From Acidimicrobiales bacterium (GTDB taxonomy: Bacteria; Actinomycetota; Acidimicrobiia; Acidimicrobiales; MedAcidi-G1): a stretch of 64,000 bases of DNA. Below are positions 1 through 64,000 of this stretch, in pieces (position 1 is the stretch's first letter; each line of letters begins with the position of its first letter). Made by a program: the position numbers and the translations under genes. The notes beneath the pieces were generated by a model. That model was not told where the DNA came from. It did no database searches and was given only the letters and a program-made list of their open reading frames with translations. The stretch covers positions 1 through 64,000 of the forward strand of contig JAKURV010000003.1 of the NCBI GenBank assembly GCA_022452035.1. Reading direction: 5' to 3'.

Positions 1-1
1 A

Positions 2-949
2 AACCTCGTCCAGGAATTCCCAGTCGGTCGCAACCGGGTGGTCCACGCGGTGTCCGACGTCTCTTTCGATCTCCGCAAAGGGGAGACCCTGGGCATTGTT
101 GGAGAATCCGGCTGCGGTAAGTCCACGACAGCTCGAGCCTTGGTCCAACTCCCACCGCCTACCAGCGGACGGGTGGTTCTCGACCCCGGCTCCGAAGATG
201 AGATCGACCTGACCGGCCTATCAGGTAACGACCTGCGCGATGTACGGCCGAGACTCCAGATGATCTTCCAGGACCCGATCTCGTCGCTGAACCCACGGCG
301 GCGGGTAAAAGACATCGTCAGTGAGGGTCTCGAAATCTGGTCCGACGGCGACATCGGGACCGAAGGAAGGGAACGAGTCGCAGAAGTCCTCCACGCCGTA
401 GGCATCGACCTGGCAGCGGCGGCCTCCCACCGGCCACACCAGTTCTCTGGCGGACAGTGCCAGCGGATCTCCATCGCCCGGGCGCTCACCGTGAACCCGG
501 AGATCCTGATTTGTGACGAGCCGGTCTCAGCTCTCGACGTTTCAGTCCAGGCAAAGATCCTGAACCTCCTGGAGGACATGAAGGCCCGCTACGACCTGAG
601 CCTCGTGTTCATCAGCCACGACCTGTCGGTGGTTCGCAATGTGAGCGACCGAGTCGTCGTGATGTACCTGGGAAAGCTCTGCGAGGTGGGCGACGCTGAC
701 CGCCTCTACGAGGCCCCGACCCACCCGTATACCAGGGCGCTGCTTGCCTCGGCACCCGAGCCGGCCCAATCAGTCGGCGTTGCCGACGCAGTCCTAGGCG
801 ACGAAATTCCTTCTCCCACCGACCCGCCGTCCGGCTGTCGATTCCGGACCAGATGTCCGGCGGCCTTCGACAGGTGCGCCGTCGAAGAACCGCAGATGCG
901 ACAACTAGGCGAGGACCACTTCGTGGCCTGCCACCTGCCGTCAACCTGA
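2..949 (+). CDS. Peptide-type ABC importer ATP-binding protein (DppF/OppF-like), 5' end outside window
   Basis: ATPase subunit of an oligopeptide/dipeptide-type ABC importer, acting at the inner face of the membrane. About 315 residues are visible. The frame is open to the left edge and residues before the first GTG (position 38) fit the family (LVQEF...VVHAVSDVSF), so the true start lies outside. Visible motifs are Walker A GESGCGKST (about 101-127), Q-loop MIFQDPISSLNPRR, signature FSGGQCQR, Walker B ILICDEPVSALD and the H-loop ISHDLS. The C-terminal extension with RFRTRCP is the oligopeptide/dipeptide transporter C-terminal domain. Partner permeases and the binding protein should lie upstream. 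Substrate cannot be told from this subunit. Confidence 0.9.
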   Translation, partial: NLVQEFPVGRNRVVHAVSDVSFDLRKGETLGIVGESGCGKSTTARALVQLPPPTSGRVVLDPGSEDEIDLTGLSGNDLRDVRPRLQMIFQDPISSLNPRRRVKDIVSEGLEIWSDGDIGTEGRERVAEVLHAVGIDLAAAASHRPHQFSGGQCQRISIARALTVNPEILICDEPVSALDVSVQAKILNLLEDMKARYDLSLVFISHDLSVVRNVSDRVVVMYLGKLCEVGDADRLYEAPTHPYTRALLASAPEPAQSVGVADAVLGDEIPSPTDPPSGCRFRTRCPAAFDRCAVEEPQMRQLGEDHFVACHLPST

Positions 950-975
950 TCGCGACGCTGCAAGCGCCTGATCAG
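946..975. terminator. Inverted repeat between convergent genes, possible bidirectional terminator
   Basis: CTGATC (946-951) and GATCAG (970-975) pair perfectly, with an inner CGCT/AGCG stem. The repeat contains both stop codons of the converging genes. There is no clear T-tract, so terminator function is a guess. Confidence 0.3.
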
Positions 976-2480
976 CGGACTACACCCTCCCAGGCAGAAC
1001 GCTCGTCAGCCCGAGGGTCATGAAGTAGACCGCACTGTTCGTCAAGTTCCATGACTACCCGGTCATCCGGTGAGTAACGAGGCCAGACGCCAAGCGTCGA
1101 CGTGGACGGGTCACCGTCGCGGATAAAAGCGATCCAAGCGTCGTGCATGATTTCGGCCAGTTCAGTCGGTACATCACCGGGCCCCAGGAACACGTCCACT
1201 CCCGCCTGGTCAATGGTGTTGAAGGTGAAGGGGATCTCCAAGGCGTGGGCGGCCCCGAACAGGCCGTCAAAGGCCCGAGAATCCCAGGAGAACCGGTACA
1301 TCCAAGTATCGGCACCGTGGGCACTCCGGTATTCGGCGTGACGGATAGCCGGGATGCCGAACACCAGGTCCGACGCAATGGCACAAGCCACCCATCCGGG
1401 CGTGGCATCGCCTAGCCGTCGCCGGTACACGTCAACCAGGGCGTCTGGGTCGTCGGCGATCCTGGCCACCATCTCGGCCGCTTGGTCGGAGTCCATGGCC
1501 GACACTCCCCACAGGGCCATCTCGTCCTCGTTGGTGCCGGTTAGCAGGGCCACGTCGGACCCTGCCCCGCTTGCGATCAGGTCCCGGGGGTCGTCGGGAA
1601 GGGCCTCGTGGCCCCACACCGGATAGAAGGGCTCCTGGCTTCGGCCCGTCTGCTGGCCACTCTCCTCGGCAACCTTCTCGGCAGCTTCAAGTATCCGTTT
1701 CACGTCCATGGACATCAGGTCGTCAGCCGACGGACCACCCAGCTGGTTCAGGAAACTTCCGGCAATCTCGCGGCCGTCATCAGGGTCAAAGGTGTGGTGG
1801 GCGGCCCCACTCTGGGCAATAGCCCGGTGGAACAGACCGTCAGTGGTCGACATGGCCAGCATGTTGGTGACGCTGAACGCCCCAGCTGACTCCCCTCCGA
1901 TGGTGACCCGATCGGGGTCACCGCCGAACGCTTCGATGTTCTCGTGGACCCACTGCAGGGCCGCCACCTGGTCCAGGGTGCCATTGACGCCACAGGTAGC
2001 GAAGTCGTCGCCCAGGTGGCCGGCCAGGTCGCAGAACCCGAGGGCTCCCAACCGGTAGTTGATGGTCACCACGACGATGTCGCCCCGGGTAGCAAACGAG
2101 GTGCCGTCGTACCAGGGGGTAGCCCCCTGGCCGTGCTTGTAGGCACCGCCGTGGATCCACACGTAGACGGGACGTCGGGCATCGTCACAGGCCGGGGTGA
2201 CGACGTTCAGGTACAGGCAGTCTTCGTCCCACGGAATCTCGAACCGGTTCGTGAGGCCCTCGCCCGGCAGTTGGGCTGATGCCGGACCGAATCGTCGGGA
2301 ATCTCGGATGCTGTCCCACGGTTTCGGAGATTCGGGGGCCCTGAAGCGTCGTGATCCGACCGGTGGGGCGGCGTACGGAATTCCAGCGAACAACTGGACG
2401 CCTCGACGGTGACGGCCCTGAAGTTCTCCCTGATCGACCAGGGTGATCGGGTAGTCGTCCGGACTTGCATCGGTGGTCAT
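972..2480 (-). CDS. Type-B carboxylesterase (alpha/beta hydrolase)
   Basis: Serine esterase of the carboxylesterase/para-nitrobenzyl esterase family, 502 residues, the normal length. It hydrolyses carboxylic esters; the natural substrate is unknown. Visible: oxyanion-hole HGG at about residue 110, nucleophile elbow GESAG with Ser about 198, an acidic residue in GTNEDEM and the catalytic His in GAAHALEIPF. There is no signal peptide, so it is probably cytoplasmic. The ATG at 2480 has no strong ribosome site. A 28-bp palindrome sits 27-54 bases upstream and may be its operator. It is convergent with the ABC ATPase gene and lies downstream of the ABC exporter on the same strand. Confidence 0.9.
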   Translation of the reverse strand: MTTDASPDDYPITLVDQGELQGRHRRGVQLFAGIPYAAPPVGSRRFRAPESPKPWDSIRDSRRFGPASAQLPGEGLTNRFEIPWDEDCLYLNVVTPACDDARRPVYVWIHGGAYKHGQGATPWYDGTSFATRGDIVVVTINYRLGALGFCDLAGHLGDDFATCGVNGTLDQVAALQWVHENIEAFGGDPDRVTIGGESAGAFSVTNMLAMSTTDGLFHRAIAQSGAAHHTFDPDDGREIAGSFLNQLGGPSADDLMSMDVKRILEAAEKVAEESGQQTGRSQEPFYPVWGHEALPDDPRDLIASGAGSDVALLTGTNEDEMALWGVSAMDSDQAAEMVARIADDPDALVDVYRRRLGDATPGWVACAIASDLVFGIPAIRHAEYRSAHGADTWMYRFSWDSRAFDGLFGAAHALEIPFTFNTIDQAGVDVFLGPGDVPTELAEIMHDAWIAFIRDGDPSTSTLGVWPRYSPDDRVVMELDEQCGLLHDPRADERSAWEGVVR

Positions 2481-2506
2481 GCGGCGACCTTCAAGGAGGA
2501 TGAAGA

Positions 2507-2534
2507 CATGTCTGGACGGTACCGGTCAGACATG
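2507..2534. promoter_or_regulatory. 28-bp palindrome upstream of the esterase, candidate repressor operator
   Basis: The two 14-base halves match at 12 of 14 positions: outer arms CATGTCTG and CAGACATG, centre GGTACC. It spans the stop codon of the ABC exporter and the region 27-54 bases before the esterase start. Its size and symmetry resemble TetR-family operators. A terminator for the exporter is the alternative. Confidence 0.45.
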
Positions 2535-4412
2535 CCTGGATCCGCTTCCGGGGGCGGGCGTGGCTTCTCCTCGCATCAGTGTTTCCCACAGTTCGGCGTA
2601 AAGGCCGCCAGCGTCTCGGAGTTCCGGATGACGTCCGCGTTCGACGATCCGGCCGTCGTCGACCACCACGATTTCGTCCGCGTCGATGATGGTGGAAAGT
2701 CGGTGGGCGATGACGATGGCGGCCCGTCCGGCAAGTGCGGCAGCTAGGGCTTGTTGCACGACGGCTTCATTTTCAGCGTCGAGATGACTGGTGGCCTCGT
2801 CGAGTATGACTACTGACGGGTCCTTCAGCAGCAGGCGGGCGATAGCCAGGCGTTGCTTCTCTCCACCCGACATGCGGTGGCCACGCTCGCCAACCACCGT
2901 GTCATATCCATCGGGCAGGCGTTGCACCACATCGAGGATGCGAGATGCCCGACAGGCCTCATCCAGCTCAGTGTCGGTGGCGTCGGGTCGGGCGTACCGG
3001 AGGTTGGCGCCCACCGTGTCGTGAAACAGGTGGGGGTCCTGGGTGACCACGCCGATTCGGGCCCGCAGGTCGTCTTGACGCACTGACCGTATGTCGTGTC
3101 CATCGAGGGTGATTGACCCCTCGGTTACGTCATAGAGCCGAGGAACGAGGGAGGCCAGGGTGGACTTTCCAGATCCCGACGGTCCGACGATGGCCAGCAT
3201 CTGCCCGGGCCGGACTTCGAGGTCGACTTCGTGGAGCACGGTGTGGCCGGGCTTGCCAGGCGCAGCGTCGGTCTCTAGCGAAGCGACCGAGGTTTCGTCG
3301 ACCGTTGGGTACCGGAATGAAACCTTGCTGAAGACCATGTGGCCGTCGGCGGTAGGGAGGGCCCGGGCATCAGGTGCATCGGCGACAGGGTTAGGGGCGT
3401 CAAGCACCTCGAATACCCGTTCAAAGGAAACGAAGGCCGACATGACATCTACGCGGGCGTTGGTTAGCTGGGCTAGTGGCCCGTAGAGCAGGGCAACGAG
3501 CACTCCCATGGAAGCCAGCGTGCCGATGGTGATGGTCTCGTTTATAGCTAGCGAACCGCCGACCCAGTAGACGACGGCAGTGCCAACGGCCCCCAGAAGG
3601 GTCAGCGCGATGACGAAGGCCCGGCTGAACAGGGCCCCGCGGATCCCAATATCACGGACTCGCCCGGCCCGCTCTTGGAAGCCTTCGGTTTCTTCGTCGG
3701 GTCGTCCGAACAACTTGACCAATTGGGCCCCTGAGACGTTGAAACGCTCGGTCATCGTGGCGTTCATCGAGGCATTGAGGTTCATGCCCTCTCGGGTGAT
3801 ACCAGCCACGGTTCGACCGACTCGGCGAGCCGGAAGGATGAACAGCGGGAGCAGGACCATGGCCAGAAGGGTGATCCGCCACTCCAGGAGGAAAAGAGTG
3901 ACCAAGGTGGTTACTGCCGTAATCCCATTGGAGACGACCGTGCCGAGCGTTCCGGTCAGCGCCCGTTGGGCCCCGATCACGTCGTTGTTGAGGCGGCTGA
4001 CCAGAGCACCGGTCTGGGTGCGGGTGAAGAACGACAGAGGGAGGCGCTGGACGTGGTCGAACAATGCCACCCGCAGATCGAAGATGAGGCCTTCACCAAC
4101 CGTGGATGACGCCCACCGTTCCACGAACGACAAGACGGCCTGGGCGAGTGCCGCAGCGACCACTAGCAGGCCGAGCACGGTGAGGCGGTCGCGGTCGCCA
4201 ACCACGATGGCCTTGTCGATGATTTCCCGAAAGAGGAGGGGTGGGACTACACCGAGCAGCGAGGACAGGGTCACCACGATGAGGAAGCCGGCAACCATCC
4301 TCCGGTAGGGGCGGGCGAAACCCCAGACCCGCCTCCTGGTCTCGCGGTCGACCTGTGACGGCGTGTCTGACTGATACGACATCACATGGAGGAGATGCAT
4401 AGCGTTGCTCAC
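2526..4412 (-). CDS. ABC exporter, fused permease and ATPase (ABCB/MsbA type)
   Basis: Half-transporter of 628 residues that would work as a homodimer exporting lipids, peptides or drugs. The N-terminal half holds about six membrane segments (roughly residues 35-330). The C-terminal ATPase has Walker A GPSGSGKST, signature MSGGEKQR, Walker B VVILDEATSHLD and H-loop IAHRLST. An acidic/alanine-rich insert (about 355-385) precedes Walker A. The GTG start at 4412 is favoured because TAGGCT lies exactly six bases upstream on the coding strand, which fits a leaderless transcript. The substrate is not predictable from sequence. Confidence 0.9.
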   Translation of the reverse strand: MSNAMHLLHVMSYQSDTPSQVDRETRRRVWGFARPYRRMVAGFLIVVTLSSLLGVVPPLLFREIIDKAIVVGDRDRLTVLGLLVVAAALAQAVLSFVERWASSTVGEGLIFDLRVALFDHVQRLPLSFFTRTQTGALVSRLNNDVIGAQRALTGTLGTVVSNGITAVTTLVTLFLLEWRITLLAMVLLPLFILPARRVGRTVAGITREGMNLNASMNATMTERFNVSGAQLVKLFGRPDEETEGFQERAGRVRDIGIRGALFSRAFVIALTLLGAVGTAVVYWVGGSLAINETITIGTLASMGVLVALLYGPLAQLTNARVDVMSAFVSFERVFEVLDAPNPVADAPDARALPTADGHMVFSKVSFRYPTVDETSVASLETDAAPGKPGHTVLHEVDLEVRPGQMLAIVGPSGSGKSTLASLVPRLYDVTEGSITLDGHDIRSVRQDDLRARIGVVTQDPHLFHDTVGANLRYARPDATDTELDEACRASRILDVVQRLPDGYDTVVGERGHRMSGGEKQRLAIARLLLKDPSVVILDEATSHLDAENEAVVQQALAAALAGRAAIVIAHRLSTIIDADEIVVVDDGRIVERGRHPELRDAGGLYAELWETLMRGEATPAPGSGSRHV

Positions 4413-4418
4413 CGCCCG

Positions 4419-4424
4419 AGCCTA
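4419..4424 (-). promoter_or_regulatory. -10 box TAGGCT of the ABC exporter gene (leaderless)
   Basis: On the minus strand TAGGCT ends six bases before the GTG at 4412. No Shine-Dalgarno sequence is present between them. Confidence 0.5.
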
Positions 4425-4445
4425 CGGAGCACCAGTGCGTCCGGG

Positions 4446-4464
4446 TAATCTGACGTTCCGTCAG
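4446..4464. promoter_or_regulatory. Promoter -10 TAATCT overlapping the perfect operator CTGACG-TTC-CGTCAG
   Basis: The inverted repeat (4450-4464) has perfect 6-bp arms around three bases. It overlaps a likely -10 box TAATCT (4446-4451) of the CoA-transferase gene, where a bound repressor would block RNA polymerase. The same arms recur at 6718-6732. A TetR-family protein is the likely reader, but this is inferred. Confidence 0.55.
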
Positions 4465-4508
4465 GTATGCGGGAGCCCGGCGGATCCAACCTGGGAGGCA
4501 TTACAAGC

Positions 4509-5753
4509 ATGGGCCTAGACGCCAACCGACCGTTAGGCGGTCTCAAGGTGATCGAGAGTTCACTGCTCGGCCCCGGCCTGGTGGCCACCTTCCTGGCCGA
4601 CCTGGGCGCCGACGTGGTCAAGGTGGAGCCGCCGTCTGGTGACTACATCCGGCAGATGACGTGGCCCATCGTGGACGGCACCTCACTGCTCCACCTCCAC
4701 ACCCACCGGGGCAAGCGCAGCATCGCCCTCGACCTCAAAACCGACGACGGCCTCGGGATCTACCGCGACCTGGTGCGAGAGGCCGACGTGGTGGTGGAGG
4801 CCATGCGACCGGGTTCGCTGGCCCGCCTAGGGATCGGCTTTGACGATCTTGTAGCCGTCAACCCTCAACTGGTCTTCTGCTCCGTGTCTGGCTACGGCGC
4901 CACGGGCCCCTACCGAGACATGCCCAGCCACGGCATCGCCTACGACACGTGGGCCGGTCTCATCGAGCCGGCCGTCGACGACCAGGGGTTCACCCGGATT
5001 CCCACGCTGCCCAACATCGGGATCAACGTCGGCCCCCTGATCGGGGCGCTAGGCATCCTGGCTGCCGTCCTCCGGGCCCGCGAGACGGGCAAGGGGACGT
5101 GGCTGGAAGTAGCCCAGTCCGACGCCGCGGCCTACATGGACTGGTACCGGATTGAGACCTACCGGGCCTACGACCGGCCAGCCGACGTGGTCACCGGCAA
5201 CGCCGCCGATGACTACGAGCGCCGCGAGCCGGGCCTGGCCGGCATGTGGGAAGGCGTCCGCTACCAGATTTACGAGGCGTCAGATGGCCACGTCCTCTTT
5301 ATGGCCTCTGAACAGGCGTTTTGGCGAAATTTCTGCGAGGGAGTTAACCGGATGGACCTCTTCGAGCAGTGGCCCGGCTCCACCTACGCCGACCATGCTC
5401 GCCACAACACCGAGCTTCAGACTGAGTTGAAGGCCATCTTCGCCACCCGGACCTGCACCGAGTGGCTGGACTTCTCAAACGAGGCCAACACGCCAATCGC
5501 TCCCGTTAACACGCCCCGTACAGCGCCGGACGACCCCCAGTTTTCCTACCGCTTGCCCTTCTACGGCATCGAAGACGTCGGCGCCGAGCAACTTCCCCTA
5601 CCCATCTACCTGGAGGGCGAGCTGCCACCCACGCCGACCATGGCGCCCCGGGTGGGAGAGCAGACCGACGAGGTCCTGGCCGAACTGGGCCTGTCGCCCG
5701 AGCGCATCGCCGAGCTTCGGGCCTCCGGAGCGGTGGGGCCCCGAGAGGGCTAG
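4509..5753 (+). CDS. CaiB/BaiF family (family III) CoA-transferase
   Basis: Moves CoA between an acyl-CoA donor and a carboxylic acid, 414 residues, usual length. The N-terminus has the family pattern (GPGLVATFLADLGADVVKVEPP...GD). The mid-protein QSDAAAYMDW holds the Asp expected to form the covalent anhydride. The reading frame also contains an ATG at 4467, but the ATG at 4509 follows GGGAGG by ten bases and matches the family start, so it is preferred. It is transcribed alone, under the operator-like repeat at 4450. With the nearby acyl-CoA ligases and MaoC protein it suggests breakdown of a CoA-activated acid. The acid cannot be named. Confidence 0.9.
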   Translation: MGLDANRPLGGLKVIESSLLGPGLVATFLADLGADVVKVEPPSGDYIRQMTWPIVDGTSLLHLHTHRGKRSIALDLKTDDGLGIYRDLVREADVVVEAMRPGSLARLGIGFDDLVAVNPQLVFCSVSGYGATGPYRDMPSHGIAYDTWAGLIEPAVDDQGFTRIPTLPNIGINVGPLIGALGILAAVLRARETGKGTWLEVAQSDAAAYMDWYRIETYRAYDRPADVVTGNAADDYERREPGLAGMWEGVRYQIYEASDGHVLFMASEQAFWRNFCEGVNRMDLFEQWPGSTYADHARHNTELQTELKAIFATRTCTEWLDFSNEANTPIAPVNTPRTAPDDPQFSYRLPFYGIEDVGAEQLPLPIYLEGELPPTPTMAPRVGEQTDEVLAELGLSPERIAELRASGAVGPREG

Positions 5754-5755
5754 CC

Positions 5756-5786
5756 GACCGGGTCACCGGTCGCCCTGAGCCCGGTC
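5756..5786. terminator. Hairpin between convergent genes, candidate bidirectional terminator
   Basis: GACCGGGTCA (5756-5765) pairs with TGAGCCCGGTC (5776-5786) with one bulged G and a ten-base loop. It sits just after the CoA-transferase stop and just before the end of the amidohydrolase-like gene on the other strand. No T-tract is visible. Confidence 0.4.
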
Positions 5787-5792
5787 GCCGGG

Positions 5793-6701
5793 TCAGACGT
5801 CGAGCCCGAGGACCTGGATTGCGTTCTCCCGTAGGAACTTCGGCCACACCTCGGCTTTGAACGGCACGTCACGCAGTTCAGTGAAGATCCGATCCAGCGA
5901 GAGGCCCATGGGGAAGTAACCGGCGTAGAGGATCTTGTCGGCACCTCGGGTGTTGGCGTAGTCGATGATGGCCTTCGGGTAGTGCTTAGGGGCGAAGGCT
6001 GAGGTCGAGTAGTAGAGGTTGGGCCACTTCAGCATCAGCTTGACGACGAGGTCCACCCATGGCTCACAACCGTGACGAGTTACGAAGGTCAGGTCCGGAA
6101 AGTCGTACATGACCTGGTCGATCAGCTCCACCTTCTGGGGGGCAAACGGCACCCGCGGGCCGGGAATGCCGGCACAGCAAAAGACCGGAAGGTTCAGCTC
6201 ACAGCACAACTCGTAGATGGCGTACATCTTCGGGTCGTCGATCGGCACCTGTGGATCCCGACCCGCCGGGAACGCAGTAATCGCCCTCAGTCCGTCGTCC
6301 CGATGGAGTCGGCGGATAGTGCGGATCGACTCCGGACCGTCGTTGGGGTCGGGCTCATGGCTGGGAATAAAACGGTCCGGGTGCTGCTCGATCATGGCCC
6401 GGCCTTCGCTCTTGTTAGGCCCGATGCCGATCATGGCCAATTGCACGTTGTTGCGGTCCATGAACGGGAGGCACAGGTCAGCCCCCTGGGGTGGATCCTG
6501 CGGTTCACCGTCACTGTCCCGTGCCTGGTCCGAGAACGGGACGTCCTTGAACATGTACTGGGCCGGAAAGTTCATGGACTTCGAGTCGGCGTCCCTGATC
6601 CCGGTGAGGTTGGCGTAGTTGAGTTTGGCGTTCGGCCCGGCCCGGGTGCCCATCATGGTGTCGACGGCCGCCACGTCGGTGGGGAACGTCCCGGTGGTCA
6701 T
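5793..6701 (-). CDS. Amidohydrolase_2-fold protein lacking most metal ligands
   Basis: 302 residues resembling the amidohydrolase-2 family (TIM-barrel hydrolases and decarboxylases). The central part (KMYAIYELCCELNLPVFC, DFPDLTFVTRHGCEPW, YYSTSAFAPKHYP) follows the family. However, the usual N-terminal HxH is replaced by VDTMMG, the strand-5 His by CCAG, and the GTD/GTN aspartate near the end by AGYFP. Only the His in TRHG and parts of the frame remain. The start at 6701 has GGAGG eight bases upstream. It is divergent from the SDR gene, with the operator-like repeat 6718-6732 between them. It may be a metal-free enzyme or a non-catalytic partner. Confidence 0.75.
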   Translation of the reverse strand: MTTGTFPTDVAAVDTMMGTRAGPNAKLNYANLTGIRDADSKSMNFPAQYMFKDVPFSDQARDSDGEPQDPPQGADLCLPFMDRNNVQLAMIGIGPNKSEGRAMIEQHPDRFIPSHEPDPNDGPESIRTIRRLHRDDGLRAITAFPAGRDPQVPIDDPKMYAIYELCCELNLPVFCCAGIPGPRVPFAPQKVELIDQVMYDFPDLTFVTRHGCEPWVDLVVKLMLKWPNLYYSTSAFAPKHYPKAIIDYANTRGADKILYAGYFPMGLSLDRIFTELRDVPFKAEVWPKFLRENAIQVLGLDV

Positions 6702-6717
6702 GGCCCCATCCTCCGAT

Positions 6718-6732
6718 CTGACGGCCCGTCAG
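6718..6732. promoter_or_regulatory. Operator-like inverted repeat CTGACG-GCC-CGTCAG
   Basis: A perfect 6-bp inverted repeat with a three-base centre, with arms identical to the site at 4450-4464. It lies in the 86-bp divergent region between the amidohydrolase-like gene and the SDR gene. A shared repressor for this block is a plausible reading. Confidence 0.5.
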
Positions 6733-6787
6733 GCAAACCCTGGCGCCGGGAGCGCGGTCAGAAGCCGACGGACGCGAGACTCCCGGT

Positions 6788-7585
6788 ATGGACGACGGGC
6801 CAACCGGGCGACGCCTGAGCCGCCTCAGCCGGTCGGTGGCCGACCACCGGGTGCTGGTCACTGGAGCGGGGTCGGGGATCGGTCGGGCCACCGCCCACCT
6901 TTTCGCCGACGAGGGGGCAACGGTGGCCGTCACCGACCGGGACGGGGACCGCGTCGACGAGGTAGTAGCCGAAATCGAAGGCGTTGGGGGACGGGCCGCC
7001 GGATGGGAGTTGGACGTCACCGACCGGGAGGCCGTCGACCGGGTGGTAGCCGAGGCAGCCGACAGGTTCGGCGGCCTGGACGTGCTGGTCAACAACGCTG
7101 GGTTGGCTGCAGGCGCCCTGATCGACGATCCGTCCTACGAGGAGACCTGGCACCTCTCTCTCGACGTCATGCTCACCGCTCTGACCTCCTGCATCCGAGC
7201 TGCTCTCCCGCACCTCCGCGAGTCATCCGCCGGCCGGATCGTGAACCTTGCATCCACCGAGGGGGTCGGCGGTTCGGCCGGCCTGTCGGCCTACACCTCG
7301 GCCAAACACGGCGTGGTCGGCCTCACCCGAGCCCTGGCCGTGGAGTTAGGCGGGTCAGGCGTCACCGTCAACGCGGTGGGTCCCGGCCCGATCCGTACCG
7401 GTATGACGGCGGCCATCCCCGAGGAGAACAAACAGAAGTTCGCTCGACGCAGGGTGCCCGAGCGGCGCTACGCCGAACCCGAGGAGGTTGCACACGGCAT
7501 CCTCCACCTAGCCCTGCCAGCCTCCAGCTACATCACCGGCCACTTGTTGATGGTCGACGGCGGGATGACCATCAAGAACAACTGA
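6788..7585 (+). CDS. Short-chain dehydrogenase/reductase (SDR)
   Basis: NAD(P)-dependent oxidoreductase of 265 residues with a Rossmann fold. Visible: cofactor loop TGAGSGIG near residue 24, acidic TDRDGD after strand 2 (favouring NAD), NNAG, Ser in NLASTEG, YTSAK with the catalytic Tyr and Lys, and PGPIRTGM. About 20 extra residues precede the first strand, so the start could be slightly later. The ATG at 6788 has GAGACT six bases before it, possibly a weak -10. It reads away from the amidohydrolase-like gene. Probably oxidises or reduces a hydroxyacyl or alcohol intermediate; the substrate is unknown. Confidence 0.88.
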   Translation: MDDGPTGRRLSRLSRSVADHRVLVTGAGSGIGRATAHLFADEGATVAVTDRDGDRVDEVVAEIEGVGGRAAGWELDVTDREAVDRVVAEAADRFGGLDVLVNNAGLAAGALIDDPSYEETWHLSLDVMLTALTSCIRAALPHLRESSAGRIVNLASTEGVGGSAGLSAYTSAKHGVVGLTRALAVELGGSGVTVNAVGPGPIRTGMTAAIPEENKQKFARRRVPERRYAEPEEVAHGILHLALPASSYITGHLLMVDGGMTIKNN

Positions 7586-7610
7586 CCTCGGACTCACTCA
7601 AGGCCAGTAG

Positions 7611-8087
7611 TCAACCCTGGTAGAGAGCCAGGGCCTCATAGAGCACGGCCGGCACGTCGTCGTTTCCCACCACGTGGATAGCCACCTGAGTGGCAACCAG
7701 CGTGCCCTTCTTGTGCTCACGAACATCCCTGATCCGGTTCCGGGCATGAAGCACCGATCCCACGGGAACCGGGGCCAGGAGCCTCATCCCGTCGGCCCCG
7801 TAGTTCACGACGTTCTGCTGGCCCGTGATCTTCACGTGACCGGCGCGGTTCAAGGTGGGTAAGAGACTGAGGGTGAAGAAACCATGGGCGATCGGCCCAC
7901 CGAACGGACCAGCATTTGCCCGCTCAACATCCACGTGGATCCACTGGTGGTCACCGGTCAGGTCAGCGAACTGGTTCACCTTCTCCTGGGTCATCTCGTA
8001 CTCGGGACCCCAGTCGCTCCACTCTTCGGTGATAACGGAGCGGAGCCCTTCTAGGTCATTAAACGCGATCTCCGGTAGGTCGCTCAT
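7611..8087 (-). CDS. MaoC-like (R)-specific enoyl-CoA hydratase/dehydratase
   Basis: Hot-dog fold hydratase of 158 residues. The MaoC motif is clear: FADLTGDHQWIH (catalytic Asp and His), then GPFGGPIAHGFFTLSLLP. Its likely role is hydration of a 2-enoyl-CoA or a related CoA ester. The ATG at 8087 is chosen because AGGAGA lies eight bases upstream and the family begins near there. A much longer in-frame extension to 8516 runs into the opposite gene and has no family similarity. It shares a 152-bp divergent region with the acyl-CoA ligase, consistent with joint use in one pathway. Confidence 0.88.
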   Translation of the reverse strand: MSDLPEIAFNDLEGLRSVITEEWSDWGPEYEMTQEKVNQFADLTGDHQWIHVDVERANAGPFGGPIAHGFFTLSLLPTLNRAGHVKITGQQNVVNYGADGMRLLAPVPVGSVLHARNRIRDVREHKKGTLVATQVAIHVVGNDDVPAVLYEALALYQG

Positions 8088-8150
8088 CGAGTCATTCTCC
8101 TGCAGTCTGCTGATTGATCTATTGCCATTGTGGCCGTCAACCAACGTTCC

Positions 8151-8176
8151 GAGGCCAACCGGGCGCCCGTTGCCTC
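8151..8176. promoter_or_regulatory. 26-bp inverted repeat in the MaoC/acyl-CoA ligase divergent region
   Basis: GAGGC(C)AAC(C)GGGC pairs with GCCCGTTGCCTC; two single-base bulges interrupt otherwise perfect arms around a GGGCGCCC centre. It sits between two divergent starts, and a TAGGGT -10 candidate for the ligase lies at 8196-8201. It may be an operator or an RNA hairpin. Confidence 0.35.
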
Positions 8177-8239
8177 GACCAGGCACGGCCCGTCCTAGGG
8201 TCGGCGTCCGGCAGATACGACGTGGGGAAGGGAATTCGG

Positions 8240-9976
8240 GTGGACCGGCACTATCGCGAGGCATGGGAAGAACTGACCGCACCCGGCGCGCCCTTTGCCT
8301 GGTCGGTGACCGACGTCCGCGGCGTCCCCACCCGGACATACGACGCTGCCCCGCCGAACATGGCTCAGGTCTGGGCCGGTTCAATAGTTCACGGCGATGC
8401 CGATTACCTCGTCTACGAAGATGAGCGGATGTCCTACGCCGAGGCTCACAAAGCGGTCGACGCCCTGGCTGCCCACCTATCCGACGTTGGGGTAGGGCAC
8501 GGAGATCGGGTGGCACTGGCCCTACGGAACTACCCCGAGTGGGCCCTGGCCTACTGGGCCACCGTGCGTCTGGGAGCCGTGGTGATTGGGATGAACGCCT
8601 GGTGGACTGGCCCGGAGCTGGAGTTCGGCCTGGCCGACTCGACTCCCAAGGTCATGGTGTGCGACGCCGAACGTTTAGATCGGGTGATGCCTCATCTCGC
8701 CGGGCTCCGATCCAGCGGACCCCTCCACCTGGTAGGTGTTCGGCTTCCCGCCGGGACCAGGCTTCCCGATGACGCCGTTCGGTGGGAGGACGCCCTAGCT
8801 GGTGCTGCAGAACACGGACCGGCTCCTGAACCCACCATCGATCCCGATGACGACCTCTGCGTCTTTTACACGTCGGGTACTACCGGCCACCCCAAAGGGG
8901 CTGTGCTGACCCATCGTGGTGCCACCTCCAACCTTTTCAACCTGGGTTTCTGGCAGGTCATGGCCGCGTCAGCGGAGGCCCGGGCAGTGGCGGCAGGGGA
9001 ACCTCCTCCAGGGTCCGAGAAGAAAGCCGGAGAGTCGTACCCCGGTTCAGTATTGGCTGTTCCGCTCTTTCATGTCACCGGCTGTAACTGCTGCCTCCAC
9101 CCGATCACCGCCGTGGGCGGCAGGCTCACCCTTATGCACCGCTGGGATCCCGAGGTGGCGCTGGAGTTGATTGAACGAGAACGGCCCGCCAGTTTGACTG
9201 GAGTGCCGACCATGACCCGTGAGTTGCTCAACAGCCCCGACTTTGAACGACGCGACACTTCCAGCCTTTCCCACGTAGGCGGTGGTGGAGCACCGGTACA
9301 GCCCGATCTGGTGCACAAGATCGAGGACCGATTGGAGGGCCGGCCCAGTACCGGCTACGGGTTGACCGAAGTCAACGGGGTCATCACCATCAACGTTGGG
9401 CACTTCTTCATGGCCAAGCCGGCCTCGGCAGGTTCACCGTGCCCGATCATGGAGACTCGGATCGTGGCCGAGGACGGTACCGATCAAGGGCCGGGTGAGC
9501 ACGGCGAGCTGTGGGTCCGCGGCGGAAACGTGTTCCGCGGTTACCTGAACCGACCGGAGGCCAATGCCGAGGCCCTGACCGACGGGTGGTTCCACACCGG
9601 TGACATTGGCTACCTGGATGACGACGGCTTCTTGTTTCTCGTCGACCGGGCCAAGGACATGGTTCTGCGCAGCGGTGAGAACGTCTACTCGGCCGAGGTA
9701 GAGGCAGCCATCTACGAACACCCGGCAGTGGCCGAAGCCGCGGTATTCGCAGTTCCCGATGAACGCCACGGCGAAGCGGTAGGCGCGGCAATCGTTCTGC
9801 TTCCTGGGGCCGAATGTTCAGCCGAGGAACTGCGGGACCACACCCGTCGCTTGATCGCCGTGTTCAAGGTGCCGGAACACCTGTGGTTCCTGGACGAGGC
9901 GTTGCCCACTAACGCCAATGGCAAGTTCGTTAAACGCGACCTTCGGGACCGTCTGGTCGGTACACCGAGCAACTGA
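8240..9976 (+). CDS. Acyl-CoA ligase (AMP-forming), first of a tandem pair
   Basis: Activates a carboxylic acid to its CoA thioester through an acyl-adenylate, 578 residues. ANL-superfamily motifs are present: YTSGTTGHPKGAVLTH (P-loop), GYGLTE, DGWFHTGDIGY, and the C-terminal Lys in NANGKFVKRD. The GTG at 8240, after GGGAAGGG, fits the family start; the upstream in-frame stretch from 8114 lacks similarity. The next ligase gene follows after ten bases with its own ribosome site, so the two are cotranscribed. The opening residues (APGAPF...VRGVPTRT) resemble those of that neighbour. The substrate acid is unknown, perhaps aromatic or medium-chain. Confidence 0.9.
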   Translation: MDRHYREAWEELTAPGAPFAWSVTDVRGVPTRTYDAAPPNMAQVWAGSIVHGDADYLVYEDERMSYAEAHKAVDALAAHLSDVGVGHGDRVALALRNYPEWALAYWATVRLGAVVIGMNAWWTGPELEFGLADSTPKVMVCDAERLDRVMPHLAGLRSSGPLHLVGVRLPAGTRLPDDAVRWEDALAGAAEHGPAPEPTIDPDDDLCVFYTSGTTGHPKGAVLTHRGATSNLFNLGFWQVMAASAEARAVAAGEPPPGSEKKAGESYPGSVLAVPLFHVTGCNCCLHPITAVGGRLTLMHRWDPEVALELIERERPASLTGVPTMTRELLNSPDFERRDTSSLSHVGGGGAPVQPDLVHKIEDRLEGRPSTGYGLTEVNGVITINVGHFFMAKPASAGSPCPIMETRIVAEDGTDQGPGEHGELWVRGGNVFRGYLNRPEANAEALTDGWFHTGDIGYLDDDGFLFLVDRAKDMVLRSGENVYSAEVEAAIYEHPAVAEAAVFAVPDERHGEAVGAAIVLLPGAECSAEELRDHTRRLIAVFKVPEHLWFLDEALPTNANGKFVKRDLRDRLVGTPSN

Positions 9977-9986
9977 GGAGGGCCAC

Positions 9987-11690
9987 GTGCCTGACCAGGA
10001 CGATGCACCGGTCGCCGATGGTGACCCAGATCCGATGGCAGCAGTCATGGCATTGCTGGCCCCCGGGGCTCCGTTTGAGATGGGAACCGAGAAGGTGCTG
10101 GGCGTTCCCCTTCAGGTCTTCGTCCAACGGGCTGGTTCACTACGCGAGTTGCTGACATCGTCAACCCGGTTCGGAGACGTTGACTATGCGGTATTCCACG
10201 ATGGAGACCGTCGCCGGGCAGTGACCTTCACCGAACATGAGCGCCGGGTGGCCTCGGTCGCTGCCGCCCTAGCGGACCGAGGGATCGGGCCTACCGACCG
10301 GGTGGCAATCCTGGCCGCCAATTGTCCGGAATGGTTGGAGACCTTTTGGGCAGTGGTGTCGTTGGGGGCGATCGCCGTGGCCTGTAACGGCTGGTGGACC
10401 CGTGACGAGGTCGAGCACGCCCTGGCTCATACCCGCCCGGTGCTCCTTGTGGCCGACCGGAAACGCCTGGCTCGACTAGAGGGTGCCGATCCGGGCATGC
10501 CAGTCGTCGTGATCGAAGACGACTTCGTCGCACTCCAAGAGTTCTCCCCTGATGCCGCCCTACCCAACGTAGCCATCGACGAGGACCAGCCAGCACTGCT
10601 CCAGTTCACCTCGGGGACCACCGGCCAGCCCAAAGCCGCCATACTCAGCCACCGCAGCATCGTTGCCTTCGTCCAGGTCGTCACCTTCCTGGGTGCCGCC
10701 CAGGCAGCCTCGGTCGGGGCATCGACGTCCGGCACAACTCGACCTCGTCTAGCCGTATTCCCCATGTTCCACATCTCGGGCCTACAGAGTTCCAGCGTCA
10801 CCCCGATGGCCACTGGTGCCGGCAACGTCTGGCCCATGGGGAAGTTCGACCCGGCCACCGTGATCCGGCTGACAAACGAAGAACGGATCTACGCGTGGAA
10901 CGGCACAGCCACCCATATTTTCCGCCTGTTGGAGGATCCGACAATTAAGGATTTGGACGCGACCCTGATCGAGACCGTGGCCATCGGCGGTTCAGCAAGC
11001 ACCCCAGAGCTCATCCGAGCTACCGAAGAGCGGTTCCCTCACCTAGTGGACACCTTCACCTCCGGCTACGGCCTAACCGAGTCAGGTGGGATGGTCAGCC
11101 ACGCCAGCAACGAGATGCTGAAGGCCAACCCTGACAGCGTCGGCATAGCCATGCCAACCGTCGAGTTGAAGATCGTCAATGACGATGGCGTCGAGTTGCC
11201 CGAAGGCGAGAACGGCTCAATCTGCGTGCGCAGCCCCCTGACCATGATCGGCTACTGGGAAGACGAGGACGCGACAGCCGCGGCGATCCTGTCCGACCGA
11301 TGGCTACAGACCGGCGACTTCGGCCGTTTGGAAGGTGGCCAACTGTTTCTGGCCAGCCGGCTGCGGGACCTAATCCTCCGCGGTGGTGAAAACGTTTACC
11401 CGGCCGAGGTCGAGGCCCGACTTGAACAGCATCCCGCAGTCGCCGAGTGTGCAGTCGGCGGAGTCGACCACCGGACCCTCGGCCAGGAGGTCAAGGCCTA
11501 CGTCGTGTTGCGCCCCGGGAAAACCCTGGACTTGGAAGAGGTGAGGGCGTTCTGCGCAAAGGTTCTCGCCTCCTACAAGCTGCCTGACCACCTCGAGGTC
11601 CTCGAAGAACCCCTGCCACGCAACGCCACCGGCAAAGTGCTTAAGACAGTCCTGCAAGGCGAAGCCGTCCAGACGTTTATCGAAGAGTAG
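9987..11690 (+). CDS. Acyl-CoA ligase (AMP-forming), second of a tandem pair
   Basis: 567-residue ANL-superfamily ligase with FTSGTTGQPKAAILSH, GYGLTE, WLQTGDFG and the C-terminal catalytic Lys in NATGKVLKTV. The GTG at 9987 follows GAGGAGGG and lies ten bases after the previous stop; the frame extending back to 9918 overlaps the first ligase and is not used. The N-terminal APGAPFE...KVLGVPLQ parallels that of the first ligase, suggesting an old duplication with changed specificity. The carotenoid-oxygenase gene follows after 46 bases, probably in the same transcript. It could act on a cleavage product, but this is inferred from position only. Confidence 0.9.
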   Translation: MPDQDDAPVADGDPDPMAAVMALLAPGAPFEMGTEKVLGVPLQVFVQRAGSLRELLTSSTRFGDVDYAVFHDGDRRRAVTFTEHERRVASVAAALADRGIGPTDRVAILAANCPEWLETFWAVVSLGAIAVACNGWWTRDEVEHALAHTRPVLLVADRKRLARLEGADPGMPVVVIEDDFVALQEFSPDAALPNVAIDEDQPALLQFTSGTTGQPKAAILSHRSIVAFVQVVTFLGAAQAASVGASTSGTTRPRLAVFPMFHISGLQSSSVTPMATGAGNVWPMGKFDPATVIRLTNEERIYAWNGTATHIFRLLEDPTIKDLDATLIETVAIGGSASTPELIRATEERFPHLVDTFTSGYGLTESGGMVSHASNEMLKANPDSVGIAMPTVELKIVNDDGVELPEGENGSICVRSPLTMIGYWEDEDATAAAILSDRWLQTGDFGRLEGGQLFLASRLRDLILRGGENVYPAEVEARLEQHPAVAECAVGGVDHRTLGQEVKAYVVLRPGKTLDLEEVRAFCAKVLASYKLPDHLEVLEEPLPRNATGKVLKTVLQGEAVQTFIEE

Positions 11691-11736
11691 AAACCCGGCG
11701 CGGTGAGGCGGCGGGGGCCTGTGGGAGGCTCCGGCC

Positions 11737-13089
11737 ATGGTCGGTGACAACCCCTATCTGGAGGGCGCCCTGGCACCGGTACCCGACGAGGTCCTAGCGC
11801 TGGACCTACCAGTGACCGGGACTTTGCCTGAGGAGCTGGAGGGCCGGTGGCTCCGTAACGGCCCGAATCCCCTGGGGCCAACTGATCCGGCCACCCACCA
11901 TTGGTTCTTAGGGGACGGGATGGTCCACGGCGTGAGGTTGTGCGGCGGCCGAGCCGAGTGGTACCGCAACCGTTGGGTCCGTGGCCCGAGGGTGGCCGAG
12001 GCGCTAGGGGAGCCCCACCCCGCCGGGACCTCCTTTGGCGATCGAGACTTCGGGCCCAACACTTCCGTGGGCGGGTTTGCCGGCAAGACGTGGGCCATGG
12101 TCGAGGCAGGAACAACACCGATGACCCTGACTTACGAACTGGACACCATCGACTACGACGATTTCGAAGGCACACTCCCGGCCGGCTTCACCGCCCACCC
12201 GAAGTTCGACCCGACGACCGGTGAGTTACATGGCGTCTGCTACGCGTACCCCGACCTTCCAGACCGGGTACAGCATGTGGTCGTCGGTCCGGAAGGAACG
12301 GTGTCCTCGGTGACCGACGTTCCCGTCGACGGAATGCCCATGGTCCACGACATGTCGCTGACCGAGACAAACGTCCTGATCTACGACCTTCCGGTGTGCC
12401 TCGACCTTGAAATGGCCATCGGTGGTTCACCCTTCCCGTTCTCCTGGAACCCAAATCATCCGGCTCGGGTCGGGGTCCTGCCTCGTGCTGGTACGGCGGA
12501 CGACGTGGTGTGGTGCGAAGCCCCACAGGCCTATGTATTCCACCCTGTCAACGCTTACGACACCGGAGATGGTGGCGTGGTGGTCGACGTGTGCCGGTAC
12601 AACTCGATGTTTGATCAGGACCGACGAGGACCGGTAGGTGACAGCGCCCCGACACTGGCTCGGTGGACGGTGGATTCGACGACCCGGCGGGTAACCGAGA
12701 AGCCTCTCGCTGACGGCCACCACGAGTTCCCGGCCCACGACCCACGGGTCGCCACTAGGTCCTACCGGTATGCGTACACAGCGGACGGCCTGACGCTGGG
12801 GCCGACCACCCGTATCGACGTGGAGACCGGTACCTCGGTCATTCACGACCACGGAAAGGGACGTTACGGAGCCGAACCAGTGGTCATCCCCAAGTATCGC
12901 TCGACCACCGAGGACGACGTCTGGGTGCTGGTGTGCGTCAACGACCGGGCCGGTGGCCCCGCAGAACTGGTGGTCCTCGACGGAGGTGATCTGGCCAGTC
13001 CGCCGGTGGCCCGGGTACACCTCCCCCGCAGGGTTCCGGACGGATTCCATGGTTCATGGATACCCGACTCCTCAGTACCACCACCGTGA
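11737..13089 (+). CDS. Carotenoid/stilbene-cleaving dioxygenase (RPE65/CCD family)
   Basis: Non-haem iron oxygenase of 450 residues that would split a carbon-carbon double bond in a carotenoid, apocarotenoid or stilbene-type compound to aldehydes or ketones. All four iron-binding His are visible: H154 (TAHPKFDP), H204 (MVHDMS), H269 (FHPVNA) and H438 (FHGSWIPD). The N-terminal LEGRWLRNGPNP and the DGMVHGVRL strand are also family marks. The ATG at 11737 follows GGGAGG by eight bases. The stop codon overlaps the next start (GTGA). Linked acyl-CoA ligases could activate acids formed from the aldehyde products. Lignostilbene versus carotenoid substrate cannot be settled here. Confidence 0.9.
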   Translation: MVGDNPYLEGALAPVPDEVLALDLPVTGTLPEELEGRWLRNGPNPLGPTDPATHHWFLGDGMVHGVRLCGGRAEWYRNRWVRGPRVAEALGEPHPAGTSFGDRDFGPNTSVGGFAGKTWAMVEAGTTPMTLTYELDTIDYDDFEGTLPAGFTAHPKFDPTTGELHGVCYAYPDLPDRVQHVVVGPEGTVSSVTDVPVDGMPMVHDMSLTETNVLIYDLPVCLDLEMAIGGSPFPFSWNPNHPARVGVLPRAGTADDVVWCEAPQAYVFHPVNAYDTGDGGVVVDVCRYNSMFDQDRRGPVGDSAPTLARWTVDSTTRRVTEKPLADGHHEFPAHDPRVATRSYRYAYTADGLTLGPTTRIDVETGTSVIHDHGKGRYGAEPVVIPKYRSTTEDDVWVLVCVNDRAGGPAELVVLDGGDLASPPVARVHLPRRVPDGFHGSWIPDSSVPPP

Positions 13090-13715
13090 GTACCGAACAT
13101 GCCCAGGCCGAACGAGGCCTCCTATGCGACCTGATGTTGGAGGCGGGTCCCGACGCGCCGACCCTGTGCGAGGGATGGACCACGGCACACCTGGCCGCCC
13201 ACCTGTGCCTCCGGGAGCGCCGACTCGACGTGGGCCTAGGCCTGGTCTTGCCCGGACCGTTCGCCCACTACACGGCGTGGACCACCGACCGGGTGGCCCA
13301 ACGGGCCCCCTTCGAGAGCCTCGTCTCCCGGATCCGGTCAGGACCACCAACCCTGGTCCGACCGATCGACGGGCCGATGAACCTGTTGGAGTTCTTCGTC
13401 CACATCGAGGACATCCGACGGGCCGTCGAAGGGTGGTCGCTCCGAGAGAACGAGGCCCTCCAGGACGCCCTGTGGCCGTTCCAGCGGTCCCGGACCAAGA
13501 TGCAGACCCGACGGTTGGACGACGTAGACCTGTCAATCGCCCGGCGGGGCGGGCCGGCCGTCCACGTGCGGTCCGGGATCCGCCAGGTCACGGTGACCGG
13601 CGAGCCAGGTGAGCTGGCGCTGTACTTCTTCGGGCGGCGCGACCATGCCGTGGTGGATCTCGACGGCGACCCAGAGGGGATCCGCGAGGTGTCCACCGCT
13701 CCGATCGGCTTCTAG
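13086..13715 (+). CDS. TIGR03085 family protein (DinB/maleylpyruvate isomerase-like fold)
   Basis: 209 residues matching the actinobacterial TIGR03085 group: AERGLLCDLM, GPDAPTLCEGWTTAHLAAHL, RERR, and FFVHIEDIRRA with a conserved His. This four-helix fold usually binds a metal through three His and is linked to mycothiol-dependent or metal-dependent chemistry; the exact reaction is not known. The GTG at 13086 overlaps the oxygenase stop codon as GTGA, indicating translational coupling, and fits the family start. An ATG at 13056 is possible but would add eleven unrelated residues. Confidence 0.85.
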   Translation: MSTEHAQAERGLLCDLMLEAGPDAPTLCEGWTTAHLAAHLCLRERRLDVGLGLVLPGPFAHYTAWTTDRVAQRAPFESLVSRIRSGPPTLVRPIDGPMNLLEFFVHIEDIRRAVEGWSLRENEALQDALWPFQRSRTKMQTRRLDDVDLSIARRGGPAVHVRSGIRQVTVTGEPGELALYFFGRRDHAVVDLDGDPEGIREVSTAPIGF

Positions 13716-13736
13716 GTCGCCGAGGGGAGGCGGGAG

Positions 13737-14861
13737 ATGGTCTCTGATGAACGTCGACCGACGCTGCCCTGCTTGGTGGTCTGCCCACCGGGCCTGGAGG
13801 ACGTGGTGACCGCCGAGTTGGACGACCTGGGGATCCGGGCGCGGCGGACGGGCAAGGGCTCGATCTCGGCGGACCTGACGACCCGGCAGCTGTACGCCGC
13901 CAACCTGTTCCTGCGGTCGGCAACTCGCGTGCTGGTTCGGGTGGCCCGGTTTACCGTGCGGTCCTTCGCCGACCTGGAGCGCTGGATCAGAGAGGTGGAC
14001 TGGGACCCGTGGATCGGGCCGGAGGATCGGCCACGGGTACGGGTCACCACCCGGCACTCGAAGCTCTGGCACGACGGCGCAGTGGCTGAACGCTTCACCT
14101 CGGTGCTGGGCCCGGGGTCCGAAGAGGGACGAGAACAGCTGGTAGTCGTGCGGGCTGTGGACGACCGGTTCACAGTCAGCGTGGACTCCTCGGGGGCACC
14201 ACTCCACGAGCGGGGGTGGAGGCAGGCCACGGCACGGGCTCCCCTCCGGGAGTCGGTGGCCGCAGCGCTGCTGACCGCTGCTCGGTGGGATCCCACTACG
14301 CCCCTCGTCGACCCGCTCTGCGGGTCGGGGACCATCGCCATCGAGGCGGCGCTGCGGGCCACCGGATCCGCCCCTGCCGGTCAGCGGGATCTGGCGTTCC
14401 AGTCGTGGCCGGGGTTCGAACCTGGGACGTGGGCCAGCGTCACCGCCGAGGCCGACCGACGGGTCTCCGAGGCCGGCGCGGTGCCATCCATCGTGGCCGC
14501 TGACCGCGATGCGGGTGCCATCGAGTCGGCACAGTCCAACGCCCAACGGGCCGGGGTGGAGGACCTCATCGAGTGGCGGCGGGCCCCCATCGCCGACCTG
14601 GCCCCTCCCGCCGGCGTCCAGGCAGAGAGCGGCCTACTGGCCACCAACCCACCGTGGGGTGGTCGAGTGTCCGGCGGCGACCTCCGGAACCTCTACGCCA
14701 CGCTTGGTCGGGTGGCGGCCGAACGGTTCGCAGGCTGGTCCTTGGGAGTACTGGTTGCCGACCGGGGCCTGGCCCGCCAGGTGCGGCCCGGCCTCACCGA
14801 GACGCTCGACCTGGAACTCGGCGGCCGACGGGCCTGGTTCCTGACCGGCCGGGTCGGCTAA
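13737..14861 (+). CDS. THUMP-domain SAM-dependent RNA methyltransferase (RlmL N-half/Trm14-like)
   Basis: 374 residues. The N-terminal part (about 10-160) looks like a THUMP RNA-binding region (PPGLEDVVTAELDDLG, QLYAANLFLRSATRVLVRVA). The C-terminal part is a Rossmann-like methyltransferase with VDPLCGSGTIAIEAAL as SAM-binding motif I and NPPWGG as the N-P-P-aromatic catalytic motif of N2-guanine or N6-adenine methylases. Most likely it methylates rRNA or tRNA in the cytoplasm; the target base cannot be assigned. The ATG at 13737 follows a GGGGAGGCGGGAG ribosome site. It trails the TIGR03085 gene by 21 bases. Confidence 0.85.
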   Translation: MVSDERRPTLPCLVVCPPGLEDVVTAELDDLGIRARRTGKGSISADLTTRQLYAANLFLRSATRVLVRVARFTVRSFADLERWIREVDWDPWIGPEDRPRVRVTTRHSKLWHDGAVAERFTSVLGPGSEEGREQLVVVRAVDDRFTVSVDSSGAPLHERGWRQATARAPLRESVAAALLTAARWDPTTPLVDPLCGSGTIAIEAALRATGSAPAGQRDLAFQSWPGFEPGTWASVTAEADRRVSEAGAVPSIVAADRDAGAIESAQSNAQRAGVEDLIEWRRAPIADLAPPAGVQAESGLLATNPPWGGRVSGGDLRNLYATLGRVAAERFAGWSLGVLVADRGLARQVRPGLTETLDLELGGRRAWFLTGRVG

Positions 14862-14880
14862 GGCGACGGAACCTCTGGGT

Positions 14881-15018
14881 TCAGCCCACGGCGGCGGCGG
14901 CCCTCATGTCCGGATGCAGGGCACAGAACAGGGTGCAGGTGCCCGGTTCAGGCGAGTCCAACAGGTAGTTGTCACCATCAGAGAGACGGCGATCCCGCGG
15001 CCCCTTATGCCTCTCCAC
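14881..15018 (-). pseudogene. Cupredoxin C-terminal fragment (copper-site remnant)
   Basis: A frame of about 45 codons, ending at 14881 on the minus strand, encodes YLLDSPEPGTCTLFCALHP followed by DM and a short alanine-rich tail. PGT-x-x-x-FC-x-LHP-x-M is the C-terminal copper-binding loop (Cys, His, Met) of small blue-copper proteins. The rest of the roughly 100-residue domain is missing: upstream the frame runs into the LLM oxidoreductase gene out of register and meets a stop. The best possible start is GTG at 15018, with no good ribosome site. I read it as the stranded 3' end of a deleted cupredoxin gene; a very short functional peptide is less likely. Confidence 0.55.
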
Positions 15019-16258
15019 CGGGCCGAGGGATCAGGTAGTCGGGATCAACAGCACGCGGGCCCTCCCGACGGGCCAAGGCGGCGGCCACTGCATCGGCGAG
15101 CCGTTCGTCACGGGCCGCCACGTGGGCTGGGTCCCGTTCGGCAAACTCGCCCATCACCTCGCGGGCGAAGAGCTCCATTGACTCACAGATGTGCTCATGA
15201 CGGTTCCGCCCGGCCTGACTGACGAAAATCACCTGGTCCACGCCAGCCGCCTCGTACTCCCGCAGGAGGTCCCGGACCTGATCGGGGGTGCCGATAGCAC
15301 CCCGGAGGGCCAGCAGCCCATTGCCCTGCATCTGGGCTCGGAGGTTGCCGCCCAGCTGGGTGGCCGTGTCCCGGTCGAAGCCGTACAGGCTGCGGTTACG
15401 GGTGAATTCCTCGTGGACGTCGGTGACGCCGGGACGGTGCTGACCGAACCCGTAGTAATGGGCCAGCGAGTATCCGAAAAAGTGAGCCCCGTCGATGCCA
15501 CGCTCCAGCGCTGTTTCCTCGTCCTCGTGGCACAAGAAAGGCAGCACGCACGCCACGTTTGGGTTGACGGCGAACCCCGCTGGGACGCAGGCCTCCGAGG
15601 CGATGATCTCGTGATACTCGCCGATCCACTGCTCGGCCTCGCCGGGCTCCACGAAGGCGAAGGTCAGGGCGCCCATGCCCTTTTGGGCGGCCAGGTGAAT
15701 GGTCTCCCGCTGGCTGCACGCCACCCATAGCGGGGGGTGGGGGCGTTGGAGAGGCTTGGGTACCACGTTTCGGGGCGGCATGGACAGCCACGGTCCCTCC
15801 CAGCCGGCGAATGGCTCCTCCACCATCATCCGCGTCGCAGCCTCGATGTGGTCCAGCCACTGGTCCCGCTTGGTGGCCCGGTCAATGCCGAAGCCGTCCA
15901 GCTCGGCGTTGGACGAAGACTCCCCGGTGCCGAACTCCACCCGGCCCCCGGACACCAGATCCAGGGTGTTGATCCGCTCCACCACTCGCGCCGTGTGGTT
16001 GTAGGCCGCCGGGAGCAGCGTGATGCCGTGCCCTAGCCGGATCCGGGACGTGCGCTGGCTGGCCGCGGCCAGGAAAACCTCGGGAGCCGAGCTGTGGCTG
16101 TATTCCTCCAGGAAGTGGTGCTCCACCTCCCACACGTAATCGAAGCCCAGGCGGTCGGCCAGCTCCACCTGCTCCAGGGCATCAGTGAAGAGCCGGTGCT
16201 CGTCGCCGTCAGCCCACGGTCTAGCCATCTGGTGTTCGTAGAACACGCCGAACCGCAT
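15005..16258 (-). CDS. LLM-class flavin-dependent oxidoreductase (bacterial luciferase-like)
   Basis: 417-residue TIM-barrel oxidoreductase of the luciferase-like monooxygenase superfamily. Family marks include FGVFYEHQMARPW at the start, DRLGFDYVWEVEHHF, LAAASQRTSRIRLGHGI and TLDLVSGGRVEFGTGE. Members use FMN or F420 to hydroxylate or reduce organic substrates; which cofactor is used here is not visible. The ATG at 16258 lies exactly six bases after a TAGGGT box on the coding strand, so the mRNA is probably leaderless. The gene is divergent from the YceI gene and ends against the cupredoxin remnant. Confidence 0.88.
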   Translation of the reverse strand: MRFGVFYEHQMARPWADGDEHRLFTDALEQVELADRLGFDYVWEVEHHFLEEYSHSSAPEVFLAAASQRTSRIRLGHGITLLPAAYNHTARVVERINTLDLVSGGRVEFGTGESSSNAELDGFGIDRATKRDQWLDHIEAATRMMVEEPFAGWEGPWLSMPPRNVVPKPLQRPHPPLWVACSQRETIHLAAQKGMGALTFAFVEPGEAEQWIGEYHEIIASEACVPAGFAVNPNVACVLPFLCHEDEETALERGIDGAHFFGYSLAHYYGFGQHRPGVTDVHEEFTRNRSLYGFDRDTATQLGGNLRAQMQGNGLLALRGAIGTPDQVRDLLREYEAAGVDQVIFVSQAGRNRHEHICESMELFAREVMGEFAERDPAHVAARDERLADAVAAALARREGPRAVDPDYLIPRPGGEA

Positions 16259-16264
16259 GGGGCG

Positions 16265-16270
16265 ACCCTA
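16265..16270 (-). promoter_or_regulatory. -10 box TAGGGT of the LLM oxidoreductase gene (leaderless)
   Basis: On the minus strand TAGGGT ends six bases before the ATG at 16258. Its divergent partner promoter is at 16311-16316. Confidence 0.55.
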
Positions 16271-16310
16271 CGGCTCGCGGTCCGAACAGTTCCGATCGAA
16301 GGTCGGGGCG

Positions 16311-16316
16311 TAAGGT
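16311..16316 (+). promoter_or_regulatory. -10 box TAAGGT of the YceI gene (leaderless)
   Basis: TAAGGT is followed by six bases and then the ATG at 16323, with no ribosome-binding sequence between. Confidence 0.55.
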
Positions 16317-16322
16317 CGAACC

Positions 16323-17141
16323 ATGGATCGGCAGAGGTGGTCGTGGGTCGTTCTCGGCATCGTTGTGGTTGCCGTGGCCGGCTGGTGGTTTGTCCTGCGG
16401 TCCGACGCCCCGCCAGCTCCGGACCTAGCCACTGCGGCCGAAACGGCCGCCGCTGCCCAGGCCACCACGACGGCTGCGCCTGCTACGACGGCTGCGCCTG
16501 CTACGACGGCTGCGCCTGCTACGACGGCTGCGCCTGCTACGACGGCTGTGCCCACCACGACGGCTGCGCCCACCACGACAGCTGCGCCCGGTCCGGCCGG
16601 CACCTGGACGGTCGACCCGACAATCGGATCATTCAACGACTTCACCTCGAACTATGTCGGCTACCGGGTCAACGAGGTACTGGGCAATGGCATCGGTGCG
16701 ACAACAGCGGTGGGTCGAACGCCGCTCGTGACCGGAACCGTCCAGCTCTCCGAAGACTCCCTGGTGGCTGCCGAAATTGTCGCCGACCTCCGGGGCCTGC
16801 GATCTGACAAGTCGTTCCGAGACGGCAAGGTCCAGACGGCGTTGAACACCGACGAACACCCGCGAGCCACGTTCACCCTGGACGGCCCCGTTGTCCTCGG
16901 AGACATTCACGGAGACGGTGCCTCGGCCGAGTTAACGGCAGCCGGCACGCTGACCGTAAATGGCCTGACTGCTGAGATGGAGGTGGCGGTTTCAGCCATC
17001 CGGGTGGGTGACGTGGTAACCGTGGTCGGCTCCTTCCCGATCGTGCTTATCGACCACGGAGTGGAGGCTCCCAGCGCGTCCATCGTGGTCTCGGTAGAGG
17101 ACCACGGCACGGTCGAGTTCCAGCTATTCCTGACTCGGTGA
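16323..17141 (+). CDS. Membrane-anchored YceI-family protein with a Thr/Ala/Pro repeat linker
   Basis: 272 residues: an N-terminal membrane anchor (about 8-26, VVLGIVVVAVAGWWFVL), an extracytoplasmic linker of AAPATT-type repeats (about 45-95), then a YceI lipocalin-like domain (about 97-272, starting GTWTVDPTIGSFNDF). YceI proteins bind isoprenoid or other long hydrophobic molecules in the envelope; the ligand here is unknown. TFTLDGPV and the final strand EDHGTVEFQLFL fit the fold. The ATG at 16323 has a leaderless promoter. The stop overlaps the start of the MFS gene (GTGA), so the two form an operon. Confidence 0.85.
   Translation: MDRQRWSWVVLGIVVVAVAGWWFVLRSDAPPAPDLATAAETAAAAQATTTAAPATTAAPATTAAPATTAAPATTAVPTTTAAPTTTAAPGPAGTWTVDPTIGSFNDFTSNYVGYRVNEVLGNGIGATTAVGRTPLVTGTVQLSEDSLVAAEIVADLRGLRSDKSFRDGKVQTALNTDEHPRATFTLDGPVVLGDIHGDGASAELTAAGTLTVNGLTAEMEVAVSAIRVGDVVTVVGSFPIVLIDHGVEAPSASIVVSVEDHGTVEFQLFLTR
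16470..16590 (+). repeat. 18-bp tandem repeat encoding AAPATT
   Basis: About four near-identical copies of an 18-bp unit (GCTGCGCCTGCTACGACG), then two diverged copies coding AVPTTT and AAPTTT. It forms the flexible wall- or membrane-spanning linker of the YceI protein. Copy number may vary between strains. Confidence 0.85.
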
Positions 17142-18397
17142 GCCGCGAGGTCGATTCGACCGACCCTGGGCGCTCCAGCCCCTTTGGCTCCCTCCGCCAC
17201 CCGGCTTTCGCTCGGTTTGCCGCCGCCCAGACGCTGTGCGGGATCGCCCAGTTTCTCGGAGGTCTGGCCACTCCGTTCCTGGTCAACGAGCTCACCGACT
17301 CCAACACGTGGGTTGGGGCGGCCTCCTTCGTGGCCCTCATCCCAGCCGTGGTGGGAACGCCCCTGTCGGGGACGCTGGCCGACCGGATGGACCGTCGCCG
17401 GCTTCTTCTCCTCGGCCTGTCCCTCCAGACGGTGACCATGGCCGCCGTCGTCATCCTGTACACCAGGGGCGACCTGACCCCTTGGCGAATCCTGGCGTTG
17501 AACTTCGTCGGAGGCACGGCGGGGTCCTTCCAGTGGGCGCCTATCCAGTCCATGGCCGCCGTGCTTGTTCCCCGCGAATCCCTGATAGCCGCGGTCCGGC
17601 TGGTGTCGATCACTTTCACCGTCGGCCGGTCCGTGGGTCCGGCCATCGCCGCTGTGACCCTCGCCTTTCACGGTCCGGGTCTCGCCTTCGCTGTGTCCCT
17701 AGGCCTCTACGTGGCAAGCCTGGCCATCCTCACCACGGTGCGGACGTCATGGGTGCCTTCCCGCAGCACCGGCTCCATCGGAGACCAGTTCCGCGAGGGC
17801 CTGGCCTACGTTCGAACCCGGCCGGAGATGCGTCTCGCCTTTCGCCTGGCATTCACCGTGGCGGGGCTCGGTGCCGTGTTCGCTTTCTCACTAGCCGCTG
17901 GCGTCGCCGACGACCTGTTCGGGAGGGGTGGCGGTGGGCTGGGGGTCCTTTCCACCAGCCTCGGTGTGGGATCCCTCCTGGCCAGCGCCTTCATCAGCGG
18001 CCGGGGCGGGCGAATGCCGCGGGCTGTCCTGGAACGGCAAGCCATCCTGCTCTACGGGACCGGTCTACTTATCGTGGCCTCGTCGTCGTGGCTAGGCCTG
18101 GGGATGCTCGGCTACCTCCTCACGGGAGCCGCCCACATGCTGCACGGCACCACCCTCAGCACAGCCCTGCAGATGCGGGTCGACGAGGAGTTCCGGGGAC
18201 GGGTGATGTCGGTGTTCCTTGTGGCCATCCTCAGTGGGATCCCGATCGGTGGTCTGGCCTTCGGGATCCTCGGCGACCTGGTCGGCCTACGGTGGGTGGT
18301 CCTGTCGGCTGGCCTGGTGCTATGTCTGGACGGCCTTGTCACCGGGAGGCGCGGGGTCCTCACCCTCCTGGACGAGGAGGGCGAGACGGACGGCTGA
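17138..18397 (+). CDS. MFS transporter (EntS/MFS_3-like exporter)
   Basis: 419-residue major-facilitator protein with about twelve membrane segments. The early FAAAQTLCGIAQFLGGLATPFLV and the loop-2/3 motif GTLADRMDRRRLLL are typical, and the overall pattern is closest to the enterobactin-exporter-like MFS_3 group. It probably expels a small lipophilic or siderophore-like molecule. The GTG at 17138 overlaps the YceI stop codon, so it is translated with the YceI gene. A shared role in handling a hydrophobic envelope compound is possible but not shown. Confidence 0.88.
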   Translation: MSREVDSTDPGRSSPFGSLRHPAFARFAAAQTLCGIAQFLGGLATPFLVNELTDSNTWVGAASFVALIPAVVGTPLSGTLADRMDRRRLLLLGLSLQTVTMAAVVILYTRGDLTPWRILALNFVGGTAGSFQWAPIQSMAAVLVPRESLIAAVRLVSITFTVGRSVGPAIAAVTLAFHGPGLAFAVSLGLYVASLAILTTVRTSWVPSRSTGSIGDQFREGLAYVRTRPEMRLAFRLAFTVAGLGAVFAFSLAAGVADDLFGRGGGGLGVLSTSLGVGSLLASAFISGRGGRMPRAVLERQAILLYGTGLLIVASSSWLGLGMLGYLLTGAAHMLHGTTLSTALQMRVDEEFRGRVMSVFLVAILSGIPIGGLAFGILGDLVGLRWVVLSAGLVLCLDGLVTGRRGVLTLLDEEGETDG

Positions 18398-18404
18398 GCG
18401 TTTG

Positions 18405-18422
18405 CCGAATCGCTTAATTCGG
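18405..18422. promoter_or_regulatory. CCGAAT-N6-ATTCGG hairpin between the MFS gene and the CBS operon
   Basis: A perfect 6-bp inverted repeat with loop CGCTTA, unusually AT-rich for this region, lying after the MFS stop and 33 bases before the next start. It could be a weak terminator or an operator for the downstream pair. Confidence 0.35.
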
Positions 18423-18454
18423 GGGACAATCGAGACACGCAACGGAGGTCCGCC

Positions 18455-18700
18455 ATGTCCGACAACCAGTCCGAGCAACTCCTCGGTGTGGTCGACGCAC
18501 TGGACGCCCTGTCTCGGGCCTGCTCGCCGGCTGAGGCCGCCGAACACCTGGACCCGGTCGTTCTGCAGGCCTTCTGGCGCGAATGGCCCCACACCAGCGT
18601 CTGGGCCGGGAACCTCTGGAGGACCCTCAACCTGGACCTTGAGGAGCCGGCCAGCGAGCGACTAGATCGAGAGGTCGACGAGGTCGGGGGCAGCGGCTGA
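18455..18700 (+). CDS. Small protein of unknown function, 81 residues
   Basis: I do not recognise this family. It is acidic, mostly helical in appearance (SEQLLGVVDALDALSRACSP, LDPVVLQAFWREW), with three Trp and no signal peptide or membrane segment, so it is probably a soluble cytoplasmic protein. The ATG at 18455 follows GGAGG with seven bases between. Its stop shares one base with the start of the CBS-domain gene, which shows tight cotranslation. It may be a partner of that CBS protein. Confidence 0.75.
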   Translation: MSDNQSEQLLGVVDALDALSRACSPAEAAEHLDPVVLQAFWREWPHTSVWAGNLWRTLNLDLEEPASERLDREVDEVGGSG

Positions 18701-19077
18701 TGGCCACAATCGCCGACGTCATGACCAAGGACGTGGTGACCCTTTCGTCGGACTCGACGGTCAGCGATGCCGCCCAGGTGATGGTGCGGGGCGGTTTCGG
18801 GTCAGTGGTCGTGGTTCACGGCCGCATGCTGCTGGGCATCCTCACCGAACGCGATGTGCTTCGGGCCGCGGCCTCCGAGGACGATCTGCGATCTGCATCG
18901 GTGGAACGCTGGATGACGCCGGATCCGGACACCAGCGAACCCGACCTGGATACCGAAGAGGCGGCCGGCCTGATGCTGAGTCGTGGCTACCGCCACCTGC
19001 CGGTGGTGGTCGACGGGGACCTGGTCGGCATGGTGAGCCTGCGCGACGTTCTTAGCGCGCGGATCGCCCGGCGCTGA
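18700..19077 (+). CDS. Tandem CBS-domain protein
   Basis: 125 residues made almost entirely of two CBS motifs (about 1-60 and 65-125). Patterns such as VMTKDVVTLSSDSTVSDAAQVMVRGGFGS, broken here by a short linker, and GILTERDVL, WMTPDP, HLPVVVDGDLVGMVSLRDVL are typical. Such pairs form a Bateman module that binds AMP, ATP or a similar ligand and acts as an energy or signal sensor. There is no attached catalytic domain. The ATG overlaps the stop of the unknown 81-residue gene by one base. Confidence 0.88.
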   Translation: MATIADVMTKDVVTLSSDSTVSDAAQVMVRGGFGSVVVVHGRMLLGILTERDVLRAAASEDDLRSASVERWMTPDPDTSEPDLDTEEAAGLMLSRGYRHLPVVVDGDLVGMVSLRDVLSARIARR

Positions 19078-19113
19078 TTCAGTAACGGTCCCGACCGGCG
19101 TCAGCCGCTCCAC

Positions 19114-19782
19114 ATGTCCTCCGATCGGCAGGAGCGCGCCCGTCGGACTAGCGCAGCGTGGACCGCCGGGCTCGTCTACGGGACGGTCCGGACGCTGGTG
19201 CGATTCGTGCTCTGGCCCTACCTGCGGACCCGGACCACTGGCCGGGAGAACATCTCACCCGAAGGACCAGTGATCCTGGCGCCCGTCCACAGGTCCAACC
19301 TGGACTCGATCATGCTCTCGCCCCTTTCCCGTCGTCGGATACGGGCGTTGGCCAAGGAGAGCCTGTTCACAGTCCCACCACTGGCTTGGGTGCTGGCTTC
19401 GTTGGGGGCCTTTCCGGTCCGGCGCGAGACCGCCGATCGGGAGTCCCTGCGAATCGCTCAGGAACTGCTGGTCGACCAGAACGTGCTGCTGGTCTTCCCG
19501 GAGGGCACCCGGCACGAGGGTCAACAGGTGGCCGAACTCTTCGACGGGACGGCCTGGCTGGCCGCCAGGACCGGTTCGCAGGTGGTGCCAGTGGGCATCT
19601 CGGGTACCGGCGAGGCCATGCCGACCGGAGCCCGTTTCCCCCGGCGCACCCGGGTCCGCATGGTGGTCGGTCCTCCGATCCAGCCACCGGACCCGAAGGC
19701 GGCCCGGAGTGCGCTGAGGAATTGGACCGACGGCTTAGTAGTCGCCCTCCAGGCCGTGCAGGACGAGGCCTGCTCGGCCTGA
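19114..19782 (+). CDS. plsC: 1-acylglycerol-3-phosphate acyltransferase family protein (PlsC-like)
   Basis: 222-residue membrane-associated acyltransferase of the PlsC family. It would transfer an acyl chain to lysophosphatidic acid to give phosphatidic acid. The catalytic HRSNLD (the H-x4-D box) follows LAPV near residue 58, and the substrate-binding FPEGTRHEG is near residue 128. A hydrophobic stretch near the N-terminus could sit in the membrane. The ATG at 19114 lacks an obvious ribosome site, and a downstream start is possible. It stands alone between the CBS operon and an EamA transporter. Confidence 0.85.
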   Translation: MSSDRQERARRTSAAWTAGLVYGTVRTLVRFVLWPYLRTRTTGRENISPEGPVILAPVHRSNLDSIMLSPLSRRRIRALAKESLFTVPPLAWVLASLGAFPVRRETADRESLRIAQELLVDQNVLLVFPEGTRHEGQQVAELFDGTAWLAARTGSQVVPVGISGTGEAMPTGARFPRRTRVRMVVGPPIQPPDPKAARSALRNWTDGLVVALQAVQDEACSA

Positions 19783-19811
19783 TCCCTGTGGCGGACGGCC
19801 TCCGATAGCCG

Positions 19812-19826
19812 GGGGTCAGGGACCCC
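19812..19826. promoter_or_regulatory. Perfect inverted repeat GGGGTC-AGG-GACCCC before the EamA gene
   Basis: Six-base arms with a three-base loop, 17 bases upstream of the start at 19843. It could terminate plsC transcription, act as an operator, or hinder translation. Confidence 0.35.
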
Positions 19827-19842
19827 GTGAAAGGGTCCGCCG

Positions 19843-20724
19843 ATGGAACGCCAGGCGGTCATCGGTCGGGTGGCGGCTGTCGGGGCTGTCTTCCTCATGT
19901 CGTTCGGTCCGAGCATCGTCAAGCTGGCCGACGTGGCCGAGATCACCTTCATTTTCTGGAGGCTCCTGGTAGCCGTGGTGTTCTACTCCCTGCTCCTCGT
20001 GGTGACCGGACGACGGCTGCTCTGGGAGGACCTCCGACGGTGCATTCCCGGGGGCGTCCTGTTCGGGGTGAACCTTGTTTTCTTCATCCTCACCATGCGC
20101 CGGACCAGCGCGGCGAACGCCGTGGTGATCGCGTCTCTCCAACCGGTGGTGCTCATCGGGATTGCCGGCCCGCTGTTCGGCGAGCGCCCCCGCCCGTCGA
20201 TCTACCTGTGGTCGGCAATGGCCATGGGCGGGGTAGTGGTGGCCATGACGGGAGCCGACGCGACCGGAGTAGCCACGCGCACCGGCGACCTACTGGCCGT
20301 AGGCACGATGCTCCTCTTCGCCGCCTATTACGTGGTGTCCAAGCGGAGTCGGGTCAACCTGGACTCAGCCACGTACCAGGTGGGCCTCACGGTGGTCGCC
20401 ACCCTGACCGTGCTGCCCTTTGCTCCGGTCATGGGCCAGAGCCTGGCTCCGCCGCCGGTCGACCAGTGGACTTGGATCGCTCTCATGGCCGTTATACCGG
20501 GGACCGGGCACCTGCTCACCAACTACGCCCTGGGCCATGTACCGATCATCTTGATGAGCCTGGTCGGCCTCCTGTTCACCGCCGTGGCGCCCCTGTACGC
20601 CTGGTGGCTGGTCGGGGAGACAATCGGAGGCGTACAGGCCCTCGGCATGGCCCTGGTTATTGCCGCCCTAGCCGTGGTGGTGACCCGTCCTGTGGAGAAG
20701 CCCCCCGCTCTCACCGTCGGCTGA
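19843..20724 (+). CDS. EamA-family (DMT) transporter
   Basis: 293 residues with about ten membrane segments forming two EamA repeats (about 5-135 and 150-285). Markers are the early LMSFGPSIVKLA, IIFWRLLVA-like segment, RRTSAANAVVIASLQPVV at the end of repeat one and HVPIILMSLVGLLFTAVAPLYA in repeat two. Family members export amino acids, nucleosides or other metabolites; the cargo is unknown. The ATG at 19843 is the first good start. It converges on the glutamine amidotransferase gene with a four-base gap. Confidence 0.88.
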   Translation: MERQAVIGRVAAVGAVFLMSFGPSIVKLADVAEITFIFWRLLVAVVFYSLLLVVTGRRLLWEDLRRCIPGGVLFGVNLVFFILTMRRTSAANAVVIASLQPVVLIGIAGPLFGERPRPSIYLWSAMAMGGVVVAMTGADATGVATRTGDLLAVGTMLLFAAYYVVSKRSRVNLDSATYQVGLTVVATLTVLPFAPVMGQSLAPPPVDQWTWIALMAVIPGTGHLLTNYALGHVPIILMSLVGLLFTAVAPLYAWWLVGETIGGVQALGMALVIAALAVVVTRPVEKPPALTVG

Positions 20725-20732
20725 CCGGTCAG
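20721..20732. other. 12-bp palindrome CTGACCGGTCAG joining two convergent stop codons
   Basis: The TGA of the EamA gene and the TGA of the opposite gene are separated by CCGG, giving a perfect palindrome. It is short for a terminator. Confidence 0.4.
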
Positions 20733-21442
20733 GTTCCGTACTCGCCCCGGAGGAAGCGGAGCATCCACGATGCCACTTCCACCCGGTGGAGTGGGGCGTC
20801 CAGCGTGGCCAGGGCGTCGTCCAGCACCCCGGGTGGGCTCGAACTCGTGTAGCGGCCCCGGTAGAGGATGTCGGCGTAGTGGGCATCGAACTCCGGGTGG
20901 GCCTGGACGCCCAGCAGGTGGTCGCCGACGGCCAGCACGGCCGCCGGGCAGTGGTCTGAGGAGGCGATCAGCCGGGCCTCACCGGGAAGGTCCAGGACCT
21001 GGTCGCGGTGGCAGTAAAAGACCCCCACCGGGTCGGGGCCCGACTCCATCCAGCCCTCGCGGGCGTCCAGGTTGATCGGCCGGTTGCCCAGACCCCACGT
21101 TTCCACCCGCTCGACGCGACCACCGAGGGCCTGGGCGATTGCCTGGTGGCCGAAGCACACCCCGACAGTGGGGGCCCGGGCGGCGTCCAGATCGCGAACC
21201 AAGTCCAGGAGGTCGTGGATCCAGGGCTCGTCCTCGTACACCCCGCGGACCGATCCGGTGATCAGCCACGCGTCCTGCTCGTCGGCCGATCTGGGAAGGG
21301 TGCCGTCCACCACCGGGTAGTCCACGAAGGACACGTCGGGTCGCACCGCTCCGAACAGGTCGGTGAACAGGCGGTGGTAGCCCTCGTAGCGGGGGCGGAG
21401 ATCCTCAAAGATCTCGTCGCAGCGTAGGAGGCCGATCTGCAT
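20729..21442 (-). CDS. Class I glutamine amidotransferase-like protein
   Basis: 237-residue single-domain GATase resembling GMP-synthase-type amidotransferases. The nucleophile elbow VCFGHQAIAQALGG holds the catalytic Cys and GVQAHPEF holds the His of the triad. Free-standing members remove or transfer the glutamine amide nitrogen, or hydrolyse gamma-glutamyl compounds; the partner or substrate is unknown. The ATG at 21442 lies seven bases after a TACGTT box, favouring it over the GTG one codon upstream. The gene is divergent from the RarD-like gene across a CGAAACGT direct repeat. Confidence 0.85.
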   Translation of the reverse strand: MQIGLLRCDEIFEDLRPRYEGYHRLFTDLFGAVRPDVSFVDYPVVDGTLPRSADEQDAWLITGSVRGVYEDEPWIHDLLDLVRDLDAARAPTVGVCFGHQAIAQALGGRVERVETWGLGNRPINLDAREGWMESGPDPVGVFYCHRDQVLDLPGEARLIASSDHCPAAVLAVGDHLLGVQAHPEFDAHYADILYRGRYTSSSPPGVLDDALATLDAPLHRVEVASWMLRFLRGEYGT

Positions 21443-21446
21443 CACC

Positions 21447-21464
21447 CGAAACGTATCGAAACGT
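21447..21464. promoter_or_regulatory. Direct repeat CGAAACGT-AT-CGAAACGT in a divergent promoter
   Basis: Two exact 8-base copies ten bases apart, one helical turn, overlapping the likely -10 box (TACGTT, minus strand, 21450-21455) of the amidotransferase gene. It may be a binding site for a regulator that reads tandem sites. Confidence 0.35.
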
Positions 21465-21501
21465 GGTGGAGGTGTTCGGTTCGGGCGGCGAGACTCCGGG
21501 G

Positions 21502-22380
21502 ATGCGGCGGGGCCTCCTCTACATCCTCTGTGCCCAGGTGATGTGGGGGGTTTCCCCGGCCTTCTGGCGTGGCGTGGCTGACGTTCCGGCGCTGGACGTC
21601 CTGGCCCACCGGGCCTTCTGGACGTTCACAGTCCTCCTGGTGGTGCATCTAGTTCGGCGGTCGTGGACCGCCGTCCGGGAGGCCGCCGGGATGCCGTCCG
21701 TCCTGGGCCTGGAGGTCCTGGCAGGAGTCCTGATCGGCTCCAACTGGTTGGCCTGGATCTGGGCGGTCAACAACGACATGGTGTTGGAGGGCAGCCTCGG
21801 GTACTTCATCACCCCGCTGGTGAGCGTCCTGTTGGGCGTTCTAGTGGTCGGGGAGCGGCTACGCCGGGCCCAGTGGTTGGCTGTGGCCCTCGGCGCGGCG
21901 AGCGTGGTGTGGCTTACTGTCGACATGGGACGTCTGCCATGGGTGTCGCTCTTCCTGGCTGGCACCTTCGGCATCTACGGGCTCATCAAGAAGAAGGTCG
22001 ACCGGCCACCGGTTGACATGCTGGCTATCGAGCTAACTGTGATGCTGCCCGTCACCCTGGGCTACCTCGCCTACCGGACGTCCAGCGGGCACGACGTCCT
22101 GTTCTCGGGGACGTCGAGCGAAGTGGTGGTCCTGGTGGCCAGCGGGGTGTTCACTGCCGCCCCGCTGCTGTTCTTTGCTGGCGGGGTCCGGCGGGCACCA
22201 CTGTCGGTAGTTGGGGTGCTCCAGTACCTCTCACCCTCCATCAACTTCCTGTTGGGCGTGGTGGCCTTCGGTGAGCCATTCGGTTCGGGACGCCTGGTCG
22301 GCTTTGCCCTTGTCTGGACCGGATTGGCCGTATTCACCGCCGACGGCCTCCGGTCGGTCAGGCCACCGCGTCGCCGTTGA
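21502..22380 (+). CDS. rarD: RarD-type EamA transporter
   Basis: 292-residue DMT transporter. The start MRRGLLYILCAQVMWGVSP, then ALDVLAHRAFWTF, GSNWLAWIWAVNND and LEGSLGYFITPLVSVLLG, matches the RarD subgroup, first named for chloramphenicol sensitivity; its cargo is not established. About ten membrane segments are visible. The ATG at 21502 fits the family start better than the GTG at 21463, which would add thirteen unrelated residues. Its 3' end faces the flavodoxin-like gene. Confidence 0.88.
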   Translation: MRRGLLYILCAQVMWGVSPAFWRGVADVPALDVLAHRAFWTFTVLLVVHLVRRSWTAVREAAGMPSVLGLEVLAGVLIGSNWLAWIWAVNNDMVLEGSLGYFITPLVSVLLGVLVVGERLRRAQWLAVALGAASVVWLTVDMGRLPWVSLFLAGTFGIYGLIKKKVDRPPVDMLAIELTVMLPVTLGYLAYRTSSGHDVLFSGTSSEVVVLVASGVFTAAPLLFFAGGVRRAPLSVVGVLQYLSPSINFLLGVVAFGEPFGSGRLVGFALVWTGLAVFTADGLRSVRPPRRR

Positions 22381-22457
22381 TCAGGGAGGTCAGCCGGCAG
22401 CGGTCCGGATCTTGTCGGGGCGGCCAGCCGTTTGTAGCCGTCACCTCGGCGGGTAGG

Positions 22458-22877
22458 TCAGCCGGCGGCAGCCAGCACCTCGGCGGCGAAGGTCGGAGCC
22501 TCGTCGGCCAGGCGCCACCGGCTTAGTGACCGGGCGGCCACTACGTCAGCCCCGTGACTGGCGAGCATGTCGGCCAGCATGTCGGCAGCGCGACCCGGGT
22601 TCACGGCATGGGTCATAAAGGCAGCCACCCGTTTGTCCCAGAGTTTGGGGATCTGGTTCACCTTGGCTGCGTCGCCCGGACGGTGGCCGAACAGGATCAG
22701 GCCGTCGACCCAGGTGCCCACGAACACCAGGTCGGCCTCAGCCAGTTCCTTGTAGTCGAGGTTGGTGACCGGGCGGACGGCCACGGTGGCGCCGGAGGCC
22801 TGCACGGCCCCGCCGATCAACTCTGCGGCCCGTCGAGTGTTTCCGGTACGACTCTGGTGGATCACGACCACGTTCAC
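22458..22877 (-). CDS. Flavodoxin-like protein
   Basis: 139 residues with a flavodoxin fold. The N-terminal VVVIHQSRTGNTRRAAE is the FMN phosphate-binding loop and VFVGTWVDG the second flavin loop. It may carry electrons or be a small quinone reductase-like protein in the cytoplasm. The GTG at 22877 places the first strand at the very start, as in the family. A longer frame to 23135 overlaps the opposite gene and is not supported. It is divergent from the zinc-ribbon gene with 45 bases between. Confidence 0.8.
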   Translation of the reverse strand: MNVVVIHQSRTGNTRRAAELIGGAVQASGATVAVRPVTNLDYKELAEADLVFVGTWVDGLILFGHRPGDAAKVNQIPKLWDKRVAAFMTHAVNPGRAADMLADMLASHGADVVAARSLSRWRLADEAPTFAAEVLAAAG

Positions 22878-22909
22878 GGCCACAGTGTGCCCCACCGAAG
22901 GGTCGGTTC

Positions 22910-22915
22910 TACACT
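22910..22915 (+). promoter_or_regulatory. -10 box TACACT of the zinc-ribbon gene (leaderless)
   Basis: TACACT is followed by seven bases and then the ATG at 22923, with no Shine-Dalgarno sequence. Confidence 0.5.
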
Positions 22916-22922
22916 CGCCATC

Positions 22923-23144
22923 ATGCCGACCTACGACTATCGCTGCGGGATGTGTGATGCCGTCTTCGAGGTGCGTCAGCCCATGGCCCTGTCGTCGGAG
23001 CCGGCAACCTGTCCGAGCGGCCACGAGGGTGCGCGACGCCTGTTGTCGGTATTCGCGGCGGTCGGCGGGACAGAGGCCGCCCGCCCGACAACACCCGCTC
23101 CAACCGGCGGTTGCGGCGCGGCCTGCGCCTGCCATCCCGGCTGA
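22923..23144 (+). CDS. FmdB-family zinc-ribbon protein
   Basis: 73 residues starting MPTYDYRCGMCDAVFEV, the FmdB/CxxC regulatory-type zinc ribbon. Zinc-binding pairs are CGMC and, later, the Cys of TCPSGH with its His. The tail is Ala/Pro/Gly-rich and ends CGAACACHPG, which has three more Cys and could bind metal. First described as a putative regulator of amide metabolism, the family's true role is unsettled. The ATG has a leaderless promoter. An SDR gene follows after 26 bases. Confidence 0.82.
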   Translation: MPTYDYRCGMCDAVFEVRQPMALSSEPATCPSGHEGARRLLSVFAAVGGTEAARPTTPAPTGGCGAACACHPG

Positions 23145-23170
23145 TGTCGGACCGAACCCGAGGAGAACCC

Positions 23171-23944
23171 ATGGCCAGACGCCTGGAGGGGAAGATCGCC
23201 TGCATCACCGGTGCGGGCTCGGGGCTGGGGCAGGCCATGGCTTTCCGGTTCGCCGAGGAGGGGGCCACAGTGGCTGCCCAGGATCTGAGGAGGGAGGCGG
23301 CCGACGAGACGGTGCGCCTGTTGGACGGCGCGGGCCACAGTGCCTTCGGCGGCGACGTGTCCGACGAGGACGACATGGGTCTGGTCTTCGGCGAGATCTA
23401 CGCCGCGTACGGGCACCTTGATATCCAGGTCAACAATGCCGGGGTGGACCGTCTTCCCGGTGACGGTTTCGACGAGATGATGGCCGGCGAGGGCTCCCAG
23501 ATCTCATTGATGGACCACGCGGCGTTTACGAAGATGCTGGCCATTCACGTCGGCGGCACCTTCCTATGTACCCGAGAGGCGGTGAAGCTGATGGGCGAGG
23601 GAGGCGCAGTCGTCAACCTTTCCAGTATCGCCGGCCTGGCCGGATGGGGGCCGATCCACTACGCGGCAGCCAAGGGCGCCGTCCTGGCCTTCACCCGGGC
23701 GGCGGCCCGCGAGTTGGGCGCCATGGGAATCCGCATCAACGCCATTGCCCCCGGGGTGATCGACACGCCGATGACGGCCAGGGTCGACGAGGCCCTGCTG
23801 GCCCCCATGGTCGGGATGACCCCACTACGGCGTAAGGGCACCGCCGAGGAGATCGCGGCCACTGCCCTCCACCTCGCATCCGACGAGAGCTCGTTCACCA
23901 CCGGACAGTGGATCTCGCCCAACGGGGGGCTCATCACCATCTGA
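23171..23944 (+). CDS. Short-chain dehydrogenase/reductase (SDR)
   Basis: 257-residue NAD(P)-dependent oxidoreductase with TGAGSGLGQ (cofactor loop), Asp of AAQDLRR (favours NAD), NNAG, Ser in NLSSIAG, the catalytic YAAAK and APGVIDTPM. An insert of about fifteen residues after NNAGVDRL (GDGFDEMMAGEGSQISL) lengthens the substrate side. The ATG at 23171 follows GAGGAGA by four bases; in-frame codons back to 23111 overlap the previous gene and are excluded. The substrate is unknown. Confidence 0.88.
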   Translation: MARRLEGKIACITGAGSGLGQAMAFRFAEEGATVAAQDLRREAADETVRLLDGAGHSAFGGDVSDEDDMGLVFGEIYAAYGHLDIQVNNAGVDRLPGDGFDEMMAGEGSQISLMDHAAFTKMLAIHVGGTFLCTREAVKLMGEGGAVVNLSSIAGLAGWGPIHYAAAKGAVLAFTRAAARELGAMGIRINAIAPGVIDTPMTARVDEALLAPMVGMTPLRRKGTAEEIAATALHLASDESSFTTGQWISPNGGLITI

Positions 23945-23947
23945 GGT

Positions 23948-23975
23948 CTGACCCGGTGGGCACCCGGTCGGTCAG
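23948..23975. terminator. CTGACC...GGTCAG hairpin between convergent genes
   Basis: Six-base arms (23948-23953 and 23970-23975) around a GC-rich loop that can also pair in part. It lies between the SDR stop and the stop of the minus-strand gene. There is no T-tract. Confidence 0.35.
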
Positions 23976-24556
23976 CGGGTCCGGTCCAGGTCTGCTAGTT
24001 GTCCGTCGATCTGGGCGGGGTCCAAGCCCATCTCGGCCATGCCGGCAGCCAGGACGTCCCGGTACGTGAGGCTGGGTGGCCCGATTTCCGGCGGGTCGCT
24101 GGAGGCCAGCGTGCAGGCCGGCTCGCCGTCAATCTCTGGCATTCCGACCACCAGGTCGATCACGCCGTCCAAGACCCGAACCGCGGTGTCCGGTGGTGGC
24201 GGGGTCTCGGGCATTGAGGCCTGGTCTGTTGGACGGTTGTTTTCCTGGGCGACTACGTCGGTCATCTGATCCCAGGTAATGCGCCAGGCTCGGCCGACCA
24301 CCGGGAGGCGCCCAGGTTCTGGTGGCTCGGCTCGACAGAAACAGCACCCGCCCTGCCACTTTCGGGAATGGCCACCGAAGAACACGGGATGAGGAACCAC
24401 GACCCGTCGGTCACCGGACGGCGGTGAGGGGTCCCTGGCCCCGCGGTGGGCACCCCAGGCGGGACCGTCGCCGCATCCCGCGAGGTAGGCGAGGAACCGG
24501 GCCTCCAGCAGGTTGGACCCGTAGGCCACGTACCAGACGGTGTCAGAGGCGTGCAT
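23972..24556 (-). CDS. Gamma-glutamylcyclotransferase-like fold protein
   Basis: 194 residues. The opening VWYVAYGSNLLEARFLAYL is the YGSN signature of the gamma-glutamylcyclotransferase-like (BtrG) fold. The middle (RDPSPPSGDRRVVV, FFGGHSRKWQGG) matches an actinobacterial subgroup often mislabelled histone deacetylase. The Glu of VVAQENNR may be the general acid/base. The reaction is unknown. The ATG at 24556 starts eight bases after surE, so the pair is an operon. The frame extends much further upstream but overlaps surE antiphase and is not coding there. Confidence 0.75.
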   Translation of the reverse strand: MHASDTVWYVAYGSNLLEARFLAYLAGCGDGPAWGAHRGARDPSPPSGDRRVVVPHPVFFGGHSRKWQGGCCFCRAEPPEPGRLPVVGRAWRITWDQMTDVVAQENNRPTDQASMPETPPPPDTAVRVLDGVIDLVVGMPEIDGEPACTLASSDPPEIGPPSLTYRDVLAAGMAEMGLDPAQIDGQLADLDRTR

Positions 24557-24564
24557 AGCCGACG

Positions 24565-25386
24565 TCAGCCAAGGAGGCTGGCCAACGCCTCGGCTGCCCA
24601 GTCGTCGGCAGGGGGCGCCTCGTCGTGTAGGCGGTTTAGCCAGGTGAGGCTCACCTTGCCGGCCATGACGGATCCCCCATCGGTGTCCTCGGCAAGTACG
24701 CCTGGCTCCCCCCAACTCATCTGCACCCGATAGGTGCCGGCATGGCCCTCCTTGGGCACCAGGTCGGCCGTGGTGAGGCTCCGGGGAGGGGCTGACCCTG
24801 TCACCGTGTGGCACCACCCTCGGACGTCCTGCAACGCCACGTTGGGGACGTTCACGTTCAGGACCGAGGGTATTGCCGGTAGGTCGGCTGCGATGCCTCC
24901 GACCACCGCCCGGGCCACGGTGGCCGCCGTCGACCACCACTGGTCGATCAGCACCTCGTCGGCGCCCTGGCCCTCGATGCCCCAACCGGTTACGGCTTGG
25001 CTGACGGCGATCCCGGTGGTGCCGCCATTCCGGGCTGTGAGGGCCGCCCCGACCGTCCCCGAGTGGTACACAGAGCGGCCGACGTTCATGCCGGGGTTGA
25101 TGCCGGCCACTACGAGGTCGAACGGGTCGCCGAACAGGCCGAGCCGGCTGTACATGACACACAGCCCCGGCGGGCCGCTCACCGACCAGGAGCGCGGGAC
25201 CCCATCCACGTGGGCGTCGTGGACTTCGGGGCGCATCAGGTGGAGGGCCCCCAGCGAGGCACCGGCCCCCGAGTACTCGGTGTCGGGGGCCACCACGGTG
25301 ACATCCCCCACGTCGACCAGGGCCCGGGCCAGATGGTGGAGGCCGTCTGAGTCGATGCCGTCGTCATTGGTGACCAAGATGCGCAC
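24565..25386 (-). CDS. surE: 5'-nucleotidase/polyphosphatase SurE
   Basis: 273-residue SurE, which dephosphorylates nucleoside 5'-monophosphates (and short polyphosphate in some species) using a divalent metal. The metal-binding NDDGIDSDG sits at residues 7-15, followed by APDTEYSGAGAS with the conserved Ser, and SGINPG-type AGINPGMNVG. The length fits. The GTG start at 25386 is eight bases after TACGGT on the coding strand, suggesting a nearly leaderless mRNA. The GGCT-like gene follows directly. Confidence 0.92.
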   Translation of the reverse strand: MRILVTNDDGIDSDGLHHLARALVDVGDVTVVAPDTEYSGAGASLGALHLMRPEVHDAHVDGVPRSWSVSGPPGLCVMYSRLGLFGDPFDLVVAGINPGMNVGRSVYHSGTVGAALTARNGGTTGIAVSQAVTGWGIEGQGADEVLIDQWWSTAATVARAVVGGIAADLPAIPSVLNVNVPNVALQDVRGWCHTVTGSAPPRSLTTADLVPKEGHAGTYRVQMSWGEPGVLAEDTDGGSVMAGKVSLTWLNRLHDEAPPADDWAAEALASLLG

Positions 25387-25394
25387 AGTCGCCG

Positions 25395-25400
25395 ACCGTA
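25395..25400 (-). promoter_or_regulatory. -10 box TACGGT of surE
   Basis: On the minus strand TACGGT ends eight bases before the GTG at 25386, near the leaderless spacing seen elsewhere. Confidence 0.4.
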
Positions 25401-25422
25401 CCGGCGTCGGGTGGTCCGCTCG

Positions 25423-27354
25423 TTAGCCGCCGAGTTGGGCGCTGAGGCGCTCCCAGTCGGCCATGAGCGCAGCCGCGGCGTCCTTGGCCGCCTCATGTTC
25501 GGCCACCACGGCGGCGGCCCGGTCGGGATCCCGGTAGAGGTCGGAGTCGGCCAGGCGGCCCTGTACCTCCAACACAACTGCCTCAGCCGTCTCCCAGTCC
25601 CGTTCTGCCCGTTCTAGCTTCCGCCTCAGGCCCTGGGCGGGGTCACGGGGCTTCCCCTTACGGGGCTTCTTGGTGGTAGGGGAGTCGGAGCGGCGTTCCG
25701 TCGCGCCGTGCCGGGTGGGGGTCGGGGCGGCATCGGCCTTCACCGGGTAGAGGACCCGGTCGGGGACCCCTTCGTGCCATACGGCCCGTCCGTTCCGAAC
25801 CTCCACCAGATTGTGGGCCACCGAGCGGATCAGGTGGCGGTCGTGGGTGATCAGCACGACGGTTCCTGGGTAGGCCGTCAGGGCGTCCTCCAGCACGTCA
25901 CAGCTGGGTAGGTCGAGGTGGTTGGTGGGCTCGTCCAGGATGAGCAGGTTGACCGGCACGGCCAGCGTCTTGGCCAGGGCCAGGCGCGTCTGCTCGCCTC
26001 CCGACAGGTCACCCACCAGCCGGTCTACGGTGTCGCCTCGGAAGCCGAACGAGGCCAGGTAGGTACGGGGGTTGCGACCGTCAGTGCCCACGCCGGGCAC
26101 CGTTTTGAGCTCCTCCAGTACGGTCCGCCGCTCGTCCAGGACCTCGGCCTGAAGTTGGTCGAAGTGGGAGAGGTCGACGTTGGTGCCACGAGTGATCCGG
26201 CCATCCAGCGGGGCCATCTCTCCGGTGAGAAGGCGGACCAGGGTGGTCTTGCCGGCCCCGTTGGGCCCGACCAGGGCCACGGTTCGGCCTCGCTCCACCC
26301 CGAAGGTGACGTCGCGGAGGACGACCTCAGGGTCCCGTCCGTCGCCATCGTCGTAGCCGGCAGTCACGCCCTCCAACTCGGCCACCAGGCGAGACGAACG
26401 TCGGGGCTTGGGGAAGCCGAAGCGGGTTGCCGGGTCGTCAGGTTCCTCGACCACGATCCGGTCCAGCCTCTCCAGGGCCTTCACCCGGCTCTGGACCTGG
26501 CGGGCCTTGGAGGCCTTGTACCGGAAGCGCTCGATGAAGCGCTCGGTCCGGGCCACCTGCCGGGACTGCTGGGCGGCGGCCGCCCGTTGCATGGCCAACT
26601 GCTCCTCGCGGGCCACTACGAAGTCGGCAAAGCCCCCCACGTACTCGGTGATCCGGTTCCCGGCCAGTTCTAGAATCCGGTTGGCCACCGCGTCGATGAA
26701 GTCCCGGTCATGGCTGACGAACAGCAGGCCACCGGACCAACCGGCCAGGTGCTGTTCCAGCCAGGCCACGCTGTCCACGTCGAGGTGGTTGGTGGGTTCG
26801 TCCATGATCAGCAGGTCGGGGGCCGATAGCAGCAGCCGGGCCAGGGCGACACGCATGCGCCACCCGCCCGACATCTCGTCCATGGGTCGGTCGTGGTCGG
26901 CCGGGTCAAAGCCCAGGCCGGACAGGATCCGGTGGGCGTCGGCCTCGACGGCGTAGCCGCCGAGCTGCTCGAACCGGGATTGGGCCTCGCCAAACTCAAT
27001 CAGCAGACGGTTCTGCTCGTCGCCTGCCGTCTCGCCGATCCGGGTGCCCAGGGCCTCGATGCGCTGGGCCAGCTCGGTGACCGGCCCGGCGCCCAGCATG
27101 ACCTGTTCGAATACCGACCGACCGACCTCGTCGGGGAGCTCCTGAGGGAGGTAGCCGATACGAAGGTCCCTGGGTCGGTGGACCTCGCCAGCGTCGGGTT
27201 CCTGCAGGCCGACGATGGTTTCGATGAGGGTGGTCTTGCCGGTCCCGTTGCTGCCCACCAGGGCGACGCGGCGACCCGGACCGAGTTGGAGCGAGACGTC
27301 GGCGAAAAGGGTCCGGGACCCGAAGCTGCGGGACAGGCCCGAGGCGGTCAGCAC
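25423..27354 (-). CDS. ABC-F family ATPase (translation factor type)
   Basis: 643 residues with two ATPase domains and no membrane segments, the ABC-F layout of ribosome-binding factors such as EttA and Uup. Domain 1 has GSNGTGKTT and MSGGWRMRVALA; domain 2 has GPNGAGKTT and LSGGEQTRLALA, each with an ILDEPTNHLD-type Walker B. The charged helical stretch between them (about 245-320, rich in Arg, Gln, Glu) is the inter-domain linker that reaches the ribosome. The C-terminal end (about 560-643) is a basic segment and a predicted coiled coil, as in Uup. The GTG start at 27354 has TACCCT exactly six bases upstream. Confidence 0.9.
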   Translation of the reverse strand: MLTASGLSRSFGSRTLFADVSLQLGPGRRVALVGSNGTGKTTLIETIVGLQEPDAGEVHRPRDLRIGYLPQELPDEVGRSVFEQVMLGAGPVTELAQRIEALGTRIGETAGDEQNRLLIEFGEAQSRFEQLGGYAVEADAHRILSGLGFDPADHDRPMDEMSGGWRMRVALARLLLSAPDLLIMDEPTNHLDVDSVAWLEQHLAGWSGGLLFVSHDRDFIDAVANRILELAGNRITEYVGGFADFVVAREEQLAMQRAAAAQQSRQVARTERFIERFRYKASKARQVQSRVKALERLDRIVVEEPDDPATRFGFPKPRRSSRLVAELEGVTAGYDDGDGRDPEVVLRDVTFGVERGRTVALVGPNGAGKTTLVRLLTGEMAPLDGRITRGTNVDLSHFDQLQAEVLDERRTVLEELKTVPGVGTDGRNPRTYLASFGFRGDTVDRLVGDLSGGEQTRLALAKTLAVPVNLLILDEPTNHLDLPSCDVLEDALTAYPGTVVLITHDRHLIRSVAHNLVEVRNGRAVWHEGVPDRVLYPVKADAAPTPTRHGATERRSDSPTTKKPRKGKPRDPAQGLRRKLERAERDWETAEAVVLEVQGRLADSDLYRDPDRAAAVVAEHEAAKDAAAALMADWERLSAQLGG

Positions 27355-27360
27355 GTCGGG

Positions 27361-27366
27361 AGGGTA
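27361..27366 (-). promoter_or_regulatory. -10 box TACCCT of the ABC-F gene (leaderless)
   Basis: On the minus strand TACCCT ends six bases before the GTG at 27354. Confidence 0.55.
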
Positions 27367-27418
27367 TCCGGAGGCCTCGAAGGGACCGGACGGTACCCAA
27401 CGGTCTGGGCGGTGGGTG

Positions 27419-28354
27419 TCAGGTTTCGGGCGGATCCCAACGAATCACGGCGGCCGCCGACGACATGCCGGCGCCAAACCCCACCATCAGGACCAGGTCG
27501 CCGGGGGCCACCCGGTCATTGTCCAGGGCATCCACCAAGGCCAGCGGGATCGAGGCGGCCGAGGTGTTACCGGTCCGCTCGAGGACCATGGCCGCCTTCT
27601 CCCGGGGAATGTCCAGGCGCTTCAGGGCGGCATCGATGATACGGATGTTGGCCTGATGGGGGACCACCAGGGCAATGTCGTCGATGTCCACACCAGCCCG
27701 CTCCATGGCGTTGCGACCTGCCTTCTCCACGGCCAGGACGGCGCGACGGAACACCTCCTTGCCGTTCATGAAGATCTTGCCGCCGTGCTCGCACGACAGG
27801 ATCCCAGCTGCCGAGCCGTCCGACATGAGGTCCCAACCCAGCAGGGTGGGGGCGTCGGCCGATCGTTCGATGACTACCGCACCGGCGCCGTCGCCGAACA
27901 GCACACAGGTGCCCCGGTCGGTCCAGTCGATGATCCCGCTGAGGGCATCGCTTCCGATGAGCAGGATGCGGTCGACACCACCGGCCGAGAACTGCATAGC
28001 TGTCACAAGTCCGTACACGAAGCCCGAACACGCAGCGTTCATGTCAATGGCCCCGCACGACATCCCAAGGTTGTCCTGGACCACCGAGGCACTGGCTGGA
28101 AACTGCTGGTCCGAGGTACAGGTGGCCAGGAGTAGCAGGTCCACGTCGGCCGGGTCTACGCCGGCCATGGCCAAAGCGTCGCGACCAGCGGCCGTGGACA
28201 TCTCAGTGACCTTGCCGTCCACATGGCGGGCGCCGATGCCGGAGCGCTCACGGATCCACTCGTCGGTGGTTTCCACCATCTCAGCCAGGTCGTGGTTGGT
28301 GAGCTGGCGCTCGGGAAGGTGGGTCGCCCAACCGGTGATACGGCCGTGGGCCAT
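27419..28354 (-). CDS. fabH: 3-oxoacyl-ACP synthase III (FabH)
   Basis: 311-residue condensing enzyme that starts fatty-acid chains by joining acyl-CoA with malonyl-ACP. The triad is visible: Cys 109 in NAACSGF, His in VPHQANIRI and Asn in GNTSAASIP. The start ITGWATHLPERQLTN and EWIRERSGIGARH also match. No other fatty-acid synthesis gene is adjacent, so it could instead serve a branched starter or a secondary product. The ATG at 28354 has GGAG six bases upstream. The 122 bp to the divergent phosphatase gene hold both promoters. Confidence 0.9.
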   Translation of the reverse strand: MAHGRITGWATHLPERQLTNHDLAEMVETTDEWIRERSGIGARHVDGKVTEMSTAAGRDALAMAGVDPADVDLLLLATCTSDQQFPASASVVQDNLGMSCGAIDMNAACSGFVYGLVTAMQFSAGGVDRILLIGSDALSGIIDWTDRGTCVLFGDGAGAVVIERSADAPTLLGWDLMSDGSAAGILSCEHGGKIFMNGKEVFRRAVLAVEKAGRNAMERAGVDIDDIALVVPHQANIRIIDAALKRLDIPREKAAMVLERTGNTSAASIPLALVDALDNDRVAPGDLVLMVGFGAGMSSAAAVIRWDPPET

Positions 28355-28476
28355 GGGGTGCTCCGTCAGGGTTATGAGACGGCCGGTGGGGACCGGCCCG
28401 TCGGCAGGCTAGTCAAGGACCGCCGAAAGCCGGGTGAGAAGGGGTGCGGCCGGAGTAGGGATAGGGTCGAACGCCC

Positions 28477-29214
28477 ATGCAGGACCACGAACTCGCCGGA
28501 CTCCTAGCCCAGGAAGCCGGTGACCTGCTCCTCGGGATCCGGGGCCAGGCCGTCGCCGAGGGCTGGCCGTCGTACCGCCTGCAGGACGAGGGGGACCGGC
28601 AGGCCCACCGCCACCTGGTGGACCGTCTGGCCGAGCTCCGTCCCGATGACGGACTCCTGTCCGAGGAGGGGACTGACGACGGGGCCCGCCTGGAGGCCAA
28701 CCGGGTGTGGATCTTGGACCCACTGGACGGGACACGCGACTTCGGCCGGCCGAAAAGCATTGAATGGGCGGTCCACGTGGCCTTGGTGGAGGGGGGTCGG
28801 CCGACGGCCGCTGCCGTAGCCCTTCCGGCCAGCGGACAGCTTTATGGAACCGGCCTCTCGGCGGCCTCCCGTCCACTCGAGCGGGAACGCCCGGTGGTCG
28901 TTACCAGCCGGTCGCAGTGGGGCGAGGCCGAGGTAGTGGCGGCGGCCATCGGCGGCGTGGTCCGGTCCTTCGGGTCGGCGGGCGTGAAGGCCATGGCAGT
29001 GGTTGGGGGGTCGGCCGACGTCTACGTCCACCCGTCAGGCCTCTACGAGTGGGACGCCTGCGCCCCGGCCGCCGTGGCTACCGCCGCCGGTCTAGACGCC
29101 AGCGGTCTTGACGGCACGACCCTCACGTTTAACAAACCCCGCCCCGTCGTGCCAGGCTTACTCATCTGCCGGCCGGAATACACCGGGCGGGCACGGTCCG
29201 CCCTCCGCTGGTAG
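28477..29214 (+). CDS. Inositol monophosphatase-family phosphatase (CysQ/IMPase-like)
   Basis: 245-residue magnesium-dependent phosphatase. The first metal-site residues are in LLSEEGTDD and the family box is WILDPLDGTRDF; the second box, usually WDxAA, appears as YEWDACAPAAV. In this family 3'(2'),5'-bisphosphate nucleotidase (CysQ) and inositol or histidinol phosphatases look alike; the short length and SEEG resemble CysQ. The ATG at 28477 has TAGGGT nine bases upstream. It converges on coaE with a 15-base gap. Confidence 0.85.
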   Translation: MQDHELAGLLAQEAGDLLLGIRGQAVAEGWPSYRLQDEGDRQAHRHLVDRLAELRPDDGLLSEEGTDDGARLEANRVWILDPLDGTRDFGRPKSIEWAVHVALVEGGRPTAAAVALPASGQLYGTGLSAASRPLERERPVVVTSRSQWGEAEVVAAAIGGVVRSFGSAGVKAMAVVGGSADVYVHPSGLYEWDACAPAAVATAAGLDASGLDGTTLTFNKPRPVVPGLLICRPEYTGRARSALRW

Positions 29215-29229
29215 GGGTCCCACGCCGTC

Positions 29230-29832
29230 CTAGCCCACTAGGCGGGTAAGCAGATCGTCTACCAGGACGGCCAGGTGATCCCGGTCGCCGTCATTAACCA
29301 GCACGTGGTCGGCCACCGCCCGCCGTTCGGCGTTGGTGGCCTGGGCGGCCATCCGGGACCGGACGTCGTCGGGAACCATGCCCCGTCCTACCAGGCGATC
29401 CATTCGCAACTCGGGATCGGCTTCCACCACGACCACCTCGGTGTAACCCCGGCCGTCGGCTAGCCGACCGAGGTCGCTCTCCACCAGCACCGCCATGTCC
29501 AGCACCACCAGATCAGGTGGATCCTCGGCCAGAGCATCCAGTCGGCGGAGGATTTCCCGGTCTATGACCGGATGGCTGATGGCCTCCAGGTCGGTCAGGC
29601 GACCCTTAGAGGAGAACACCACTTCGGCCAGAGCTCCACGGTCAACAGCCCCATCAGGCCCGAGAATGCCGTCACCGAACTCGGCCACCACAGCGTCACG
29701 GACCTCCCGGAGGGTGAGGACGTGACGTCCCAGGGCGTCGACGTCGATGACCACCGCACCCCTTTCTGCCAGGAGGGTGGCCACTGTGGACTTCCCGGCG
29801 CCAATGCCCCCGCAGAGGCCTACGACCTTCAC
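29230..29832 (-). CDS. coaE: Dephospho-CoA kinase (CoaE)
   Basis: 200-residue kinase for the last step of coenzyme A synthesis, phosphorylating the 3'-OH of dephospho-CoA. Walker A GGIGAGKST is at residues 9-17, DVDALGRHVL marks the CoA-binding region, and the mid-part HPVIDREI and LVVLDMAVLVE fit. There is no C-terminal UPF0157 extension as found in mycobacterial CoaE. The GTG at 29832 is the likely start. The gene follows the hibernation-factor gene by 16 bases, probably in one transcript. Confidence 0.92.
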   Translation of the reverse strand: MKVVGLCGGIGAGKSTVATLLAERGAVVIDVDALGRHVLTLREVRDAVVAEFGDGILGPDGAVDRGALAEVVFSSKGRLTDLEAISHPVIDREILRRLDALAEDPPDLVVLDMAVLVESDLGRLADGRGYTEVVVVEADPELRMDRLVGRGMVPDDVRSRMAAQATNAERRAVADHVLVNDGDRDHLAVLVDDLLTRLVG

Positions 29833-29848
29833 GCGAACCGTGGGGCTG

Positions 29849-30616
29849 TCAGACGGCCGGGGTGATAAGGCCGTAGTGGCCGTCGAAGCGCCGGTAGAGG
29901 ACCTGGCCCCTGCTGGTGTCCGGCTCGGCGAAAAACACGAACGGCTCGTCGCCCTCGTCCAGCAGCACCTCAGCCTCGTTCAGGGGCAGGTGATTCAGGA
30001 CCAGGGGTGCCGGATGTATGGGAGGCCTGGTCCGACCCGGAAGGGCCTCGCCGTCCACGCGGGGAACCACGCGCAACCCGGAGTCACCGTTGCGGTACAC
30101 CACCCGGTCGATGCCGTGGTCGGCGTCCAGGTATAGGTAGAAGCCGTGGTCCAGGAGGTCCATCTCGTCTGCGGCCTCCTCGACGCTCATCGGACGCATG
30201 GCCAGCGACTTGTGGCGGACCACCGTCCGGTCGTCGACGGGGAGGTCCGCGTAGCCCGGGTGGGCCGGGGCCGGCTCGGGCTCCGACTCGCGACGCCGGT
30301 CTTCCAACCGCTTGCGGTGGCGCCTCAGGCGTCGGCTGAGGCGTTGGTCCAACTGGTCGATGGCCTCGGGCATGGTGTCGGCCGAGGCGTGGGCCCGCAC
30401 GGCGACGCCGTTCAGATCCAGGGTGGCCTCCGCGATGGCCGGCAGGGAGTCGGTGGTCCCGTCGCGGAGCCGTAACTTGACCACCGCCGAAAGCACGGGT
30501 TCGTGCCCCAACTCGCACAACGCCCGGACCTTTCCGATCGCATAGTCCCGATCGCCGAACTCCACCGGTCCCCGGCTGAGCAGTTCGACTTCACAGACGG
30601 CATGTGGCTTCGTCAA
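29849..30616 (-). CDS. hpf: Long-form ribosome hibernation promoting factor with two C-terminal repeats
   Basis: About 255 residues. The N-terminal part (about 5-100, CEVELLSRGPVEFGDRDYAI onward) resembles the S30AE/HPF domain that occupies the ribosome decoding centre. Two C-terminal S30AE_C-like dimerisation modules follow: KSLAMRPMSVEEAADEMDLL...VVYRN and PLNEAEVLLDEGDEPF...VLYRRFDGHYGLI. A charged linker (RRLRRHRKRLEDRRRESEPE) joins them. The start is uncertain: TTG at 30616 places the first strand correctly but its GGGGGAGG is too close; ATG at 30712 would add 32 unrelated residues. It sits upstream of coaE. Confidence 0.82.
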   Translation of the reverse strand: MTKPHAVCEVELLSRGPVEFGDRDYAIGKVRALCELGHEPVLSAVVKLRLRDGTTDSLPAIAEATLDLNGVAVRAHASADTMPEAIDQLDQRLSRRLRRHRKRLEDRRRESEPEPAPAHPGYADLPVDDRTVVRHKSLAMRPMSVEEAADEMDLLDHGFYLYLDADHGIDRVVYRNGDSGLRVVPRVDGEALPGRTRPPIHPAPLVLNHLPLNEAEVLLDEGDEPFVFFAEPDTSRGQVLYRRFDGHYGLITPAV

Positions 30617-30765
30617 GCCTCCCCCTTCGTGTGTCGGCCCCGGCAACCGCGACGGCCGGGTATGTGCCCGCCCATCATGTCGCGTGCGGGCCGCGCTGTC
30701 AGCCCTACACATTGGCGAAACCCGTGGGGTGGGAAACCATCGGGGATCGGCGAGACTTTTCGACC

Positions 30766-31638
30766 ATGGCCTTCCGACTTGGGACTCTGCGCGACGGTCG
30801 GGCCGTTCTCCTCGACGACGGTCTGGTGGAGCCGGGCGACGATGCCGTGGCCCAGTGGTGGGACCTTGGACGGCTCACCGACGGCCGCTTGGCTGACCCC
30901 ATGGACGCCCTCGGCGACCTCCCGACATTGAACGATCTGACGGGCGCCGACGGCAGCCCGGACGGCGGTCCGGACGGGACGGTGGGCCTGGCCGGGTTGG
31001 GTCCGGCGGTGCCGCGACCCCGGAGCGTCTTTGGGATCGGCATGAACTATGTGGCCCACGTCGACGAAATGGGCCGGGCACCGTCCGCAGCACCGGTCAT
31101 CTTCACGAAGTTCTCGTCCTGTCTGGTTGGCCCATCCGACGACGTGGCTGTGGTCGGTGACCGCACCGACTACGAGGTGGAGTTGGTGGCCGTGGTCGGG
31201 CGTCGCTGTCGGAACCTGGCCGAGAGCGAGGTGTGGAACGCCTTGGCCGGCGTCACCGTGGGCCAGGACATCTCCGACCGGGCCCTGCAGACGGCGGCCG
31301 AGCCGCCCCAGTTCAGCCTGGGGAAGAGCTACGACACCTTCGGTCCGATCGGGCCTGCTGTGGTGTCCGTCGACCTTCTCGCGAACCGTGACGACCTGGC
31401 CCTGAGCTGCGCCGTGGATGGCGAGGTCCGTCAGGACAGCCGGACCAGCCGGATGATCGTGGGCGTTGAGCAGCTGGTGTCTTACCTGTCGCAGGTGTGC
31501 ACCCTGCAGCCCGGGGACCTGGTGTTCACCGGAACCCCGGCCGGCGTGGGAGACCCCCAGGGTCGGTGCCTGAAGCCCGGCCAGCGGATCGACTCCCACA
31601 TCCAAGGCGTCGGCCACTTGGTCAACCACTGCGTCTGA
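30766..31638 (+). CDS. Fumarylacetoacetate hydrolase (FAH) family protein
   Basis: 290 residues of the FAH superfamily: hydrolases, decarboxylases or isomerases acting on diketo or hydroxymuconate-type acids, using Mg or Mn. The C-terminal domain shows GIGMNYVAHVDEMG, FTKFSSCLVGP, the metal-binding DYEVELVAVVG, and GDLVFTGTPAGVGDP. About 80 N-terminal residues form the usual small lead domain. The ATG at 30766 fits the family; the in-frame region back to 30604 overlaps the opposite promoter. The substrate is unknown, perhaps an aromatic ring-cleavage product. Confidence 0.87.
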   Translation: MAFRLGTLRDGRAVLLDDGLVEPGDDAVAQWWDLGRLTDGRLADPMDALGDLPTLNDLTGADGSPDGGPDGTVGLAGLGPAVPRPRSVFGIGMNYVAHVDEMGRAPSAAPVIFTKFSSCLVGPSDDVAVVGDRTDYEVELVAVVGRRCRNLAESEVWNALAGVTVGQDISDRALQTAAEPPQFSLGKSYDTFGPIGPAVVSVDLLANRDDLALSCAVDGEVRQDSRTSRMIVGVEQLVSYLSQVCTLQPGDLVFTGTPAGVGDPQGRCLKPGQRIDSHIQGVGHLVNHCV

Positions 31639-31680
31639 GCAGGTGACGCCTTCGGCTGGGACGGCCGTCGTCCGAGATTC

Positions 31681-33333
31681 CTAGTCCAGGCGTACCGGGG
31701 TCGACACCTCATCGAAGAAGTCTCCACCCTTATCGTCGACCACGATGAAGGCGGGGAAGTTCTCGACCTCGATGCGCCACACGGCCTCCATGTCTAACTC
31801 CGGGTAGTCGAGAACCTCGACCTGACGGATGGAGTCCAGGGCCAGGCGGGCCGCTGGGCCGCCGATCGATCCGAGGTAGAAGCCGCCGTGGCGGGCGCAC
31901 GCCTCGGTGACCTGCCGCGACCGGTTTCCCTTAGCCAGCATGACCAGGCTGGCCCCGGCGGCCTGGAAGCGGTCCACGTAGGAGTCCATGCGGCCGGCGG
32001 TCGTCGGGCCGAATGACCCCGAGGCGTAGCCCTCAGGTGTCTTAGCCGGTCCCGCGTAGTAGATGGGGTGGTCCCGGAGGTAGTCGGGGAGGGGCTGTCC
32101 GGCGTCCAGCAACTCGGCCATCCGGGCGTGGGCGATGTCGCGGGCTACGACCAGGGTCCCGGTCAGGGACAGCCGGGTCTTGACCGGGTGCTGTGACAGC
32201 TCGTTGCGGATGGTGTCCATGGGTTGGTCGAGGTCGATAGGCACCACGGTGGCCGACAGGTCCTCGTCGGTGATCTCGGGTAGGAAGCGGGCCGGGTCCT
32301 CTTCCAACTGTTCGAGGAAAACGCCGTCGGAGGTGATTTTGCCGAGGGCCTGGCGGTCGGCCGAGCAGGAGACGGCGATGCCGACCGGGTTGGAGGCGCC
32401 GTGGCGGGGCAGGCGGACCACCCGGACGTCGTGGCAGAAGTATTTGCCACCGAACTGGGCTCCGATACCGAACCCCCGGGTCATCTCCAAGATCTTTTGC
32501 TCCCAGTCCAGATCGCGAAAGCCGTGCCCAGCTTCGCTACCGCTTGTCGGTAGGTGGTCCAGGTAGTGGGCCGAGGCGTACTTGGCCGTGCGAAGGGTGT
32601 GTTCGGCCGACGTGCCACCGATGACTACCGCAAGGTGGTATGGCGGGCAGGCCGCGGTACCCAGAGAGCGCAGCTTCTCGTCCAGGAAGGCGGCCAGCCC
32701 CTCAGGGTTGAGGAGTGCCTTGGTCTCCTGGAAGAGGTAGCTCTTGTTGGCTGAACCGCCGCCCTTGGCCATGAACAGGAACTTGTAGGCGTCGCCGGCT
32801 ACTGACTCGATCTCGATCTGGGCCGGCAGATTCGTACCCGTGTTCTTTTCGGTGAACATGTCCAGGGGTGCCAACTGCGAGTAGCGCAGGTTGGAGGTCA
32901 GGTAGGTGTCCTGGACGCCTTGGGAGATGGTCTCCCGGTCGTTCCCACCGGTCAGGACCAGTTCGCCCTTCTTGGCCGACACGATGGCCGTTCCAGTGTC
33001 CTGACAGGACGGGAGCACTCCGCCGGCCGCGATGCAGGCGTTCTGCAGCAATTCCCGGGCTACGAAGCGGTCGTTGGCCGACGCCTCGGGGTCGTCCAAG
33101 ATGGCCGCCACCTGGGCTAGGTGCTCGGAGCGCAGCAGGTGGGCGATGTCGCGCATGGCGGTCGCCGTCAGCAGGCGGATGGCCGCCGGGTCGACCTCCA
33201 GGAAGGCCCGACCGCCCGGTCCCTCGACGGTTCGGACGCCTTCGGCGGTGAGCAGTCGGAAGTCAGTGGCGGCGTAGGGGTCGTCCAGCAGTGGCAGCAG
33301 ATCGGTGTAGGCGAACTCGGGGGTGTCGCTCAT
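31681..33333 (-). CDS. fumA: Class I (iron-sulfur) fumarate hydratase
   Basis: 550-residue 4Fe-4S hydro-lyase of the FumA/FumB type, with fused alpha and beta halves, converting fumarate to malate in the TCA cycle. Alpha-half marks are [22 protein letters not shown] (given here in part), [13 protein letters not shown] and [12 protein letters not shown]; the beta-half has [32 protein letters not shown] and [16 protein letters not shown]. Cys residues that could hold the cluster are in the PSCQD loop, TAACPPYH and VSCSAD. The ATG at 33333 has TAGGTT exactly six bases upstream. Class I enzymes are oxygen-sensitive. Confidence 0.9.
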
Positions 33334-33339
33334 AGCTCC

Positions 33340-33345
33340 AACCTA
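33340..33345 (-). promoter_or_regulatory. -10 box TAGGTT of the fumarase gene (leaderless)
   Basis: On the minus strand TAGGTT ends six bases before the ATG at 33333; the spacer GGAGCT partly resembles a ribosome site but touches the start. Confidence 0.5.
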
Positions 33346-33405
33346 ACGGTCGCGGTTCTTCGGAACCCTCGACTTTGACCGGAGGCCGTAGTGAGCGCTG
33401 GCGCC

Positions 33406-34440
33406 TCAGGCAGCCAGGTCAGCCACGATCGGCATCCAGAAGTCGGCGCCGTGGTCGCCTCCAAGCGCGTAGAACATCATGCGATCGACGCAGTCGCCGT
33501 AACGAGCCCGGATTTCTGCAGCCACCTTGTCGGGTTCTGCGACGACAGCAAATGCGTCGAGCATCTCGTCGTCGATGAGATCGCCCATGGCTTGCCACTC
33601 GCCCCGCTTAGACATGGCGTTGAGGTCGCCGTGGAGGCCTTCCCAGCCGTGGATCTCAAGCACGCCCAGGTAGGCGGGAGTCGAGGCGTAGAAGGCGATC
33701 TGCTGGCGGATACCCGTGGCAGCCTTCGCCATGGTCTCCTCGTCGGGGCCGGTGACCACAAAACCGGGGCCGATGATCTCGAAGTCGTCCATCGTGCGTC
33801 CGGACTTCGCTAAGCCGGCTTCGATCCTGGGCAGGGTGACCTCGCGCAGGTACGTCTCGGTGGAGAAGGCGTGACAGATCAGGCCGTCGCAGACCTCACC
33901 GGCAACCTCGGACATGAGCGGTCCGACCGCTGAGATGAACACTTTGGGCGGGCCGCATTCGTTGGGGCCGGGGTTGAAGAACGGCGTCATCAGGGTGTGG
34001 GTGTAGAAGTCGCCGCGGAACGCCAGCTTCGTGCCGTTGTTCCAACAGTCCCAGATGGCCTGCATGGCACTCACGAACTCGCGCATCCTTGCCGCCGGCT
34101 GCGACCACTCCATCGAGAATCGCTTGGTGATGTGCGGCCGGATTTGGGTACCGAGCCCCATGATGAAACGGCCGCCGCTGTAGCGCTGCAGGTCATGGCC
34201 AATCTGGGCGAGGATCATGGGGTTGCGGGCGAAGGCCACGGCGATCGCGGTACCCAACTCGAGGCGTTCGGTGTGCTCGGCGGCGATGACGTGCGGCAGG
34301 AAGGGGTCATGGCTCGTCTCGGCGGTCCAGGCGCCGGCATAGCCCTCGTCCTCGAGGCGCTTCGCCGACGCTCCGATGGAGGCAAGTCCGCCGGACAGGG
34401 AAGTGGGGTTCGCGGCGCCGAGTCCGCCGTCGATCTTCAT
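33406..34440 (-). CDS. LLM-class oxidoreductase, probable F420-dependent (TIGR03617-like)
   Basis: 344 residues of the luciferase-like superfamily. MKIDGGLGAANP, AKRLEDEGYAGAWTAET, HDPFLPHVIAAEHTERLELG and ALGGDHGADFWMP match an actinobacterial group predicted to use coenzyme F420. The reaction is unknown; relatives reduce or oxidise small organic compounds. The ATG at 34440 lies exactly six bases after TACCGT, so the mRNA is probably leaderless. The frame to 34512 overlaps the divergent gene and is not used. Confidence 0.87.
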   Translation of the reverse strand: MKIDGGLGAANPTSLSGGLASIGASAKRLEDEGYAGAWTAETSHDPFLPHVIAAEHTERLELGTAIAVAFARNPMILAQIGHDLQRYSGGRFIMGLGTQIRPHITKRFSMEWSQPAARMREFVSAMQAIWDCWNNGTKLAFRGDFYTHTLMTPFFNPGPNECGPPKVFISAVGPLMSEVAGEVCDGLICHAFSTETYLREVTLPRIEAGLAKSGRTMDDFEIIGPGFVVTGPDEETMAKAATGIRQQIAFYASTPAYLGVLEIHGWEGLHGDLNAMSKRGEWQAMGDLIDDEMLDAFAVVAEPDKVAAEIRARYGDCVDRMMFYALGGDHGADFWMPIVADLAA

Positions 34441-34446
34441 GCGCCG

Positions 34447-34452
34447 ACGGTA
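34447..34452 (-). promoter_or_regulatory. -10 box TACCGT of the LLM oxidoreductase gene (leaderless)
   Basis: On the minus strand TACCGT ends six bases before the ATG at 34440. The divergent phosphatase gene has TAGCGT at 34473-34478, ten bases before its ATG. Confidence 0.55.
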
Positions 34453-34488
34453 GCGGTGGGGTAGGGCACCGCTAGCGTCCGGCCGACC

Positions 34489-35109
34489 ATGGAACTGCTC
34501 CTCATCCGGCACGCCCTTCCGACAACCGTGGACAACCGGGACACCGGCCGGGAGGCTGACCCCGACCTGTCGGACCTCGGTCGACGCCAGGCGGCCGCGC
34601 TGGCCGACTGGTTGTGTACCGGCCCGACGGCCGAGCCGGTCGACGCCGTGTACGCCAGCCCGAAGGCCCGGGCCGTCCAGACCGTGGCCCCGCTGGCCGA
34701 GCGCCTGGACCTCGAGGTGGTCATCGAACCGCTGGTCAACGAGTACGACGCCGGCGAGCCGGAGTACGTTCCCATGGAGCGCCTCCGGGCCTTAGGGGAC
34801 CCCCGGTGGGGCGCCATCATGGCCGGTGAGGACCTGGACGATCCGGAGGCCTTCCGGGACCAGGTGGTGATCGGGATGGAGCGGATCATCGGCGCCAACC
34901 CGGGACGGACGGTGGCTGTGGGGTGCCACGGGGGCGTGGTGTCCGCCTACCTGTCCCACGTGCTGGGCACCGACCGGGTGATGTTCTTCGAGGCCCGGTA
35001 CACGGCGATCAGTCGGGTGGCCGCCTCGTCGTCGGGTCACCGCAGCTTGCGATCGGTGAACGAGCTGGACCACCTGCGGCTGGCGGGCATACCGTTGAGC
35101 GACGTCTGA
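34489..35109 (+). CDS. Histidine phosphatase family protein
   Basis: 206 residues of the phosphoglycerate-mutase-like superfamily. The phospho-accepting His is in LLIRHALP (RHG box with Ala for Gly), with LSDLGRRQA, YASPKARAVQT and the second His in VGCHGGVVSAYLSHVLG. Substrates in this family range from sugar phosphates to phosphoproteins, and none can be assigned. The ATG at 34489 is the only sensible start. It converges on the acetoacetate-CoA ligase gene. Confidence 0.87.
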   Translation: MELLLIRHALPTTVDNRDTGREADPDLSDLGRRQAAALADWLCTGPTAEPVDAVYASPKARAVQTVAPLAERLDLEVVIEPLVNEYDAGEPEYVPMERLRALGDPRWGAIMAGEDLDDPEAFRDQVVIGMERIIGANPGRTVAVGCHGGVVSAYLSHVLGTDRVMFFEARYTAISRVAASSSGHRSLRSVNELDHLRLAGIPLSDV

Positions 35110-35140
35110 GCCGACCGGGTGACCGGGCCCCGTCGGTCAG
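35106..35140. terminator. Long imperfect hairpin between convergent genes, likely bidirectional terminator
   Basis: CTGA(g)CCGAC(c)GGG on the left pairs with CCC(c)GTCGGTCAG on the right, 12 base pairs with small bulges, containing the stop codons of both genes. There is no T-tract. Confidence 0.45.
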
Positions 35141-37071
35141 CGGGACAGGTCGGACAGGTTCCGGAAGTAGTCCAGGGCCGACGGGTTGGCCAGGGCCTCG
35201 AGGTTGGTGACCTCCCGACCCTCGACCACAGCCCGGACGGCCAGTTCTACCAACTTCCCCGAGCGGGTTCGGGGAAGTTCTGGAACCTCCACGATGACCG
35301 CAGGGACATGCCGGGGCGAGGCTCCTGTCCGGACGTCGGAGCGGATTCGGTCTCGGAGCTCGTCGTCCAGGGTGACGCCGTCGGTGGTGACCACGAACAA
35401 CACCACCCGGGTGTCGCCGTCCCATTCTTGACCGATGACCAGGGCCTCCTCCACGTCGGGGTGCTGCTCCACCCGGCGATAGATCTCGGCCGTACCGATG
35501 CGCACGCCGCCCGGGTTCAGGGTGGCGTCCGAGCGGCCGTGGATGATGAAGCCCCCCTCTAGGGTCCGTTCTGCGAAGTCGCCCTGGTGCCACAAGCCGG
35601 GGAAGAGGTCGAAGTAGGTGGCGTGGTAGCGCCGGTCGTCGGGGTCGTCCCAGAACCCCAACGGCTGAGACGGAAAGGCCGACCGACACACCAGCTCGCC
35701 GCGTACCCCTGGTCCGACCGGGAGACCGGACCCGTCGACTACGTCCATGTCCATGCCCAGCACCGGGCCCTGGATCTGTCCGGCGTGGACCGGGCCGGTC
35801 GGCTGGCCGCCTACCAGGCAGCCGCACAGGTCGGTTCCACCGGAGATGGAGGCCAGGTGGACGTCGGCCTTCCAGTCGGCGTACACGTGGGCGAACCCCT
35901 CGTGGCTGAGCGGGCTGCCAGTTGAGCAGATTGTGCGGATCGTGCCCAGGTTGTGGGTGTCGACGGGCCGGAGTCCGGCCCGAGCCACCGAGTCGATGAA
36001 CTTGGCCGAGACCCCGAAGAGGTTGATGCCACAGTCGTCGGCCAGGTCAAACAGCCGGTCGCCGTCGGGGTGGAAGGGCGATCCGTCGTAGAGCACCAGG
36101 GTGGCGCCGGTAGCCAGGCCGGAGGCCAGCCAGTTCCACATCATCCAGCCAGCCGTCGTGAAGTAGAAGACGCGGTCTCCGGGACGGACGTCGCACTGCA
36201 GGCGGTGCTCCACCAGGTGCTTGAGCAGGATCCCACCGGCCCGGTGCACGATGCACTTGGGCCGACCGGTCGTGCCCGAGGAGTACAGGACGTAGAGGGG
36301 ATGATCGAACGGCAGATTCGCGAACCGGACGGTGTCCGGGCCGTGGGGCGACAGGAACTCCTCAAGAGTGACGGCGCTGCCGGGCAGGGGGCCGGACGGC
36401 CCCGGCCCGGGGACCACCACAACCCGTCGGAGGTCGACCAGCCCGTCGGCCACCTGGACGAGCCGCTCGGTCATGTCGTGGTGGCGACCGGCGTAGTGGT
36501 AGCTGTCGGTGGCGAATAGGACCACCGGTCGGATCTGGCCGAACCGGTCTAAGACCCCGTCGATTCCGAAGTCGGGCGAGGTGGACGAAAAGACGGCGCC
36601 GATGGACGCCGCGGCCAGCATCACGGCGTACACCTCGGGCACGTTGGGCAGCCAGGCGACGACCCGGTCGCCCGGTTCCACGCCGAGTTCCAGGAGAGCC
36701 TGCTGCAAGCGCGACACCAGGTCGTGGAGTTCCCGCCACGTGACATCTCTACGGGTGCCGTCCTCGCCGCGGGCCATTATCGCCGGATCGTCGCCACTCC
36801 GCGACAGGAGGTTCTCGGCCACGTTCAGGCGTCCGTCGGGGAAGAACCGTGCCCCGGACAGGTTCGTGGCGTCGCCTCCGACGGTTCGACCGCCTGGGTC
36901 ACCCACCACTCCTAGGTGCTCCCAGACGGCGGCCCAGAACTCGTCCGGCCGATCGATCGACCACCGGTGGAGGTCGTCGTAGCCGCCAGCTACGCCGACC
37001 GACATCCGGAAGGCCTCGATCTGGGAGGCGGACCGGCGGTCGGTGTCCGGGGTCCAGAGGGGGTTGGCCAT
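35137..37071 (-). CDS. Acetoacetate-CoA ligase
   Basis: 644-residue AMP-forming ligase converting acetoacetate to acetoacetyl-CoA. The N-terminus ([18 protein letters not shown]) and DFWAAVW-like [12 protein letters not shown] are specific for acetoacetyl-CoA synthetases. Core motifs are [16 protein letters not shown] (P-loop), [18 protein letters not shown] and the C-terminal Lys in [11 protein letters not shown]. It would help the cell use ketone bodies, polyhydroxybutyrate or leucine products. The start at 37071 has TAGTCT nine bases upstream. It is divergent from a MaoC-like gene. Confidence 0.9.
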
Positions 37072-37130
37072 GGTCTCCGGAGACTAGGGCGGGCACGCCG
37101 GCTGGGAACCCGATGGGCCAGACTGCGGCC

Positions 37131-37610
37131 ATGGAGGACGAGGTGGTTCCGGTGGACGGGGCACGTGGGAGGTGGTTTGAGGAACTGCCCGTCGGACTGG
37201 TAGTCCGCCACGCCCTTTCTCGGACGGTGACCGAGGCCGACAACACCTTGTTCTGCGCCCTGACCCACAACCCTCAGCCACTGCACCTGGACGCCGAGTT
37301 TGCTGCCAGCACCGAGTTCGGCCAGCGCCTAGTCAACAGCCTGTTCACCCTGGGTCTGGTGGTCGGGGTCAGCGTGGCTGATACCACCCTGGGGACCACG
37401 GTGGCCAACCTGGGATTCGAGGAGACGACGTTCCCAGCTCCGGTGTTCCTGGGCGACACCCTGCACGTCGAGACCGAGGTGATGGCGGCTCGCGGGTCTC
37501 GTTCCCGGACCGACGCCGGGATTGTGGCTTTCGAGCACCGAGCCCACAACCAGCGCGGCGAACTGGTGTGTCGGACGCGACGCAACGCCCTGATGCGCCG
37601 TCGCCCCTGA
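37131..37610 (+). CDS. MaoC-family dehydratase (mesaconyl-CoA hydratase-like)
   Basis: 159-residue hot-dog fold protein. [24 protein letters not shown] matches (in pieces) the MaoC motif with the catalytic Asn/Asp and His, followed by [17 protein letters not shown]. This pattern is closest to the mesaconyl-CoA or beta-methylmalyl-CoA hydratase subgroup, but that assignment is tentative. The ATG at 37131 is preferred; 37113 would add six residues. The frame extends back to 36849 only as an overlap with the opposite ligase gene. Confidence 0.83.
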
Positions 37611-37660
37611 CGTGACCCCGATCCCCGTTCTCACGGATTCCCGGTAGGGCCTCGCTGGCG

Positions 37661-37666
37661 TAGGCT
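37661..37666 (+). promoter_or_regulatory. -10 box TAGGCT of the Fur-family gene
   Basis: TAGGCT is followed by eight bases and then the GTG at 37675, close to the leaderless spacing used elsewhere in the window. Confidence 0.45.
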
Positions 37667-37674
37667 CGGCGACC

Positions 37675-38184
37675 GTGCCTGAGGACCACCCCGCCGCCGT
37701 CTCGTCGTCGGACGGGCAGTCACTCGGACGGGGTCACAACCACGGGGTAGTTGATGACCTGCACGTAACCGTGGGACGGCGTCTCCGGGCCTCCGGGATG
37801 CGCTACAGCCGGTCCCGCTTTGCCGTGGTTGAGGTTCTGGCTGACGCCGGTCGACCGGTCACCCTCCGTGAGATCCTGGTCGTAGATGGTGGGCGACGTC
37901 TGGCCCAGAGCTCGGCCTACCGGAACCTCGCCGAGCTGGTGGACGTGGGGGCTGTCCGACGGGTGGACGCCGGCGACGACCGGGCGCGCTTCGAGCTTCA
38001 CGAGTCGCTCACCGGGCACCACCACCACCTGGTGTGTGACGTCTGCGGCCGAGTGGAGGACTTCCGGGTTCCGGACGAGTTTGAGCGGCAGGTAGCCGCC
38101 CTGGTCGACGTGGCCGAGGGCGGGGGCTTCCGGGTGGACGCCCACCGCTTTGACATGCTCGGCCGGTGCGCCGACTGTCGGTGA
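37675..38184 (+). CDS. Fur-family metal-responsive repressor
   Basis: 169 residues with a winged-helix domain (about 30-105, GMRYSRSRFAVVEVLADAG, SSAYRNLAELVDVGAVRRV) and a C-terminal metal-binding/dimer domain. GHHHHLVCDVCG gives the His cluster and first CxxC, and CADC at the end supplies the second zinc pair. The start carries about 25 extra His- and Asp-containing residues (GHNHGVVDD) not usual for Fur. It could sense iron, zinc or peroxide; this cannot be decided. No metal-transport gene is next to it. Confidence 0.88.
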   Translation: MPEDHPAAVSSSDGQSLGRGHNHGVVDDLHVTVGRRLRASGMRYSRSRFAVVEVLADAGRPVTLREILVVDGGRRLAQSSAYRNLAELVDVGAVRRVDAGDDRARFELHESLTGHHHHLVCDVCGRVEDFRVPDEFERQVAALVDVAEGGGFRVDAHRFDMLGRCADCR

Positions 38185-38209
38185 GCTGCCGACGCCGGAG
38201 GTCCGGCGA

Positions 38210-38701
38210 GTGTTCCTGAAGCGCCCGGCCGCCCGGGTTGTCCTCCTCGACCGGGAGGGGCGGATCTTCCTCGTCAACGCCGAGGATCCGCTCGACCCGT
38301 TCAAGCCGCCGTGGTGGGAGATCCCGGGTGGTGGCATCGACTGGGGTGAGGACAGCGCCACAGCAGCAGCCCGGGAACTAGTCGAGGAGACGGGTATCGA
38401 GGAGGTGGAGATGGGTCCGATCATCTGGACCCAGCACGTGCAGTTCACCTTCGGTGGGTACTTCTTCGACAGCCACGAGAAGATCCACGTGGCGTGGTGT
38501 GACGGCGGTGACTACCGGCCCCGGCACCTGGAGGCCCTGGAGGCCGCGGCCTTCCGGGGAGCGCGCTGGTGGGCCCTAGACGACCTACTGGCCTCTGACG
38601 AGCCAGTGCTCCCGGCCCTACTGCGCGAGCACCTGAGTCCCATCGTGGCCGGGAATCTGCCCGTCGAACCGATCGACATCTCGCCGGAACCCCTCGACTG
38701 A
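38210..38701 (+). CDS. NUDIX hydrolase
   Basis: 163 residues. The NUDIX box is complete: GGGIDWGEDSATAAARELVE followed by ETGI, fitting G-x5-E-x7-REUXEE-x-G-U. It would cleave a nucleoside diphosphate linked to another group, for example a damaged nucleotide or a sugar/coenzyme diphosphate. The GTG at 38210 is chosen because GGAGG lies eight bases upstream; an earlier TTG at 38150 overlaps the Fur gene. It is probably cotranscribed with Fur, 25 bases after it. Confidence 0.87.
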   Translation: MFLKRPAARVVLLDREGRIFLVNAEDPLDPFKPPWWEIPGGGIDWGEDSATAAARELVEETGIEEVEMGPIIWTQHVQFTFGGYFFDSHEKIHVAWCDGGDYRPRHLEALEAAAFRGARWWALDDLLASDEPVLPALLREHLSPIVAGNLPVEPIDISPEPLD

Positions 38702-38731
38702 CCGGTCGATAAGACAGGCCGAGGTGGTCAG
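38698..38731. terminator. CTGACC...GGTCAG arms between convergent genes
   Basis: The 6-bp arms (38698-38703, 38726-38731) enclose 22 bases and contain both stop codons. They are the same arm sequences as at 23948-23975 and 20721-20732. Weak evidence for termination. Confidence 0.3.
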
Positions 38732-39315
38732 GCCAGGGACTCCAGCCCGCCCCAGGCCAGTCGGGCGGCCAGGGCAGCCATCTCCTCGGCCGATCGAGTC
38801 CGACCCTCGTGCATCCAGTGACGGATCATGCCCTCGGACATCCCGTTGATGCCCGCCGCCATGGCCAGCGCCGATCGGTGGTCCACGACCCGGATGAGGC
38901 GGGTCAGGTACTCGGCGAACGAGTCCCGAACCTGACGGGCGTCTCGTCGAAACTCGGGGTCTACGGCCAGGCTCGAGCCGTAGAGCACTGAGAAGGCGGC
39001 TGGGCGCTCGTCGAAGAAGTGGAAGAAGGCCCGGAAGCCGGCCTCCACTTGACGCCGCGGCGTCTCTTCCGCCTCAGCGGCCTCGATGGCCCGCATCAGC
39101 CTGTCGCCTGTTTCGGTCAGGAGGACCTCGAACAGGTCGTGCTTCGACACGAAGTGCTGGTAGAGCACCGGCTTGGTTACGCCGGCCTCCGAGGCCAGGG
39201 CGTTCATGGACGTGTCGTGATAGCCGTGGCGGGCGAAGACCTCGAGGGCGACATCCAGGATCTGGCGACGACGCTCGGCGGCCGGCAGGCGTGTCTGGGT
39301 GGCCGTGACGGTCAT
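38728..39315 (-). CDS. TetR-family transcriptional repressor
   Basis: 195 residues. The N-terminal helix-turn-helix is typical: RRRQILDVALEVFARHGYHD, then TSMNALASEAGVTKPVLYQHF and SKHDLFEVLL. The C-terminal ligand-binding domain is about 75-195. The ligand is unknown. The ATG at 39315 matches the family start. Two direct copies of a GACACACTG(TG)ACGG element lie 31-60 bases upstream and are probably its autoregulatory sites. Their CTGACGG core matches one arm of the repeats at 4450 and 6718, so this protein is a candidate reader of those sites (speculative). Confidence 0.88.
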   Translation of the reverse strand: MTVTATQTRLPAAERRRQILDVALEVFARHGYHDTSMNALASEAGVTKPVLYQHFVSKHDLFEVLLTETGDRLMRAIEAAEAEETPRRQVEAGFRAFFHFFDERPAAFSVLYGSSLAVDPEFRRDARQVRDSFAEYLTRLIRVVDHRSALAMAAGINGMSEGMIRHWMHEGRTRSAEEMAALAARLAWGGLESLA

Positions 39316-39345
39316 CAGGGGCCTGGGAGCTGGTCGACGATTGTT

Positions 39346-39375
39346 GACACACTGTGACGGTAGACACACTGACGG
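39346..39375. promoter_or_regulatory. Direct repeats upstream of the tetR gene
   Basis: GACACACTGTGACGG (39346-39360) and GACACACTGACGG (39363-39375) are near-identical direct copies 17 bases apart, in the 114-bp gap before the TetR start. Probable operator region. Confidence 0.45.
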
Positions 39376-39429
39376 CCAATGGGAGAAGCCGGGCGGGGAA
39401 AACCCCCTTGGGCACCTGGCAGGGGTCGG

Positions 39430-39717
39430 TCAGTGCCTGCGGTCCGTGCCCCGATCCTCATCGTCGGCGGCCCGCACTGCGTAGTGGAGGACAATGGCCG
39501 GGGCCAGCACGACAGATCCGGCGACCAGCAGCACCACCAGGCTGGTGGCCACGCGGCCCGAGAACCCAGAGGCCAGCCCGGCGGCGAAGATAACCAGGGA
39601 GGCGGCGAACGCCAGGTAGCCAAGCCGTTGGCCCAGCCGGGCCAGGCGTCGGAGGGATTCGCGCCGGACCAGCATCGGATCGAGGGGCTGTGACGGGGAG
39701 TCGGGTGGGGAGGTCAC
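39430..39717 (-). CDS. Small two-helix membrane protein, unknown function
   Basis: 95 residues with two clear membrane segments (about 33-52, LAFAASLVIFAAGLA; 58-80, LVVLLVAGSVVLAPAIVLHY), a charged N-terminal stretch RRESLRRLARLGQRLG and an acidic/basic tail. I do not recognise a named family. The ATG overlaps the stop of the upstream glycosyltransferase gene (ATGA), so the two are translationally coupled. It may assist envelope or glycolipid work, by position only. Confidence 0.75.
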   Translation of the reverse strand: MTSPPDSPSQPLDPMLVRRESLRRLARLGQRLGYLAFAASLVIFAAGLASGFSGRVATSLVVLLVAGSVVLAPAIVLHYAVRAADDEDRGTDRRH

Positions 39718-40772
39718 GGGAGCCAGCCTGCCTCAGCTAGTAGGGATTCCAGCCCTTCGGCCATCCGTCTGGTCGACAGTTCTTCGACCGCCACCTCCCG
39801 GTTGTGGGCCAGCAGAGTTTCCCGCTGGTCGGCCGGTGAGGCCAGCCAGTCCCGGAGGGGTTCCGGGTCGCTGGCGTCGAACCAGGCGAATCCCAGAGCC
39901 CGCAACTCATCAGCCACCGGGTAGTCGCCGACGGCCACGGGCCGTCGGGCCAGGGCGGCCTCGACCGGTGGGTTGCCGAAGCCCTCCCAGCTAGACGGGA
40001 AGGCCACTACATCGGCCGCTGCGTAGAGGTCGGACCGGTTGGCGTGCGAGGCGTGGATAACCGGACAGCGGGCGGCCGCCAGTTCCCGTGCCAGATCGGG
40101 TCCGTAGCCGTCTTCGGCCGGTCCGGAGAGCCAGTAGGTGGCGTCCAATGACTCGGCGAGGGTCACGGCACGGCCTACCGCCTTGCGGGGAATGGCCCGA
40201 ACCGGATGGACCACCAAGCGGTCGTCGGCGCCTAGCCCCAGTCGGTCCCGGGTGGCCTGGTGGTCGCCGAGGGGAGGGTCCGGGTCGAACCCGTTGCGGA
40301 TGGTGGTGGCGGCGATTCCCCGTTCGGCCAGGTCCCGGCGGGTCAGGTCGTTGACTGTGACGTGGCGCCACGCCGGGTCATCCGGTGGTAGGTCAGTCAC
40401 GTGGGCGAAGCGGGTCCGCTGCCACGGGAGGTCGTGGTGGTGGAGGACGGCCGGCCGGCCCCGGAGAACCCCGGCCAGGACGCGGGCGGCAGACGGGTTC
40501 AACGGGAGAGAGCACAAATTTTCTACCACCACCAGGTCGGTTCCACGTAGGACCTCAACCAGCCGGTCGGCTTTCGGCGGGCTGGAGGCACCTACGCTCA
40601 GGCCTTCCACCAGGGTCAGTGGCCGGTCATTGTCCCAGCCCGGCTCCACCGCACCGGCCAGGAAGTCCACCCCGAATCCCAGCCCGGCGAGCGCGTTAGC
40701 CCAGTTCCGTGCTACGACCGAGACCCCGTCGGTCGGGCCGAAGCGGAAGGAGACAATGGTGCAGCGAGGCAT
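39714..40772 (-). CDS. GT4-like glycosyltransferase
   Basis: 352 residues with the two-domain GT-B look. The N-terminal part begins CTIVSFRFGPTDGVSVVARNW, and the C-terminal part has VHPVRAIPRKAV, SHANRSDLYAAADVVAFPSS and EGFGNPPVEAAL, the E-x7-E donor-binding motif of family 4. It probably transfers a sugar from a nucleotide donor; acceptor and product are unknown. The ATG at 40772 has GGGAG four bases upstream. It overlaps the start of the opposite glycoside hydrolase gene. The small membrane protein follows in the same operon. Confidence 0.85.
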   Translation of the reverse strand: MPRCTIVSFRFGPTDGVSVVARNWANALAGLGFGVDFLAGAVEPGWDNDRPLTLVEGLSVGASSPPKADRLVEVLRGTDLVVVENLCSLPLNPSAARVLAGVLRGRPAVLHHHDLPWQRTRFAHVTDLPPDDPAWRHVTVNDLTRRDLAERGIAATTIRNGFDPDPPLGDHQATRDRLGLGADDRLVVHPVRAIPRKAVGRAVTLAESLDATYWLSGPAEDGYGPDLARELAAARCPVIHASHANRSDLYAAADVVAFPSSWEGFGNPPVEAALARRPVAVGDYPVADELRALGFAWFDASDPEPLRDWLASPADQRETLLAHNREVAVEELSTRRMAEGLESLLAEAGWLP

Positions 40773-41943
40773 GGGGCTCCCGGTCCTCCCAGACCCGTCC
40801 GACGGCGACCTCCGGGCCGTTGTGCAACGGGTGCTCGACGACCACTGGGTGCCGGAAGGGTACGCAGCGCCCAACACGGGGGTCTACCCGTGGCAGTGGC
40901 TGTGGGACTCGTGCTTCCACGTGCTTATCTGGCGGGCGCTCGGCGACCGGGACCGGGCCCAGCGGGAACTGGCCGAGATGTTCCGCCCGCAGGGACCCTC
41001 CGGCTTTGTGCCCCACGTGAACTACGTCCGGTCGCCGGGGTTTCACGAGGACCTGTGGGGGCGGAGGGACGGCTCGGCAATCACCCAACCGCCAATGTAC
41101 GGCCACGCGGTGGCCGAGCTCGTCCGGGCTGGCTGGCCACCGGACGACGAGGTGGTGGCCTTTGCGGTCTCGGGACTGCGGTTCCTGCTAGAGCACCGGG
41201 CCCGCGACGGGAACGGGCTCGTCCTGGCATGCCACCCCTGGGAGACGGGTACCGACGACTCCCCCCGCTGGGACGACCGGTGCCCGGACGGCTTTGACCG
41301 GTCCCGCTGGGCGTCGGTCAAGGACCGCTTGGTGTCCACCATCGAGACCGGCTCCGACGGCGAGCCCCTTCACAACCCGGTGTTCCCGGTGGCCCCGACG
41401 GGCTTCAATGCGCTCATCGCCTTCAACGCCCGGGAGCTGGCCGCCGTGGTCGACGATGCCGGGCTGGCCGAAGAGGGCGACCAGCTGGCCGCCGCCCTGG
41501 TCGATCGGTGGTCCGAGGAGGCCGGAACCTGGGTGGACGCCGGTCCGACGGCCGACGGCTCGGGTCGGGTACGGACCCTGGACGCCCTGCTCCCGCTCCT
41601 CGTCGACGACGAGCCTGGTCGGGCGGCGACCGTGGTCGACCAACTCCTGGACCCGAGAGCCTTCGGAGGTCCGGCCGGTCCGGCTGGCGTGCATCGGGCC
41701 GAGCCGACCTTCAACCCGGATGCCTACTGGAGGGGCCCGGTATGGCCCCAGCTGGCCTACCTGGTGGTCCTGGCCGTCGAGCGGCACTCGCCGACCGCCG
41801 CCGCCCACCTGGCCCGGACCACGGTGGCTGGGGCGTGGGCGTCGGGGCTAGCCGAGTATTGGAACCCGGACACCGGAGCGGGTCTTGGTGCCGTCCCGCA
41901 GTCCTGGTCGGGCCTGGCTCTGGTGCTGGCCGAGCGGCGTTAG
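40759..41943 (+). CDS. MGH1/GH63-like glycoside hydrolase (glucosylglycerate/mannosylglycerate hydrolase-like)
   Basis: 394 residues of the (alpha/alpha)6 barrel GH63-like group. GVYPWQWLWDSCFHVLIWRAL, split here by the family gap, then GFVPHVNY, SAITQPPMYGHAV and a late NPDAYWRGPVWPQ match enzymes that split glucosylglycerate, mannosylglycerate or related alpha-glucosides. The GTG at 40759 has AGGAG six bases upstream; ATG at 40756 and 40771 are alternatives. All of them overlap the 5' end of the opposite glycosyltransferase gene. The stop overlaps the Septum_form gene's stop by four bases. Confidence 0.82.
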   Translation: MQRGMGLPVLPDPSDGDLRAVVQRVLDDHWVPEGYAAPNTGVYPWQWLWDSCFHVLIWRALGDRDRAQRELAEMFRPQGPSGFVPHVNYVRSPGFHEDLWGRRDGSAITQPPMYGHAVAELVRAGWPPDDEVVAFAVSGLRFLLEHRARDGNGLVLACHPWETGTDDSPRWDDRCPDGFDRSRWASVKDRLVSTIETGSDGEPLHNPVFPVAPTGFNALIAFNARELAAVVDDAGLAEEGDQLAAALVDRWSEEAGTWVDAGPTADGSGRVRTLDALLPLLVDDEPGRAATVVDQLLDPRAFGGPAGPAGVHRAEPTFNPDAYWRGPVWPQLAYLVVLAVERHSPTAAAHLARTTVAGAWASGLAEYWNPDTGAGLGAVPQSWSGLALVLAERR

Positions 41944-42524
41944 CGGCGAGAGTCCCGGGCCGAGCCGACCATCTCGCCGCCGTCCTCGACCATCAGGTAG
42001 CAGTGGATGCCTCGGAACCGGGCCTCCTCGTGCTCGAAATCGGTTCTCGACGGGGTGAGGTAGCCCAACTCCAGCTCGGAGAGCTCGTAGATCTGGCCCA
42101 CGAAGGCGGCAAAGGCGCCATAGCACTCGGCCCGGGCGTAAGCCTCCATCTCGCTGTCTCCGGGCCACGGTGCCCCGGCTCGGGCCGGGTGGTCGGTCCG
42201 GAGGTACACCTCGTGCTGGTGAGGGCCCTCGCAGGGCACCCTGGTGTCGATCTCGACGTGCCGGTCGTTTTGCACCCAGGAGTACCGGTTAAAGCAGGTT
42301 CCGTCGGCCAGGTCGTGCAGGTTGACCACGTCGCCTACCCAGTCAGGTATGCCCTCGTCGGCCAGGGTAGGTCGGGCCTCCACGATCGACGTGGTGGCCA
42401 CCGCCGGCCCCGCTGCCGGAGGGGCCGGGGCGGTGCCGTCCTCGGAGCAGGCGCCAGCGAGCAGGAGGACGGCCGTCATGGTGGCCGCCGGGAGCCGTTG
42501 TTGAGCGGACCGGGGCATGGGCAT
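41940..42524 (-). CDS. Septum_form-domain lipoprotein
   Basis: 194 residues with an export signal (AATMTAVLLLAGAC, lipobox Cys about residue 26) and an Ala/Pro/Thr linker. The exported domain has the Cys-rich pattern of the actinobacterial Septum_form family: DLADGTCFN, VPCEGPHQHEVY, AECYGAFAAFVG, GIHCYLMVEDGGEMVGSA. Members are linked to cell division or envelope function, but no activity is proven. The ATG at 42524 has TACCCT exactly six bases upstream. It lies back-to-back with ccmA with only 35 bases between starts. Confidence 0.83.
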   Translation of the reverse strand: MPMPRSAQQRLPAATMTAVLLLAGACSEDGTAPAPPAAGPAVATTSIVEARPTLADEGIPDWVGDVVNLHDLADGTCFNRYSWVQNDRHVEIDTRVPCEGPHQHEVYLRTDHPARAGAPWPGDSEMEAYARAECYGAFAAFVGQIYELSELELGYLTPSRTDFEHEEARFRGIHCYLMVEDGGEMVGSARDSRR

Positions 42525-42530
42525 GGGGTC

Positions 42531-42536
42531 AGGGTA
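42531..42536 (-). promoter_or_regulatory. -10 box TACCCT of the Septum_form gene (leaderless)
   Basis: On the minus strand TACCCT ends six bases before the ATG at 42524. It is eleven bases from the opposing ccmA -10 box. Confidence 0.55.
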
Positions 42537-42547
42537 CGGCCGACCGG

Positions 42548-42553
42548 TACCGT
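42548..42553 (+). promoter_or_regulatory. -10 box TACCGT of the ccm operon (leaderless)
   Basis: TACCGT is followed by GACGGG and then the GTG start of ccmA at 42560. This should drive the whole ccm operon. Confidence 0.6.
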
Positions 42554-42559
42554 GACGGG

Positions 42560-43243
42560 GTGCCGGTGGTCGAGTTGCGTGGGACGGTGGCGCTGCTGGG
42601 GAACTTCCCCGCGCTGGCCGGGGTGGATCTGACGGTCCGGGCCGGCGAGACGGTGTTAGTCCGGGGCCCCAACGGGGCCGGGAAGACCACCCTGCTTCGC
42701 CTATGCGCCGGCCTAATCCGGCCCGAATCCGGGTCGGCCACCGTGCTGGGCCATGACCTGGTCATGGAGCGTCGGGCGGCCAGGCGTCGGGTGGCCCTCC
42801 TGGGACACGCCAATGGGCTCTACGACGACCTCACCGTCGTGCAGAACATGCGCTTCTGGGCCCGGGCAGCTGGCCTCTCGTCCGGCGAGGCAAGTCAACG
42901 GACGGCTTCGGCGCTGGACCGTCTAGCAGTCGCCAGGCGACTCCACGACCAGCCGGTCCACACCCTCTCGGCCGGCCAGCGTCGCCGGACCTCGCTGGCC
43001 GCCCTAGTCGTACGACGACCGGAACTCTGGCTGTTGGACGAGCCCCATGCGGGGCTGGACCAGGCCGGCCGGGACGTGGTTGACGCTCTGGTGAGCGACG
43101 CGGTAGCCGCCGGGGCCACTGTGGTGGTGTCGTCTCACGAGCTGGAGCGGGTGGCCACCCTCTCGCCCCGGGTGGTGACCGTGTCCGGTGGGATGGTGGT
43201 GGACGACACCGCCGGCGGGCATGGGCGGCCGGCCGATGGTTGA
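42560..43243 (+). CDS. ccmA: Haem exporter ATP-binding subunit CcmA
   Basis: 227-residue ATPase of the CcmABC complex that frees haem-loaded CcmE. Walker A GPNGAGKTT (about 40-48), signature LSAGQRRRTSLAAL and Walker B LWLLDEPHAGLD are intact, and SSHELERV carries the H-loop. The GTG start has a leaderless promoter. It overlaps ccmB by eight bases. First gene of an eight-gene operon in the same order as in proteobacteria. Confidence 0.92.
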   Translation: MPVVELRGTVALLGNFPALAGVDLTVRAGETVLVRGPNGAGKTTLLRLCAGLIRPESGSATVLGHDLVMERRAARRRVALLGHANGLYDDLTVVQNMRFWARAAGLSSGEASQRTASALDRLAVARRLHDQPVHTLSAGQRRRTSLAALVVRRPELWLLDEPHAGLDQAGRDVVDALVSDAVAAGATVVVSSHELERVATLSPRVVTVSGGMVVDDTAGGHGRPADG

Positions 43244-43919
43244 CGTACGCCGGTTCCTGGGTGACGTTCGGCTGGTTGCCGGCCGCGATCTACGGATCGA
43301 GGCCCGTTCCCGGGTGGTCGCCGCCCAGGTGGTGCCCTTCGCTCTACTGGTCCTGGTCCTGTTTGGCTTCGCCCTAGATGCCGACCAGCGCACCCTAGGT
43401 ACCTTCGCTCCGGGGCTGTTCTGGGTGGCCGTCCTCCTCAGCGCCCTGCTGGCCGTCCACCGGTCAGCGACACTGGAGCAGTCGGACGGGACGCTGGACG
43501 CATTGCGCATGTCCGGCTTGGCGCCGCTAGCCCTGTTCCTGGGCAAGGCGGCGGCTGTGTTCGTGCAGCTTCTGGCCCTCGAGGCGGTACTGGTCGGGGG
43601 GCTCTTGGTGTTCTACGGCGTCGAGGTGGACGACCCCGCCCTGTTGATAGTGGCCGGTGTGCTGGCCGGGGCCACGGTGGCCGCCGCCGGTACCCTCTAC
43701 GGCGCGCTGGCCTCGGGTCTCGGGGTGCGGGAAACCCTCCTGCCCATCCTGTTGCTCCCGGTTCTGGCGCCGGTGCTGATCGCAGCCACCCGTGCGTTCG
43801 ACGACGCCCTGGGGGTCGCGGCGGTGGACGGATGGGCCTGGACCGGGCTGCTGGCCGCTACCGCTTTGGTCGCCACCGTGGTCGGCGCCCTGGCCTACGG
43901 CGCGCTGATCGAGGACTGA
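43236..43919 (+). CDS. ccmB: Haem exporter permease CcmB
   Basis: 227 residues with six membrane segments. The opening (VRLVAGRDLRIEARSR) and EQSDGTLDALRMSGLAPLAL, then LLPILLLPVLAPVLIAATRA, match CcmB. It forms the membrane part of the CcmAB ATPase. The ATG at 43236 overlaps the ccmA stop by eight bases; an earlier in-frame ATG at 43188 lies deep within ccmA and is not used. ccmC follows after 12 bases. Confidence 0.9.
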   Translation: MVDVRRFLGDVRLVAGRDLRIEARSRVVAAQVVPFALLVLVLFGFALDADQRTLGTFAPGLFWVAVLLSALLAVHRSATLEQSDGTLDALRMSGLAPLALFLGKAAAVFVQLLALEAVLVGGLLVFYGVEVDDPALLIVAGVLAGATVAAAGTLYGALASGLGVRETLLPILLLPVLAPVLIAATRAFDDALGVAAVDGWAWTGLLAATALVATVVGALAYGALIED

Positions 43920-43931
43920 CCGGGAGCACCC

Positions 43932-44750
43932 ATGGCCGGACCAGACGAGCGACGAGACGGAACCGGGTCCCGCGGCTCGCGGCTACTGGGCGCCGGGGCG
44001 CTGCTCGGCGTTGCGGCGCTGGTCGTCCTGGCCTTCGTGGCAACCGACGCCGACGTGCGTATCCACCCCACGACCGGTGAGGAGTTCGGACAGTTCGATG
44101 CCGTACGGATGCTTTACCTGCACGTTCCGATGGCTGTGCTTATGTACGCCGCCTTCGTGGTTTGTGCCGTGGCCAGCGTCGGGGTGCTGTTGCGCCGCTC
44201 GGCCTGGTGGGATGTCATGGCCTACGCAGCGGGTGAGGTGGGCACGGTGCTGTGTGGCCTGGTCCTGGTGACCGGCTCCATCTGGGGCCGACCAGTCTGG
44301 AACACCTGGTGGGAGTGGGGCGACGTACGCCTCATGACCACTCTGGTCCTCTTCCTGTTGTTTGTCGGCTACCTGGCGTTGCGTCGCACCACCGCTGACC
44401 CCCGCCTCCAGGCCCGGAGGGCGGCCGTGGTGGCCCTGGTGGCCGTCCTGGACATCCCGCTCATCAACCGCTCGGTGGCCTGGTGGGAGAACCGGACCCT
44501 CCACCAGCAGTCCACCCTGGCCGAGTTAAAGATCGAGGACCTTACGCTGTTCACCCTCATGTTCGGCTTCCTGGTCTTTGGCCTTGTGGCCTGGTGGCTG
44601 CTTGTCCACCGGTTCCGGGTGGGATGGCTGGAACAGGCGGCGATCGACCACGACGTGGCGACGGCCCTGGCCGAGCGCCGGTCCGAAACCTCGGCCACCG
44701 ACCTGGACGCCGCGGTCGGCCGCCGGAACGATGGGGAAGACACGGTATGA
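43932..44750 (+). CDS. ccmC: Haem-handling protein CcmC
   Basis: 272 residues with six membrane segments and the tryptophan-rich WWD-like motif (WNTWWEWGDVRLMTTLVL). CcmC presents haem to CcmE on the outer face of the membrane. Conserved His residues occur in YLHVPMAVLMY and in NRTLHQQSTL. The extra C-terminal cytoplasmic tail of about 50 residues is longer than in E. coli. The ATG at 43932 is preceded by GGGAGCA. Its stop overlaps the ccmD start (ATGA). Confidence 0.9.
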   Translation: MAGPDERRDGTGSRGSRLLGAGALLGVAALVVLAFVATDADVRIHPTTGEEFGQFDAVRMLYLHVPMAVLMYAAFVVCAVASVGVLLRRSAWWDVMAYAAGEVGTVLCGLVLVTGSIWGRPVWNTWWEWGDVRLMTTLVLFLLFVGYLALRRTTADPRLQARRAAVVALVAVLDIPLINRSVAWWENRTLHQQSTLAELKIEDLTLFTLMFGFLVFGLVAWWLLVHRFRVGWLEQAAIDHDVATALAERRSETSATDLDAAVGRRNDGEDTV

Positions 44751-44905
44751 CCCACGTGGGCTATCTGGTGGCTGGGTGGGGCATCTCGCTGGTCGTGTTG
44801 GGCGGTTACGCCTTCGGCCTGGTACGTCGCGGTCGACGGTTGGCGCCCCGGGTTCCCGTGGACGGACGTCGCTGGATCGACTCGTCGGGGTCCGACCGTG
44901 GTTGA
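44747..44905 (+). CDS. ccmD: CcmD, small haem exporter subunit
   Basis: 52 residues with a single membrane segment (VGYLVAGWGISLVVLGGYAF) followed by a basic RRGRR stretch, the CcmD pattern. It keeps CcmE attached to CcmABC. The ATG overlaps the ccmC stop (ATGA), and the end overlaps the ccmE start by eight bases. Assignment rests on size, topology and position, since CcmD sequence is poorly conserved. Confidence 0.85.
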   Translation: MTHVGYLVAGWGISLVVLGGYAFGLVRRGRRLAPRVPVDGRRWIDSSGSDRG

Positions 44906-45434
44906 CGATCTCGGACCACGGTCGGCTCCCCTCGACCTGACCCCTGAGCCGGCACGGCCGGTGGTCCGGACCCGGCGTCCTGGGGCGATGCTCCTACTCC
45001 TGGGAGTGGTGGCCGCCGTGGTCTTCGTGCTACTGCGTTCCCTGGGCGACGCCTCCCTGTTTTTTTACGAGGTCCCCGAGGCGGTCGAGCTGCGGTCTGA
45101 GCTCGGCGACGACCGGTTCCGGGTGGTGGGCACCCCGCAGCCCGGCCTAGTGGAGGGCGAGTTGGGGGGCGAGGCGGCGGTCGTCTTTACCCTGTGCGCC
45201 GGTGACGTCCTGGCCGACGTGGTCCACCTGGGTGACCCGGCTGAGCTCTTCCAGCCCGGAGTGCCGGTGGTGCTCCAAGGGGCCTGGAAGGCTGGAAGGC
45301 CCCCGGACCTGACCGGGCTGGACGGGGCGGCCGACGACGGCTGGTTCCTGCGGACGGACCACATGGTGGTCAAGCACGACAACGACTACCGGTCCGACGG
45401 CGCCCAGCTGGCTCCCTGCGGGACGGTCGGTTGA
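44898..45434 (+). CDS. ccmE: Haem chaperone CcmE
   Basis: 178 residues: an N-terminal membrane anchor (about 32-50, LLLLGVVAAVVFVLL) and a periplasmic-type OB-fold domain. The covalent haem-binding site is in VKHDNDY, the H-D-x-x-Y form rather than the Cys variant seen in some archaea and delta-proteobacteria. FFYEVPEAVELR and FRVVGTPQPG match the fold. The GTG at 44898 overlaps ccmD. It passes haem to CcmF. Confidence 0.9.
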   Translation: MVDDLGPRSAPLDLTPEPARPVVRTRRPGAMLLLLGVVAAVVFVLLRSLGDASLFFYEVPEAVELRSELGDDRFRVVGTPQPGLVEGELGGEAAVVFTLCAGDVLADVVHLGDPAELFQPGVPVVLQGAWKAGRPPDLTGLDGAADDGWFLRTDHMVVKHDNDYRSDGAQLAPCGTVG

Positions 45435-47377
45435 ACGCCACCCTCGGCACGCTCTTCGTCGCCCTCGGCCTGTCCGCCTCGGTGGTCGGAGTGGTCGTGG
45501 TGGCCTACGGCCTGGCTACCCGTAACCCAGCCCTGGTCGTGCGTTCTCGGGTGGCCGTGGGATTCCTGGCCGTAGCCGCCGTAGGCCAGGTGGCGGCCAT
45601 GGAGCGTGCGCTCATCACCCGGGACTTCACGGTGGCCTTCGTGGCCGAGCACGGCAGTCACCGGACGCCGGCTCTGTTCAACGTGGCCACTCTGTGGTCG
45701 GCCCTCGAGGGATCGATCCTCTTGTGGGTCCTGGTCCTCGTGGGCTACGTAGTCCTGGTGGCTAGGCGGTTCCGCGACCGCCTGGACGACCCGATGGTGG
45801 GGTGGACCCTCCTGGTCCTGTTCGCCGTCTGTGCCTTCTTCTTCCTGCTCCTGGCCGGGCCAGCCCATCCGTTCGGCCGGTTCAGCCCATGGCCGGGCTA
45901 CGACGGACCGGGTCCCAACCCGCTCCTCCAGAACCACGTCCTCATGGCTTTTCACCCGCCGGTCCTGTACCTGGGATACGTGGGCTTCACGGTGCCGTTC
46001 GCGCTGGCTGTGGCGGCCCTGGCCACTGGACGCCTTGGCGAGGGCTGGCTACTGGAAGCCCGGCGGTGGACCTTGGTCGCTTGGGGGTGCCTCACTGTAG
46101 GAATCCTGTTGGGGGCCTGGTGGTCCTACGACGTCTTGGGCTGGGGCGGTTACTGGGCGTGGGATCCGGTGGAGAACGCCTCCTTTCTGCCTTGGCTGAC
46201 CGGGACGGCTTACCTGCACTCGGTCATGGTTCAGGAGCGGCGGGGGATGCTTCGGGTCTGGAACCTGTCCCTACTTTGTGCCACGTTCTCGTTGACCATC
46301 CTCGGGACCTTCATCACCCGGTCGGGGGTCCTGGATTCCGTGCATGCCTTCACCGAGTCGGCCATCGGGCCGCTCCTGCTCGGCTTCTTTGCCGCCGTGG
46401 TGGCGACCACCGTGGGCCTAATCGCCTGGCGGGGCGACGAGCTCCGCACGGTGGGGTGGATCGACTCTCCGGTGTCACGCACTGGGGCCTTCCTGGCCAA
46501 CAACCTGCTGTTCGGGGCCTTCGCCTTCGTGGTGCTCCTGGGCACCGTCTTTCCGCTGCTGGTGGAGGCGGCTCAGGGGAACCGGATCTCGGTCGGCAAC
46601 CCGTACTTCGAGCGGATGACCATGCCAATCGGCTTCGCCCTGTTATTCATGATGGCGGTAGCCCCGGCACTGCCGTGGAGCCGCACCTCGGCTGACATGC
46701 TCTCGGTGCGCCTCCGGTGGCCGGCGGTGGCAGGGGCGGGGGCCATGCTGGCCGGCGTCCTGCTGGGCAGCCGCGGCTGGGCACCCACCCTGGCTGTCGG
46801 CCTGGCCGGCTTCGCCGTGGGAGGCGCTGTTCGGCAACTGCTCCTGGCCGTGGGAGCCCGGGGTCTCAGGGGCCTGATGGGCCGGTCCAGCGGAGGCATG
46901 GTCGTCCACATAGGGGTGGCCGTGGTGGCTGTGGCCTTCGCCTGCTCCTCGGCCTTCGTTCGCCAGGCCGAGTTTCGGTTCACCGATCCGGGCGATCGGG
47001 CCTCGTTCGCCGACCATGAGTTGGTCTTTGACGGCGTGGCCACCGTGCAACTTCCCGAGAAGACTGAGGTCCGAGTGGCTGTGCTGGTCGACGGGCACCG
47101 CTACCTACCGGCCATCAGCGCCTTCCCGTTCGGAGGCCAAACAATCGGCACGCCGGCTACCAGGTCCACGTTGCGCGACGACCTCCAGTTGGCGGTGTTG
47201 GCCGTGCCGGACGAGGAGTCCTCAACCACCGTTGTCCGGGTCACCGTGCAGCCCTTGGTGATGTGGCTGTGGGTTGGTGGGGCAGTGATGGCGGTGGGGA
47301 CGGCCCTGGCCGCCGTCCCGACGGGCCGACGCCGCGACGAGGTTGACGTGCCATCGGTCGATGAGGTGGCCTCATGA
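45431..47377 (+). CDS. ccmF: Cytochrome c haem lyase subunit CcmF
   Basis: 648 residues with about fifteen membrane segments. The WWD domain is clear (WWSYDVLGWGGYWAWDPVEN), with conserved His in HHxx-type positions NHVLMAFHPPVLYLGY and AYLHSVMVQERRG. CcmF joins haem to the CxxCH motif of apocytochromes with CcmH/I. It starts at a TTG (45431) overlapping the ccmE stop, a rare start codon here but placed by the four-base coupling. The stop overlaps ccmG (ATGA). Confidence 0.92.
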   Translation: MNATLGTLFVALGLSASVVGVVVVAYGLATRNPALVVRSRVAVGFLAVAAVGQVAAMERALITRDFTVAFVAEHGSHRTPALFNVATLWSALEGSILLWVLVLVGYVVLVARRFRDRLDDPMVGWTLLVLFAVCAFFFLLLAGPAHPFGRFSPWPGYDGPGPNPLLQNHVLMAFHPPVLYLGYVGFTVPFALAVAALATGRLGEGWLLEARRWTLVAWGCLTVGILLGAWWSYDVLGWGGYWAWDPVENASFLPWLTGTAYLHSVMVQERRGMLRVWNLSLLCATFSLTILGTFITRSGVLDSVHAFTESAIGPLLLGFFAAVVATTVGLIAWRGDELRTVGWIDSPVSRTGAFLANNLLFGAFAFVVLLGTVFPLLVEAAQGNRISVGNPYFERMTMPIGFALLFMMAVAPALPWSRTSADMLSVRLRWPAVAGAGAMLAGVLLGSRGWAPTLAVGLAGFAVGGAVRQLLLAVGARGLRGLMGRSSGGMVVHIGVAVVAVAFACSSAFVRQAEFRFTDPGDRASFADHELVFDGVATVQLPEKTEVRVAVLVDGHRYLPAISAFPFGGQTIGTPATRSTLRDDLQLAVLAVPDEESSTTVVRVTVQPLVMWLWVGGAVMAVGTALAAVPTGRRRDEVDVPSVDEVAS

Positions 47378-47907
47378 GCCCGGTGCGGTCGGCGGCTATA
47401 GCCGTGGGTCTCGTCCTGGCCGTCCTGGTAGCGGTGTTTGCCACCCGTGACTCCAGCCGGGACCGGATGACCACCCACCTAGTGGGGGGCGTGGCCCCAG
47501 CCGTTGTCGGCACGGCGGTGGACGGCTCGACCTGGGACCTGGACGACCATCGGGGCAGGTGGGTGCTCGTCAACTTCTTCTCCACCACCTGCGTACCGTG
47601 TATCGAAGAGCATCCGGAGCTGGTGGCCTTCGCCGAGGCCCACGCGTCGGCCGGTGACGTGCGGCTGGTGAGTGTGGCCTTCGATGACCGTCCGGCCGCC
47701 GTGGCGGCGTTCTTCGCCGAGAACGGTGGGGGATGGCCGGTACTCGTCACCGATACGGGTCGGATCGCCGTGGACTGGGGCGTGGTGGCCGTGCCCGAGT
47801 CATACCTGGTGACCCCCTCGGGCCACGTGGCGGCCAAGGTGGTAGGCGGGGTCGACCGGAACAGTCTGGAGGACCTGCTGGATCAGGTCTCGGCAGGGGC
47901 GTCGTGA
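47374..47907 (+). CDS. ccmG: Thiol-disulfide oxidoreductase CcmG/DsbE
   Basis: 177 residues: an N-terminal membrane anchor (about 5-24) and a thioredoxin fold facing outwards. The active site is FFSTTCVPCIEEHPEL (CVPC). The cis-Pro region VAVPESYLVTP is present. It reduces the Cys pair of apocytochrome c, or of CcmH, before haem attachment. The ATG overlaps the ccmF stop. No CcdA/DsbD electron donor is seen in the window. Confidence 0.9.
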   Translation: MSPVRSAAIAVGLVLAVLVAVFATRDSSRDRMTTHLVGGVAPAVVGTAVDGSTWDLDDHRGRWVLVNFFSTTCVPCIEEHPELVAFAEAHASAGDVRLVSVAFDDRPAAVAAFFAENGGGWPVLVTDTGRIAVDWGVVAVPESYLVTPSGHVAAKVVGGVDRNSLEDLLDQVSAGAS

Positions 47908-47914
47908 GGGCCGC

Positions 47915-49129
47915 ATGGTGAGCCGACGCCTGACCTGGCTAGTCGTCCTGGCTGTAGTCGTGGGGAGCCTGGTGGCCGCTGAGCAGGTCGGGCGGCCTCC
48001 CCTCACCAACGCCGACCGGGTCCATGCGTTGGCTGGTGACTTCGCCTGTCCAGTTTGTCGTGGACAGTCCCTCGGGGAGTCGGACGTACCGATCGCCCGG
48101 ACCATCCGTTCGTCCATCCGCACCATGGTCGACGACGGTCGGACTGACGACGAGATCCGATCCGTGCTGGTGGCCCGATTTGGCGAAGACATCGACTACA
48201 CGCCGGGGGGAGAGGGCCTGACCGGGCTCGTCTGGGTCCTCCCAGTGCTGGCCGGTGGGGCGGCGGCGGTCGGTCTGGGGTTGGCGCTCGTACGGTGGCG
48301 GGGGGGACGGTCCGGTGGGCGGCCCCCCCGGCCGTTAGTCGTCGGGGGCGTCCTGCTAGTCGTCGTGGTGGCCGGGCTCCTAGTGGCCCGGACGGCTGGT
48401 CAGCGCCCGACGGGTGGGTCGCTCAGCGGTGATATCCGGTCGTCGACCCGCACCCTGCTGGTGGAGGCGGGGGTGGCAGACCCCGAGGAAGCCGTCGTCC
48501 TGTACTCACAGGTCCTGGAAGTGCAGCCGTCTAACGCGGAAGCGCTGGCCTACCGCGGCTGGGTCCGTTGGCGAAACGGCGAGGGCCCGTCGGCCCGTTC
48601 CGACCTAGACGAAGCAGTGGCTGTCGATCCCGCCTATCCAGACGTCCGGGTGTTCCGGGCCTCCCAGCGCCACGCCGACGGGGACCACACCGGGGCGGCT
48701 GCCGACCTGGTTGCCCTCGACGGCCTGGCCGCGCCGCCCATCGTGGGCGACCTGCTGGCTGCCAGCCGACTGCGAGAGCGCATCGCCGTCGGCCTGGCCT
48801 CCGACGGCGATCTGCTGGAGGCCCTGGAGGTCCTCGATTCTGGGCTATCGGCCGATCCAGAGAGCAGTTCGCTGCTCGCTGAGCGGGGCTGGCTGCTGGT
48901 CCTCACCCGGACGCCGGAGCTGGTCCAACGGGGCCTCAACAACCTGGACGAGGCGGTCGCCGTCCAGCCCGGAGACCCGCACGCCCGGGCTTACCGCGCG
49001 GTGGCCCTGGCCACGGTGGTCGGGAGGCCCGGTGACGCGACTGCCGACCTAGCGGTGTTCGCCGCGATAGACAGTCCTCCGGCGGACCTAGTGGACCTGC
49101 TGGTCGGGATGGGGCTCCTCGGAGGCTGA
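47915..49129 (+). CDS. ccmH: Fused CcmH-CcmI protein (CPVC domain plus TPR domain)
   Basis: 404 residues. After an N-terminal signal/anchor comes the CcmH helical domain with FACPVCRGQS and the downstream GRTDDEIRSVLVARFGEDI. Two further membrane segments (about 110-130 and 148-165) precede a C-terminal helical region of tetratricopeptide repeats (about 185-400, VLYSQVLEVQPSNAEALAYRG and later copies) that resembles the apocytochrome-binding part of CcmI. In E. coli the H and I functions are arranged differently. Last gene of the operon, eight bases after ccmG. Confidence 0.87.
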   Translation: MVSRRLTWLVVLAVVVGSLVAAEQVGRPPLTNADRVHALAGDFACPVCRGQSLGESDVPIARTIRSSIRTMVDDGRTDDEIRSVLVARFGEDIDYTPGGEGLTGLVWVLPVLAGGAAAVGLGLALVRWRGGRSGGRPPRPLVVGGVLLVVVVAGLLVARTAGQRPTGGSLSGDIRSSTRTLLVEAGVADPEEAVVLYSQVLEVQPSNAEALAYRGWVRWRNGEGPSARSDLDEAVAVDPAYPDVRVFRASQRHADGDHTGAAADLVALDGLAAPPIVGDLLAASRLRERIAVGLASDGDLLEALEVLDSGLSADPESSSLLAERGWLLVLTRTPELVQRGLNNLDEAVAVQPGDPHARAYRAVALATVVGRPGDATADLAVFAAIDSPPADLVDLLVGMGLLGG

Positions 49130-49155
49130 CCCCGGTACTTACCTGGCTCCCCGGC

Positions 49156-49635
49156 TCAAGGGGTGGGGTGGTAGCGGGCGTGGACGATCCGACCACCGCC
49201 GATCGTCAGCTCCCACGTGGAGGCGTAGCCGCATTCCTGGCCACCGCTGATCTCTGCGCCATCGGAGACCAGGTCCCGGACCACGTCGAATATCACGTCG
49301 GAGTGGCTGCACAGCACTGTCGGCGAGGTCTCGGGATCGGCCGCCAGGTCCCGGATCAGGGTCGTGGTGTTCCGCGATGCCCCCTCGAATAGGTGGTCGA
49401 CCACCTCGGGCAGGATGCCCAGCCGGGTGCACAGCGGGCCCACCGTCTGGAGGCAGCGGACGGCCCGGCTACTCAGGACGCGGGTCGGTGGCCGATCGGC
49501 GAACAGCGCCGACACCAAATCGTCCAACCGACCGGCCTGGGCAGCGCCCCTGGCGTCCAACGGCCGGTCGACGTCCTCGCCAACCCATCGGTAGGGATCG
49601 CCGGCCGACCCGTGGCGGATCAGGAGCAGGCTCAT
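49156..49635 (-). CDS. Histidine phosphatase, SixA-like
   Basis: 159 residues. LLIRHGSAGD carries the phospho-accepting His, then LDARGAAQAGRL, VLSSRAVRCLQT and the second His in VLCSHSDVI. The short length is like SixA, which dephosphorylates phosphohistidine on proteins, but sugar or nucleotide phosphatases of this size also exist. It converges on the ccm operon with a 26-base gap. The 171 bp upstream (49636-49806) contain no gene I can support. Confidence 0.83.
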   Translation of the reverse strand: MSLLLIRHGSAGDPYRWVGEDVDRPLDARGAAQAGRLDDLVSALFADRPPTRVLSSRAVRCLQTVGPLCTRLGILPEVVDHLFEGASRNTTTLIRDLAADPETSPTVLCSHSDVIFDVVRDLVSDGAEISGGQECGYASTWELTIGGGRIVHARYHPTP

Positions 49636-49806
49636 CCCGGTCCCCGGAGGTCAGCAGAGATCTCTCGACAAGTGTTCGGGACCCCTCCAGGGTGGACGTG
49701 ACTGGCGCAAAGGGCGGCCACGGGGCGTGGTGGAGAGGTGGAGGCGTGGCCGAGCTGATGACACTTCACGGTGGCGCGGACCGTCGAACGAGACGTCGCT
49801 ACGGGC

Positions 49807-50526
49807 CTAGCCCGTCACGTCGGTGATACAGACGGCGTCGCCCATTGGCAGCGACGACCGCATCTCGGCCGTCGCCTCGCCGTATAGCGTCGAAAGCATC
49901 CCTCGGACCAGGCCCCGGTCCACGGCACAGATCACCGGGTGCTCGATAGGGGCGCCCCCGAACGGGCAGTGTTCGGAGACGATACGCAGGCGGTCGTCAG
50001 CCGCCCGCTCCGCCCGGGCCGCGAAGCCATGGGCGGTGAGGGCCTCGGCCACCACGTACATCGCCGATTGGAAGGACCGGTGCACCTCGTCGGTCCCGAG
50101 GGACTCGGCCATGCTGCGTCCCACCTCGGCGCCCACCTCCTCGGCCATGGCCTCGGCCTGTTCCGAGGGCAGGAGGGCCAGCGCCCGGCCAAGCAGGCTG
50201 ACTAGGACGGCATCTTGGCGGACCGGCAGCTCCAACGGAATGCCGGGATCGGAAATCCGGTAGTGCTTGGACGGGCGGCCCGCCGTGGCTCCCTCGGCCC
50301 GCTCCACGGCCACCTCCAGGTAGCCGCCGGCGGCCAGCTTGTCGAGGTGGTGGCGGGCCACGTTGGGATGGAGGTCGAAGGCGGCCGCTGCCTCGGCCGC
50401 TGTGACCCCATCGTCGGCCTCTCGGACGTGCAGGTAGATATCACGGCGGGTCGGGTCGCCGAAGGCGCCAGTAATCGCGGTGACCGCCGATGAGAACTCG
50501 GTGGCCGTGAGGGGGGCCGTGTCCAC
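49807..50526 (-). CDS. sufR: SufR-like iron-sulfur winged-helix repressor
   Basis: 239 residues. The N-terminal half is an ArsR/SufR-type winged helix (FGDPTRRDIYLHV, DLHPNVARHHLDKLAAGGYLE). The C-terminal end has three Cys in the SufR arrangement: C187 (HCPFGG), C200 (PVICAVDRGLV) and C233 (GDAVCITD), expected to hold a 4Fe-4S cluster. SufR represses Fe-S assembly genes when its cluster is present. The GTG at 50526 has TAGAAT exactly six bases upstream. It is divergent from the Mrp-type Fe-S carrier gene, a fitting neighbour; the rest of the suf operon is not in the window. Confidence 0.82.
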   Translation of the reverse strand: MDTAPLTATEFSSAVTAITGAFGDPTRRDIYLHVREADDGVTAAEAAAAFDLHPNVARHHLDKLAAGGYLEVAVERAEGATAGRPSKHYRISDPGIPLELPVRQDAVLVSLLGRALALLPSEQAEAMAEEVGAEVGRSMAESLGTDEVHRSFQSAMYVVAEALTAHGFAARAERAADDRLRIVSEHCPFGGAPIEHPVICAVDRGLVRGMLSTLYGEATAEMRSSLPMGDAVCITDVTG

Positions 50527-50532
50527 CCGGCT

Positions 50533-50538
50533 ATTCTA
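50533..50538 (-). promoter_or_regulatory. -10 box TAGAAT of the sufR-like gene (leaderless)
   Basis: On the minus strand TAGAAT ends six bases before the GTG at 50526. It is the box closest to the TATAAT consensus found in this window. Confidence 0.6.
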
Positions 50539-50660
50539 CCGAACCCGACTCTCCGGTCGCCCGGCCGGGTCCGCCGGTGGCATCGTGGCTGGTTCCCGGG
50601 CGGATGGAGGACGTCGGCAGCCCCGTGGCGGATCCTGTCCGGGGCACGGGAGGAGTATCC

Positions 50661-51800
50661 GTGCCGGTCACCGAGTCCCAGGTCATCGAGGCCCTGCGCC
50701 CTGTCCACGACCCTGAATTGAGGCGCAGCATTGTGGACCTGGGCATGGTCCGCGGGGTTGCTATCGACGGTCTGCGGGTCAACGTGCAGGTCGCCCTCAC
50801 CGTGCCCGGCTGCCCCCTGAAGGCTGAGATCCAGCAGTCTGTGGACGACGCCGTAGTGGCTCTCGACGGCGTAGACGCCGTGGGCGTCGACTTCACCGTC
50901 ATGAGTGATACCGAGCGCGAGGAACTCCGGGAGCGACTGCACGGTGATCCGTCGGCGACCGCGGGGACCAACCCCACCTTCGGGCACTCCGAGGGGCGGT
51001 CCGTGCCGTTCGCTGAGGCCAACTCATCCACGCGGGTGCTACTCATCGCGTCGGGCAAGGGCGGGGTCGGCAAGTCGTCGGTCACCACCAACCTGGCCGT
51101 GGCCCTGGCCGGTCGGGGTCGTGACGTGGCCGTCGTGGACGCCGACGTCTGGGGCTTCTCCATCCCACGGATGCTGGGCGTGTCCCATGCCCCGACGGTC
51201 ATCGACGACATGCTCATACCGCCGGAGGCCCATGGTGTGCGCTGTATCTCGATGGGGTTCTTCGCCGAGGAGGACCAGCCGGTCATCTGGCGGGGCCCGA
51301 TGCTGCACAAGGCCCTGGAGCAGTTCCTCACCGACGTCTACTGGGACGAGCCCGACTACCTACTGGTCGACCTTCCGCCCGGGACGGGCGACATCTCGAT
51401 TTCGCTGGCCGGCTTCTTGCCCACCGCCGAGATGTACGTGGTCACCACCCCCCAACCGGTGGCCCAGACGGTGGCCCAGCGGGCGGCCTTCATGGCCGAG
51501 AAGGTCAACCTCAAGGTCCACGGCGTCATCGAGAACATGTCCTGGTTCACCGGCGATGACGGGACTCGCTACGAGCTGTTCGGCGCCGGTGGTGGAAACT
51601 CACTGGCCAAGCGACTGGACGTGCCCCTTATCGGTCAGGTCCCGTTGGTGCCCGAGCTACGCGAGGGTGCCGATCACGGTCGACCGGTAGCCGAAGACCC
51701 GACCAGCGAGGCGGGCGCCGTGTTCGCCGAAATGGCCCGGCTGCTGGACGTTGAGATGAAGCCGACGAAGCGTCGGCACAGGGAACTGAAGATCATCTGA
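50661..51800 (+). CDS. mrp: Mrp/ApbC-type P-loop iron-sulfur carrier ATPase
   Basis: 379 residues: an N-terminal MIP18/DUF59 domain (about 1-85, VIEALRPVHDPELRRSIVDL, LTVPGCPLK) and a Mrp/NBP35 ATPase domain with the deviant Walker A GKGGVGKSS and DVDLPPGTGD-type LLVDLPPGTGD. It would carry or insert Fe-S clusters. The C-terminal CxxC used for cluster binding in many Mrp proteins is absent (IENMSWFTGDDGTRYELFG). The GTG at 50661 has GGAGG eight bases upstream. Confidence 0.9.
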   Translation: MPVTESQVIEALRPVHDPELRRSIVDLGMVRGVAIDGLRVNVQVALTVPGCPLKAEIQQSVDDAVVALDGVDAVGVDFTVMSDTEREELRERLHGDPSATAGTNPTFGHSEGRSVPFAEANSSTRVLLIASGKGGVGKSSVTTNLAVALAGRGRDVAVVDADVWGFSIPRMLGVSHAPTVIDDMLIPPEAHGVRCISMGFFAEEDQPVIWRGPMLHKALEQFLTDVYWDEPDYLLVDLPPGTGDISISLAGFLPTAEMYVVTTPQPVAQTVAQRAAFMAEKVNLKVHGVIENMSWFTGDDGTRYELFGAGGGNSLAKRLDVPLIGQVPLVPELREGADHGRPVAEDPTSEAGAVFAEMARLLDVEMKPTKRRHRELKII

Positions 51801-51842
51801 GCCGGTCGCCGACCGGTCGGAGCGAACCCGAGGAGGATGAGG

Positions 51843-52076
51843 GTGGACCTGCGTATTGGGGTGACTAACGCCCCGAAGGAGATCACAGTGGAGTTGGCCG
51901 ACGACACCGACGTGGACGCCCTACGGGCCGACGTGGACCGGGTGGTCGGTGGCGAGGAAGGGGCCGTGCTGTGGCTCACCGATGTCCGGGGTCGGCAGGT
52001 GGGGGTCCCGGCCGACCGGATCGCCTACGTGGACGTGGGCGCCGCCGGATCCGACAACCCGGTCGGCTTCGGCTGA
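51843..52076 (+). CDS. DUF3107 family protein
   Basis: 77 residues matching the small actinobacterial DUF3107 family (RIGVTNAPKEITVEL, GAVLWLTDVRGRQVGVPADR), known in mycobacteria as TB9.4-like. The function is unknown. The GTG at 51843 is preferred because AGGAGG lies six bases upstream; the ATG at 51837 touches that ribosome site. The kinase gene follows after 21 bases, so a joint transcript with it and mrp is likely. Confidence 0.83.
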   Translation: MDLRIGVTNAPKEITVELADDTDVDALRADVDRVVGGEEGAVLWLTDVRGRQVGVPADRIAYVDVGAAGSDNPVGFG

Positions 52077-52097
52077 TCCGCTGACAGCGAGGGCCCC

Positions 52098-53603
52098 GTG
52101 GCGACGTTGGCCGACCTGGCCCGGACCCACACGGATCTCGACGACGAGGACATCGGCCTTCTTCAGGATCTGTCCAGCACCTGGGGCCTGCTGGCTGACC
52201 TCTCGTTCGCTGACCTGCTGCTCTTCGGCCGCCGGGACGGTGAGCCCAGGGGTCCCCTGGTCCTGCTAGGCCACGTCCGACCCACCACCGGCACCACCCT
52301 GTACCGGGCCGACCTAGTCGGCCAGGTCTTCGAGTCGTCGCGCCGTCCGTTGGCCACCGAGGCCTTCGATACGGGAAGCACGACCGCCGGGACGGTCAGC
52401 GTGGGAACCGACCGGGATGTCAACGTGGTGGCTATCCCGGTCCGACGGTCGGGGCGTACGGTCGGCGTGGTAGTACGCGAGAGGTTCCGCCCGGAGAGCC
52501 GTCCGACCAGCGAGCAGGAGCGCACTTATCTGACGGTCTTCGACCGGTTCGCGTCCATGATCGAGGCAGGCGAGTTCCCGTACCGAGACGTGGAGCGCCT
52601 CCGCCACCGGACACCCCGGGTGGGCGACGGCCTCCTATTGGTCGACGCAGAGGGCCGAATCGAGTTCGCGTCGCCCAATGCCGTCTCCGTCCTCCATCGG
52701 CTAGGGATGACCCGGGGCGTTGTCGGCGCCCGATTCGGCGACACCGGGTTGGGCTCGGCGATGCTGCGATCAGCGTTCTCCCGGCGGACGGCGGCCATCG
52801 ACGAGATGGAGCGGTCCGACGAGGTGGCGGTGGTCAGCCACTGCTTTCCGCTGCTGGACACGGGGGTGGCCACCGGGGCCATCGTCCTGGTCCGCGACGT
52901 GACCGAACTCCGCCGACGGGATCGCCAATTGGTGTCCAAGGACACCACCATCCGGGAGATCCACCACCGGGTGAAGAACAACTTGCAGACCATCTCGTCG
53001 CTACTGAGGCTCCAAGCCCGGCGGCTGCAGTCCGACGAGGCCCGAGCGGCCTTGGGGGAGTCGGTACGTCGCATCGGGTCCATCTCCGTCGTACACGAGA
53101 CCCTGGCCCAGAGCGCCGACGATGACGTGGCGTTCGGCGAGATTGTGCGCCCTCTAGTCCGCGTTGTGGAGGAGAGCGTCTCCTCGCCGTTGCGTCCCCT
53201 GTCGTTCACGGTCCAGGACGAGGCGGGCGTAGTTCCCGGCCAGGTCGCCATGACCCTGGCCGTGGTCCTGACCGAGTTGCTCCAGAACGCCGTGGACCAT
53301 GCCTTCCCACCAGACGAGGTGGACACCTCGGCCTCGGGAACCGTACGGATCGAGTTCGACCGGCGTGCCGACGGCCTGGCCGTGCGGGTGGTCGACGACG
53401 GGGTGGGGGTTCCCGAGGGCTTCGACGTGGCCGAGGCCACGGGCCTCGGGCTGACCATCGTGCGGACATTCGTGGAGGGCGAGCTGGGGGGGCGCATCCG
53501 ACTAGATCGGGTGGACAACGGCTCCGGGACGGTTGCCGAAGTGTGGGTGCCTGGCTCCCGGCTGGTCGGCCTAGGGGGAGACGCCCGTGACCCGGCCACC
53601 TAA
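52098..53603 (+). CDS. pdtaS: PdtaS-like cytosolic sensor histidine kinase
   Basis: 501 residues without membrane segments. Order: H_kinase_N GAF-like domain (about 1-150), PAS domain (about 175-275, DGLLLVDAEGRIEFASPNAV), HisKA_2 with the phospho-His in IREIHHRVKNNLQTISSLLR, and HATPase (about 385-495; N-box ELLQNAVDHAF, G-boxes DDGVGVPEGF and GLGLTIV). This is the mycobacterial PdtaS layout, whose partner PdtaR is an RNA-binding antiterminator. No response regulator is nearby. The GTG at 52098 is the likely start. Confidence 0.87.
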   Translation: MATLADLARTHTDLDDEDIGLLQDLSSTWGLLADLSFADLLLFGRRDGEPRGPLVLLGHVRPTTGTTLYRADLVGQVFESSRRPLATEAFDTGSTTAGTVSVGTDRDVNVVAIPVRRSGRTVGVVVRERFRPESRPTSEQERTYLTVFDRFASMIEAGEFPYRDVERLRHRTPRVGDGLLLVDAEGRIEFASPNAVSVLHRLGMTRGVVGARFGDTGLGSAMLRSAFSRRTAAIDEMERSDEVAVVSHCFPLLDTGVATGAIVLVRDVTELRRRDRQLVSKDTTIREIHHRVKNNLQTISSLLRLQARRLQSDEARAALGESVRRIGSISVVHETLAQSADDDVAFGEIVRPLVRVVEESVSSPLRPLSFTVQDEAGVVPGQVAMTLAVVLTELLQNAVDHAFPPDEVDTSASGTVRIEFDRRADGLAVRVVDDGVGVPEGFDVAEATGLGLTIVRTFVEGELGGRIRLDRVDNGSGTVAEVWVPGSRLVGLGGDARDPAT

Positions 53604-53653
53604 GCCCGCGTGGAGACACCCGCGACCCGGCTACCTGAGGCCGTGCACCGCCC

Positions 53654-53659
53654 TAGGGT
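53654..53659 (+). promoter_or_regulatory. -10 box TAGGGT of the GDPD gene (with leader)
   Basis: TAGGGT lies 33 bases before the GTG at 53693, and GGAGG eight bases before that GTG acts as the ribosome site. This is a normal leadered promoter in contrast to the leaderless ones. Confidence 0.4.
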
Positions 53660-53692
53660 CGGCTGGGTGGGAAGCCGTCGGAGGCACAGCAA

Positions 53693-54427
53693 GTGATCGT
53701 CGGCAGGCCTGACGGCCGACCGCTGGTGGTCGCCCACAGGGGTGCCTCGGTGGACCGGCGGGAAAACACCGTGGAGGCGTTTGAGGAGGCCGAGACGCAG
53801 GGGGCCGACTGGGTTGAGTTGGACGTCCGCCTGTCGGCCGACGGCGTGCTGGTCGTCCACCACGATGCCCACTTCGATGACGGGAGGCTGGTCCGCGAGA
53901 CGCCGGCTGACGAGGTCCCCGACTATGTGCCCAACCTCGCCGAGGCCTTCGAGGCCTGCGGCGGCATGGGGGTGAACGTGGAGGTGAAGAACCTGCCCGG
54001 TGATCCTGACCACGACGTTTCGGATCAGGTCTGCGCCGCGGTGGCCGGGCTGGTGGCTGCCTACCGGCCGACCGACGAGCTACTGATCTCCTCATTCGAC
54101 ATCTCTGCTGTGGACCGGATCCGCGGCACGGATCCAACCCTTCCCACCGGCTGGCTGGTTGTGGAGCGCCACGGAACCGACCTCGTCCTCGATCGAGTCG
54201 TAGCCCATGGGCACGGTTCCGTGAACCCGTGGGACGAGCTGGTCGACGAGTCGATGGTGGTGGCAGCCCACCAGCGGGGCCTCCGCATGGTGGTCTGGAC
54301 GGTCGACGATCCGGGTCGCATTTCCCAACTGGCTGACTGGGGGGTAGACGGCATCATCACTAACCGGCCCGAGTTGGCCCGCCGGGTCATCGATGGTCGC
54401 CTCGACGGGACCTGGGTCGACGGCTAG
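53693..54427 (+). CDS. Glycerophosphodiester phosphodiesterase (GDPD)
   Basis: 244-residue TIM-barrel enzyme cleaving glycerophosphodiesters to glycerol-3-phosphate and an alcohol. Catalytic and metal residues are visible: VAHRGASVDRRENTVEAF (His, Arg, Glu), ELDVRLSADGVLVVHHD (Glu, Asp, His) and the later VEVKN. No signal peptide, so it is cytoplasmic. The GTG at 53693 has GGAGG eight bases upstream. It converges on the lipid kinase-like gene after 25 bases. Confidence 0.88.
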   Translation: MIVGRPDGRPLVVAHRGASVDRRENTVEAFEEAETQGADWVELDVRLSADGVLVVHHDAHFDDGRLVRETPADEVPDYVPNLAEAFEACGGMGVNVEVKNLPGDPDHDVSDQVCAAVAGLVAAYRPTDELLISSFDISAVDRIRGTDPTLPTGWLVVERHGTDLVLDRVVAHGHGSVNPWDELVDESMVVAAHQRGLRMVVWTVDDPGRISQLADWGVDGIITNRPELARRVIDGRLDGTWVDG

Positions 54428-54452
54428 CCAGGCTCGGCCTCGCCGACCGAAG

Positions 54453-55418
54453 TCAGTCGAAGGCAGCCGACGCCAGAGGGACCACCAGGTCCAAGGCGTC
54501 CGGCTGGTGGTTTACCACCAACTCGGTGGCCGTTCCTAGATAGTCGCCGTCGACCTGCCACGGCACGGCCCTCGACGCGACCACCGTGGCTTCGGTGACG
54601 TCGGACCGGAAGTTGACCGTCGGGTTGGCGGCCGGTGACGACCGGGTCAGGCCGAGCGAAGCGGCAACCACCGGCAGTAGGCGGGCCGGGGACAGGCTCT
54701 GGAAGGTGATGGCGGCCAACGGGTCGTCCAGAGTGGTACCGGGGGCCAGCGACAGGCCCCGGGTGCCCAGATAGGTGTACGGGTCAGTGTTCAGGAACAC
54801 CGCGAACACCCCGGGTACCCCGGTCGACGGGTGAGGGGCCTCCTCGTCGCCGAGGACCCTGGTAGCCACCCGGAAGGTCGGGTTCCGGTGGTCGTAATGC
54901 CGTAGCCACGTGTCGACGGCCGCCACGATGAACAGGGGGTGTCCGGCGAACCGCTTCAGGAGACCGCCCCGGCGCTCCACCTGTTCGACCACCGCGGCGT
55001 CGAAGCCCACGCCGGCATGGAACAGGAAGTATCGCTGGTTGATGGACCCGAGCCCGATTCGTCGGATGGAGGCCGCCTCGACGGCGTCCAGCAGAGCTCC
55101 CGTGGCCTCGACCGGGTCGTCGGGCAGGCCCAGGGTCCGGGCGAACACATTGGTTGACCCGCCGGGGAGGGCAGCCAACGCTGTGTCGGTGCCGACCAGG
55201 CCGTTAGCTGCCTCGTTCAGGGTCCCGTCACCACCCAGGACGACCACCACGTCCATTCCGTCCTTGGCAGCGCTCTGGGCCAGCCGGGTGGCGTGGCCCC
55301 GCCGGGTAGTGGCCGCTACCTCCAGGCGGTGGTCGGCCGACAAGGCCTTCTGGATCACGATCCGGGTCCGGGCCGTGACCGACGAGGCCGAGGGGTTGAC
55401 CACCAGGAGGATCTTCAC
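54453..55418 (-). CDS. Diacylglycerol/lipid kinase family protein
   Basis: 321 residues of the DagK/YegS/sphingosine-kinase family. LLVVNPSASS opens the fold, VVVLGGDGTLNEAANGLVG is the nucleotide loop GGDGT, and LPGGSTNVFARTLGLP the second family motif. It probably phosphorylates diacylglycerol or another lipid alcohol. The start is set to GTG at 55418, where the fold begins; the frame runs on to 55703 over the etfB promoter without similarity. The 187 bp to etfB hold both promoters. Confidence 0.85.
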   Translation of the reverse strand: MKILLVVNPSASSVTARTRIVIQKALSADHRLEVAATTRRGHATRLAQSAAKDGMDVVVVLGGDGTLNEAANGLVGTDTALAALPGGSTNVFARTLGLPDDPVEATGALLDAVEAASIRRIGLGSINQRYFLFHAGVGFDAAVVEQVERRGGLLKRFAGHPLFIVAAVDTWLRHYDHRNPTFRVATRVLGDEEAPHPSTGVPGVFAVFLNTDPYTYLGTRGLSLAPGTTLDDPLAAITFQSLSPARLLPVVAASLGLTRSSPAANPTVNFRSDVTEATVVASRAVPWQVDGDYLGTATELVVNHQPDALDLVVPLASAAFD

Positions 55419-55605
55419 GACACGGTGGCCATGTCGCGGCGGGCGGGAGATCCGGGGGTGCCGTCCTGAAACGGATCGTCGACCACAGACGAACCCTACG
55501 TCGCGGGCCACCTTGGGGCCGGAGACCGCTGGTGACCGACGACCATCGCGAAAACACCTTCCACGGATGGTCCGGTTCTCGTCCTCGTCGGGCACACTTT
55601 GCGAC

Positions 55606-56385
55606 ATGAACGTCGTCGTGTGTGTGAAGCAGATTCCCGATCCGGCCGACCCCGGGGTGTTGGATCCGGAGACCAGGACCCTCAAGAGGGACGTCAAGCT
55701 CATCTTGGACGAGTCCGACTCCTACGGGGTCGAGATGGGCCTGCAGTTGGTGGACGCCGCTGGCGAGGGTGAGGTCACCCTGGTGTCGATGGCCCCCAAC
55801 AATGAGGTAGGCGGCCTCCGGACCGCCCTGGCCATGGGCGCCGCCGGTGCTGTGCTGATCAGCGACGAGGCCCTGGCCGGCTCGGATGCCCTATCCACGG
55901 CCAAGGTCCTGGCCGCCGCCATCCGGCGCTACGAGCCCGACCTGGTCTTGACCGCTACCGAATCCAGCGACGGCTACACGGGAACGGTCCCCGTCCAGGT
56001 GGCCGAGCTGCTCGGGCTGCCGTCGGTGACCTTCGGCAAGGAGATCGAGGTGTCCGGTGGCACGGCCACCGTCCGCCGACAAACGGAGGCCGGCTACGAC
56101 GAGGTGGAGTGCCCGCTCCCCGCCGTGGTCTCGGTAACAGCCGGCGTGGTCGAGCCCCGGTACCCCTCGTTCAAGGGGATCATGGCTGCCAAGAACAAGC
56201 CGGTCGAGGAACTCGATCTGGCAGGTCTGGGCATCGACCCGGCCACCGTCGGCTGGGCCGGTGCACGCCAGGAGATCACCGAGATCACCGAGGCGCCCGC
56301 CCGCGAGGCCGGCGAAATCATCCACGACGAGGGCGACGCCCACGAGCGCATCCTGGCGTTCCTGGACGATCTCAAGGTCCTGTAG
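55606..56385 (+). CDS. etfB: Electron transfer flavoprotein beta subunit
   Basis: 259 residues. MNVVVCVKQIPDPADPG is the standard EtfB opening; SDSYGVEMGLQL, MGAAGAVLISDEAL and the ETF-beta signature region (AEAGYDE-like QTEAGYDEVECPLPAVV) match. EtfB binds AMP and, with EtfA, takes electrons from acyl-CoA dehydrogenases. The ATG at 55606 has CACACT seven bases upstream, possibly a weak leaderless -10. etfA follows after nine bases. Confidence 0.92.
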   Translation: MNVVVCVKQIPDPADPGVLDPETRTLKRDVKLILDESDSYGVEMGLQLVDAAGEGEVTLVSMAPNNEVGGLRTALAMGAAGAVLISDEALAGSDALSTAKVLAAAIRRYEPDLVLTATESSDGYTGTVPVQVAELLGLPSVTFGKEIEVSGGTATVRRQTEAGYDEVECPLPAVVSVTAGVVEPRYPSFKGIMAAKNKPVEELDLAGLGIDPATVGWAGARQEITEITEAPAREAGEIIHDEGDAHERILAFLDDLKVL

Positions 56386-56394
56386 GAGGTCATC

Positions 56395-57363
56395 ATGGGA
56401 ATCTCGAAGATTTGGGTGTTCGGCGAAGCCACGGAGGCCGGTGCCACCGCGTCCACGCTAGAGATGCTGACCAAGGCCCGCGACCTGGCCGACACCGTCG
56501 AAGTGGTCATGTCGGGCGACGCCGCATCCGTGGCCGGTCCGCTGGGTGCCCACGGGGCCACCACCGTCCACACCATCGGCGACATTGAGGGAGCGCTAGC
56601 CGGCCCCCGGGTGGCCTCGGCCATCGCCGGTGCCGTGGAGGCAGGTTCCGGTCCAGACATCCTGCTGTGCGCCACCTCGTATGACGGCCGCGACGTGGCC
56701 GGCCGCCTGTCGGCCAGGATCGACCGCCCAGTTATCACCAACGTTGTTGACCTGGCGGTCGACGGCGACCGCCTGCTGGGCAGCGAGCCGGTCTTCGGCG
56801 GGACCACCGACGTGACCACCGGCTTCACCGACGACGGCCTGGCCATCTTCCTGGTCCGTCCCAAGTCATTCGCTGCCGAGGAGTCGGGCGGCGGGCTGGC
56901 TGACGTGGCCGAACTGGCTGTCGGCGACCTCGGGAACACCGGGGCGGCCACTGTGCGCGAGCGCTTCGTCGAGGAGAGCAGCGGTCCGAAGTTGGACGAG
57001 GCGGCCGTCGTGGTCTCTGGCGGCCGGGGGTTGGGCGATCCTGAGAAGTACGAGATGATCGAGTCGCTAGCCAAGCTGGTGAAGGGCGCCCCAGGGGCGT
57101 CACGGGCCGTAGTGGATGCCGGCTGGGTGCCCTACTCGTACCAGGTGGGCCAGACCGGCAAGGTCGTCAAGCCGACCGTCTACCTGGCCTGTGGCATCTC
57201 CGGTGCGACCCAGCACCTAGTGGGAATGAAGGGTTCAGCCAACATCATCGCCATCAACAAGGACGAGGAGGCGCCGATCTTCGGCGTGGCCGACCTCGGC
57301 ATCGTGGGCGACGTGCACAAGGTCCTGCCCAAACTGATCGAGGCGCTCCAGGCCCGAGGCTAA
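56395..57363 (+). CDS. etfA: Electron transfer flavoprotein alpha subunit
   Basis: 322 residues. The C-terminal FAD domain has [35 protein letters not shown] and [16 protein letters not shown] with NKDEEAPIF, all typical of EtfA. It pairs with EtfB to form the FAD-carrying dimer. The ATG follows GGAGGTCATC. The many acyl-CoA genes in this window make acyl-CoA dehydrogenases the likely donors; the ETF-quinone oxidoreductase is not in view. Confidence 0.93.
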
Positions 57364-57403
57364 GGGCCGCCGGCCGTCGAGGCGACCGCTCCGGCGACCC
57401 GGA

Positions 57404-58408
57404 TCAACTGGTCCGGTCAGCGACGTCCCGGGCGTCCAATGCCCATGCCAGCCCATCGGCCGGGTCCTCGACGGCTATCAGCAGATGCCAGCCGGTGGGT
57501 GGCGTTCCATCGTCCCACCGCCACCACCTGAGCTCGGCGACCGCTCCTCCCAGGTCCTCCCCGTCGGGGGGCCAAGCCTCGTCCAGGCCGGTGAGAGCCG
57601 CCGCGCACCACCAGGCTTCGAAGCGGCCACGGGCCATGCCCCGACGCCGACCGTGGGCGCCTCCAGATGCCCCGGCCCATGCCAGCAGCCCTAACGCCTC
57701 ATCGACCGGCAACCTGTGGTGGCGACCGGGGTGCCCGCTGAGCGAGGCCACGGCCTGGGCTGCGGTTCCCCGGACCGCAGCGGCCCTCCGAAGGCCATTG
57801 GACTGCTCGGCCCACACGGCGGTCAGGTCTCCGAGGGCGGCCAACCCGGGATCTCCGTCCAGTCCGGCAGGTGGTGCGTCGTCCACGGCGTCGACGGTGC
57901 GAGTGGGCCCGGGAGCCGGGACGGGGTCCTCCACGGAGTAGGCCCCGATGGCCGGCCCCTCGAGGCGGGGTTCCCATGGGGCGAGGGTCAGGGGAAGTCC
58001 AAGCGGGTCCTCGGCCAGGTCCGTCCCCGTGAGGTCCTCACCCCGGGCGACCCGTTCGTGGGCCACCACCGACCGGACCGGGCCAGCGTCGATCGGGAAG
58101 TGGGGTTCGAGGTCGACCCACCGGTGGGTGGAGGCCACCACCTCGGCCAGAGGGGCCAAACCGAACGTGGGGGCGTCGCGTAGCACGGCGGCTGCGGCAC
58201 GGTCGGCGGGTGCCTCCAGCGCTAACCGGTGTTCGGCATGGTCGGCGGCCGGCCACAGCTGGTAGCCGCGATCGTGGGCCTTCCGGGCCCGGAGCGCCAC
58301 CTGTTCCAGGTCGTCCCAGGCGCAGCCGTCACACGCCTCATCGACCAGGCGGAGTAGCCCGTCCAGGTCGCCGTTACCCAGCAGGCGGTCGAGGCCGGGG
58401 CCGCTCAC
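57404..58408 (-). CDS. Unrecognised actinobacterial-type protein, 334 residues
   Basis: I cannot name this family. It is rich in Ala, Asp, Gly and Trp with no membrane segment or signal. The N-terminal third looks helical ([39 protein letters not shown]). The C-terminal third carries a dense motif region ([46 protein letters not shown]) that looks conserved. The GTG at 58408 is chosen as the likely start; an in-frame ATG at 58495 would add 29 basic, low-complexity residues. It follows the SCO1664-family gene on the same strand. Confidence 0.65.
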
Positions 58409-58502
58409 CGGGTCCCCACCCGGGCAGTGTCCCGCCGGGCGGCTGCGGTGGTGCGACCGGTGCCCACGTGGAGGGTCACGAGATCCACCTTCCAACCGAT
58501 GG

Positions 58503-59294
58503 TCACACCAGCGGCCACGGAACCCGCCGCCCGCTGGGGTCGGCCGGGAGTTCGCCGGCGTCCAGCACGGCCCGGGCCCGGGTCACCACGGCATCCCGCT
58601 CGAACGGGTCGAGGAGGTCGGCCAGCCCGTCACTTAGGCCGTCGGAAAGCAGGCGGCCTAGGTCGCCTGCCAGGTCGTCGCCGAGCGGATCGCCGGCGAA
58701 GTCCCAGACCACGGTCCGGACCTTGAACTGGTGGTGGAAGCACAGGGCGTTGTCGATGGCCCACAGGTGGCCGTCGAGGCCGGCGAGGACGTGGCCCGCC
58801 TTGCGGTCTGCGTTGTTGGCCACCAAGTCGAAGGCGGCCAGGCGACGGAGGTCGGCTACCCGGTCCGGGTCGTGGTGGAGGGTGAAGTAGTGCTCCTCGT
58901 AGTCGCACGGCACGTACAACTGGACCGATCCCTCTCCGAACGGGCCGTCGCGGACGATCGTCGGGGGGACCAGACCCCACCCGAGGAGGTTGGCCAGCTC
59001 CCACGCCGCGGCCTCCCGCCGGTACAGGCCGGGGGGGAAGTCGTGGAGGGGTCGCTCGCCGCGCCCCGGCTTGTAGACGCCCTGGATTAGGGGAAGGGGG
59101 CCGTCGTCCGGTGGGGTGACGTCCACCAGGAAGGTGGCGTTCGAGGTCCACGGCATGCGACCCAAGACTTCCAGGCGACCGGCGGCTAGCACTTCTACGG
59201 CCGTCGCGTCGTCGATCGGGCCCCGGGCCCGGAAGGGGCTGGGGGCTCCATCTCCGGTGGCCGGGTCTGGCGGCGCTGGGGCGTCAGTTGGCAC
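58503..59294 (-). CDS. SCO1664 family protein (PI3/PI4-kinase-like fold)
   Basis: 263 residues of the actinobacterial SCO1664 group: LIQGVYKPGRGERPLHDFP, LYRREAAAWELANLLGW, DLVANNADRKAGHVL and HLWAIDNALCFHHQFKVRT. The pattern of a Lys in the YKP strand, N-N-A-D-R-K and I-D-N-A resembles the phosphatidylinositol kinase/HipA-like kinase fold. Substrate and role are unknown. The GTG at 59294 overlaps the DUF3090 stop. It sits in the conserved MSMEG_4193-DUF3090-SCO1664 set. Confidence 0.85.
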   Translation of the reverse strand: MPTDAPAPPDPATGDGAPSPFRARGPIDDATAVEVLAAGRLEVLGRMPWTSNATFLVDVTPPDDGPLPLIQGVYKPGRGERPLHDFPPGLYRREAAAWELANLLGWGLVPPTIVRDGPFGEGSVQLYVPCDYEEHYFTLHHDPDRVADLRRLAAFDLVANNADRKAGHVLAGLDGHLWAIDNALCFHHQFKVRTVVWDFAGDPLGDDLAGDLGRLLSDGLSDGLADLLDPFERDAVVTRARAVLDAGELPADPSGRRVPWPLV

Positions 59295-59784
59295 AGGGGC
59301 ACCAGCCGTCGACCGCGGGGTCGAGCGGTGCGCCGCACCACGGGCACGGTGGTCGGCCGGCCGCCACTAGTTCCCGGGCCCGGACGATGAAGGCGGCCAC
59401 CAGCTCGCGGCGCATCGGGAACCGGGCCTGGGCTGGGACCAGGTCCTCGTCCCGCAGTAGTTCCTCGGCGATAAGGACCAGGCGGTCGGTGGACTGCTGG
59501 TAGGTCACCCCGAGGCTGCCGACCACCCAGTCGGCTTCCTCGGGGTCCTCGAACCGGGCCGACGTCTCCGCTACCTCGACGGCCGGTTCGTCGATCGGCG
59601 GCAGGTCGCCCATCAGGCCGTGCAGGAACTCGGCCAACCCGGCCACCTGTTGCTTCTCCAACTTCAGGGAGACCACCTGTCCGGCCCGGCGGGCCTGGAG
59701 GAAGAACACCCGCCGCCCCTGCGGTCCGGTGGTCCCGGCCGTGAAGGCGTCGGTGTCGTCCCAGTCGATTTCCGGCCGTTCCAT
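59284..59784 (-). CDS. DUF3090 family protein
   Basis: 166 residues of the actinobacterial DUF3090 family: RRVFFLQARRAGQVVSLKLEKQ (in parts), VGSLGVTYQQSTDRLVLIAEEL, FIVRARELVAAGRPPCPWCGAPLDP. The C-terminal end is a small zinc ribbon, CPWCG and CPC. Function is unknown; the family travels with a histidine phosphatase and an SCO1664 protein. The ATG at 59784 has TAGGCT eight bases upstream. Its last bases overlap the SCO1664 start. Confidence 0.87.
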   Translation of the reverse strand: MERPEIDWDDTDAFTAGTTGPQGRRVFFLQARRAGQVVSLKLEKQQVAGLAEFLHGLMGDLPPIDEPAVEVAETSARFEDPEEADWVVGSLGVTYQQSTDRLVLIAEELLRDEDLVPAQARFPMRRELVAAFIVRARELVAAGRPPCPWCGAPLDPAVDGWCPCAN

Positions 59785-59792
59785 CGCTGACG

Positions 59793-59798
59793 AGCCTA
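59793..59798 (-). promoter_or_regulatory. -10 box TAGGCT of the DUF3090 gene
   Basis: On the minus strand TAGGCT ends eight bases before the ATG at 59784. It lies between the alkylsulfatase-like stop and DUF3090, so the pair DUF3090-SCO1664 may have its own promoter. Confidence 0.4.
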
Positions 59799-61208
59799 CG
59801 AGTCGGGGTGTCCGGCGGTCCGGAGTTGGAGAGCTCGGGCGGCCGCCGCCTGGTCGAGGTACACGAGGATCTCTTGGGTGTTGGAGGCCGGGTCCATGAC
59901 GCGTGCCGTGTAGGCGTCGACCACCAGTTGCTGGACGTCCGGGTGGTGGGGGTCGGCGTACCACGCCCAGTCGGCCAGGTGACAGGCCTGTGCCACGTCG
60001 GCGTCCACCAGCGAGCGCGCCCGGGCCACCAGCGGGCCCAGGCCGCCGGCCAGGTCCACGATGGTGGCCGCCTGGTCGACCAGGGGGGCCGGGGACCAGT
60101 GCGAGGGGATGTCGTCCCACCATCCCGTCCAGCGCTTGATGACCATCCGGGCGATGTCCCCGGGGGTGACGTACTGGATGGCCAGGGTCGGGTGGTCGGC
60201 GAAGCGTTCCGGCCAGTCCAGCGTGTCCACGATGAGGTCCTTGCGGAGGCGACGGTTCAGGCCGTCGACCACGTGGTCGATGATGTGCTCGAGGGCGTCG
60301 GCCAGGAGGTGGAACTCGGATCGGATCAGTTCGGGGTCGGTGATCGGCTCGCCGTGGCCGGGGAACAGAAAGAGCGGGCTCAGGTCTGCCATCTCCCTCA
60401 TGGCCAGGACCCAGTCGTCGGTGCCCCGCTGGGTCCGCTTGCCATTGCCCAAGTTGGGCAGGAAGCCCTGGTAGTAGTCGGCGCTGTAGAGGGCCCGGCG
60501 GTCGGGGAACCAGGCGTAGCACTGGTCGTCGGTCTCTGCTGGGTGGTGAACCAAGTGGATTTCTTCGCCGCCGACGGTCAGCACGAGGCGCTCGTCGAAG
60601 GTCTCAGTCGGCCAAGCTAGGTCGTCGCGAGAGGTGGGCAGGTGGTGGGGGGGCTGGTTCATGTAGCGGGCCAGTGAGCCTCGGAGCCGGAGGTAGTAGT
60701 CGAAACGGTCAGCGACGCCCCGGTGGGCCACGATCCGGGGCCCTCCAGCGGCGATCGTGGTCTCGTCCTCTAGGAGGGCCCAGGTCCCGTAGGCGTGGTC
60801 AACGTGGCCGTGGCTGTACACGATGGTGTGGATCGGGCTGTCGGACACCGAGCGAATGGCCTCCAGCAGGGCGGGCCCGCCGGGCGCCATCGCCGTGTCA
60901 CAAACCACCAGGCCATCGTCGGTTTCGAACACGGCGCTGTTCACGAGGGGCAGGCGGACCAGCCATGACCGGGGGGCTACCTCGACCACCCGGGTTTTGG
61001 CCCGAAGGTCCTCTACGGCCGGCCCCGAGTGGCGGTTGAACATGGCCTGGCCGGCGGGTCGGGAGTACTCGCCGCCAAAGGAGCCCCCCTCGGCCACCCG
61101 GGCCATGAGTTCCGGGTAGCCCACCACCAAGTCGATGCGGGCCGCCGTGCACTCGGCCACGTCGAGGCCTAGGTCACCGTGTTCTAGGGCGGATGGCGAG
61201 TCGGTCAC
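59796..61208 (-). CDS. Metallo-beta-lactamase-fold alkylsulfatase-like hydrolase
   Basis: 470 residues. The MBL domain (about 60-300) has the zinc motif SHGHVDHAYG, HHPAETDDQ, SADYYQGFLPN and FPGHG. The C-terminal part (about 320-460, IKRWTGWWDDIPSHWSPAPL) matches the alkylsulfatase dimerisation domain. Members hydrolyse alkyl sulfates such as SDS or other esters; no signal peptide is seen. The GTG at 61208 follows GGAGG by eight bases. It is placed between the MSMEG_4193-type phosphatase and DUF3090, which are usually close neighbours in actinobacteria. Confidence 0.85.
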   Translation of the reverse strand: MTDSPSALEHGDLGLDVAECTAARIDLVVGYPELMARVAEGGSFGGEYSRPAGQAMFNRHSGPAVEDLRAKTRVVEVAPRSWLVRLPLVNSAVFETDDGLVVCDTAMAPGGPALLEAIRSVSDSPIHTIVYSHGHVDHAYGTWALLEDETTIAAGGPRIVAHRGVADRFDYYLRLRGSLARYMNQPPHHLPTSRDDLAWPTETFDERLVLTVGGEEIHLVHHPAETDDQCYAWFPDRRALYSADYYQGFLPNLGNGKRTQRGTDDWVLAMREMADLSPLFLFPGHGEPITDPELIRSEFHLLADALEHIIDHVVDGLNRRLRKDLIVDTLDWPERFADHPTLAIQYVTPGDIARMVIKRWTGWWDDIPSHWSPAPLVDQAATIVDLAGGLGPLVARARSLVDADVAQACHLADWAWYADPHHPDVQQLVVDAYTARVMDPASNTQEILVYLDQAAAARALQLRTAGHPDS

Positions 61209-61230
61209 CTTGGGGGCCTCCGTCGGGGGT

Positions 61231-61866
61231 TCAGGGGTGGTCGGCCAGGTGGCCGGTGGCGTTGATGCCCAAGATGTGGGGTCGGTGTGACCCGTGCAGT
61301 ACGGCGCTCACCGAGCACGGACTGACCTCCAGCCGCTGGAAGAGGTCCAGCGGGGTGCCCAGGTCGCGGGCCAGGATCGCCTTCAGGGGATCGGCATGGG
61401 AGACGCACACGATGGCCTGGCCGGGGTGCCGGGAAACCAAGGAGTCCACCTGGCCGGTGATCCGGTCCTGCATCCCGGCGAACGACTCGCCCTTTGGGAA
61501 CCGGAAGGTTGACGGCTGGTCCTGCACGGTTGCCCAAGACTTCAGTTTGCGGAGTTCCCGGAGGCGACGACCGGTCCAGGCGCCGAAGTCGCACTCGTTC
61601 AGCCCGGAAGCCGTCCGAACCCGGCACCCGATAGCCCGGGCGATGGGTGCGGCCGTTTCCTGGGCCCGTTCCATGGGCGAGGCGTAGACGGCGGCGATGG
61701 CTCCGCCGGGCAGCCCGGGCGCCCGGTCGGCCAGGTGACGGGCCACAGCCTCGGCTTGGGCTCGCCCCTCGTCTGAGAGGTGCAGATCGGGGGCCCGACC
61801 GGGGAGACGTGCCCCGGTAGTCGGGGTGTGGCCGTGACGGACATAGAGCACGAGGGTGGGGGCCAT
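61231..61866 (-). CDS. MSMEG_4193-family histidine phosphatase
   Basis: 211 residues: VLYVRHGHTPTTGARLPGRA (phospho-accepting His), LSDEGRAQAEAVARHL, VYASPMERAQETA, NECDFGAWTGRRLREL and the second His in VCVSHADPLKAIL. It fits the actinobacterial MSMEG_4193 putative phosphomutase/phosphatase family linked to DUF3090 and SCO1664. The substrate is unknown. The start at 61866 has TAGGTT nine bases upstream, overlapping the opposing promoter of the uracil-DNA glycosylase gene. Confidence 0.87.
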   Translation of the reverse strand: MAPTLVLYVRHGHTPTTGARLPGRAPDLHLSDEGRAQAEAVARHLADRAPGLPGGAIAAVYASPMERAQETAAPIARAIGCRVRTASGLNECDFGAWTGRRLRELRKLKSWATVQDQPSTFRFPKGESFAGMQDRITGQVDSLVSRHPGQAIVCVSHADPLKAILARDLGTPLDLFQRLEVSPCSVSAVLHGSHRPHILGINATGHLADHP

Positions 61867-61875
61867 CGGTCGCTG

Positions 61876-61885
61876 AACCTACCCT
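61876..61885. promoter_or_regulatory. Overlapping divergent -10 boxes (AACCTACCCT)
   Basis: On the plus strand TACCCT (61880-61885) ends six bases before the GTG at 61892. On the minus strand TAGGTT (61876-61881) ends nine bases before the ATG at 61866. The two boxes share two base pairs, so only one polymerase should be able to open the DNA at a time. Confidence 0.5.
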
Positions 61886-61891
61886 GCCTTC

Positions 61892-62569
61892 GTGGACGGT
61901 GGCCGGGCGCTGCAGACGGTGCACGACGAGGTGGTGTCCTGCCGGGCCTGTCCGCGCCTCGTGGCGTGGCGAGAACAGGTGGCCGCTGAGAAGAGGGCTG
62001 CCTTCCGGGACCAGGACTACTGGGGTCGGGGGGTTCCCGGCTTTGGCGACCCGCGGGCCCGGATCCTGGTCGTGGGGTTGGCCCCAGCTGCCCACGGGGC
62101 CAACCGGACGGGACGGGTGTTCACCGGGGACCGGTCGGGAGACTTCCTGTTCGCGGCGCTCCACCGGGTAGGCCTGGCCAGCCAGCCAGAGGCCGTGGGC
62201 CGCGACGACGGCATGGTGCTGGACGACGTGTTCATCACGGCGCCGGTCAAGTGCGCCCCACCGGCCAACAAGCCCACCCCCGACGAAAGGGCGGCCTGTC
62301 GGCCGTTCTTCCAGCGGGAGGTGGAGGCCCTGGAGCGGGTCAGGGTCGTCGTCGCATTGGGCCGGATCGGCTACGTAGCGGCGGCCGCCGATTTCGGGCT
62401 GCGTCCGCGGCCGGACTTTGGCCACGGGGTGGAAGCACCCCTGCCCGACGGTCGGACCATCCTCTGCTCGTACCACGTCAGTCAGCAGAACACGTTCACC
62501 GGTCGGCTCACCGGTCCCATGTTCGACGCCGTGTTGAACCGGGCCCAGGGGCTGGCCGACGGTCGGTGA
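61892..62569 (+). CDS. udgB: Type 5 uracil-DNA glycosylase (UdgB)
   Basis: 225 residues. Cluster-binding Cys appear in VSCRACPRL (C17, C20) and later in VKCAPPANKPTP and ILCSYH. GLAPAAHGANRTGRVFTGDR is the family-5 active-site motif, in which Asn/Asp of other families is changed, and SYHVSQQNTFTGRLT is the motif 2/3 region. It removes uracil and some other deaminated bases from DNA. Leaderless GTG start at 61892 (box TACCCT six bases upstream). Confidence 0.9.
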   Translation: MDGGRALQTVHDEVVSCRACPRLVAWREQVAAEKRAAFRDQDYWGRGVPGFGDPRARILVVGLAPAAHGANRTGRVFTGDRSGDFLFAALHRVGLASQPEAVGRDDGMVLDDVFITAPVKCAPPANKPTPDERAACRPFFQREVEALERVRVVVALGRIGYVAAAADFGLRPRPDFGHGVEAPLPDGRTILCSYHVSQQNTFTGRLTGPMFDAVLNRAQGLADGR

Positions 62570-62597
62570 CCGGGACGGGGGTAGGTCGACGGGCCGG

Positions 62598-62603
62598 TAG
62601 CCT
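62598..62603 (+). promoter_or_regulatory. -10 box TAGCCT of the lipoprotein gene (leaderless)
   Basis: TAGCCT is followed by seven bases and then the GTG at 62611, which selects this GTG over the next codon, also GTG. Confidence 0.5.
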
Positions 62604-62610
62604 CGGCGCC

Positions 62611-62964
62611 GTGGTGAACCGTCTCCGTTGCCTCCTGGCCGCTCTCGCCGTGGTCGTCTTGGCTTCCGGCTGTATGAGTTCCGGGGAGCCCGTCTCTTGG
62701 GAGGACCAGGCCGACGAGACCGGGGAGGGCCTCGTTGAACGGGAGTTCACAGCGGCCTGCCTGGCAGCCAACGACGATCTCGCGACGGTCCGGGCCAAGG
62801 ACTTCTGCGGGTGCGTCTTGGACCGGGTGCAGTCTGCGGTGACATTCGAGGAGTTCAAGGGCCTCGACGACTTCATCGACAAACACCGGGACGACGTCAC
62901 GGTCGCCATGCTGGGCGAGCACTACGGCTGGTTCGTGGAGGCCACGGAGACCTGCGGCGCCTAA
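62611..62964 (+). CDS. Small lipoprotein, unknown function
   Basis: 117 residues with a lipoprotein signal (LLAALAVVVLASGC, lipobox ASGC, lipidated Cys about residue 21). The mature part has an acidic stretch and a Cys-containing helical domain (FTAACLAANDD, FCGCVLDRVQ, ATETCGA); the four Cys could form two disulfides outside the cell. I do not recognise a named family. The DF.GC..D pattern resembles small actinobacterial and proteobacterial secreted proteins of unknown role. It follows udgB by 41 bases. Confidence 0.78.
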   Translation: MVNRLRCLLAALAVVVLASGCMSSGEPVSWEDQADETGEGLVEREFTAACLAANDDLATVRAKDFCGCVLDRVQSAVTFEEFKGLDDFIDKHRDDVTVAMLGEHYGWFVEATETCGA

Positions 62965-62974
62965 CTGGCTTCTG

Positions 62975-62990
62975 GCGGCCCGGGGGCCGT
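62975..62990. terminator. GC hairpin between convergent genes
   Basis: CGGCC(C) and (G)GGCCG form a 5-6 bp stem with a tight loop, followed on the plus strand by CGGCATTTCA. Possible terminator for the lipoprotein gene. Confidence 0.35.
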
Positions 62991-62997
62991 CGGCATT

Positions 62998-64000
62998 TCA
63001 GCCGGCCCTGACGGGCAAACCCACCCGGGCCGTCGGGTTGGCCCACTCCGGCCACCGCTCACGGCTCTTGGCCGACAGGCGATGCATGAGGGCGATGGCT
63101 CCGGGGTCGCTGTCGCCCGGCCGTCCCTCGATCACACCCTCGGCCAGCATCTGCATGATGATCTGGCGTCCCAGCTCGGTCCGCACGATGGTCAGGGTCC
63201 AGTCGTTGTTCTCGCCGATACCACCCGTCGAGATGTCAGCGTGCTCGGCGGCGAAGTCGGGGCAGTAGTCGCACCCCTCCCGGGTCCAGGCATGGCACTC
63301 CTTGAGGTTGACCTCGTGGTAGTCGCCGTTGCGCATCCAGATCTGGAACACGCCCTTGATGTTCATCTTGACCATGTCCTCCTTGCGGAGGCGGTACTTG
63401 GCCAAGAACAGCTCCTCGAAGATGGAGTCGTCGAACGACTTGGAGCACAGCAGGCCAATGTTCAACTTGATCGGCTTGCCGACCTTGCCGACCTTGCGGT
63501 GCCACATCACCGGTCCGATCGACGTCTGGCAACTCATCCCCACCAGGGCCAGTGAAGACAGACCCCGGTCCAAAGCCTCGGGAATGGCCAACGTGTTGGC
63601 CGAGTAGGTGTAACGGCTCCCCGCTCCGGCCAGTACCGATTCCCGGTCGGTGGCCACGGCCGGTACGGCCTTCCAACTCCCGTCGTGCTCCAGGTGGGAG
63701 GTCAGGGCACCGTCGATGACGCCATTTTCCAAGCACCAGATGAGGATCGCCGAGACCAGGCCTCCGTCCTGGCCCACGGTGTGCACGGCATCGTCGGAGG
63801 CTCGGGTGAGCAAGATGTCCTTGTAGACGCCGGACATCTCATCTGGTCGGCGCTCCCGGGCGAACAAGTGCCGGTCGGCCTCGGTCTCCCAGTCTCGGAA
63901 CCGGGGACAGGCCCGGGTGCAGGACGTACAGCCCTTCTGGCCGTGGCCGCAATCGTCGAGTCCCAGCTCCTCCTCCAGGTGGAACGGGCGGTACTTCCCG
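62998..64000 (-). CDS. F420 hydrogenase/dehydrogenase beta subunit-family protein, N-terminus outside window
   Basis: At least 334 residues; the frame is open to the right edge, and sequence upstream of the TTG at 63867 is clearly coding. The visible N-terminal end has a 4Fe-4S-type Cys cluster (DCGHGQKGCTSCTRACPRF). The FrhB/FdhB N- and C-terminal domains follow (TVGQDGGLVSAILIWCLENG, SSLALVGMSCQTSIGP, IGLLCSKSFDD), and later DYCPDFAAEHADISTGGIG. The family moves electrons between F420 and partners such as ferredoxin. In actinobacteria its partner is unclear. It converges on the lipoprotein gene. Confidence 0.87.
   Translation of the reverse strand, partial: GKYRPFHLEEELGLDDCGHGQKGCTSCTRACPRFRDWETEADRHLFARERRPDEMSGVYKDILLTRASDDAVHTVGQDGGLVSAILIWCLENGVIDGALTSHLEHDGSWKAVPAVATDRESVLAGAGSRYTYSANTLAIPEALDRGLSSLALVGMSCQTSIGPVMWHRKVGKVGKPIKLNIGLLCSKSFDDSIFEELFLAKYRLRKEDMVKMNIKGVFQIWMRNGDYHEVNLKECHAWTREGCDYCPDFAAEHADISTGGIGENNDWTLTIVRTELGRQIIMQMLAEGVIEGRPGDSDPGAIALMHRLSAKSRERWPEWANPTARVGLPVRAG

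Follow-up and report, generated by a model that had tools for sequence, protein, structure and literature searches.

A carotenoid-type oxygenase gene, probably an optional addition to an acyl-CoA ligase operon in marine Acidimicrobiales of the family MedAcidi-G1

The closest described systems to the locus reported here include MtCCO (Rv0654) of Mycobacterium tuberculosis, a four-His oxygenase; the lignostilbene dioxygenases (LsdA, LSD4 and 5v2d); and, on the regulatory side, the KstR2-type regulons of actinobacterial steroid catabolism. To our knowledge, the microbial degradation of carotenoid-derived material in the ocean is poorly known at the gene level. Literature searches gave no precedent for a bacterial gene system of carotenoid catabolism that includes CoA activation, nothing relevant on carotenoid cleavage oxygenases with CoA catabolism, nothing on Acidimicrobiales with a carotenoid oxygenase or steroid degradation, and nothing related to the letters of the palindrome described below. 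The word carotenoid is absent from the available portion of the main text of PMC10205998, which deals with the family MedAcidi-G1.

The window, a stretch of DNA of 64,000 nucleotides, comes from a marine Acidimicrobiales genome (G000; completeness 96.1%) placed in this family by kinship. An initial annotation had grouped eight genes between 4509 and 13715 into a possible pathway from a carotenoid- or stilbene-type compound to acyl-CoA. All eight are present there, as assigned by Pfam and NCBIfam, and are given here with their flanking genes and two putative operators.

2526..4412, minus strand: ABC permease/ATPase (ABCb, MsbA-like); Pfam ABC_membrane and ABC_tran
4450..4464, just upstream of CaiB (ATG 4509): putative palindromic operator CTGACGTTCCGTCAG; exact match
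4509..5753, plus strand: CaiB-type CoA-transferase family III (CoA transferase or racemase); PF02515 (CoA_transf_3), E 3.9e-78
5793..6701, minus strand: amidohydrolase-fold protein (Amidohydro_2); PF04909, 85.4 bits
6718..6732, between the divergent amidohydrolase and SDR genes: putative palindromic operator CTGACGGCCCGTCAG; exact match
6788..7585, plus strand: short-chain dehydrogenase/reductase (SDR); PF13561, E 4.5e-64
7611..~8087, minus strand: MaoC-type enoyl-CoA hydratase-like protein; PF01575, E 4.8e-23
8240..9976, plus strand: ACS1, acyl-CoA ligase of long-chain/steroid-24-oyl type; AMP-binding, E 3e-79
~9987..11690, plus strand: ACS2, acyl-CoA ligase closest to CasG; NF052580, 592.7 bits
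11737..13089, plus strand: carotenoid cleavage oxygenase (CCO), RPE65 family; PF03055, E 1.4e-99
13086..13715, plus strand: TIGR03085 protein, mycothiol maleylpyruvate isomerase-like fold; TIGR03085, 181.4 bits
13737..14861, plus strand: RlmL-like rRNA methyltransferase; PF01170, E 6.7e-40

The operon-like spacing proposed for 8240-13715 is borne out, as the genes lie on one strand, spaced about 10 and 46 nt apart, and the stop of the oxygenase gene overlaps the start of the TIGR03085 gene in a GTGA at 13086-13089. The GTG starts in this operon are predicted ones; that of ACS2 is preceded by GAGGAG. CaiB probably starts at ATG 4509, preceded by GGGAGG, and the true start of MaoC lies near 8087 rather than 8516, judging from the coding score and from PF01575, which covers the C-terminal half of the long open reading frame. 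The RlmL-like gene, the last on the same strand, is probably a housekeeping gene. Unlike the rest of the eight grouped genes, those for the amidohydrolase and MaoC sit on the minus strand, and 4509-13715 therefore comprises several transcription units. The grouping exceeds chance, and its gene order is kept in other genera of the family.

The oxygenase is indeed a four-His enzyme, with His154, His204, His269 and His438 accompanied by Glu123, Glu330 and Glu380. It belongs to the PF03055 superfamily (334.7 bits), and its predicted structure has a pLDDT of 93.4. His204, His269 and Glu123 are found in 75/75 homologues, position 330 is Glu in 69 of them and Asp in 6, and His154, His438 and Glu380 are kept in at least 95% of this set and in 32/32 of a second one. 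The best of three matching models by far is NF052295 (8'-apo-carotenoid 13,14-cleaving dioxygenase; 510.9 bits), which we take to be the model linked to MtCCO, yet the score stays below the equivalog cut-off of 675.

Of the two substrate types first proposed, the carotenoid one is favoured and the stilbene one is not. Cleavage of phenolic stilbenes, lignin-derived aromatics, by a lignostilbene-type reaction has the fold ranking in its favour: LsdA comes first (Z 45.7 and 45.1), VP14 reaches 44.7 and the apocarotenoid oxygenase ACO stands lower (41.8), the lignostilbene dioxygenases as a group (Z 43-46) have both fold and iron site in common with CCO, and the comparison of folds does not favour the carotenoid type over the stilbene type. 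However, the phenol-binding Lys and Tyr of these enzymes are missing from CCO. The lignostilbene dioxygenase residues are Phe59, Tyr101 and Lys134 (PMC8191317); in the alignment of CCO to 5v2d the Phe is kept (Phe57), Val122 stands at the Lys134 position and Tyr101 has no equivalent. The Lys134 position is Val in 70 and Ile in 5 of the 75 homologues. CCO moreover scores only 182 bits with NF053778 against a cut-off of 800, and in the ranking by sequence 5v2d comes below plant carotenoid dioxygenases. Cleavage of phenolic stilbenes is thus disfavoured, and we consider it very unlikely.

Phytoene synthase (PF00494) has no match in G000 or in 30 family relatives, so carotenoids made by the host were rejected as substrate for these 31 searched genomes and the substrate is probably exogenous. 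Mycobacterium tuberculosis resembles G000 in being without carotenoid synthesis genes, according to PMC5133782, where MtCCO is also described as yielding retinal from some substrates. Retinal supply for a rhodopsin could accordingly be envisaged, and two relatives in genus g3 (G018 and G023) do hold a rhodopsin together with CCOs; against this, PF01036 has no match in G000 or in 16 searched genus mates, for which reason this role was rejected for G000 and is highly improbable in our estimate. With neither phytoene synthase nor rhodopsin matched in G000, catabolism of an exogenous substrate fits.

The adjacency of a carotenoid-type oxygenase and acyl-CoA ligases is a recurring arrangement. A ligase lies within 5 kb of CCO at 22/28 family loci, and the extrapolated TIGR03085 start falls between -8 and +34 nt from the CCO stop at 22/22 loci with both genes (28 examined). 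The adjacency occurs in genera g1, g3, g5 and g6 and, with another gene order, outside the family, where 5 of 51 CCO loci have a ligase match at most 700 bp downstream and 2 have one elsewhere (binomial 1.0e-5 by locus and 0.0016 by lineage, for a slot chosen post hoc). The ligase at one of the outside loci, L162, rests on tblastn; around L162 and L167, 7/10 open reading frames had no Pfam family, most of them in the wrong frame.

CCO and its neighbours nevertheless come apart in relatives. In three genomes (G001, G005 and G015) ACS1-ACS2-TIGR03085 is kept while CCO is cleanly absent, with ACS2 joined to TIGR03085. G001 has a near-identical CCO elsewhere (DNA identity 95.8% over 1383 bp, versus 74.6% for its ACS1-ACS2), which looks like the transfer of a single gene. 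Conversely, four loci of genus g2 (L050 and L053-L055) hold CCO without any of these neighbours, as judged by tblastn with the window proteins where the coding-score caller listed no genes. In four g4 genomes (G019, G024, G028 and G040) the groups CaiB/amidohydrolase-or-CaiB/SDR/MaoC/ACS1 and ACS2/CCO/TIGR03085 are on different contigs, and in five relatives looked at an opposite-strand gene separates ACS2 from CCO. The initial annotation had held that relatives with an unlinked oxygenase would speak against a single pathway, and had called for a check of co-occurrence. Gene order is kept in other genera but is broken up in some relatives, in both directions. Since the ligases, TIGR03085 and the genes on the CaiB side are kept in genomes where CCO is missing, and CCO in turn is found away from its neighbours, their coupling is not obligatory, and CCO is probably an optional, movable add-on.

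These observations also bear on a reading in which CCO is a passenger that serves signalling, detoxification of an apocarotenoid or another job, while its neighbours degrade an unrelated acid. The three CCO-less operons, the four isolated g2 loci, the transfer-like pattern in G001 and the lack of an operator at the CCO operon (see below) agree with it; the recurrent adjacency to ligases within and outside the family and the nearly touching CCO and TIGR03085 genes at every locus with both do not. We regard this reading as unlikely, though it carries appreciable weight.

The palindrome CTGACG-N3-CGTCAG has nine exact copies in G000, where 0.26 would be expected under an independent-base model and a reversed control pattern has 0. 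Neither of the two perfect copies in the region, at 4450-4464 and 6718-6732, figured in the initial annotation; the former is common to the ABC gene and CaiB. With at most one mismatch, and with the window included, the palindrome precedes the ABC gene at 11/15 loci, CaiB at 12/23, the amidohydrolase gene at 10/22 and the SDR gene at 9/25. No such site was found before MaoC (25 loci), ACS1 (26), ACS2 (17), CCO (31) or TIGR03085 (25), and the CCO operon was therefore rejected as a direct target of this operator system. LLM upstream regions have a two-mismatch palindrome in 2/12 cases. In genus g3 the cluster is present and the operators are absent, and most g4 loci are without the CaiB site despite the presence of TetR in g4.

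The candidate regulator is P0002, a TetR protein encoded on contig C26 of G000, with a TetR_N domain over the cut-off (39.8 bits) and TetR relatives in the PDB that are weak and partial only. A homologue is present in 28/30 genomes with at least two exact sites versus 3/31 with fewer (61 genomes; Fisher 9.3e-12), and by genus in 9/10 versus 3/20 (p 1.3e-4), a test that covered P0002 alone among 13 TetRs; the exceptions are G004 and G051 in one direction and G048, G059 and G067 in the other. The palindrome lies at the TetR start, with at most two mismatches, in 21/22 family orthologues (four perfect), while 6/8 homologues outside the family have none there; the L093 TetR also has a two-mismatch match near its start. 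Since 9/22 TetR loci carry another match of this quality at some distance from the start, a match with two mismatches is weak by itself and position is what counts. P0002 probably controls, and perhaps represses, part of the cluster via the palindrome, with DNA binding and repression suggested by co-occurrence and promoter position.

Other operators adjoin a ChsH2-OB domain protein and, with one mismatch, a CoA-transferase alpha subunit like 6co6 (E 3.2e-97), by name presumably IpdA. Together with the score of ACS2 for steroid-24-oyl-CoA synthetase, these genes could indicate steroid- or bile-acid-type catabolism for the whole region, with CCO acting on a sterol-like or other isoprenoid, a reading that overlaps with the one we prefer. 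CasG (NF052580) is the nearest named family of ACS2, but its cut-off of 750 is missed by both ACS2 and ACS1 (403.6 bits), and ACS1 stays below NF004837 as well (413.5 bits; cut-off 476). Such enzyme families also handle other polycyclic or branched acids. KshA (PF19298) has no match at E <= 0.001 in G000, so that classical 9,10-seco degradation is disfavoured, and we judge a steroid pathway distinctly unlikely.

Canonical amidohydrolases bind metal through the HxH of a DxHxH motif and an Asp strand. The protein at 5793..6701 was rightly called degenerate: it belongs to PF04909 (85.4 bits; cut-off 26.4) without these ligands, DTMMG replacing DxHxH and YAGYFP the Asp strand, beside a third altered motif, RHGCEPW. 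T15, M16, H210 and Y259-P264 are unvarying over 29 sequences, and the closest fold is 3irs (Z 24.4, 259 aligned, 3.0 A). Matches occur in 69/149 genomes, 52 of these at 46% identity or more, and the gene is on a separate contig from CCO in G001, G010 and g4, which led us to reject it as a CCO-specific partner. It is an independent family.

The explanation that we tentatively prefer, at slightly less than even confidence, comprises two neighbouring units. Unit 1, consisting of the ABC protein, CaiB, the degenerate amidohydrolase and the SDR, would be a TetR-controlled CoA-catabolic module, probably repressed by P0002 and part of a small dispersed regulon for CoA-thioester catabolism. Unit 2, the operator-free ACS1-ACS2-CCO-TIGR03085 operon with divergent MaoC, would have CCO as an optional front end. 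The four-His iron of CCO may cleave a double bond of an (apo)carotenoid-like polyene from outside the cell; the resulting aldehydes or ketones would be converted to acids by an enzyme outside the cluster, which holds no aldehyde dehydrogenase, a point against this explanation. ACS1 and ACS2 would turn the bulky acids into CoA thioesters, to be shortened by MaoC, SDR, CaiB and enzymes of the regulon, and CCO would open further substrates to a ligase operon that persists without it. The single pathway of the initial annotation thus survives in part: CCO beside ligases recurs and is of carotenoid type, but the parts separate in relatives and the operator stands at Unit 1 only. A bolder version, a TetR-run CoA pathway for carotenoid-derived polyenes of seawater in which CCO comes and goes as a cassette of one gene and hands its reactive aldehyde on to a mycothiol-type partner, the TIGR03085 protein, seems to us a long shot. 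If a TetR-controlled carotenoid CoA pathway is true, it would help to trace what becomes of recalcitrant organic matter of carotenoid-like kind. CCO, ACS1/ACS2, TIGR03085 and the predicted repressor with its operator become testable, and natural CCO-minus and CCO-transferred genomes allow comparison. A conserved neighbourhood is not by itself one pathway, as neighbours that fall apart in relatives show here.

The TIGR03085 protein passes its model's cut-off (181.4 against 138.85 bits), and His49, Glu112 and His116 are invariant in 23/23 such proteins. It shares the mycothiol-dependent maleylpyruvate isomerase/DinB fold (TIGR03083/TIGR03085), here next to a CCO gene; MshC reaches 450.9 bits in G000, below the cut-off of 485.1, which is exceeded in 0/31 genomes. 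The KstR2-type regulons are likewise small, dispersed and TetR-run and comprise genes of CoA catabolism, among them one for a subunit like IpdA, and their palindrome presumably differs from CTGACG-N3-CGTCAG. Unlike them, the candidate regulon described here stands in a genome without a KshA match and holds CaiB and amidohydrolases. The neighbourhood of Rv0654 presumably differs as well from the ligase/TIGR03085 operon around the oxygenase described here.

Pfam and NCBIfam bear out every gene that the initial annotation had named around the carotenoid cleavage oxygenase (CCO), namely two acyl-CoA ligases (ACS1 and ACS2), a MaoC hydratase, an SDR, a CoA-transferase, an amidohydrolase and a TIGR03085 protein. 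Its tentative assignment of all these genes to one catabolic pathway holds only in part: the CCO does belong to the ligase operon, but as an optional member, and the operon adjoins a CoA-catabolic module under separate, putative operator control. The ligases, CCO and TIGR03085 gene lie on a single strand, opposite to the amidohydrolase and MaoC genes:

8240-9976, forward strand: ACS1
9987-11690, forward strand: ACS2, probably starting at GTG 9987
11737-13089, forward strand: CCO, starting 46 nt after ACS2
ending at 13715, forward strand: TIGR03085 gene, joined to CCO by a GTGA overlap
4450-4464 and 6718-6732: two copies of the palindrome CTGACG-N3-CGTCAG (the putative operator)

Upstream of the cluster, genera g1, g3 and g4 of the host's family keep a carboxylesterase and a Dpp/Opp-type ABC ATPase, of which relatives have two (window 1-2480; relatives L046 and L270-L277); these may import and de-esterify the substrate on which the cluster acts.

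Linkage was scored in 28 loci of the family (L041-L055 and L068-L080), and an ACS1/ACS2-type ligase lies within 5 kb of the CCO in 22 of them; the six others are L042 (at a contig end), L050, L053-L055 and L070. The gene order in g3 is CaiB-SDR-MaoC-ACS1-CCO-TIGR03085, and in four g4 genomes parts of the cluster are split over two contigs. Outside the family, a ligase match lies directly downstream of the CCO in 5/51 loci (L161, L162, L167, L174 and L181) and elsewhere in L168 and L199. The binomial p for the downstream excess is 1.0e-5 by locus, the slot having been chosen post hoc, and 0.0016 with 3/5 lineages, these being collapsed by eye and the slot again post hoc. In five relatives ACS2 and CCO are separated by a gene which, judged by eye, looks like a relative of cobalamin-independent methionine synthase and is absent from the window:

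L073, 12493-13794, opposite to CCO
L074, 11036-12094, opposite to CCO
L075, 9551-10681, opposite to CCO
L078, 9586-10632, opposite to CCO
L079, 2925-4070, opposite to CCO

In the CCO tree all 29 family sequences fall into a single clade (100/100), g2 and g3 being sister groups, and from this the gene is taken as ancestral in the family. The CCOs of L163 and L164 (titled Bifidobacterium breve and Acidobacteria) group with Acidimicrobiales, and these records are probably mislabelled or mixed bins.

That the CCO is optional is seen in genomes G001, G005 and G015, where TIGR03085 and then the rRNA methyltransferase gene RlmL directly follow ACS2. G005 and G015 gave no CCO match at E <= 1e-30, in bins 78% and 91% complete in which genes can be missed; G011 and G016 gave neither CCO nor ACS2 matches. 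In G001 a CCO shares the contig with this operon at a distance of about 150 kb, and is 95.8% identical in DNA to the window over 1383 bp (window 11712-13094, barely beyond the gene), against 74.6% for ACS1-ACS2, a pattern consistent with the gene having been transferred recently on its own. Four g2 loci have none of the cluster neighbours within about 20 kb around the CCO.

The operator occurs nine times in the genome (reversed control, 0). When upstream regions of 14 gene classes were compared at up to one mismatch, it was found only before the ABC permease/ATPase (11/15), CaiB (12/23), degenerate amidohydrolase (10/22) and SDR (9/25) genes, and not before MaoC (0/25), ACS1 (0/26), ACS2 (0/17), CCO (0/31), TIGR03085 (0/25), RlmL (0/17), LLM (0/12), YceI (0/15), MFS (0/10) or CE (0/17). 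CaiB loci without it include g3 and most of g4, and G059, of another family, has a CaiB homologue (59%) with a one-mismatch operator. Further operators adjoin genes for an acyl-CoA dehydrogenase, for two Amidohydro_2 proteins, for SDRs and for a second CaiB, and a gene for an HMG-CoA-synthase-like/ChsH2-OB protein that precedes a thiolase gene; a CoA-transferase alpha subunit with best PDB match 6co6, which we take to be IpdA, has a copy with one mismatch beside it. One operator sits where an Amidohydro_3 gene faces a GH3 glycosidase that carries a PA14 domain (L065:17837-19573; L066:71-2626), odd company for a CoA regulon.

The proposed regulator is P0002 (contig C26), the one among the host's 13 TetR proteins for which co-occurrence was compared; its gene start bears the palindrome with two mismatches, and a two-mismatch match also lies near the start of the L093 TetR gene. 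Homologues occur in 28/30 genomes with at least two operator sites versus 3/31 with fewer (G004 and G051 depart from the pattern in one direction, and G048, G059 and G067 in the opposite one); the genome-level p is inflated by relatedness, and the genus-level p is 1.3e-4. Among 22 family orthologues, 21 have a start palindrome at up to two mismatches (perfect in 4, one mismatch in 7 and two in 10), L228 having none, and nine loci have an extra two-mismatch match away from the start. Of eight homologues outside the family, two (L235 and L238) have a start site, each with one mismatch, and the other six have no palindrome there.

TIGR03085 keeps His49, Glu112 and His116 in 23/23 sequences, likely a metal triad and presumably like that of MDMPI. 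The amidohydrolase keeps its altered active-site set across 29 sequences, and its predicted model (pLDDT 78.7) is closest to 3irs, of unassigned function. Of note here are L262 and G059: G059 has seven amidohydrolase matches, five at >=49% identity. DTMMG-, RHGCEP- and YAGYFP-like motifs are kept across the amidohydrolase family and possibly mark a non-metal active site.

The CCO itself is probably of apocarotenoid type, its predicted substrate class. Its score is 510.9 bits with the model for apocarotenoid 13,14-dioxygenases and 182 with the lignostilbene model, in each case below the cut-off (675 and 800 respectively). In 75 sequences His204, His269 and Glu123 are invariant, His154, His438 and Glu380 are kept in at least 95%, residue 330 is Glu (69) or Asp (6) and residue 122 Val (70) or Ile (5); a second alignment (n=32) shows no variation in the four His, in Glu123 or in Glu380. 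The predicted fold (pLDDT 93.4) does not favour the carotenoid type: the best matches are LsdA (Z 45.7, 427 aligned, 2.3 A), VP14 (Z 44.7, 433 aligned, 2.5 A) and other lignostilbene enzymes (Z 43-45), and the apocarotenoid oxygenase ACO reaches Z 41.8. Sequence and residues do favour it.

The assembly (2.18 Mb, 96.1% complete) belongs with the marine Acidimicrobiales bins, including MedAcidi-G1 and MedAcidi-G2B, that are the named CCO relatives. Window G+C is about 64-71%, which points to a deep genus, since the available part of PMC10205998 gives about 42% for photic and 57-72% for deep, aphotic genera of the MedAcidi-G1 family. AT skew is strong (-0.277) across 4 kb at 44001-48000.

Phytoene synthase (PF00494) was present in 5/51 genomes searched and in 0/31 of the host's family; rhodopsin (PF01036) was present in 2/51, both g3. 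These two, G018 (L097) and G023 (L098), carry rhodopsin and two CCO genes with no phytoene synthase match, and because of this their retinal might come from outside carotenoids. In lignostilbene enzymes Phe59, Tyr101 and Lys134 bind the stilbene, according to the available part of PMC8191317, whereas the CCO, aligned to 5v2d, has Val122 at the Lys position and leaves the Tyr without a partner. It shares with M. tuberculosis Rv0654, as that enzyme is described in the available part of PMC5133782, its carriage by a host without carotenoid genes.
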